Positions 1 to 29,228 of a stretch of DNA of 29,228 nucleotides are shown here, one piece after another. Position 1 is the first letter of the stretch, and each line of letters starts with the position of its first letter. Origin of the DNA: a virus; the IMG/VR virus record IMGVR_UViG_3300047667_001127, positions 1 to 29,228 of that record; one strand, given 5' to 3'. Both the position numbers and the translations under genes were made by a program. The notes below the pieces were generated by a model. It saw only the letters and a list, made by a program, of their open reading frames with translations, was not told where the DNA came from and made no database searches.

Positions 1-33
1 ATTACTAATTTTAATACAGCACTAGGGCGATGA
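1..33 (+). CDS. C-terminal end of an upstream gene (partial)
   Basis: The first reading frame is open from base 1 and ends in TGA at 31-33, giving ten residues ending in ...NTALGR. The stop overlaps the ATG at 30 as ATGA, a classic coupled stop/start, which is why this is read as the tail of a real gene and not as noise. Nothing can be said about its function from so short a piece. The upstream neighbour in this kind of phage could be another virion or receptor-binding gene, but that is only a guess. Confidence 0.4.
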   Translation: MTNFNTALGR

Positions 34-218
34 AAGGATTAATAATAATTGAAGTTGATAAGTTTCCAATTCCTAATTCTAATGGGGGTGTTTGGATGCC
101 TTTAAATAATACGGAAAATGGCAAATATTGGGTTAAATTAGAGGCAGAAAAAGATTTAATATTAAATGATATCATGTATACTATTGGAAATGTTGTTATA
201 GATAACCCTAATATTTAA
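30..218 (+). CDS. Small hypothetical protein (62 aa), paralogue of the next gene
   Basis: The gene starts at the ATG of an ATGA junction with the preceding frame. The 62-residue product has no signal peptide or membrane segment and no recognised domain. It begins with a short hydrophobic strand-like stretch (LIIIEVDKF) and ends in a pattern of EAEKDL, then YTIGNVV, then NI. The next gene ends in EAKEDL, FTVKNVEV, NI with very similar spacing, so the two look like a tandem duplication that has diverged. A small beta-rich protein is plausible. The position just before the lysis cassette gives no firm clue. Function unknown. Confidence 0.6.
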   Translation: MKGLIIIEVDKFPIPNSNGGVWMPLNNTENGKYWVKLEAEKDLILNDIMYTIGNVVIDNPNI

Positions 219-219
219 C

Positions 220-414
220 ATGATTATAATGGAAGTACTTATAGTTATATCTAAAATAGAAATAAAAGCAAACGGCTTTAATAGAGTTTGGCAAACATTC
301 CTGTCTACTGACGATGAGAATTGTATGCCAATTGAAGCTAAAGAAGATTTAGAAAAGGAGGGAATATCTTTTACTGTTAAAAATGTAGAGGTTAAAGAAT
401 CAATTAATATTTAA
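220..414 (+). CDS. Small hypothetical protein (64 aa), paralogue of the previous gene
   Basis: The ATG at 220 lies one base after the preceding TAA. A second in-frame ATG at 229 is an equally possible start. The product shares with its upstream neighbour a hydrophobic N-terminal strand, a VW-containing centre and a C-terminal pattern EA-K-DL, I-(Y/F)-T, NV and final NI. No domain, signal peptide or metal motif is visible. The two genes are close enough in length and pattern to be diverged duplicates. Function unknown; the tight spacing means it is probably co-expressed with the lysis genes that follow. Confidence 0.6.
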   Translation: MIIMEVLIVISKIEIKANGFNRVWQTFLSTDDENCMPIEAKEDLEKEGISFTVKNVEVKESINI

Positions 415-426
415 TAAATTAAGACT

Positions 427-648
427 ATGAGTAACTACGGATACATAAAAGAAAACGGAATTACACCTATAGATAATAGGTGGACTTCTGGGCGAGAAAT
501 AACCTTAAACGATGAGTCTATTGTTGTAGGCTATGAGGGAAATCAAGTAGAATCTGATAATGATGTTGAGATTATAGGAGACAAAGCGGCATTTATTGAT
601 TGGATGTTAAGTAACGTAAAGCAAGTACCTTCTAACGATGAGATTTAA
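427..648 (+). CDS. Small acidic hypothetical protein (73 aa)
   Basis: Starts at ATG 427, 12 bases after the preceding stop, and its last 11 bases overlap the start of the holin-like gene at 638. The 73-residue protein is acidic and lacks a signal peptide or transmembrane segment. It has a strand-rich middle (IVVGYEGNQVE...VEIIG) and a short amphipathic helix near the C-terminus (KAAFIDWMLSNVKQV). It does not resemble the two paralogues before it. The overlap with the membrane gene suggests translational coupling to the lysis cassette. No function recognised. Confidence 0.6.
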   Translation: MSNYGYIKENGITPIDNRWTSGREITLNDESIVVGYEGNQVESDNDVEIIGDKAAFIDWMLSNVKQVPSNDEI

Positions 649-1264
649 TCTATTTAATTTTATTAGTCAGTCGGGAAGTTGGCTGCATGCCTTTGTAATA
701 TCGGCCTTTGGTTTAAAAGATATGAAAATCAGTTTATTAGCAATGACCTTAAGCCTTCTAACGGCATCAATAATCCCTTTCTTAGAAAAGAACATTTTTT
801 ATGATGTCACTCTATTTTCGTTTTTAATTACGGTATGGTTCATGGATTTAATATCTGCTATCATCCGTTCGTATAAGCGTGGTGGTAGCTTTAGCACATA
901 CAAGGCGATGTCTGCCGCTGCTAAGTTTATGGCATGGGTATTTATTATTTTCATGTTTAATTTCATGCACAAGTTTAAGGATGTAGTTGAGATGGTCAGC
1001 AATGGATCTGAGTCTAATGGTGTTCTTGGCAAGCTTTTAGAATACAGTCAAATGTCACCCGCTGTTGTTATTACTTACATCATATTTATATTTGCTTTAA
1101 GCACGTTAAAGAACTTCCAGTTGATTGATGCTTTTAGAGGGATAAAGGCTTTAGATTACTTCCTATACAAGTACGTTGATTCTTATAAAAATGAAGAAGA
1201 AGACAGACTTTGGAATACCTTAACTGAGAAACAACAAACTGAAATAATTAATAATAAACGATAA
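638..1264 (+). CDS. Holin-like phage membrane protein
   Basis: The 208-residue protein has about four hydrophobic segments at residues 30-49, 56-76, 95-115 and 140-158, and a charged C-terminal tail. The centre, with WFMDLISAIIRSYK, a Gly-Gly-Ser turn and YKAMSAAAK, resembles the phage_holin_4 (toxin secretion/phage lysis holin) family, where an Asp inside the second segment is followed by a basic loop. A holin accumulates in the inner membrane and opens it to time lysis. Context supports this: a second membrane protein, an amidase and a spanin-like lipoprotein follow directly. The start at 638 overlaps the previous gene by 11 bases; Met29 would be an internal alternative. Family membership is inferred from pattern only. 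Confidence 0.7.
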   Translation: MRFNLFNFISQSGSWLHAFVISAFGLKDMKISLLAMTLSLLTASIIPFLEKNIFYDVTLFSFLITVWFMDLISAIIRSYKRGGSFSTYKAMSAAAKFMAWVFIIFMFNFMHKFKDVVEMVSNGSESNGVLGKLLEYSQMSPAVVITYIIFIFALSTLKNFQLIDAFRGIKALDYFLYKYVDSYKNEEEDRLWNTLTEKQQTEIINNKR

Positions 1265-1272
1265 TAACAGGT

Positions 1273-1653
1273 ATGGAACAAGGAGATATGATGGAAATAA
1301 TGATTCCAATGGTTGATAATTATTGGGCGTACTTCGGAGCATTTTTAGGTCTTCTAGTTCTAGAGCAGCAAATATTCAATAAGCTATTGCCTAACGGTAA
1401 GACTAGGCTGCAGAAATGGAAAGCAGACAGGCTTGACGATGTTATAGTTGGAATCCCTTTGACTCTTGGATTTGTGGCTAACATGAACTACGTCTGGTAC
1501 TGGCAAAACATGTCTTTCACTTGGTCAAACTTTTGGACTGGATTGGCTTGCGGGTTAATTTCAATGTCGTTAGTTTATGCGGTATTAGATTTCCTTCCTA
1601 TGTTATGGAAAGTTGGAAAAGAGAAGATTTTAAAAATTATTAGTAATAAATAG
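1273..1653 (+). CDS. Small membrane protein in the lysis cassette
   Basis: A 126-residue protein with three likely membrane segments (about residues 17-33, 57-75 and 88-108) separated by a basic, helical loop (KTRLQKWKADRLDD). The third segment is Gly/Ser-rich and the C-terminus is lysine-rich, so it probably faces the cytoplasm. It sits between the holin-like gene and the amidase and may be a second holin, an antiholin or a lysis regulator; no specific family is recognised. The start is ambiguous: ATGs occur at 1273, 1288, 1291 and 1300, and an AAGGAGA stretch at 1280-1286 lies between the first and the others. The stop is TAG, showing that TAG is read as a stop here. Confidence 0.65.
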   Translation: MEQGDMMEIMIPMVDNYWAYFGAFLGLLVLEQQIFNKLLPNGKTRLQKWKADRLDDVIVGIPLTLGFVANMNYVWYWQNMSFTWSNFWTGLACGLISMSLVYAVLDFLPMLWKVGKEKILKIISNK

Positions 1654-1657
1654 AATT

Positions 1658-2344
1658 ATGAGCAAGAACTTATGGTTATTGGATGCAGGTCATGGTGACA
1701 CAACTCCTGGGAAAAGATCTCCAGTATTAAAAGACGGGAGACAGTTGATGGAATTTGAATATGTCAGAAAGATTAGGCATGCAATGATTCCTCATATGGC
1801 TAGACTTGGAATTAATTACAATTTCGTTTCTCATGGAAATGAAGATATGTCTCTTCTTCAGCGGGCTAGTGTAATTAATGATATTGCTCGTAAGAATACA
1901 AATGCTGTATGTATTTCTATTCATGCTAATGCTGCTGGAAACGGGACTGACTGGCATTCTGCTTCTGGGTATGAAGTATTTACTTCTAAAGGCTTTACAA
2001 GGTCTGATGAAATAGCTGAGTTTTTCTATATGGCAATGAAAGCGTCTAAGTTATTTAGGATGCGTCAGGATACAGAGGATGGTGATCATGATCGAGAAGC
2101 AAATTATTATATGCTTAAAAAAACTATTTGTCCTGCAATTCTTACTGAAAGTGGATTCTATACGAACGAAGAAGAGGTAGAGAAGATGTTTGACGATGCA
2201 TTTATTGAGAAAGTAGCTGTTGCTCACATTAAGGGTATTTGCGCTTATGATGGGATTGCTTTTAATGGCAATAAGGTAGTTCAGTATAAGTCTACTGGAT
2301 TAGAAACTGTCAATGGACTTGTAATACAATCTAAAAAAAAGTAA
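1658..2344 (+). CDS. N-acetylmuramoyl-L-alanine amidase (endolysin)
   Basis: A 228-residue zinc amidase of the Amidase_3 family, which cleaves the bond between MurNAc and L-Ala in peptidoglycan. Visible landmarks are the N-terminal LLDAGHG with zinc ligand His12, an acidic ligand at Glu32 or Glu34 (MEFEY), SIHAN with His89, and LTESGFYTN with catalytic Glu164. The catalytic domain spans nearly the whole protein (about residues 4-200), leaving a short lysine-ended tail and no cell-wall-binding repeat. There is no signal peptide, so it needs the holin to reach the wall. It begins four bases after the preceding stop and ends in a TAATG overlap with the spanin-like gene. Confidence 0.9.
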   Translation: MSKNLWLLDAGHGDTTPGKRSPVLKDGRQLMEFEYVRKIRHAMIPHMARLGINYNFVSHGNEDMSLLQRASVINDIARKNTNAVCISIHANAAGNGTDWHSASGYEVFTSKGFTRSDEIAEFFYMAMKASKLFRMRQDTEDGDHDREANYYMLKKTICPAILTESGFYTNEEEVEKMFDDAFIEKVAVAHIKGICAYDGIAFNGNKVVQYKSTGLETVNGLVIQSKKK

Positions 2345-2901
2345 TGAAAATTTTAACTCTTATTCTTGTTGTTATTATGATTGCCGGATGCAGCTGTGAA
2401 AAGTCTGTATCCCGCTTTCATAAAAAGACTTTTAAGAAAGAGCAAAAGCTTTTAATTAAAGGTTGTATTTCTGAAAAGAGAGATTCCATTCCGGTTAAAG
2501 AAACTGTTCAGAAGTTACCAGATACTATTCGAACGAATGTATTTGTAGAAGGCCCTACTATTCGAGATACTTTTAGAATTGAATGTGACGAGCTAGGAAG
2601 GGTCATTTATCGAGGTAAAGTACTTTCTGGAGGTGTTTTAGCTACTGCGGTTAAATGTCCTGATTTAGATTCTGTTATATCGATTTACAATAAGGATAAA
2701 GTTACGGAAGAAACTAGGGCTAACTATTGTTGTGATGGTTGGCAAAACTGTGAAAAGCTAAGAGTTGATTCTCTACAATCTGATGTCTGTGGCTTTTGGT
2801 GTAAGTTTAAAATGTTTGGAATTGGAGCCGTACTAGGTATTGCTCTTTCTGTTGTTATAGCTATCCTATTAAAATTAAGAGGATTCGTTTCAGTTATTTA
2901 A
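2344..2901 (+). CDS. Probable unimolecular spanin (lipoprotein with C-terminal membrane anchor)
   Basis: The 185-residue product starts with a lipoprotein signal: a short basic end, a hydrophobic run and the lipobox I13-A14-G15-C16. The mature part is charged and ends in one strong hydrophobic segment (about residues 157-177, FGIGAVLGIALSVVIAILL) followed by a short basic tail. An outer-membrane lipid anchor plus an inner-membrane C-terminal anchor in one chain is the architecture of u-spanins such as T1 gp11, which fuse the two membranes in the last step of lysis. Position after the amidase supports this. The sequence holds ten cysteines, eight besides C16 and C18, several clustered (YCC, DVC, WC), which is unusual. 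It could instead be a lysis lipoprotein of other type. Joined by TAATG to the amidase. Confidence 0.7.
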   Translation: MKILTLILVVIMIAGCSCEKSVSRFHKKTFKKEQKLLIKGCISEKRDSIPVKETVQKLPDTIRTNVFVEGPTIRDTFRIECDELGRVIYRGKVLSGGVLATAVKCPDLDSVISIYNKDKVTEETRANYCCDGWQNCEKLRVDSLQSDVCGFWCKFKMFGIGAVLGIALSVVIAILLKLRGFVSVI

Positions 2902-2902
2902 T

Positions 2903-4915
2903 ATGCTAGTAAATACTCAATATTTTTCTCCAGTTATTCTTAATGGCATTCCTCAATTTCAGAAGAATAGTTTTGATTGGGATAAGTATTGGGAAGAAGA
3001 AATGCGAAGGTGTATTCATGGATATCGCGTAGGAGACGTTTACATTACTGGACCTTATTATTTTTACTTAAATTGGTGGAAGATTAAGCGTACAGGAAAA
3101 GGGGCTACTCGTAAACAATATGGAAACCCTAGATTCACTCAATTAGATTTTGAGTTTTTTAATTTAGTAGAAGAAGCAAGACAAAAAGGGAAGTTCATTG
3201 TACTTGTAAAACGTAGGCAGTGTGGATTCTCTGAGAAAGCGGCTGCTTTAGCTGCTTATGAATACACCTTTTATCCAAGTTCTCAAACGGTAGTAGTAGC
3301 TGGTGAATCTAAGTATTGTGATGATACTATGCTTAAAGCTCACAAAGGCCTTGCTGAGTTAAAGAATACTGAATGGACTCAAAGGTTTAGTGGGAATTTA
3401 GCTGAGCGTATTGCTCGTTGGAAACCAAAAGGAGAACAAGAGTATGTTGGTAACAAAGGGGAGTTGCATTCGATATCATGTTGGACTAATGCACAAGCAA
3501 CAATTGGTAAGTCTCCGTCTCTAATTTTATTTGAAGAAGCCGGAAAGTTCAAGAATCTTATTGCCTCTTTTAATTATATCAAGCCAGCTTTATTTGCAGA
3601 GAATGGAAGAACGACAGGTATGGCACTTATTTGGGGTACGGGTGGCGAGATGGATAGTGGAGCAGACCAACTAAAAGAAATTTTTTATCATCCTGAAGCT
3701 TACAATTGCTTGGCAATGGATGATATTTATTCCGAAGATTGGGATCCTGAATTTATTGATGATAGACCGAAAGTAGGCTGGTTCGTTCCTGCATGGAAGT
3801 TTAGTATTATTGATAAAGATGGAAATGATTTAAAATCCGAAAGTCTTACGAATGTTATGGATAGGCGAGAAATTGCCAAGGACAGTTCTGATCCTAAGAC
3901 ATTAATGAATGAGATAACCCAGAGTCCTATTTTTGTAGAAGAAGCTTTCCTTATTCAAGGAAAAAACAGATTTAATACTGGCTTGCTGAATCGTAGATTA
4001 ATTGAGATTAGAAAGTCTAAGGGAGAGCAAGAAAAGAAAAAGACTGGTATTCTCGAATGGGTTTATGATGAAGTTGATATTAAATTAGTTGTTGGCGTAA
4101 AGTTTACTGAAGAGCATGATGGTTGGTGTCATATTTGGGAAGAACCTGTTAAGATTCCTACAGACCCTAACGATCCTAATTCTGCTACTAGTGTTCCGGA
4201 CTTTTTATATACTACTGCAACTGATTCATGGGATAAACCAGAAGTTACGGATTTCGATGGCGCTTCTAAAGGAAGTTGTGGTGTTCTTAAAGGATTCCTT
4301 ACTATCGGACAGAGTTCTGATAAATTTGTAGCTAGAATTACGGAAAGAACGAGTGATCCTGATTCTTTTTATGAGCATACAGCGATGTTGAATGTTTATT
4401 ACAATGGAGTTAATTTAATTGAGTATTCTAATTACGGGATATTCAAGTGGTATAAAGCAAATAATTTTGAGCATTTACTTAGAGAAAGACCAGAGGTAGT
4501 AAATATTTCTATGGTTGATAGTAAAGTTCAAAACAAATACGGTGTTGATCCTCAGAGTAAAGATTATTGGATTGGTCGTTTAGCGGTTTACATTGAAAAG
4601 AATTGGAATAAATTCGACGATGAGCAACAGATAGAAAGGTTGATAATGTATAAAGAGGAAAAGGGTTATAACTGTGATATAACTATACAGTCTGCTTTAA
4701 ATATTATCCATCTAGAAGACAATAAATATTTTGGATTAACAGTAGATAGTCCAGAAAAGAGCAAAAACAACACAAGTGTTAATACCTTTGGCAAAAGGTT
4801 AAGTAGTAATTTTTACGTTGTAAAAGACGGTCAAATAAAAAAGAATAGCAATGGCACCACTACCGAATCAGTTAATCGCTCCAAGCGAAAAACTCCAAGA
4901 AGACACGCTCTTTAA
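2903..4915 (+). CDS. terL: Terminase large subunit (TerL)
   Basis: A 670-residue DNA-packaging motor. The N-terminal ATPase shows a degenerate Walker A (KRRQCGFSEK, residues 103-112), a Walker B SLILFEEAG (206-214, acidic pair E211-E212) and a coupling motif LIWGTGG (242-248). The C-terminal RNase H-like nuclease has candidate acidic residues at D441 (YTTATDSWD), E507 (LIEYSNYG) and the D539-D549 region (DSKVQNKYGVD). The FEEAG form of Walker B and the lack of a canonical GKS loop are familiar in crAss-like terminases. The last 21 codons overlap the portal gene and encode a basic tail rich in Lys/Arg. The start at 2903 is one base after the spanin-like stop. No small terminase is recognised in the window. 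Confidence 0.92.
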   Translation: MLVNTQYFSPVILNGIPQFQKNSFDWDKYWEEEMRRCIHGYRVGDVYITGPYYFYLNWWKIKRTGKGATRKQYGNPRFTQLDFEFFNLVEEARQKGKFIVLVKRRQCGFSEKAAALAAYEYTFYPSSQTVVVAGESKYCDDTMLKAHKGLAELKNTEWTQRFSGNLAERIARWKPKGEQEYVGNKGELHSISCWTNAQATIGKSPSLILFEEAGKFKNLIASFNYIKPALFAENGRTTGMALIWGTGGEMDSGADQLKEIFYHPEAYNCLAMDDIYSEDWDPEFIDDRPKVGWFVPAWKFSIIDKDGNDLKSESLTNVMDRREIAKDSSDPKTLMNEITQSPIFVEEAFLIQGKNRFNTGLLNRRLIEIRKSKGEQEKKKTGILEWVYDEVDIKLVVGVKFTEEHDGWCHIWEEPVKIPTDPNDPNSATSVPDFLYTTATDSWDKPEVTDFDGASKGSCGVLKGFLTIGQSSDKFVARITERTSDPDSFYEHTAMLNVYYNGVNLIEYSNYGIFKWYKANNFEHLLRERPEVVNISMVDSKVQNKYGVDPQSKDYWIGRLAVYIEKNWNKFDDEQQIERLIMYKEEKGYNCDITIQSALNIIHLEDNKYFGLTVDSPEKSKNNTSVNTFGKRLSSNFYVVKDGQIKKNSNGTTTESVNRSKRKTPRRHAL

Positions 4916-7289
4916 CAATGCTCGTGCGATAATTAAAAGCGCACAAGCATCTGATCCTGACAAAGCTCGTGATGAGTTTTGCTATAGGTTTTATAGAGGC
5001 GAGTGGAATGAGGGAGATTACGACTACTTAACTCGAGAAGGAGATTATGCTTATCCTGCTATGGTAAGAAACATCCCTTTGTTAAAGCCTCGTTTCGAGA
5101 TGCTTAAATCTGAAGAGTATATAAGACCGTTTATCTATACTTTTTTTGCTTCTGATTTAGAATCTACTAAGCAGAAAATGGCTGAGGTTATTGATGATGT
5201 TTTATCTGTGTTTCGAAAGAAAGCTCACGAAAATATTACTGCTACGAGTTCTGCTATTGCGAATCTTCAAATGCTAGAGCAACAATCTCAAAAAATGAAA
5301 GAAGCTGGCGAGCAAGTCCCTCATCATATTGAAAATGCTTTGGTTTTAAATAACAAGACGCTTGACATGAAAAAGCGTTTTCAACAAGAGGATATAGATA
5401 GGATGATTGAGGTGGCTAATATGCCTCGTAAGAAGCGAATTGAAGTAGCGATTAATAAAGCGATTAAGAGTTGTTTTGTTATCCAAGAACTTCAAAGAAA
5501 GTTCAACCAAGGTTTTGAAGATGATTTAATAACCAACAAAGAAATTTACTTTATTCAATGTCCTGAACACATGGACAAGCCTAGTGTTGAGGTTGTTAAT
5601 CAAATGCGTTTTTGGTGGAGTAAAGATGAAGTAGATTGGATTGGTGATTGTGAGTGGGCTATGTACGAAAAGATTATGAGCCCAGCTGCTTTTACTGATA
5701 GATTTAGGAGTCTTAACCGTACTAAATTGGAGACAATATTTGCTTCTAAAGGGATTGGTTTTGATAATTCTATAGGTTCTTCAAGTGGATATCGATATGA
5801 AAATTCTGAGGGGACACCTACTGCTTATGGAGGTGGTTCTTCAAATTTAAACTCACTTGCTATTCAGCATTGTTTTTGGCATTCACAGAAAGAATTATTC
5901 TTTTATCAAGAGACTGGAGAAGACGGTAGTATAATTGAAGAAATGACTGATACTCGTTCTAAGATTCCTTTAGGATATGATTACGAAAGCCGATTCAATA
6001 ATGATATTATGTATGTTGTTATTGCTAACAGGACCACTTTTGTTGAGGGTGGTGTTTGGGGATATCAAACATTTGATTCTGATTATAAGAATCAAGGAAT
6101 GCCTTTTGTTGGATTAAATAAATGGGGAACGACTAAGAGTCATTCTCTTGTTTGGGAGACAAAAGATATTCAAGAATTATGGAATCTTACCCACTACTTT
6201 AAAGAGCTCTGGTTGGCTCTTTCTGGAGTTAAGGGAACTATCATGGATAAAGGTCAATTGCCTGATGATATGACTCCCGAAGAGTGGCAATACGAAAAGA
6301 AACGTGGGGTACAGTGGATTGATACTGTAAACAAGAAAGGACAGCATGCTTCAACTCGTTCTTCATACAATCAGTTTAAAGATTATGATGATACTGTTTC
6401 TCCGAACATTCAATATTTAATTCAGATCCTTGACCATTTTGAGCGATTAGCTGAAACTGCAACTGGAATTAGTCGTGGTAAATTAGGTTCTGTTGTTAGT
6501 GCTGACCAAGTTGGAACGATGAATCAATCTATCCAGCAGTCGGGTATAGTAACCGAAATAAGGCATGCAAAGCACGAGTTGGTGAAACGTAAGGTTTTAG
6601 AGAAATATGTCGCTTTTGGAAAGGATAAATGGAACAAAAATGGCTTTACCGGTCAGGTAGTTGGCGATGATTTGAATGCTGAGTATTTCAATATTCTTCC
6701 TGGCGAATTGTCTGGAGTTGATTTTACTGGTTATGTAGTTTCTGGAAACAAAGAACTTCAGAAGAAAGATAAGTTAGAACAGATTGCTATTCAAGCTTAT
6801 CAGAAGCAAGAAATTGCTGCTAATGAAATTGCTAGAATTATCACTTTAGATGATATTAGAGAAGTTGAGGCTGCGTTAGATTATTATTCTGCTAGAACAA
6901 AAAAGCTATTAGAAGACTCAAATTTGAATCAACAGCAGTTCGAAGAAGAGCAAAAACGTGTTGAAAGAGAGTTTAAGGAATTCGAAATGCAGCAAGCAGA
7001 AAAGCTTAAAATGCTTGACCTGAAAGTTCAGAAAGCTAAGCTAGAGCAAGACATGAGCATTTCTAAAGCTGAACTTGCTTGGGAAAAAGAAAAGCATGAT
7101 GCTGATATTAAAATGAAAAAATACGATACTGATATTGAGAGAAATACAGAGTTACTATATTTGAAGAAAGAAAAAGGTGAGGCTGAGCTTAATGCAAAAC
7201 TCAAAAGCCTAGAGCTTGCACTTACGGGTGTAACCTCAAATATTGAAAGTTTAAGTAAAGAGTCACAGAAAGAAAAAGTAAAAGACTAA
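4851..7289 (+). CDS. Portal protein
   Basis: An 812-residue portal, the dodecameric ring at the unique capsid vertex through which DNA passes. Evidence is its position directly after terL, its length (near 800 residues as in crAss-like portals) and typical stretches: the early CYRFYRGEW region, the helical core around ATGISRGKLG, then VGTMNQSIQQSG and a C-terminal GNKELQKKDKLEQIA segment. From about residue 685 to the end it becomes a long, highly charged Glu/Lys helix with heptad character, compatible with a barrel or extended coiled coil. It starts 65 bases inside terL in another frame; the next in-frame Met comes only about 65 residues later (YPAMVRN) and would remove conserved sequence, so the ATG at 4851 is preferred. 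Confidence 0.85.
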   Translation: MAPLPNQLIAPSEKLQEDTLFNNARAIIKSAQASDPDKARDEFCYRFYRGEWNEGDYDYLTREGDYAYPAMVRNIPLLKPRFEMLKSEEYIRPFIYTFFASDLESTKQKMAEVIDDVLSVFRKKAHENITATSSAIANLQMLEQQSQKMKEAGEQVPHHIENALVLNNKTLDMKKRFQQEDIDRMIEVANMPRKKRIEVAINKAIKSCFVIQELQRKFNQGFEDDLITNKEIYFIQCPEHMDKPSVEVVNQMRFWWSKDEVDWIGDCEWAMYEKIMSPAAFTDRFRSLNRTKLETIFASKGIGFDNSIGSSSGYRYENSEGTPTAYGGGSSNLNSLAIQHCFWHSQKELFFYQETGEDGSIIEEMTDTRSKIPLGYDYESRFNNDIMYVVIANRTTFVEGGVWGYQTFDSDYKNQGMPFVGLNKWGTTKSHSLVWETKDIQELWNLTHYFKELWLALSGVKGTIMDKGQLPDDMTPEEWQYEKKRGVQWIDTVNKKGQHASTRSSYNQFKDYDDTVSPNIQYLIQILDHFERLAETATGISRGKLGSVVSADQVGTMNQSIQQSGIVTEIRHAKHELVKRKVLEKYVAFGKDKWNKNGFTGQVVGDDLNAEYFNILPGELSGVDFTGYVVSGNKELQKKDKLEQIAIQAYQKQEIAANEIARIITLDDIREVEAALDYYSARTKKLLEDSNLNQQQFEEEQKRVEREFKEFEMQQAEKLKMLDLKVQKAKLEQDMSISKAELAWEKEKHDADIKMKKYDTDIERNTELLYLKKEKGEAELNAKLKSLELALTGVTSNIESLSKESQKEKVKD

Positions 7290-7299
7290 AAGAAAAATT

Positions 7300-8358
7300 A
7301 TGAGTGATTACACTAAAGAAAAAGCGGAAAAAGCAGCAGCAGAATTAGAAGCTGTTGCAACAGGAGTTAAGGAGACGGTAAATGATGCTGTCAGCTTTGA
7401 CCCTAATCTTGATTATACTGCGAAGAAAGCGGCAAGTCAAGGATTAGTATTGGGTGCAGATTCAAATGATGCTGTTCCTGAAGCAAATATTCCAAATGAA
7501 GATCCATCATCGGTTTTGAACTTTACAGAAAGAATCAGAACTGATTTTAAAAATATTTTATCAGACGGACAAGAAGTTCCTGAAGATCTCAACAATGAGA
7601 ATTATCTTCAGAAATTAATTGAGTTTACTGGTCCTAAGATTGTTGAAAGTTCAGTGACACCTGAAGCTCTTCAATTCAATAAATTCCTTAAAGATGGGGG
7701 AAATAAAGCAGACTACTTTAAGTCTATTCAAGAAGAAGTTGCTATTGAAAAGATGAGTGATGATCAAGTTCTTTTTTATGATTTTAAGAATCAGTTGGGT
7801 AAAACAGAGGAACGGCCCGATGGGTTTACGGATGAAGAAATCCTTGAACGTGTTGAAGGTATGGATACTTTTGATAAAAAAGAGAAGTCCTTAAAAGTCA
7901 AGTCAAGTTTACGCGAACAGAAAGAGGTTTCTAGAAAATCGCTAGTTGATTCTCAGGCACATGCCAGAACGGAGGATATTAGTACTAGAAGGGGAAAGAT
8001 GTTGGAGAACGTAGATAGTGTTATTAGTGAGAAATCAAAAGTTACCTCTATTCTTGGGGTTCCAGTTAAGCCCGAAGACGTAGCGGCATATAACGTGGAG
8101 TTTAGAGAATTGATGACTGCAGACGAGAACGGTGTTCTTCCTGCGCGTCAGTTGTTGACGGACAATAAGGTTATTTATGATATGCTTTACCATGTAACCA
8201 GACAAGGCGGTATTGAAAAATTCCTCACAGACGAACAGAATAAAAGAGTTAATGCCTTAAAAGAAAAACTGTCTATTACACCGCAAGCAAGGCAATCAAA
8301 TCAAGCTGGAGTTAAAACTGTCGATTACGATAAGTTGGCTGCTCCAGAATTACGTTAA
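7300..8358 (+). CDS. Probable scaffolding protein (head assembly)
   Basis: A 352-residue acidic, helix-rich protein without hydrophobic core segments. It is encoded between the portal and the major capsid protein, where podoviruses and crAss-like phages place the scaffold. The N-terminal 75 residues look disordered and Ala/Glu/Lys-rich, the middle is helical and charged, and the C-terminus ends in a polar tail before a final hydrophobic-basic end (LAAPELR). These are features of scaffolds, but sequence alone does not identify a family and no protease motif is seen. A capsid-associated or protease-linked role is an alternative. The leader AAGAAAAATT before the ATG lacks a Shine-Dalgarno sequence. 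Confidence 0.55.
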   Translation: MSDYTKEKAEKAAAELEAVATGVKETVNDAVSFDPNLDYTAKKAASQGLVLGADSNDAVPEANIPNEDPSSVLNFTERIRTDFKNILSDGQEVPEDLNNENYLQKLIEFTGPKIVESSVTPEALQFNKFLKDGGNKADYFKSIQEEVAIEKMSDDQVLFYDFKNQLGKTEERPDGFTDEEILERVEGMDTFDKKEKSLKVKSSLREQKEVSRKSLVDSQAHARTEDISTRRGKMLENVDSVISEKSKVTSILGVPVKPEDVAAYNVEFRELMTADENGVLPARQLLTDNKVIYDMLYHVTRQGGIEKFLTDEQNKRVNALKEKLSITPQARQSNQAGVKTVDYDKLAAPELR

Positions 8359-8373
8359 TTTAATACAAAAAAA

Positions 8374-9813
8374 ATGAAAATTATAGGTACAGGTTCATAT
8401 GATGCTAACATTACGACTACTACAAATAGTCTTGCTGCAGCGATTATGACAAGACCAGAAATTGCGGCTCACGTTTCGAATTTTTGGCAAAGTAATTATA
8501 CTGCTTTCTCTTCTCTTTTGGCAAGAAAGAATATGTTGAAAGGCGGTTTAGAAGCTAATTTATCTGAAAAAGATTTCAAGGTAATTGGCAACAAGAAATT
8601 TCAATGGATGGTTGAAGGACTTCCATTTGATAAGTGTGTAATCACAAAAGCTAGTATTCCTGCAGTTGGATTTACTGACTTTGGAACTGATGGTGCTGCG
8701 TTTAAGATTTACTTGAATGCGAACTATTACTCTCCAAATGACAGATTAGGTCTTAATGATGGTGAGACTCAGGTTCAGGTAATGGATATTGATCCATTAC
8801 AGGTTACTGATGACCAGTGGGAATATGTTGTTAAGTTGGCTACAAATCAAGCTGGAGATTCAATTCCTGCAGCTTCGGAAATGTTGGCTCTTAATGCTGA
8901 GGTTGGATTCGCGTTTACTTCTTTCCCAGAAATGAGTGAAACAGGTTATGAGAAAAACAGCTTTCCGGAATGGAGAACTGAATACATGACTATTCAGCGT
9001 ATGCAATACTCAATTTCGGGTTCTGCAGCTAATACTAAAGTCTATTGGGCCGAGCACAATGGAGAAGAAGTATGGTTTACTCGTCAAGAAATGAAGATGA
9101 TGGAAAGATGGGCAATTGCTCGTGAAAACCAAATTCTTTTTGGAATACCTACTATCAATGAAAAGGATGAAGTGTTCTTGAAGGATATGAAAGGCAGAGA
9201 GATTATTTCTGGTTCAGGAGTTGTTAATCAAGGGGAACCTTCTTTGAGATATAACTACAACAAGCTTACGATTAAGCACGTTGAGAATATCATGAAGAAC
9301 ATGCAATTGTTGTCTAATGGTGGTGGTGAGATTGAAATTGCTGTTCAAGGTGGACAAACATTTGTATGGGAATTTGCTGAGATTATGCTTGAACGTTACA
9401 AGCTTGCTCCACAAGTATTGTTTACGAATGATGGTGGTGATAGAGGTGTAAATGCAAATTTCAATGTCTATATGATGGGTAACGTTAAGTTAATCGTTTC
9501 TCATAACAAAGGACTTGATGCTGAATGGAGAGCAACTACGAAAGATAATCGTGGAAACTCTAAGAGATCTAAGGATGCTTATTTCTTTGCATTGAATACT
9601 ACTATGGAGAAAAGTAACATCGAGTTAGTTACTTTAGGAAATGGAACTGGAGATCGTTCTTTTGTTAAGAGAATTATTGACGGAATGGAAAGTCCGGGTG
9701 AGGATAAGAAGTACGCTTCTAACTCAGTGGATGGTTTCCAAGTACAGATTCTTTCTGAATCAGGTGTTAAGCTTGATAATGAGTTTGGAATTGGTCAACT
9801 TAGATGTAGATAA
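8374..9813 (+). CDS. Major capsid protein
   Basis: A 479-residue protein with the length and pattern of crAss-like HK97-fold capsid proteins. Familiar stretches include WRTEYMTIQRMQYSISGSA (near residue 200), a following VWFTRQEMKMMERWAIARE helix, a KGREIISGSG loop and LLSNGGGEIEIAVQGGQTF. Codons are smoothly biased, as expected for a highly expressed gene. It is preceded by a run of A directly before the ATG (Bacteroidota-type leader) and is followed by the only strong intrinsic terminator in the window, which would help set its transcript dose. It assembles with the portal and scaffold encoded just upstream. The assignment is from pattern and position, with no search done. Confidence 0.88.
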   Translation: MKIIGTGSYDANITTTTNSLAAAIMTRPEIAAHVSNFWQSNYTAFSSLLARKNMLKGGLEANLSEKDFKVIGNKKFQWMVEGLPFDKCVITKASIPAVGFTDFGTDGAAFKIYLNANYYSPNDRLGLNDGETQVQVMDIDPLQVTDDQWEYVVKLATNQAGDSIPAASEMLALNAEVGFAFTSFPEMSETGYEKNSFPEWRTEYMTIQRMQYSISGSAANTKVYWAEHNGEEVWFTRQEMKMMERWAIARENQILFGIPTINEKDEVFLKDMKGREIISGSGVVNQGEPSLRYNYNKLTIKHVENIMKNMQLLSNGGGEIEIAVQGGQTFVWEFAEIMLERYKLAPQVLFTNDGGDRGVNANFNVYMMGNVKLIVSHNKGLDAEWRATTKDNRGNSKRSKDAYFFALNTTMEKSNIELVTLGNGTGDRSFVKRIIDGMESPGEDKKYASNSVDGFQVQILSESGVKLDNEFGIGQLRCR

Positions 9814-9824
9814 AATCAAAATTT

Positions 9825-9854
9825 GGGAGAGGCAATCGCTTCTCCCATTTTTTT
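9825..9854 (+). terminator. Rho-independent terminator after the capsid gene
   Basis: A nine-pair stem, 9825-9833 (GGGAGAGGC) with 9838-9846 (GCTTCTCCC), contains one G-U pair and a four-base AATC loop. It is followed directly by a seven-T tract at 9848-9854. It lies in the 53-base gap after the major capsid gene, the largest gap in the window. It should end or attenuate transcription so that capsid mRNA exceeds mRNA for the genes downstream; no clear new promoter is visible before 9867. Confidence 0.88.
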
Positions 9855-9866
9855 AAAGAAAAAAAG

Positions 9867-10862
9867 ATGAGAAAAGAATTAGAAAAAAAAGACGAGATTA
9901 TTACACTTAAAGCAAGAACGCTTAAGTATAAGAAAGCACCAGTTTATGTATGCCCTATGATAATAGATTCTAGTGGTAAAATGAATGATGGTTTAGATAC
10001 ACCTGCTTTAAAGGAATATATTCGAGACGAAAATCACAAAAAAGAAATTCGTTTAGCTTTTCCATTAGATGAAGAATTATCTTTTCCTATAAAAGATTCG
10101 GATAGCTTTAACGTAAATAATAATCACGATTTAGGCCTATTAGGTTTGGTATTAACAGATCCTTCTGTTGCCCACTCAAAATCAACTGTTAGACCGAGAC
10201 ATAGATTTTACATTAACAGAAAAGAAGCTGAATCTAGAGCATCTATATCTGTATTTGCTGATAAAGCAAAAGCGTTGGTTTTAGTTAATCAGATATCTGA
10301 TACTGCTACTGACGAATCTATTAGAGATACTTGTAGAATTATAAATTTAGTTCCTGATGTTTCGGCTTTAAGCTTAACGAAATGTTTAGAAATGTTATTT
10401 GAATATGCTGAGAAGAATCCTAAGAAGTTTATTACTAGATACAATGATCCTTATGCGGTTCATAAGGCTTTCATTGCAAGGTTAATAGAAGGAAATCTTA
10501 TTACTAAGCGTGTAAATGGTTATGTAAATAGTGAAAACTATTTAGTTGCTATTGATGAGCCATCTTTTATACGTTACATTTTAGATGGTGAAAACGCTCA
10601 GATTGTAGATGAATGGGCAGTTGGTGTTGGTTATGAAATAAAGCCAAAGGTTAAGCTTCCTAATGGTAAATTTGAATCTTCTGCTGGTGAAGCTGGTAAA
10701 GGGAATAATCTTTTATCAAAAGACATTCATCATGGTAAGGCATCCTCAGCGATTAAAGAAATGAATGATAAAGGGCAGATTAATTCATACGTTATAGGTG
10801 AGACACGAGATAGTGTTATTGCTGCTGCCAATAAACAAATAGAAGCTATTACACCTTCTTAA
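9867..10862 (+). CDS. Virion structural protein candidate (331 aa), downstream of capsid
   Basis: A 331-residue soluble protein with a basic N-terminus (MRKELEKKDE) and a helix-rich body that includes FEYAEKNPKKFI and a WAVGVGYEIK strand. No signal peptide, membrane segment or enzymatic motif is seen. It is the first gene after the capsid terminator. In crAss-like genomes the genes between the capsid gene and the ring proteins encode auxiliary head or connector proteins, so a structural or head-assembly role is inferred from place only. The gene has an AAAAAAG leader instead of a Shine-Dalgarno sequence. No family recognised. Confidence 0.6.
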   Translation: MRKELEKKDEIITLKARTLKYKKAPVYVCPMIIDSSGKMNDGLDTPALKEYIRDENHKKEIRLAFPLDEELSFPIKDSDSFNVNNNHDLGLLGLVLTDPSVAHSKSTVRPRHRFYINRKEAESRASISVFADKAKALVLVNQISDTATDESIRDTCRIINLVPDVSALSLTKCLEMLFEYAEKNPKKFITRYNDPYAVHKAFIARLIEGNLITKRVNGYVNSENYLVAIDEPSFIRYILDGENAQIVDEWAVGVGYEIKPKVKLPNGKFESSAGEAGKGNNLLSKDIHHGKASSAIKEMNDKGQINSYVIGETRDSVIAAANKQIEAITPS

Positions 10863-10872
10863 ACACTTAGAT

Positions 10873-11574
10873 ATGTATTTACCTCGTCTTACCTCGGAAA
10901 TGTATAAATACTCACTTGAATTGCTTCAGGCAGAGGAAACTATTTCTTTTAATACAAAGGAATTTTTGACTTTACTGATGCCTAACACAGTAGGTTATAT
11001 TAATTTTCGAGCAGACGAGTATGAGTACAGTCAAAAATCCATTGATGACTTAAGAAAAATCATTAAGTACACAACGATCTATAATACCGGCAAGAATACT
11101 CCTGGCGAAGAAGTATTTCTTTTACCCGTAGAAGACGTTAGCCCGCATGGTTATATGCGATTATTGAACATTCAGGTCAAGATGGATTATAAGAACTCTA
11201 GTTGTTTTCCAGATGGAATAGGTAAATTAACAGATGCTACAAAGCTTAATGCTGATGAGGAAACTCGTTTAGCTAGAAATCCTTATCGTAGACCAAGAGT
11301 AGATGGCGTTCAGCCAAATATTTACTATGATAGTATAGGGGATGCAATTACAATTCGAACAGACTCGGATTCCGTAGCCAAAGAAGTAAAAATTAAGCAC
11401 TTTGTATATCCACAGGAGATGTCCTTTGTACCTGATTCGGTCAGTGAGTTGAGTATTGATGCTAATATTGCTATATGTAAGCAATTAGTTACTCAGTATT
11501 TAGGTGTTACTGAAAGTCCTAGGTATCCACAGAATGTTCAAATGGATATGAAAGAGCAAAATGACAATGTTTAA
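10873..11574 (+). CDS. Connector/structural protein candidate (233 aa)
   Basis: A 233-residue protein with a helical N-terminal third (SEMYKYSLELLQAEE, then KSIDDLRKIIKYT) and a strand-rich body containing EEVFLLPVEDVSP and NPYRRPRVDG. The fold type and the tract ITIRTDSDSVAKEVKIKHFVYP look like a structural virion protein. It ends with a helix (NIAICKQLVTQYLG) and a polar tail. Its place between capsid and ring-protein genes suggests a head-tail connector or portal-capsid adaptor. No enzyme motif or membrane segment is present. Identity beyond that is not supported by what can be seen. Confidence 0.6.
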   Translation: MYLPRLTSEMYKYSLELLQAEETISFNTKEFLTLLMPNTVGYINFRADEYEYSQKSIDDLRKIIKYTTIYNTGKNTPGEEVFLLPVEDVSPHGYMRLLNIQVKMDYKNSSCFPDGIGKLTDATKLNADEETRLARNPYRRPRVDGVQPNIYYDSIGDAITIRTDSDSVAKEVKIKHFVYPQEMSFVPDSVSELSIDANIAICKQLVTQYLGVTESPRYPQNVQMDMKEQNDNV

Positions 11575-11584
11575 ATAAATTATT

Positions 11585-12427
11585 ATGTTAAAAAGACCTA
11601 GTGAAAAGTATTTAGTCAATACGGCTAATACTAAAGAGATAGTAATGATTGATGCTGCTGGAGCAGAGATTCCTCTTTTGGCTAATTACGGTAATACTGT
11701 AAAGGTATCTATGCCAAGATTGGGAATTGAGTTTCTTGTTGCTAATATGATTGTATCAACTCGTGAATGTAAAGCTGCCGGAACTGCAGGTGTAGTAGAA
11801 GTTGCTGTTGTAGTAGATGCTGCTCCATGTGCTTCTTGTCCTTTTGAGTGGGCTTTGAGAGTTACTTTTGGAAAGACTTCTTATAGAATTCTTGACATTA
11901 CTGATGGACGCTACAAGGACACTTACTTGAATTATGTGAGTGAAAGTTCTACTGTTCCTCTTGCTTCTACAATTGCTACTAACGTCGTTGCTTCTGTTAC
12001 GGCTGACAAGGCTTGTATAGCGAATGGTGTTACTGCTGCAGTTAAAGCTGGTGGTGGAAATGAGCATATCATTGTATTGACTGGAACAGACTTACAACCA
12101 TTTTCTGCTTATGTAGCTGTTGGTTTGGGTTCTGCTACTGTTACTACTGCGTTTAATGCAGCTACGTTGCAAGATGACGATATGAAGCGTTTGTTTCCTA
12201 TTGGACATGCTGATTATGGTTCAGCTAAACAGTTCCCGCAAGATGGAGAGTCTTATTGTAAGTACACGTTACAACTTGGTTTAGGCCAAACTCGTGACTT
12301 GGCACATTCAATGGGTCATGTAAATGTTGAAGGAAACTTTAATTTTTATATTAAGGATAATACTGGAAATAGAACTGCTGTTGATGAGAAGTTAGCTGCT
12401 ATTTCTGCTTATACTGCTTTAGTATAA
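11585..12427 (+). CDS. Ala/Val/Thr-rich virion structural protein candidate
   Basis: A 280-residue protein dominated by Ala, Val, Thr and Gly, with alternating hydrophobic patterns that predict mostly beta strands (VVEVAVVVDAA, YVAVGLGSATVTTAF). Codon choice is strongly biased to T-ending codons such as GCT and GTT, resembling that of the capsid gene and suggesting high expression. Cysteines C82 and C85 form a CxxC (PCASCPF) with C62 nearby. A decoration, auxiliary capsid or tail protein is plausible; no specific family is recognised. Its stop overlaps the next start as TAATG. Confidence 0.6.
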   Translation: MLKRPSEKYLVNTANTKEIVMIDAAGAEIPLLANYGNTVKVSMPRLGIEFLVANMIVSTRECKAAGTAGVVEVAVVVDAAPCASCPFEWALRVTFGKTSYRILDITDGRYKDTYLNYVSESSTVPLASTIATNVVASVTADKACIANGVTAAVKAGGGNEHIIVLTGTDLQPFSAYVAVGLGSATVTTAFNAATLQDDDMKRLFPIGHADYGSAKQFPQDGESYCKYTLQLGLGQTRDLAHSMGHVNVEGNFNFYIKDNTGNRTAVDEKLAAISAYTALV

Positions 12428-12759
12428 TGGCTATAAGCTACTTAGAATCATTGTTAATAGTTGTGGGGGTCTGTTTGGGCCTCCGCACTATTACTGATGA
12501 TGGTATGATTGGTTCACCAATAAGAATGTGGGCAATTACTTTACCAGAATGGATTGGAAAGCCTTTGATTACTTGCGTTACTTGTATGTCTTCTTTATGG
12601 GGAACAATTGTTTTCTTTTCTATTTACTACAATGTGTTTGTATTCAATTTTAAATCGATCACATTTTGGTTTTCAATTTGTATAATTTCAGCTTACTTAA
12701 ATACTGTTGGTTGGAGTTTATTAAATTTACTATTTAAGTATTCAAAAACGACTAGGTAA
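12427..12759 (+). CDS. Small membrane protein with CxxC motif
   Basis: A 110-residue protein with three hydrophobic segments (about residues 6-20, 55-73 and 78-101). The motif C50-V-T-C53-M-S-S-L-W58-G precedes the second segment. A CxxC followed by a conserved Trp at a membrane entry recalls DUF1360-type small membrane proteins, but this is a pattern match only. It is odd among soluble connector genes, since nothing else between capsid and muzzle has membrane segments. Possible roles are membrane association during assembly, superinfection effects or lysis; none is shown. It has TAATG overlaps on both sides, so it is tightly coupled to its neighbours. Confidence 0.65.
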   Translation: MAISYLESLLIVVGVCLGLRTITDDGMIGSPIRMWAITLPEWIGKPLITCVTCMSSLWGTIVFFSIYYNVFVFNFKSITFWFSICIISAYLNTVGWSLLNLLFKYSKTTR

Positions 12760-13379
12760 TGAAAACTCTTGCTCAGATAGGATATGACATTTTAGAGATG
12801 GTAACAAATTATCGGATAACTGATGATGAGCGAGTTCCTATTGAATTGATTTACGAGAAGATACACGACGAGAGAGCGAAGATGCTGGAGGATTATGTAA
12901 AGAAGCATAGTAACATACCACCTGACCTTTATTGTCCTTTAAAGTGCGTAAATATAGAGTGTAGAGATATTGAGTGCAACGGTATTAAGACTGGTGATAA
13001 AGAGTATTATGCAGTTCTTGAAAACCTTGATTTAACTGTTAACGAATATGCTATTAAGTTTTTAGGGACTATTGATAGAAAAATATCTTTTAGGAAAATG
13101 AATTTTAAAGGTGCTATGGGACCTGGAACTAAGAATAAGCCTTCTTATATGATATTAGATTCAGTTAATGTTATTTTAGGTGAACATTTACCTACCGAGG
13201 GAATGAAGCAAATAGGAGTAATTTATATGTGCGACATGAGTAAATCGTGTGATGCTGACCAGCCATATCCAATTAAAAGAAGTTGGGTTGCTAGAATACA
13301 AAAGAATGTTTTTAATTCTGTTATAGCCCCATCAAGAATCAAAAGAGACGAGAAACTAAATACAACAGATGATGTCTAG
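12759..13379 (+). CDS. Head-tail connector/ring protein candidate (206 aa)
   Basis: A 206-residue protein whose N-terminus, TDDERVPIELIYEKIHDERAK (about residues 22-42), is a helical signature I associate with adaptor proteins of Bacteroidota podoviruses, where DER is followed by a helix ending in the H-x-x-R-A type sequence. The middle is strand-rich with four closely spaced cysteines (YCPLKCVNIECRDIEC). The C-terminus is basic. Its position four genes before the muzzle suggests a connector between portal and tail. The stop is TAG and overlaps the next gene by 11 bases. Confidence 0.6.
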   Translation: MKTLAQIGYDILEMVTNYRITDDERVPIELIYEKIHDERAKMLEDYVKKHSNIPPDLYCPLKCVNIECRDIECNGIKTGDKEYYAVLENLDLTVNEYAIKFLGTIDRKISFRKMNFKGAMGPGTKNKPSYMILDSVNVILGEHLPTEGMKQIGVIYMCDMSKSCDADQPYPIKRSWVARIQKNVFNSVIAPSRIKRDEKLNTTDDV

Positions 13380-13812
13380 TAAAGCAATAACATACGTGGT
13401 TATGTCAATAACCCAAATGATTAATGAGCACCGGTATAAGAAAGGCGAAAGCTTTGTCTATTTAGGTAGTGAGGTTATTTCAGTTTGGTGTAAATGTGGG
13501 AGTTTTAAAGATAAGGTTCATTACAAATTTACCGTTGGTAAGGAGCGTAATTTTAATGGTGTTGAATTTGTTGAGACTCAATTTGCTTATTTAGAAGATA
13601 GAGAATCTGCTCTTCCGATTGAAGGTAATTACGATACTTTCAATAGAGATGATTTCACTAGAAATAATGCGAGTATAAAGCCAAGAAAAGCTATTGGAGA
13701 TTTTTTTGATCGCTCACATGATAGGGCAATTGCGAAAGGTGATTACAGTAAGATTAGGAATAATCCTGATGCTGACCAGATTGCAAAAGACGCTCAAATT
13801 GTAAGAATGTAA
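13369..13812 (+). CDS. Hypothetical structural-module protein (147 aa)
   Basis: A 147-residue basic protein starting at the first of two adjacent ATGs (13369, 13372) inside the end of the previous gene. The middle has strands around SVWCKCGSFKDKVHYKF and a charged, likely flexible C-terminal half with RDDFTRNN and FFDRSHDRAIAK. No signal peptide, membrane segment or catalytic motif is seen. It is linked to the next gene by TAATG. By place it belongs to the neck/connector set. Function not recognised. Confidence 0.55.
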   Translation: MMSSKAITYVVMSITQMINEHRYKKGESFVYLGSEVISVWCKCGSFKDKVHYKFTVGKERNFNGVEFVETQFAYLEDRESALPIEGNYDTFNRDDFTRNNASIKPRKAIGDFFDRSHDRAIAKGDYSKIRNNPDADQIAKDAQIVRM

Positions 13813-14285
13813 TGGTTTTAACAAATAGAAAAAATGATGGGTTGTGTTCTGAATTGGATTTAGATTCAGCTGCTGACTTGCTCTATTCTACCCCAAATGC
13901 TTCAAGGTATTCTTCGTGGGCTCAAATGCTCGAAATGCCTGAAGAAAAAGAAGAAGAGGCTAAAGAAATGGCTAAAGAGTTTTTTAAGATTTTTATGAAA
14001 GAAGCTGCTCTTGAAATGATTGATTTTTCTGCTCGTTTGAATCTCTTAGCTTATACTCGTAGATTTTCTTTTTTAGAGTTAAGATTTATGCCTCAGTCAT
14101 TTGGAAGTATATTAAAGTCGGGCCGAAAGGCTTTTTGTTATTTCTACGGGAGCTACTTTGTAAAACGAAATTATCATAAGCTGTTAATTGATTATGTTCC
14201 TGTAGTTAAATTTGACATTGAATTACAGCGTCATTTAAACAAAAAAATAAAAAATGGAACAATCTACCCTATACACACTCTCTAA
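13812..14285 (+). CDS. Hypothetical connector protein (157 aa)
   Basis: A 157-residue protein with a polar N-terminus, a charged helix (EEKEEEAKEMAKEFFKIF, about residues 43-60) and a basic, aromatic C-terminal half with RFMPQSFGSILKSG and YFVKRNYHKLLIDYVP. It ends in LQRHLNKKIKNGTIYPIHTL-type sequence, a pattern I associate with small neck proteins of crAss-like phages. Its last 32 bases overlap the start of the ring-protein gene, which is longer than elsewhere in the window apart from terL/portal. A neck or ring-associated role is likely by context. Confidence 0.55.
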   Translation: MVLTNRKNDGLCSELDLDSAADLLYSTPNASRYSSWAQMLEMPEEKEEEAKEMAKEFFKIFMKEAALEMIDFSARLNLLAYTRRFSFLELRFMPQSFGSILKSGRKAFCYFYGSYFVKRNYHKLLIDYVPVVKFDIELQRHLNKKIKNGTIYPIHTL

Positions 14286-14856
14286 TGTCTTAAATCTATT
14301 TCAAATAAGAAACAAAGACATTAATGTTGACGAGTACGATTTATTAGATATCGCATATGATATGTATCGTCAAATTGCGGATTTAACTGTTTTGCCCTAT
14401 GGTGAGGGAATTGAATTAAAAGTTGATGAAAATCGCAATGCAATCCTACCTTGTAATGTTTATAAAGTCGACCAGGTATTTCGAAATAATGCTCAGTTAG
14501 ATCCTAAGCATTTCTTTATTCGGGAGACTCGAATTGGAATTAATCTAAAAAAAGAGAACGTAGGAACTATTACTGCTGACTTGTACTTTATTCCTGTTGA
14601 TGAAGATGGTAATCCAGAGATTGATAGGGAGATGGGTGAATGTATCTATTGGACTTATATGTATTATCAAATACTTCCTAAGTGGACTATCGGGGATATT
14701 AGTGGAGACAAGTTGCAGTATTATGAAAACAAGATGTATAGTTGGCAACGTGCTGCTAGTGGATCTCTACATAAGCAAACTAAGAATCACAGACAGAAAT
14801 TGTGGAAGAACAAGATTAATGTTAATCCTAAAACGCGTTCAATAAGAGGGTTGTAA
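14254..14856 (+). CDS. Ring/tail tubular protein, P22 gp4-like
   Basis: A 200-residue protein with the hallmarks of the crAss-like homologue of P22 gp4 (tail accessory factor, ring protein): a DEYDLLDIAYDMYRQI helix at about residues 26-41, then a short beta region (GIELKVDENRNAILP), and a C-terminal helical, basic tail with WQRAASGSLHKQ. This class docks below the portal and forms the first ring of the short tail. It is directly followed by the stabilization/muzzle gene, the expected neighbour, joined by TAATG. The start at 14254 lies 32 bases inside the previous gene; the next Met (near residue 38) would cut the key helix. Confidence 0.72.
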   Translation: MEQSTLYTLSNVLNLFQIRNKDINVDEYDLLDIAYDMYRQIADLTVLPYGEGIELKVDENRNAILPCNVYKVDQVFRNNAQLDPKHFFIRETRIGINLKKENVGTITADLYFIPVDEDGNPEIDREMGECIYWTYMYYQILPKWTIGDISGDKLQYYENKMYSWQRAASGSLHKQTKNHRQKLWKNKINVNPKTRSIRGL

Positions 14857-17800
14857 TGAGAGAGAAAACTAAAATCAAGAATACGTTTGGTGGTGTTGTT
14901 ACTGATGTTGCTAATTCTGTTGTACCTGCTAATATGGCTGTTGGGATGGAGAATGTTCGGGTTTATTCTCCTGATGGAGATAAATCGTTTATAGCTACTT
15001 ATGTAAAGGGTAGCGAAAAGAAATTTTCGATAACTGAGGGTTATACTCCAATTCGAACTAAGTCTTTTAATGGAGTTTTGTTCATCTTTTCTGTTAAGGT
15101 CATTGACGATTCTTTCGTGACTGAGATAGGTTGTTTTCCTTCTCCTAATTATTATAATCCAATATTAGGTCTTGATACTGGATTTCAAGAAGAGTATTCT
15201 CCTTTAATGAATTACACTGCGGAAAAACGTGCAAGTGAATCGGGTTCATTGGAGCAGGAATTTCGTTCTTCTCAATTCAATATGAATTTAGAGACCAACT
15301 TAGATATTAGTTTCTATGGGGTTCACGATAACACTGTAGATATCTATTTTATGGACCATACTAATCCAATGAGGGTTATTAATAGTGGTTTCGATTTAAG
15401 CGGGAATAAGGTAGCTAAAAGGCTTTATAGTAATTACGATTTTAAAGGTAAGATTAACATGGTTTTATATACCGATAAAATCATGACTGGTCGCGCTACT
15501 GGAAGTAATCCAACTGGAGGTGTTTTAAATAATGGTGTTTATTCTGTTTATGCTAGATATGTTACTGCTCAATATGATCGTACTCAGTTTTTTCTTTTGC
15601 AGAGTGGTATTTATGTCGGAAAGGGAGCGTCAAATGAACTTGCTAACGAATCGATTGAATTTTTAATTAATAACATTGATAAGGATTTTAATAAAATTGA
15701 AATTGGTTTTGTTAGGAAATTCGATAATACGTTTGAGGCGTTTATTGTAAATCAATATTATCGTCTTGGTACTAATAAATCAAATATTACGATTGATATT
15801 ACTGGCCTCAATGTGATAACAGCTATTTCTGAGGATTTTATAAGTTCAATTATAAGTCACGATATTCCTAAAACGGCTACTATATTTAGAAATAGAATAT
15901 GGCCGGCCAACTTAAAGAAATCTGATAATCATAATGATTACTTGAAAAAATTTGCCAGTCTCATACAGCTTAAACCAGAGCGTATGAAGTCCTCTAAGCA
16001 ATCTATTGTAGTGGATGGTTATACGTTAGAAGAACCTTCTATTAACGTTATTGAAGGAACTGACTTTAAAGGCTATTACCATGCGGGAGAAATTTACTGC
16101 GCTGGATTACAATTTCAATTTACATCTGCAAGAGAATCCGATCCTTATCCGTGTAGAGGTGGCGACTTTTTTGATCAATCAAACATAGGTATAGATATTA
16201 ATAATACTGGTATAATAAGATTCCCAAAGAACACAAGTGTATTGACTGATATTACTCAGGCTGCACTTCCATTTAAGTTGAAAATTGATGGGAGTGATCT
16301 TTGGTCTTGGATTAACAGTTCGCTTAATATAGCTGCAAAAAAATGGTTTGAAGCAAATATTCAGTCTATAACAATTGTTCGTGCGGAGAGAAAGCCATTT
16401 AAGATAACGCAAGCAGTCTTATTAAAAGGCTATCATACAGACCATTCAAAAGCATTTTCTTCATATAATCCTAATCCTAATATCAGTGCTGAACAATGGG
16501 AGCAATGGGATAATTATTCTAACAATGAAGTACCTTTAATTAATCTTCCTAATCAAAATTGGAAAACTAGCACGAGTGATGTTCATCATCCGGCTCCTTC
16601 TATTCCTGTAATTAATTCTTCTTTTTCTAGTGTGTATTCATTTCTTAATCGTCCACAAACGCCTTTAGTTGAGGGTTCTTCTGCGGGATTATTTTCTTTT
16701 GATATATGCGCTGGAAAGCAGATAGAAGATAATACAGAAATTTTCATAGATACTTTGTATGAATTTCACGCTATTCCTGATAGTAGTGCAGGCGTTCCTA
16801 GTGATACTTCTCTTCGATTAAAATATGTAAAGGCTTCTTCTACATTTCGTGCTGACTACTCAGCTAGTAAGGTTAACGTTTGGAGTACTCAACGTAAGAA
16901 CAATATGGTTGGGTTTGTTAATCAGGGCGATATGATTGGTTATGAGGATACTCCGAATTTTGTTCAACCAGGAGGCCATTTAGGATATATGCCTGATAAG
17001 GCTGGTACGGTTGTCAATTTTGCAATGGGGTTTAATCCTTTTTTTGCTGTCGGTAGTGCTGGAAGTATTTTCACAGATCCGGGATTAAATACTGCAGTCA
17101 CTGGAGGAGAAAAAGTTGTTACTTCTGGAGCTCATGTTGTAAATGTTTATCCTAGTAATCCAATTTGGATAGATGCTTTTAATTGGTATGTTTTTAAGAA
17201 TGAACGTTTCTATAAAATTTCAGAAGCACTTACTGTTAAAGATTTCGCTACTGATATTCTAATTCGAAATGGAGATTGTTTTTATAATGAAGGTAGCATA
17301 ACTATTTTTGGGAATCCTCAATACGATCCTACGGATGATATTAAAAGCACAATGACTGCTGATGAACAAAGAGGTCGATCAGTCCAAGGAGCGCCTTCGC
17401 ATCCTATATTTAGGCTTGCGTTGAGATTGCGACTTGAAAGTGATTATAATCAGAAGCATTTTTATAGTGGCCCAGCTTCTACTGAACCAGGCATACAAGA
17501 ATCTTATTTATCATCTGCTAGTACACGTGCTCGTCAGAGTTTTAGGTATAATGATGCTTTCAGCGACTTGTTGCCTCTATCGTTTTACTATGGGTATAAT
17601 GGCGAACAGCCTGAGACTTCTTATCAATTACAGACTAGAGTTGCTTATTCAAATAAGACAAACAATTCTTCAATTAGAGATTGGTTTAGGGTATTTGATT
17701 TATCTTCTAAAGAAGACTACTCACATCAGTTTGGCCAGATAAATAGAATCGGTATTGTAAAGGATTTTATGATAATTGTTTTAGATAAAGCTGTATTAAG

Positions 17801-19007
17801 TTTGGTTGTTGATCAACAGACTACGGTCCCGTCTGAAACAGGACAAGTTCTTGTTGGAACCGGAAGTGTTTTAAATGAAAGGTATAATCCGATATCGGTT
17901 AAGCATGGTTCTCAGCATTTCAATGGAGTTTTGTTTGAAGACCATTTTTGTACTGGGATAGATGTTCAAGAGAGGGTTATATGGTTTTTTAGTAAGGAAT
18001 CGGGCTTTGAAGTGATTACTGAGAGTAAACATAACGTTAGTGAGATTACTGCTTTTTTTAACGCCTCTAACGCATCCTCAAATAAGAGTGCTGTTTTTAG
18101 TGATTCTCCAACTGGTAAAGAAGGGATGACTATTTCGTATGACAATAAGTATAAAGAGGTTCTGTATTCTTTTAGATCTGATATTACTATTACTTTGGAA
18201 GTGACAGAAGTTGTCTTCGGATTAATATCAGTTAAGATAACAGATCCTAATCATGTTTTTCTTATTCGAAGTAATGCAAATATCCAATTTACGTCTCCTA
18301 ATTATGAGGGTTACTTTATTTTGAGTGGAGTTATTCCGATTACACAGAGTGAAACCGATGGTCAGTGGTATGCTTTATTTACGCATAGCATTGGATTGCT
18401 TGTGTCTTCTGTTAAGGTTGGGACTATTCTTAGTTCAGGGCTTGACAGTCGGGAATTTACCCTTGTTTATAGTGAGGCTAAAAAAGAGTTCTGTGGAAAT
18501 AGAAGTTCAAATGCTAGGGTTTATGGTTCAATAAACAATAACTTTTATTCTTCTAATCCTGACAAGCCAGAAGAGTTTTGGATACATAATGTAGATGGTA
18601 AACGAGGCAATTTCTTTGGTGTTCAAGGGAAGTTTGAAATCACGTTTATTGTAAATGACCCTTCTGATATTGAGAAAATATTTCACACACACCATATTCT
18701 CTCTGCCCCATTAAACTTTGATTACATTAAGTATGAAACTCTAGAGCAAGCTTCTAGTCAAATTCCTTTTATTACGGATGAGACGGATGAAGAATCAATA
18801 TTTTTGGAGCCTAAGTACACAAAAGAAGGGTGGAATTTACCTGTTAATAGGTCGAAGGAAAACCTTTCTTTTAATGCCGATGTTATTACAAGTAATATTG
18901 GTTCACGAATGAAAGGTTCGTGGATGAAAGTAACTATTGGTTATACAGGTTCATTGCCTAATTTTATAAAGTCAGTTAGAACTGGCGTAACTAAAAAAAT
19001 AATATAA
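14856..19007 (+). CDS. Tail stabilization (muzzle) protein
   Basis: A 1383-residue, mostly beta protein. The N-terminus has NTFGGVVTDVANSVVPANMA (about residues 9-28), followed by a strand region with DIYFMDHTNPMRVINSGFD (about residues 162-180). Both are typical of the large stabilization protein of crAss-like phages, called muzzle in the phiCrAss001 structure, which forms the distal part of the short tail. It sits right after the gp4-like ring gene. A long Gly/Ser/Asn-rich central body and many short loops are visible, with no transmembrane segments or enzymatic motif. It is the second largest frame here. No tape measure protein accompanies it, in agreement with a short-tailed particle. Confidence 0.78.
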   Translation: MREKTKIKNTFGGVVTDVANSVVPANMAVGMENVRVYSPDGDKSFIATYVKGSEKKFSITEGYTPIRTKSFNGVLFIFSVKVIDDSFVTEIGCFPSPNYYNPILGLDTGFQEEYSPLMNYTAEKRASESGSLEQEFRSSQFNMNLETNLDISFYGVHDNTVDIYFMDHTNPMRVINSGFDLSGNKVAKRLYSNYDFKGKINMVLYTDKIMTGRATGSNPTGGVLNNGVYSVYARYVTAQYDRTQFFLLQSGIYVGKGASNELANESIEFLINNIDKDFNKIEIGFVRKFDNTFEAFIVNQYYRLGTNKSNITIDITGLNVITAISEDFISSIISHDIPKTATIFRNRIWPANLKKSDNHNDYLKKFASLIQLKPERMKSSKQSIVVDGYTLEEPSINVIEGTDFKGYYHAGEIYCAGLQFQFTSARESDPYPCRGGDFFDQSNIGIDINNTGIIRFPKNTSVLTDITQAALPFKLKIDGSDLWSWINSSLNIAAKKWFEANIQSITIVRAERKPFKITQAVLLKGYHTDHSKAFSSYNPNPNISAEQWEQWDNYSNNEVPLINLPNQNWKTSTSDVHHPAPSIPVINSSFSSVYSFLNRPQTPLVEGSSAGLFSFDICAGKQIEDNTEIFIDTLYEFHAIPDSSAGVPSDTSLRLKYVKASSTFRADYSASKVNVWSTQRKNNMVGFVNQGDMIGYEDTPNFVQPGGHLGYMPDKAGTVVNFAMGFNPFFAVGSAGSIFTDPGLNTAVTGGEKVVTSGAHVVNVYPSNPIWIDAFNWYVFKNERFYKISEALTVKDFATDILIRNGDCFYNEGSITIFGNPQYDPTDDIKSTMTADEQRGRSVQGAPSHPIFRLALRLRLESDYNQKHFYSGPASTEPGIQESYLSSASTRARQSFRYNDAFSDLLPLSFYYGYNGEQPETSYQLQTRVAYSNKTNNSSIRDWFRVFDLSSKEDYSHQFGQINRIGIVKDFMIIVLDKAVLSLVVDQQTTVPSETGQVLVGTGSVLNERYNPISVKHGSQHFNGVLFEDHFCTGIDVQERVIWFFSKESGFEVITESKHNVSEITAFFNASNASSNKSAVFSDSPTGKEGMTISYDNKYKEVLYSFRSDITITLEVTEVVFGLISVKITDPNHVFLIRSNANIQFTSPNYEGYFILSGVIPITQSETDGQWYALFTHSIGLLVSSVKVGTILSSGLDSREFTLVYSEAKKEFCGNRSSNARVYGSINNNFYSSNPDKPEEFWIHNVDGKRGNFFGVQGKFEITFIVNDPSDIEKIFHTHHILSAPLNFDYIKYETLEQASSQIPFITDETDEESIFLEPKYTKEGWNLPVNRSKENLSFNADVITSNIGSRMKGSWMKVTIGYTGSLPNFIKSVRTGVTKKII

Positions 19008-19735
19008 TGGCTAACATGAGTAAGAACACTTCCTCTGACTACGTTGTTCAGCGTGCTGAGGATAGTAATAATCGAAATAACACAAAGCTTATTGGTGGTA
19101 TTGGAAAAGGGATTCAGGCTGCTGGAAACATTGTTGGAAAAGCTAATCCATTAATCGGTGGTTTAATGTCTGGAGTTGGAACTGTATTTGCTGGATCTGC
19201 TGATAGTGTAGAAAAGAAAAATGCTTTAGATGTTGACAATGCACATGCTTCGGCTAATGCTTTTGAGTCAGATAGTTCTTTTAATAATTTCGAAGCTGGA
19301 GAGTTTGATTATGCTGCTGAAAACAAAAAAATGTTTAAGGATGCCGCTACTACCGCTGGGACAACTTTAGCTGCTCAATCGATATCTAAAATGGGTTCAA
19401 TGCCTAGTGATTCTGACCTTATGACTAAAACGCAGAAAATGGATATTAGTTCAGAATTACCTAATGCTCCTGAAGGAACGACTACCGGTGATATTTTTAG
19501 CGGAAATGAACTTCAATTACCTGAGCAAGATAATATTTTCGGGGGAACTGAAATAGGTGAATTAGGAAATTCAAGTTCTTCTGATTTTATGGGTGAAGAG
19601 GTTGACGAAATGAATTTACAAATGGAATTTGCTAAAGAAATGGGGATTGATAATTCAAACCTTACCGGAGTAGAAGCAGATGAATTTAAAGCCAACTTTG
19701 AAGTTTGGTTAAATAAGAAAAATGGAGGAAAATAA
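19007..19735 (+). CDS. Small Gly-rich internal virion protein candidate
   Basis: A 242-residue protein. Residues about 28-62 form a Gly/Ala/Ile-rich hydrophobic stretch (LIGGIGKGIQAAGNIVGKA, then LIGGLMSGVGTVFAG) that may insert into a membrane. The rest is polar and acidic with low-complexity Ser/Asn/Gly and helical ends. This layout is reminiscent of small podovirus internal or ejection proteins such as T7 gp14-type proteins, but no homology is claimed. It lies between the muzzle gene and three larger putative cargo genes. It starts in a TAATG overlap. Role inferred from context. Confidence 0.55.
   Translation: MANMSKNTSSDYVVQRAEDSNNRNNTKLIGGIGKGIQAAGNIVGKANPLIGGLMSGVGTVFAGSADSVEKKNALDVDNAHASANAFESDSSFNNFEAGEFDYAAENKKMFKDAATTAGTTLAAQSISKMGSMPSDSDLMTKTQKMDISSELPNAPEGTTTGDIFSGNELQLPEQDNIFGGTEIGELGNSSSSDFMGEEVDEMNLQMEFAKEMGIDNSNLTGVEADEFKANFEVWLNKKNGGK
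19724..19728 (+). promoter_or_regulatory. Shine-Dalgarno-like GGAGG before the 637-residue protein
   Basis: GGAGG lies nine bases before the ATG at 19738, inside the last codons (Gly-Gly-Lys) of the preceding gene. Most other starts in the window lack such a motif, so this may be a chance effect of Gly codons or a true ribosome-binding aid. Confidence 0.3.
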
Positions 19736-19737
19736 TT

Positions 19738-21651
19738 ATGGCTAAGACTAACAAAGGCGGCAAGAAAAAGGAATTCATTAATGCAGAAACAGTTGCTAAG
19801 TTTGAAGAAGATTACGGAATTCCCGCAGCAATTATTAAACAAAGAGTTGATTCTCTTGCAGAAAAATTTAACGATGAAGAATTTAGTGCTCTTCTAAAAG
19901 TAATTAATAATCCAGGTCCTACTATTGAAAAAGCAAATGCATTAAAACTTCTGTCAGAAAGTAAGTCAAACTTAGATAACAGTGTTTCTGAATATAAAGC
20001 TCAAAAACTAAAGGAAGAAACTAATAGTCCAGCAAGAAGATTAAATGAGGCTTCAATGCTTAAGCGACAGCAGGAAGAGCGAAATGCAGCAGAAGCTTCT
20101 TTAATCCCAGAAGGAAAGCTTTATCCTAGTGATGGTAAAGCAACTATTCCTGAAGGAAAAGCTTATGAACCTGAGCTTGATTCAAATGGAAATATAGTTC
20201 CACCGGCGAAAACAGATTACGAATCTAATCCTGATTCAATCCCAGAAGGAAAGCTTTATCAGCCAAATGGAAATCAAATGGGAGTACCTGAAGGAAAAGC
20301 TTACGACCCTAACGGAAACCCTGTTGGAATACCAGAAGGCGGGGCAAACAATGGTAAATTTTATAATCCTCAAACTGGATTACCGTATAAGCCCAAAAAG
20401 CCTCAGACTCAAAAAGAATGGTATGATGATGCTATGGCTAAACTAGAGGCTAAGACAGCTGCTGAATTAACTGCTAAAAATAAAAAAGTTGATAATAGTG
20501 ATGGATTTGGCTTTTTAAAACCTGAAAAAAAAGCAAAGAAAGAAAATACTCCAGTTGCTGCTGAAGATGTAAATACGATTCCAGGCGTTACTGATGTAGT
20601 TGATGGATTTGATGAACCTAACGGTGATGACCCTACTATTCCATTTGCTATTGGTTATGATGAAAATGGAACTAGTAATGAGGTTAGTGGTGACGCTGAG
20701 CAAAGAGAAAAAGATCTAGAGGCACAAAAGATTAATAATAGTCGTGTAAATAACGGGCTAGTTCCTTTTACAGAGGAACAAACAGATGTGGCTGTTAATA
20801 AGTCCAGAGATGCTAAGAAAGCTAAGAAAACAGGAACTATTCCTAAAGACGGAAGCAAAAGCTATACTGCAGATGTTACTGGCGAAAACAGAGAACCATA
20901 TACTGACCCTGTAACTCTTGACGCAACAATTGACGGTAAACCTGCTGCTAAATCTAAAGCTGAAAAAGCAAAAGAATTCCTTGCTTTGTTAGAGAACCCT
21001 GAAGTGGATGATGAATTTAAAAGAGCGATAGGCGCTTCTGATGCTATAAATGCTGTTACTTCTGGGAAAGAAATTTATGACATTTATAAAACTAAGCAGC
21101 GGTATAAAGAAAAGGAATTTGATCCTCTTACTATGAATAAAGATTTGCAATTTACTGAAGCTGATGTTGATTACGATGGCATGAGAATTAGTAATAAGAA
21201 TGAAATTCAATCTGCTTCTGATAGGATTTTAAAACAAGCAAGAGAAAGAGGTACGGATGATATTGCTCAGATAGGATTATCTGCACAAGAACTTAATAGT
21301 ATTTCTTCTGCCAACGTGAAGTATGATGTCCTTGAAGCTGGTCAGGCAGTAGAAAACAATAAGGGTAGAGATGCTGTTCAAAATCAAATATCAGCACTTA
21401 AGAATCAGGAGAAAGCATTTAACTCTAATGCTTATGCTAACTTTGACCAGAATAAAGAAAATTCTCTCATGAGTTTAATGGGTGCTGAAAATCAAGCTTT
21501 AGGTGGACTTGGAAATAAAATGATTACTAGTCTTAATTCTAGAACTGCATATTCACAAGGGAAGCAGAAGTCTAAATCGGAAGTTCTTTCTGAATTAGCT
21601 AAGTCTGGAGATATAAGAAAGTCACAAATATTAAAAACTGAGGAAGACTAA
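19738..21651 (+). CDS. Putative internal (cargo) virion protein with PEGK repeats
   Basis: A 637-residue, strongly charged, helical protein with a disordered centre. Residues 123-214 contain five degenerate copies of a short repeat, (I/V)PEG(K/G), three or four of them followed by (L/A)Y-x-P. The regions around residues 235-290 and 330-400 are Lys/Ala/Glu-rich and likely flexible; the C-terminal third (SLMSLMGAENQALG) is helical. No signal peptide, enzyme motif or membrane segment is visible. Position after the muzzle gene and before two more large proteins suggests an internal virion or ejected protein, as in crAss-like phages that store cargo in head and tail. It ends in TAATG. Confidence 0.5.
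   Translation: MAKTNKGGKKKEFINAETVAKFEEDYGIPAAIIKQRVDSLAEKFNDEEFSALLKVINNPGPTIEKANALKLLSESKSNLDNSVSEYKAQKLKEETNSPARRLNEASMLKRQQEERNAAEASLIPEGKLYPSDGKATIPEGKAYEPELDSNGNIVPPAKTDYESNPDSIPEGKLYQPNGNQMGVPEGKAYDPNGNPVGIPEGGANNGKFYNPQTGLPYKPKKPQTQKEWYDDAMAKLEAKTAAELTAKNKKVDNSDGFGFLKPEKKAKKENTPVAAEDVNTIPGVTDVVDGFDEPNGDDPTIPFAIGYDENGTSNEVSGDAEQREKDLEAQKINNSRVNNGLVPFTEEQTDVAVNKSRDAKKAKKTGTIPKDGSKSYTADVTGENREPYTDPVTLDATIDGKPAAKSKAEKAKEFLALLENPEVDDEFKRAIGASDAINAVTSGKEIYDIYKTKQRYKEKEFDPLTMNKDLQFTEADVDYDGMRISNKNEIQSASDRILKQARERGTDDIAQIGLSAQELNSISSANVKYDVLEAGQAVENNKGRDAVQNQISALKNQEKAFNSNAYANFDQNKENSLMSLMGAENQALGGLGNKMITSLNSRTAYSQGKQKSKSEVLSELAKSGDIRKSQILKTEED
20104..20343 (+). repeat. Tandem PEGK coding repeats
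   Basis: Within the 637-residue protein, five copies of an (I/V)PEG motif start near residues 123, 137, 168, 183 and 198. Copies 1 and 3 share a nearly identical 21-base tract beginning ATCCCAGAAGGAAAGC, and copies 2 and 4 share CCTGAAGGAAAAGCTTA. The alternation of L-Y and A-Y forms suggests duplication of a two-copy unit. Confidence 0.7.
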
Positions 21652-23624
21652 TGAAACTAATTGACGGAATGAACGGCGGGTTTGGGCAGTACAGGGCTTC
21701 TAATAACCCAATAATGACAATTGACCCTACACCTTTCATTGATGCATTTGCAGCTAAAGGGAAGGCTTATGCGCAAGCATCTGTAAACGATGCTGAAATT
21801 GAATCTAAAGTTCTTAATTGGGAGGGTGACATTCCTGATAAAATTCTACATGAATCTGCTTATAGAATGGAGGGGAATATTAGTACTGCTATTTCTGGTC
21901 TTAAAAAAATATTTGAAGACAATGGTGGTGATGTTGCTTATGCAATGAAAAACGACCCTAAAGCAAAGGCTCTTATGTCAAAGCTTAGTGTTAGTAAACA
22001 GATTACTCTTGCTGAGCAGGAAAAGTACGCTCAAAATGCTGAGTTTGAAAAAAATATGAATCTTAAAAATGGAGCATATAAAAATCAAATTGCATTTGAA
22101 GGTAATACTCTAAACCCGTATGCAACAGGTGATGGCGGTTCATATTCTAATGTTGGATTACAAAAGGTTAGAAGAGGTTTACTTAAGGGGCAGCATAACA
22201 TCGATCTTCATAACACTCCTACAATGAAGAATACAGAAGACGTTAATGATAAAATTAAAAAGTCTTTTGAAGGCCTAGGCAACTACAAAGAGGTGCTTGA
22301 TAAAATGGGTGTTGTAACCTCTGGATTAAGTGGTAATCAAATATTAGCTAAATTCAGAGAAACAACAGGAAGTAATGAAATTCAAATAGCTCATGCTGAG
22401 CTTCTTGCTGCAGATGCTATGGACGATCAAGATAGGCAAGCTCTTGGGAGTGATCTTATTAATGAAAAATCAAAAGGACATTATTATTCTGAAGACAAGG
22501 AAGGGAATATGTTTTGGGATAATGCAAGATTAGAGGCTGATGTACTTGAAAAAGGTATTGAAGTCATTAAACGTCACGGAAATAAAAATACTGAAGGAGA
22601 AGAAGGTTTAACGTTTAGTCCGATTAGAGATACTGACTTAAATGCTATTTCAAAATCAAAGAAGGAGCCAGAAATAACTCCACTTGAAGGAGCTGAAGGC
22701 AATGGTGTATCTAAAGCGGTTATGGTTAATGGTAAGATGCAGGTAGGGAACAACTTTGGTATTCTGCCAAAAGACCAACAGATAATTTTGGGTCGTAAAG
22801 CATCGGATTTCGGGGTACATTCTGTTAATAACGGAAATGAAATAGAAGACGTGTTTACTGCAGTGCCTGTAGGTGAGCTTATGATGCCGACTTTTGATTT
22901 TTCTGGTACTATAATCAATCAAGACTTCTTATCTAGAAAAGGAGCTGAGGTAATTGAAATGAGTAACAGATTAACTAAGGTTTCTTATGACACTGATAAT
23001 CCGAATGCTTCATACGATGGTGCTGGAACTTATGCTTCAGGTGTGATGCGGATAAATGCTAATAATCTTTCGGAAGGAGAGATGATGATTGATGTCTGGA
23101 CTTATAAAGATACTTTTATGTCGAAAGATGATATGGTTGACCAAATGATAAGGAATAAGGATTATAATCAATTAGAAGTAAACGCTAGGGCTGCTATTTT
23201 AAATATAGCTGCTGAGCATCGAAAAAACGATAAATCATTATCTGAAGAGGGTGCTCTTGCTCTTGCTATAAATCAAAACATAAGTGCTTTTAGTGCGGAT
23301 AAAAAGAAGATGGATGTTCTGTCTGATGAAGTGAGAAATTCTAATAGGGTTTCATCGTCAAATATTACCAACAAGAAAACAAGAGATCATATTCAATCTG
23401 ATGAGAATTTTTATGATATGGATTATTTTGAAGGAGATTACATATATTTAAAAATGGCTGGAAATGTTACATCGGCTGCTTCTAATGCCTCGTTTAATGA
23501 GTCCGGTAAACCTGTAGGAGAATTTGCAACAGCAACACGGGCTTTTGGTAAGAATCTAGGTGTACAAGAAGGTACTGGAGACGTAACTGCAGATCCAAGT
23601 GAAGTAAAAAGCATAAATAACTAA
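21651..23624 (+). CDS. Putative internal (cargo) virion protein (657 aa)
   Basis: A 657-residue soluble, charged protein of mixed helix and strand. The N-terminus (GMNGGFGQYRASNNP, then DPTPFIDAFAAKGKAYAQAS) is followed by a long helical region. The centre holds a strand-rich part (KAVMVNGKMQVGNNFGILP, near residues 360-378). The C-terminus is Ala/Ser/Gly-rich. No signal peptide, membrane segment or catalytic motif was found. It is joined to the previous gene by TAATG and lies before the giant gene, so the three likely form one cargo set. Comparable large proteins follow the muzzle in crAss-like phages. Function not recognised. Confidence 0.5.
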   Translation: MKLIDGMNGGFGQYRASNNPIMTIDPTPFIDAFAAKGKAYAQASVNDAEIESKVLNWEGDIPDKILHESAYRMEGNISTAISGLKKIFEDNGGDVAYAMKNDPKAKALMSKLSVSKQITLAEQEKYAQNAEFEKNMNLKNGAYKNQIAFEGNTLNPYATGDGGSYSNVGLQKVRRGLLKGQHNIDLHNTPTMKNTEDVNDKIKKSFEGLGNYKEVLDKMGVVTSGLSGNQILAKFRETTGSNEIQIAHAELLAADAMDDQDRQALGSDLINEKSKGHYYSEDKEGNMFWDNARLEADVLEKGIEVIKRHGNKNTEGEEGLTFSPIRDTDLNAISKSKKEPEITPLEGAEGNGVSKAVMVNGKMQVGNNFGILPKDQQIILGRKASDFGVHSVNNGNEIEDVFTAVPVGELMMPTFDFSGTIINQDFLSRKGAEVIEMSNRLTKVSYDTDNPNASYDGAGTYASGVMRINANNLSEGEMMIDVWTYKDTFMSKDDMVDQMIRNKDYNQLEVNARAAILNIAAEHRKNDKSLSEEGALALAINQNISAFSADKKKMDVLSDEVRNSNRVSSSNITNKKTRDHIQSDENFYDMDYFEGDYIYLKMAGNVTSAASNASFNESGKPVGEFATATRAFGKNLGVQEGTGDVTADPSEVKSINN

Positions 23625-23661
23625 ATAGATTTTATTTTTTAATAATTAAATACAACATACA
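23625..23661. other. Short AT-rich intergenic gap
   Basis: This 37-base gap is almost purely A/T and holds a weak imperfect inverted repeat (TTATT, then AATAA). No convincing terminator, Bacteroidota promoter (a -7 TAnnTTTG with upstream TTG) or Shine-Dalgarno sequence is visible. It is the second largest gap in the window. It probably acts as an A/T-rich leader for the giant gene. Confidence 0.5.
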
Positions 23662-26600
23662 ATGTCAGGGAACATTCCTAAAAATGCCATTGGCGAAAAC
23701 GCTGCAACTGCAAACGAAGGACAAAGACCAACTCCTTTATTGCCACAAGAAGAAGTAAAGCAAGAAAAAATACAATCTAAAAATACTGGCAGTGTGGTTC
23801 AACCCCCTACTGAGCCTCCTAAAAGTTTAAGTGAACAATGGGAGGGAAAGGATTACACTGCTTTAAGATTACAGAAAGGTCTTAAGAATTACGATATTAC
23901 CCGTATTACCGAAGGTAGTAATTTAGCTTTTCCATCTAGAGAAGAGTTTGATTTTGACGGACCAGAAGACCAAAAAGAAAATACCTATAAGTTTCTACAG
24001 AACGAGTTTAAGGACTATCAACTAGGCCATTGGACTGCACAAAGCAGTAATATGAAGCGTATGCCTGAAGGTGTTCTTGCGAAACATTTAAACTCAGCTA
24101 CTTTCGGTTCAGAGAATATTAGAAGTAAAGATCAGTTTGCTGACTTAACTTTAACTGGAAGTGATAATGGTAAATCGCTTACAGAAGAGCAGCAATTCGA
24201 TGCTATGGGAACATACATTGATACTGACAATAACATGAAAACTCTTAATGAGTATTTCAATTCCAAGAAGGGAGATAAGAATGTTCTTATTCAGGATTTC
24301 GACGAAGAAGGAAATAAAACTTTTCGTGCTGTTGACAGGAATAAGGCTTTGGATATGCACCAGATTAGAAGTGCTTATGGTCCTGCTGAATTTACAAGTA
24401 ATCCGGCGATTTCTTTTGGAAAGGGATTCTATGAAGGGTTTGTAACAAGTTCTGTTTCTACTGTTGGATCTCTTACTGAGATTACTGGTGATTTGTTTGA
24501 CAAGTGGAATAGTGATGATAAGTGGACTGATGATTTTGGTCACAGAATGCGTAACTGGGCTTCTGAACAAAGTGCAATGAATGAGGATGAAAGAGTTTCA
24601 CTGTTTGAGAGTTTCCCTGCATTTATGGCGGTTACTGGTCAGGGTGTAGCTTCAATTGCACAGATGATTGCGATGGGCGGTGCTGCAAATGTTGTTGGCA
24701 AAGCAGCTGTTATAGGAGGAATGAAAGCTGGTGCTAAAGGATTAGCTACTCGTGCTGGTGCTCGTTCTGCTTTAAAGGGTGTTGGTATTGCTAGTAGAGA
24801 GGTTGCGTTGGTAACTGGTTCCGCTGTAATGACTGATGCTACTTATAAAGAAGCAAAGTCAATGGGACTTAGCGATAAGGAATCTGCGATGTTGGGCGCG
24901 ATAGCTGGCGTTACTACTTATGGAGTCGAAAAATTTATAGGGCCTGGACTTGATATAAATTATTGGGCAACTGGAGGTGGAAAAGCTGCATTAAGATCTT
25001 CTATTAAAAGCGCTCAGTCTCAATTAGGAAAAGGTAGTTCTGCTGAGGTAAAAGAAAAAGGTGCTAAGGCTTTTATTAAAGGCGTTAAGAAATCTTATCA
25101 AGAAGCTTTAGATAAAGGGATGACTAACAAAGGGGTCACTGCTTTAACCATGGCGATTGAAGAAGGTGGGGAAGAAATGGTTGAGCAGTTCTCTGGTAAT
25201 TTATTTAAGAATGTTCATGATATTCACAACAATCATCTTTATGAAACTAGTATAAACACTTACAATAAAGAGCTTCAAGGGTACAATAATAGTCTTGGCC
25301 AATATGAAGTAAAAGAGTCTGCTCCTACTGGATATTATAAAATGGGTATGGGCGGTAAGACTGTCTGGGCTAAAGATAAAGTAGGTGGTGGTAGAATTAT
25401 TCTTAATGATGAAGAATATGCTGCTTTAGAAAATGACAAAACTTATTACAAGAGAGATGCGAATGGAAAGCAAAATATTATAAATAAGCAGACTTACGAT
25501 AGGAAGACTCAGGAATTAAATGATAATGTCGTTAGTCTTAGGAAGTCAAAGCCTCAACCTACTGAAGTTGGGAAGGGTAAGTTTAGTGACAGAAAAGGCA
25601 TGGGTAGTCTTCTTGAAGGAACTACTGAAGGTATGGGTGAAGCGTTTGCTGGAGCTTTATTACCGGGTGCTTTATTTGGCGTGATGAAACCTCAGCGAAA
25701 AGCTACTTTGAGAAGGTTTGTTGCAGAGGGTAAGAGTTCTGAATTGTATCTTGAATTAGATAAGATGCATAAGCAAGGTGCTCTTGGACCAAAAGGTCTT
25801 GACATTAATGGCGAACCATTAAAAAAGGGAGCTGTTAGTGCAAATGATTTTATTTATAATGAATTTCAAACTGAGATAGGTCTTGTTCAGCAGGAAGTAG
25901 CTGCTGATGGCGTTGATGCTGTCCTTGAAAAAGAAGATTTAAAAGCTAAGGATAAGGATGCTAATGCTTATGATCAATTTTTATCTGATACTCGTGGTGA
26001 GTATCTTGCTAATTATGGCAAATTAAAAGATGCTCAATCTTTAACAGAGCAAATTGAAGCTGATACCGAATTAAGTGTTGACGAAAAGACAACTAAGATT
26101 GCAGAGCAAGAACAGGTTGTCAAAGATCTTCAGGGTCGCTTAGATTACTTTCAAGTTAAAAACGAGGCTGGTGTAACGGAAAGAGAAATGGATGCCCTTA
26201 ACAGGGCTCTATTAGAGAATAAAGCTGATTCTAATTCTGAGATTGTTCTTAATCAACTTGATAGGATTTCTACTCTAGGAAAAGATTTCAAAGCTTATTA
26301 TGATAAGACTTATTCTGAGAGAGAGGCGACTAGTGCGAAGAATATATCTGAAAATAAGGATGCTATATCTTCTTTGGTTGAGACTATGATGGATTCTGCG
26401 GATGCTGATGTGTTTTCTAGAAGCTTTGTAGAGTTGTCTAATCTAGCTAAAAACAAAGGTGCTGCTGTATCTGATAGTCAGTTAGCTGAGATTCAAAAGA
26501 AAGCAGAAGTTCTTAAGGAAAGTCTTTACAAAGCTGCTGGAAAAGCTATTAGCGACTTTAAGGTTGGTGATAATGTTGACGAGACTATTAATAGCATTTT

Positions 26601-29228
26601 AACAAATCAAGACGGAGATAATTGGGAAGTTTTAGCTAATGATCTTGACGGTAGTTATGCTGCTATGACGGGTCAAGCTGCTAGCTTGAAACCTGTTTTT
26701 GGTGGTAATGGCTTAGCTGATAATCTTGCTGCTCCTGACAATACTAAATCTTCTCCTGAAGATATTCTTACTGAGTATTTTAAAGAAAAGATAGATGCTC
26801 CAATTGCTGCGCTAGAATCTCTAGTTAATGCAGAGGAATTCGATCCTTTAAGTGCTGCAGAAGCATCAAATTCAGCTGCTCAAAATGCAAATACAGTATT
26901 AGCTGAGTTTCGTGCTTTAGCTAATTCTGTTGGTGCTATTAAAGCTGGAATTATTGACGGTAAAACATTAGACCAATTACCAGTTGAATTTAAGGAGGCT
27001 ATAAAGAACAATCAATTACATAAAATTGATTATATAAATTCTTTTCCTGGTACTACTGATAGTGCTAAGGCAGCATTAAATGAAACGAATCAGGCTGCTT
27101 ACCAAAAGTTAAAAGCAGTAAATGAACAAATAAACAAAGAGCTTGTAAGCTTTGAAGCTAGGCAACAAGAAATAAGAGTGCAAGATGTTCGTGCTCGGGT
27201 TTCACTTCTTCTTTCTTTAGGAGAAGGTATTGTTGATGAGCAAACAATGGAATCTCTTGCTACTGTCCTGACAAATAATATTGACAGAAAAACAATAGGA
27301 AGTCAAGAAGCTCTTTTGTTAGCTGCTGAACAGCAAGTGTATGAGTATGCTCAAAAGAATAAAAAAGCATTTGAAAAAAAGGCAGTTGAAGTAGCTGCAT
27401 TAAAAATAGGAAACTCTAGTCAAGCTTATAGCAATGCTGGTGAATACAATGGTAATGATCCTGACCAGTTCTTACTTGATAATCCGTTTAATATTAAGCC
27501 TACTCCACAAAGTCCTTTAACTGCTCCACAGAAGCTTTTTATGCTGATGTATTATGTTGATTATGTAAACAAGATTTCAAAGTTAAATCCTGCTACTGTT
27601 GAACATGCTTTTGCTAGAGTAGTAGAAGATAAAAAAATATCTCCTTCAGTAGAACAATTTGAAAATGCTAAATCTGCTTTAGCAATGGTTGTTGATGGAT
27701 CTGCTAGCTTAACAAATGCTATTAGCAAATCGTTAGCTGACCATTTTAAAGACATGGGTAGCAATGCTATTTACATGAGAGGGCCAGCGGGTGCTGGTAA
27801 ATCAATGATGATACCGGGTCTTACTGTTTCTCTTTTTATGGAGATGCAAGAAGAAGGTAAAGATGCTCCTATTGTGAGGGTTTATGCTCCATCAAAAGAT
27901 CTTTCTGATAAAGTTACTGCGAACATGCAGAATCTTTTTGGTATTGATGTTTTAACTAGTAAGGAACTAAAAGAAGGTGCATCTACTATTGATTTAGATG
28001 AAAATTCTATTGTGTTTATTGATGAAGCTTCTTTGTTAACGAAGGAACAGATTCTTGCTATAAATAAGAATTTAGAAAATAATAACTCTGCTACTGTTAT
28101 CTTTTTAGGAGACCAGCTTCAAGGGACTTCTGGCGATTCCTATGCTCCGATTGAAGATTTTTATCAACGTTCAGTTGGGTTAAATTACATCTACCGTTCT
28201 GGTGTTGTTGATTTATGGAATTTACAAAAAACATTACGTGAAGCATTTTACACAGAAGGTAACGCTATACCTTGGACTCCTTTACATTATAATCCTGAAG
28301 CGGGCAAAGGTGTTCGTGTTGTAAATGATATACGAGATGTCGTAAAGAATTTCAAGAAAGATGATAGGGGTGTAATTGTTTTTGATAATCTAGATCAAGC
28401 GCGTTTTTTATTAGGCGCAGACTTTGATGCTTTCTCTGATCGTGTTTATACTCTTAGTCAGGGAATGATAGATAACAAGAGAAATACTTTGGTTCAAGGT
28501 TCTGATTTTATGAAGGTTTATCTAGTCACTGATAGAGCTAATTATCCTAAAACTGGAAAGTCTTTCTTAAGAGCGTTGTTAACGGGTGCTACTCGTGCTA
28601 CTGATTATGTCGAGATGTTTGTTCCGGATGTTGATCCAAAAGACTTTAATCGTGTTGGGCCTATAACTGAAATAAAAAAAGATGATAGTCAGATTGCTTC
28701 TCAACAGGCTACATTAAAAACTCGTTCTACTGATATACTTGAAGGTGTTGAAGATGAGCTTTTAGCTAACGATGGTGATATTCCTGTTGTAACTACAGAA
28801 GATGTAGATGATGATGTTAATGGACAACCTACGGAAGCTGAGTATCAACAAGCATTAGATGTATTAGCGCCTTTAATGAATAATAATTCAGAGCTTACGT
28901 TAAATGAATTACAAGAAGTTTATGAGGCTTTGGGTGATAATTCTGAAAATGTACTTGATATATCTAAAAAGCAAAACGCAAAAACTCTTTATAAGGAATT
29001 AACAGATAAGAAAAATTCTTTAGAACCAACACAACCAACTAGTGATGTTAAAGAAATAAAAACGTTTGTTGATCGCATATCTAAAGGCGAGACTATTGAT
29101 TCTGATACTGATAAGCAATTTTATGAAAACAATAAATCTGAGATTGAAAAACAGTTAACGGAAAAGATTAATGAAAAACCAACACAACAAAGTAGTGAGG
29201 TTGAAGAAAAAATATCTGAAGTAATAAA
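23662..29228 (+). CDS. Giant internal/polyvalent protein with SF1 helicase (3' partial)
   Basis: The frame opens at ATG 23662 and stays open to the window end: 1855 codons plus two bases. Regions: a Pro/Gln-rich disordered start (about 1-60); a Gly/Ala-rich hydrophobic block (about 318-440) followed by an acidic EEGGEEMVEQ (500-509); a second block at 654-675; a coiled-coil-like part near 784-831; and a superfamily 1 helicase core. Helicase landmarks are Walker A GPAGAGKS (1374-1381), Walker B with D1454-E1455-A-S, motif III GDQLQ (1483-1487) and motif VI GATRA (1642-1646). The order and spacing fit RecD/Dda/Pif1-like (SF1B) enzymes. After it come acidic linkers and a helical VDRISKGE...FYENN segment (1803-1824). 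Following putative cargo proteins, it may enter the host with the DNA; that is inferred. No other enzyme domain is seen; more may lie beyond the window. Confidence 0.85.
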   Translation, partial: MSGNIPKNAIGENAATANEGQRPTPLLPQEEVKQEKIQSKNTGSVVQPPTEPPKSLSEQWEGKDYTALRLQKGLKNYDITRITEGSNLAFPSREEFDFDGPEDQKENTYKFLQNEFKDYQLGHWTAQSSNMKRMPEGVLAKHLNSATFGSENIRSKDQFADLTLTGSDNGKSLTEEQQFDAMGTYIDTDNNMKTLNEYFNSKKGDKNVLIQDFDEEGNKTFRAVDRNKALDMHQIRSAYGPAEFTSNPAISFGKGFYEGFVTSSVSTVGSLTEITGDLFDKWNSDDKWTDDFGHRMRNWASEQSAMNEDERVSLFESFPAFMAVTGQGVASIAQMIAMGGAANVVGKAAVIGGMKAGAKGLATRAGARSALKGVGIASREVALVTGSAVMTDATYKEAKSMGLSDKESAMLGAIAGVTTYGVEKFIGPGLDINYWATGGGKAALRSSIKSAQSQLGKGSSAEVKEKGAKAFIKGVKKSYQEALDKGMTNKGVTALTMAIEEGGEEMVEQFSGNLFKNVHDIHNNHLYETSINTYNKELQGYNNSLGQYEVKESAPTGYYKMGMGGKTVWAKDKVGGGRIILNDEEYAALENDKTYYKRDANGKQNIINKQTYDRKTQELNDNVVSLRKSKPQPTEVGKGKFSDRKGMGSLLEGTTEGMGEAFAGALLPGALFGVMKPQRKATLRRFVAEGKSSELYLELDKMHKQGALGPKGLDINGEPLKKGAVSANDFIYNEFQTEIGLVQQEVAADGVDAVLEKEDLKAKDKDANAYDQFLSDTRGEYLANYGKLKDAQSLTEQIEADTELSVDEKTTKIAEQEQVVKDLQGRLDYFQVKNEAGVTEREMDALNRALLENKADSNSEIVLNQLDRISTLGKDFKAYYDKTYSEREATSAKNISENKDAISSLVETMMDSADADVFSRSFVELSNLAKNKGAAVSDSQLAEIQKKAEVLKESLYKAAGKAISDFKVGDNVDETINSILTNQDGDNWEVLANDLDGSYAAMTGQAASLKPVFGGNGLADNLAAPDNTKSSPEDILTEYFKEKIDAPIAALESLVNAEEFDPLSAAEASNSAAQNANTVLAEFRALANSVGAIKAGIIDGKTLDQLPVEFKEAIKNNQLHKIDYINSFPGTTDSAKAALNETNQAAYQKLKAVNEQINKELVSFEARQQEIRVQDVRARVSLLLSLGEGIVDEQTMESLATVLTNNIDRKTIGSQEALLLAAEQQVYEYAQKNKKAFEKKAVEVAALKIGNSSQAYSNAGEYNGNDPDQFLLDNPFNIKPTPQSPLTAPQKLFMLMYYVDYVNKISKLNPATVEHAFARVVEDKKISPSVEQFENAKSALAMVVDGSASLTNAISKSLADHFKDMGSNAIYMRGPAGAGKSMMIPGLTVSLFMEMQEEGKDAPIVRVYAPSKDLSDKVTANMQNLFGIDVLTSKELKEGASTIDLDENSIVFIDEASLLTKEQILAINKNLENNNSATVIFLGDQLQGTSGDSYAPIEDFYQRSVGLNYIYRSGVVDLWNLQKTLREAFYTEGNAIPWTPLHYNPEAGKGVRVVNDIRDVVKNFKKDDRGVIVFDNLDQARFLLGADFDAFSDRVYTLSQGMIDNKRNTLVQGSDFMKVYLVTDRANYPKTGKSFLRALLTGATRATDYVEMFVPDVDPKDFNRVGPITEIKKDDSQIASQQATLKTRSTDILEGVEDELLANDGDIPVVTTEDVDDDVNGQPTEAEYQQALDVLAPLMNNNSELTLNELQEVYEALGDNSENVLDISKKQNAKTLYKELTDKKNSLEPTQPTSDVKEIKTFVDRISKGETIDSDTDKQFYENNKSEIEKQLTEKINEKPTQQSSEVEEKISEVI
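27700..28640 (+). other. SF1 helicase domain within the giant gene
   Basis: Approximate limits of the ATPase core, about residues 1347-1660. It includes Walker A at 27781-27804, the DEAS Walker B at 28021-28032, GDQLQ at 28108-28122 and GATRA at 28585-28599. A hydrophobic strand runs into each motif, as expected of a RecA-type fold. UvrD-type 1B/2B insertions are not apparent, so the core is compact. Confidence 0.75.

Follow-up and report, generated by a model that had tools for sequence, protein, structure and literature searches.

The window analysed here is one whole viral contig of 29,228 bases (IMG/VR record IMGVR_UViG_3300047667_001127). Profile searches identified a terminase large subunit (2903..4915, +; phrog_6681, E 1e-73) and a portal protein (4851..7289, +; phrog_6547, E 5.5e-38), and the two frames, which together span 2903-7289, share 65 bases. 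Downstream lie a crassvirus major capsid protein (8374..9813, +; Pfam Crass_capsid, E 3e-31) and a crassvirus muzzle protein (14856..19007, +; Pfam crAss_MUZ, E 7e-17), and crassvirus ring protein 2 was also recognised by profile search. The capsid, muzzle, ring, terminase and portal genes are arranged in the order typical of Crassvirales and of PhicrAss001. The terminase is 25-32% identical across its length to those of named crAss phages and, in a terminase tree, belongs to a clade of 14 rows with strong support (100/100), the remaining rows of which are IMG/VR contigs. Judged by these genes and their order, the window covers the structural block of a divergent member of the Crassvirales. 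Its long frames stay open under the standard code, in contrast to those of the TAG-recoded zeta-like relatives described below. The features 3′ of the muzzle gene are as follows.

19007..19735, +, gene of 242 aa after the muzzle gene, in the cargo region (by position only)
19738..21651, +, gene of 637 aa in the cargo C1 position (by position only)
21651..23624, +, gene of 657 aa just 5′ of the giant frame, in the cargo C2 position (by position only)
23662..29226, +, giant cargo-block ORF, first 1,855 codons, with an ATG start and open to the contig end; collinear with the 6,414-codon ORF of IMGVR_UViG_3300049491_000465
24562..25011, +, Gly/Ala-rich stretch, residues 301-450 (composition; Gly+Ala up to 33%)
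25606..26064, +, N-terminal region common to zeta-like cargo proteins, about residues 649-801 (phmmer, hhalign)
27757..28611, +, SF1B helicase core, residues 1366-1650 (Pfam AAA_30, motifs I-VI, profile nearest RecD, Pif1 and Dda)
27781-27804, +, motif I (Walker A) GPAGAGKS, residue 1374 (motif reading)
28012-28032, +, motif II (Walker B) VFIDEAS, residue 1451 (motif reading)
28108-28122, +, motif III GDQLQ, residue 1483 (motif reading)
28189-28203, +, motif IV-like IYRSG, residue 1510 (Arg invariant in a seven-sequence alignment)
28492-28509, +, motif V VQGSDF, residue 1611 (Gln invariant in the same alignment)
28585-28599, +, motif VI GATRA, residue 1642 (Arg invariant in the same alignment)
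28639..29226, +, charged, linker-like stretch 3′ of the helicase, ending at the contig end (composition)

The record is the whole contig and the giant frame has no stop before its end; the gene is therefore incomplete in the window. The initial annotation had described a frame of at least 1855 codons with Walker A, DEAS, GDQLQ and ATRA motifs, all of which were confirmed; motifs IV and V, absent from that list, are present too. It had further described hydrophobic Gly/Ala-rich blocks. The enrichment is real, Gly and Ala together reaching 33% in residues 301-450, but the hydrophobicity is not of transmembrane grade: no window of 19 residues in this part of the giant reaches a Kyte-Doolittle value of 1.6 or more, and a transmembrane helix is therefore not indicated. 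The last 200 residues carry many charges and little Gly or Ala, as the linker proposed there would do, and the stretch at 28639..29226 gave no significant Pfam match. The helicase is the sole recognisable enzymatic domain in the window's part of the giant.

Pfam AAA_30 matched residues 1366-1513 above its curated cut-off (E 6.8e-11), and a weak C-terminal match to UvrD_C_2 was found at residues 1611-1650 (E 0.05). Residues 1374 to 1646 contain all SF1 motifs in sequence, from I to VI, which bears out the earlier claim of a complete SF1 core. The core motif residues are invariant in an alignment of seven sequences that are 17-27% identical to the window; as the same order repeats in relatives this distant, the motif set is not a chance occurrence. 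A second ATRA, at residue 362, lies outside the helicase core. When a profile of the helicase family was searched against solved structures, RecD (E 2e-7), Pif1-type helicases (E 4e-7) and Dda (E 9e-4) were recovered, with coronavirus nsp13 also near, after the Pif1-type; Upf1-like helicases were intermediate and the SF1A helicase PcrA was much weaker (E 0.01). The top row of this search, a putative deoxyribonuclease, was set aside as a match over just 67 positions. Moreover, a Dda-like PHROG matches the helicase of IMGVR_UViG_3300049491_000465 (E 3.7e-12). Because the family profile is nearer to RecD, Pif1 and Dda than to PcrA, and given the Dda-like match, the sequence points to a helicase nearest the SF1B kind.

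A structural model of the helicase, built from two sequences, had a pLDDT of 45 overall and was poor beyond the first RecA-type domain. The Foldseek best rows were flavivirus helicases and other P-loop proteins with low TM-scores, and we read these rows solely as consistent with a RecA-type fold. Of the two RecA-type domains expected of an SF1B helicase, the first was modelled as RecA-type (Z about 10) and the second with low confidence. Searches with the single sequence found no close relatives in viral contigs or phage records and no match in the PDB. We consider it very likely that the giant belongs to the cargo block of a crAss-like phage and that its SF1B motif set, that of a putative helicase, is intact.

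On one strand of the window, the muzzle gene is followed by the 242-aa, 637-aa and 657-aa genes and then by the giant. In PhicrAss001 the cargo proteins gp45 and gp46 come after the muzzle, and gp47 after them, in the place that the giant occupies here. Mass spectrometry detected gp45, gp46, gp47, gp49 and gp50 in PhicrAss001 virions (PMC10172136), and gp65, gp66 and gp67 of phi14:2 are annotated as virion proteins from MS/MS. We call the giant a cargo protein because it sits where these two phages have virion proteins detected by mass spectrometry. The argument is partly one of position: the three genes between muzzle and giant have no detectable homology to gp45 and gp46 (C1 and C2), and homology between the giant's N-terminal region and gp47 is not demonstrable (hhalign probability 2-14%). 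Homology and gene order together make it likely that the giant is packaged in the virion. The initial annotation had placed the gene at the end of a probable internal-protein cassette, which can now be identified as the Crassvirales cargo/transcription block, with products in the virions of PhicrAss001 and phi14:2. PhicrAss001 gp47 itself (21120-28145), called an RNA polymerase subunit, carries a zincin motif, HEAFH, at 2157, and a weak PDDEXK_1 match near residue 1770-1810 (E 0.003, below cut-off).

The closest long relative, IMGVR_UViG_3300049491_000465, was found by a terminase-profile scan of viral contigs; a profile of seven TerL sequences proved too weak to search the genome collection. 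This contig of 77.9 kb is collinear with the window, with a terminase 45% and a capsid protein 52% identical to the window's. At the giant's place it has one frame of 6,414 codons (33021-52265), which matches the giant in the N-terminal region (E 3e-9) and in the helicase (E 4e-18). The same frame matches a crAss polymerase profile (E 1e-7) and, in its RNA polymerase part, PhicrAss001 gp50 (E 6e-8). In a profile alignment, GGDYDID (residue 4212) lines up with GSDFDID, the catalytic DxDxD motif of phi14:2; MAFFT had misplaced the relative's motif. A zincin motif, HEMIH, lies at residue 5088 in a region that matches phi14:2 gp65 (E 8e-11). The order along the chain is N-terminal region, helicase, PD-(D/E)XK-like series, polymerase core and zincin. 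Since the window's gene ends at codon 1,855, a polymerase in the same chain is established solely for the relative. What the initial annotation missed is the phage group and, above all, the tie of this gene to the virion RNA polymerase; in the closest long relative the two are fused.

The PD-(D/E)XK or RecB-like series was read by eye just after the helicase of this relative, in residues 1830-2170 (11519-12541 of locus L111), and runs from about residue 1887 as GNAVHRIVE, GTIDII, DILDIKT and QLATYKAML. A helicase followed by RecB-like nuclease motifs is a pairing seen in recombination enzymes. The region had no Pfam support and no match to other cargo proteins, and a single-sequence structure model was uninformative (pLDDT 34).

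Helicases in the same position were also found in two unannotated human-gut records, MT835470 and MT835492, in a cargo block near crassvirus muzzle and capsid genes. A profile built from these two recovered nine further contigs. Two contig pairs look like copies and in these proteins one contig shares 81-88% identity with MT835492, which leaves eight distinct phages with both records included. The nine contigs and MT835492 were translated with TAG as a sense codon. In all eight phages the Walker A motif lies at residue about 1,490-1,860 of a cargo protein of ~3,000 aa, which is split into two ORFs in contig L129 and in MT835492, and the RNA polymerase gene comes directly after the helicase-protein gene wherever the contig covers it. 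In MT835470.1 (3991-14848) the polymerase lies in two ORFs, with the break exactly at DxDxD (GSDYRL, followed by another ORF). Such a break suggests that the catalytic site holds an intron, an intein or a frameshift, as has been described in zeta phages. The contigs reach 183 kb, and the published zeta group matches in contig size, TAG recoding and a polymerase split at DxDxD (PMC7886860, PMC10136315). On these three features the phages with the ~3,000-aa protein are probably zeta-like. In a further IMG/VR contig, 3300042860_000924, the frame with the helicase spans 4,114 codons or more, running to the contig end, and also has a gp47-type zincin.

By hhalign, the zeta-like and window groups match both in the helicase (E 8e-15, probability 98.4%) and in the N-terminal part that precedes it (E 6e-10, probability 96.6%), the latter over a longer stretch than residues 649-801. 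It is the N-terminal match that carries weight, as SF1 helicases all resemble one another. In pairwise searches, this region of the window matched the MT835470 ORF with an E of 5e-5 (phmmer) and 3e-5 in the reverse direction. The iterative helicase search was run with replicative helicases included in the database, and a small tree, to be read with caution for its long branches, set the cargo helicases apart (100/99) from the replicative SF1 helicases that three crAss-like records encode.

The helicase is probably not present throughout the order. PF13604 alone under-counts, leaving the cargo helicases of the near-identical contigs L126 and L127 unlisted in their cargo ORF, and absence was therefore re-checked with the helicase-family profile. 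This gave no matches in 18 other crAss-like or related records (PhicrAss001, phi14:2, cr124_1, cr125_1, cr128_1, ProJPt-Bp1, a Bohxovirus, phi17:2 and ten IMG/VR contigs), an absence that is likely rather than proven because the profile itself missed the cargo helicase of a known positive, L133. Several of these contigs have polymerase frames of 2,000-3,900 codons in which the helicase was not found. In FpV4 and ctbg_1 the profile matched solely separate ORFs, of 166 and 487 aa. Since the injected polymerase serves many crAss-like phages that lack this helicase, the helicase is not essential for it. Helicase-bearing phages occupy three places in the terminase tree, which reflects either an ancient feature with several losses or more than one gain. 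The Flavobacterium phage FpV4 encodes a 'virion structural protein' of 4,287 aa (27881-40744) in which DYDID at 3116 marks an RNA polymerase core of crAss type and HEVIH at 4065 a zincin motif, another polymerase/zincin fusion, here without the helicase.

The best reading of these data, and one that we regard as on balance probable, is of an SF1B helicase in an ejected crAss-like cargo protein, most likely helping the injected RNA polymerase on incoming DNA. The giant would be packed in the virion and ejected together with the phage DNA. Once refolded, its helicase would translocate on one strand of the incoming DNA, where it could open the duplex or remove bound proteins, and a template opened or cleared in this way would aid the co-injected RNA polymerase in starting and running on the early genes. 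Packaging, ejection, refolding and helicase activity are all inferred. SF1B helicases travel 5′ to 3′, so that on the non-template strand the helicase would move the polymerase's way. Template opening or clearing for early transcription appears the likeliest task because the conserved partner is the injected polymerase. That the helicase does serve this polymerase or the early template is a tentative proposal, with the balance tipped slightly against it. A bolder version, possible if rather doubtful, is that the SF1B helicase and the crAss-type polymerase are joined in a single ejected chain exceeding 6,000 residues, or in a pair of neighbouring chains, perhaps with a RecB-like nuclease and a zincin. 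If so, the polymerase would carry its own DNA-opening motor into the cell.

Four other roles were considered. An ejected helicase, seated at the membrane or on the end of the DNA that enters first, might pull the genome in or stop it from slipping back. The cargo-block position of the giant would suit such a motor, as would the placing of the helicase in the giant's N-terminal third and, in relatives, directly before the polymerase gene. However, we consider this role unlikely, as the window's part of the giant has no transmembrane-grade segment and SF1B helicases normally load on single-stranded DNA, whereas the incoming genome is double-stranded. It is distinctly unlikely that the helicase and a RecB-like PD-(D/E)XK nuclease in one chain trim, join or repair incoming ends, or degrade host DNA. 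The motif series after the helicase of the long relative and the weak PDDEXK_1 match in gp47 are in keeping with this role, and a PDDEXK domain has been published in a crAss transcription protein (PMC7886860). However, the nuclease of the relative is without Pfam support, a usable structure model or a match in other cargo proteins, and its motifs were not seen in the window's part of the giant.

A role in countering host defence had been suggested from the outset, together with membership of the polyvalent proteins, and nothing beyond analogy was found for the former. Here, the injected protein would strip or disturb host defence complexes on phage DNA, as injected multidomain phage proteins with helicases, such as DarB of P1, are linked to anti-restriction (PMC5512222). 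Polyvalent proteins similarly unite a number of disparate domains in a single chain, presumed to be injected together with the phage DNA, and include the N4-type virion polymerase with its metallopeptidase domain. However, most of their helicases are SWI2/SNF2 enzymes joined to methylases, a few actinobacterial elements having UvrD (PMC5512222); none of these domains was found here, and domain searches of the window's protein revealed no methylase or other conflict domain. With the RNA polymerase as the conserved partner, we judge counter-defence quite improbable. The polyvalent theme is a loose fit: several enzymes do share one chain in the long relative, but in the window's part the helicase alone is recognisable. 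Least likely, and very much so, is a non-virion protein, a replication or late-acting helicase merely encoded in the late region: AAA_30 helicases do occur in separate ORFs of other crAss-like records and PhicrAss001 gp49 and gp50 are transcribed in the middle phase (PMC8375218), so that cargo genes may also act within the cell, but the strand and order here are those of cargo genes detected in virions, the helicase is fused to RNA polymerase in the long relative, and the cargo helicases are separate from the replicative ones in the tree.

The nearest known system is the Crassvirales cargo or virion RNA polymerase block (PhicrAss001 gp45-gp50; phi14:2 gp65-gp67), which shares the gene order after the muzzle and the very large proteins, as well as the DxDxD core and zincin of the long relative. 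It differs in that the SF1B helicase is absent, by family profile, from the PhicrAss001 and phi14:2 cargo proteins, and in having three genes where the long relative has a single 6,414-codon ORF. RecD, Dda and Pif1 share motifs I-VI and the profile matches, but are less than about 25% identical, and the window's helicase sits after about 1,300 unrelated residues of a cargo protein. The virion RNA polymerase of phage N4 is likewise a giant ejected polymerase protein with a metallopeptidase domain, and the available part of the source that describes it mentions no helicase (PMC5512222). Moreover, the N4 enzyme is related to single-subunit polymerases, whereas the crAss enzyme has a multisubunit-type DxDxD core. 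Giant transcription proteins of crAss phages have been described before, with polymerases of up to about 6,000 aa (PMC10136315). In the text of the papers searched, we found none placing an SF1 helicase in crAss cargo or polymerase proteins. A paper on zeta phages mentions a helicase ORF without its location (PMC12386605), and may thus hold an earlier annotation.

The human gut virome is dominated by crAss-like phages. Their infection starts with an injected RNA polymerase, whose giant companions are largely unexplained. A conserved helicase is a concrete candidate activity for one such virion protein, and offers a lead on how the injected polymerase gains access to double-stranded phage DNA. 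Lastly, the zeta-like contigs L130-L134 come from bins named Erysipelotrichaceae, Tenericutes, Firmicutes and Clostridium, which reflect either binning errors or hosts outside the Bacteroidota.
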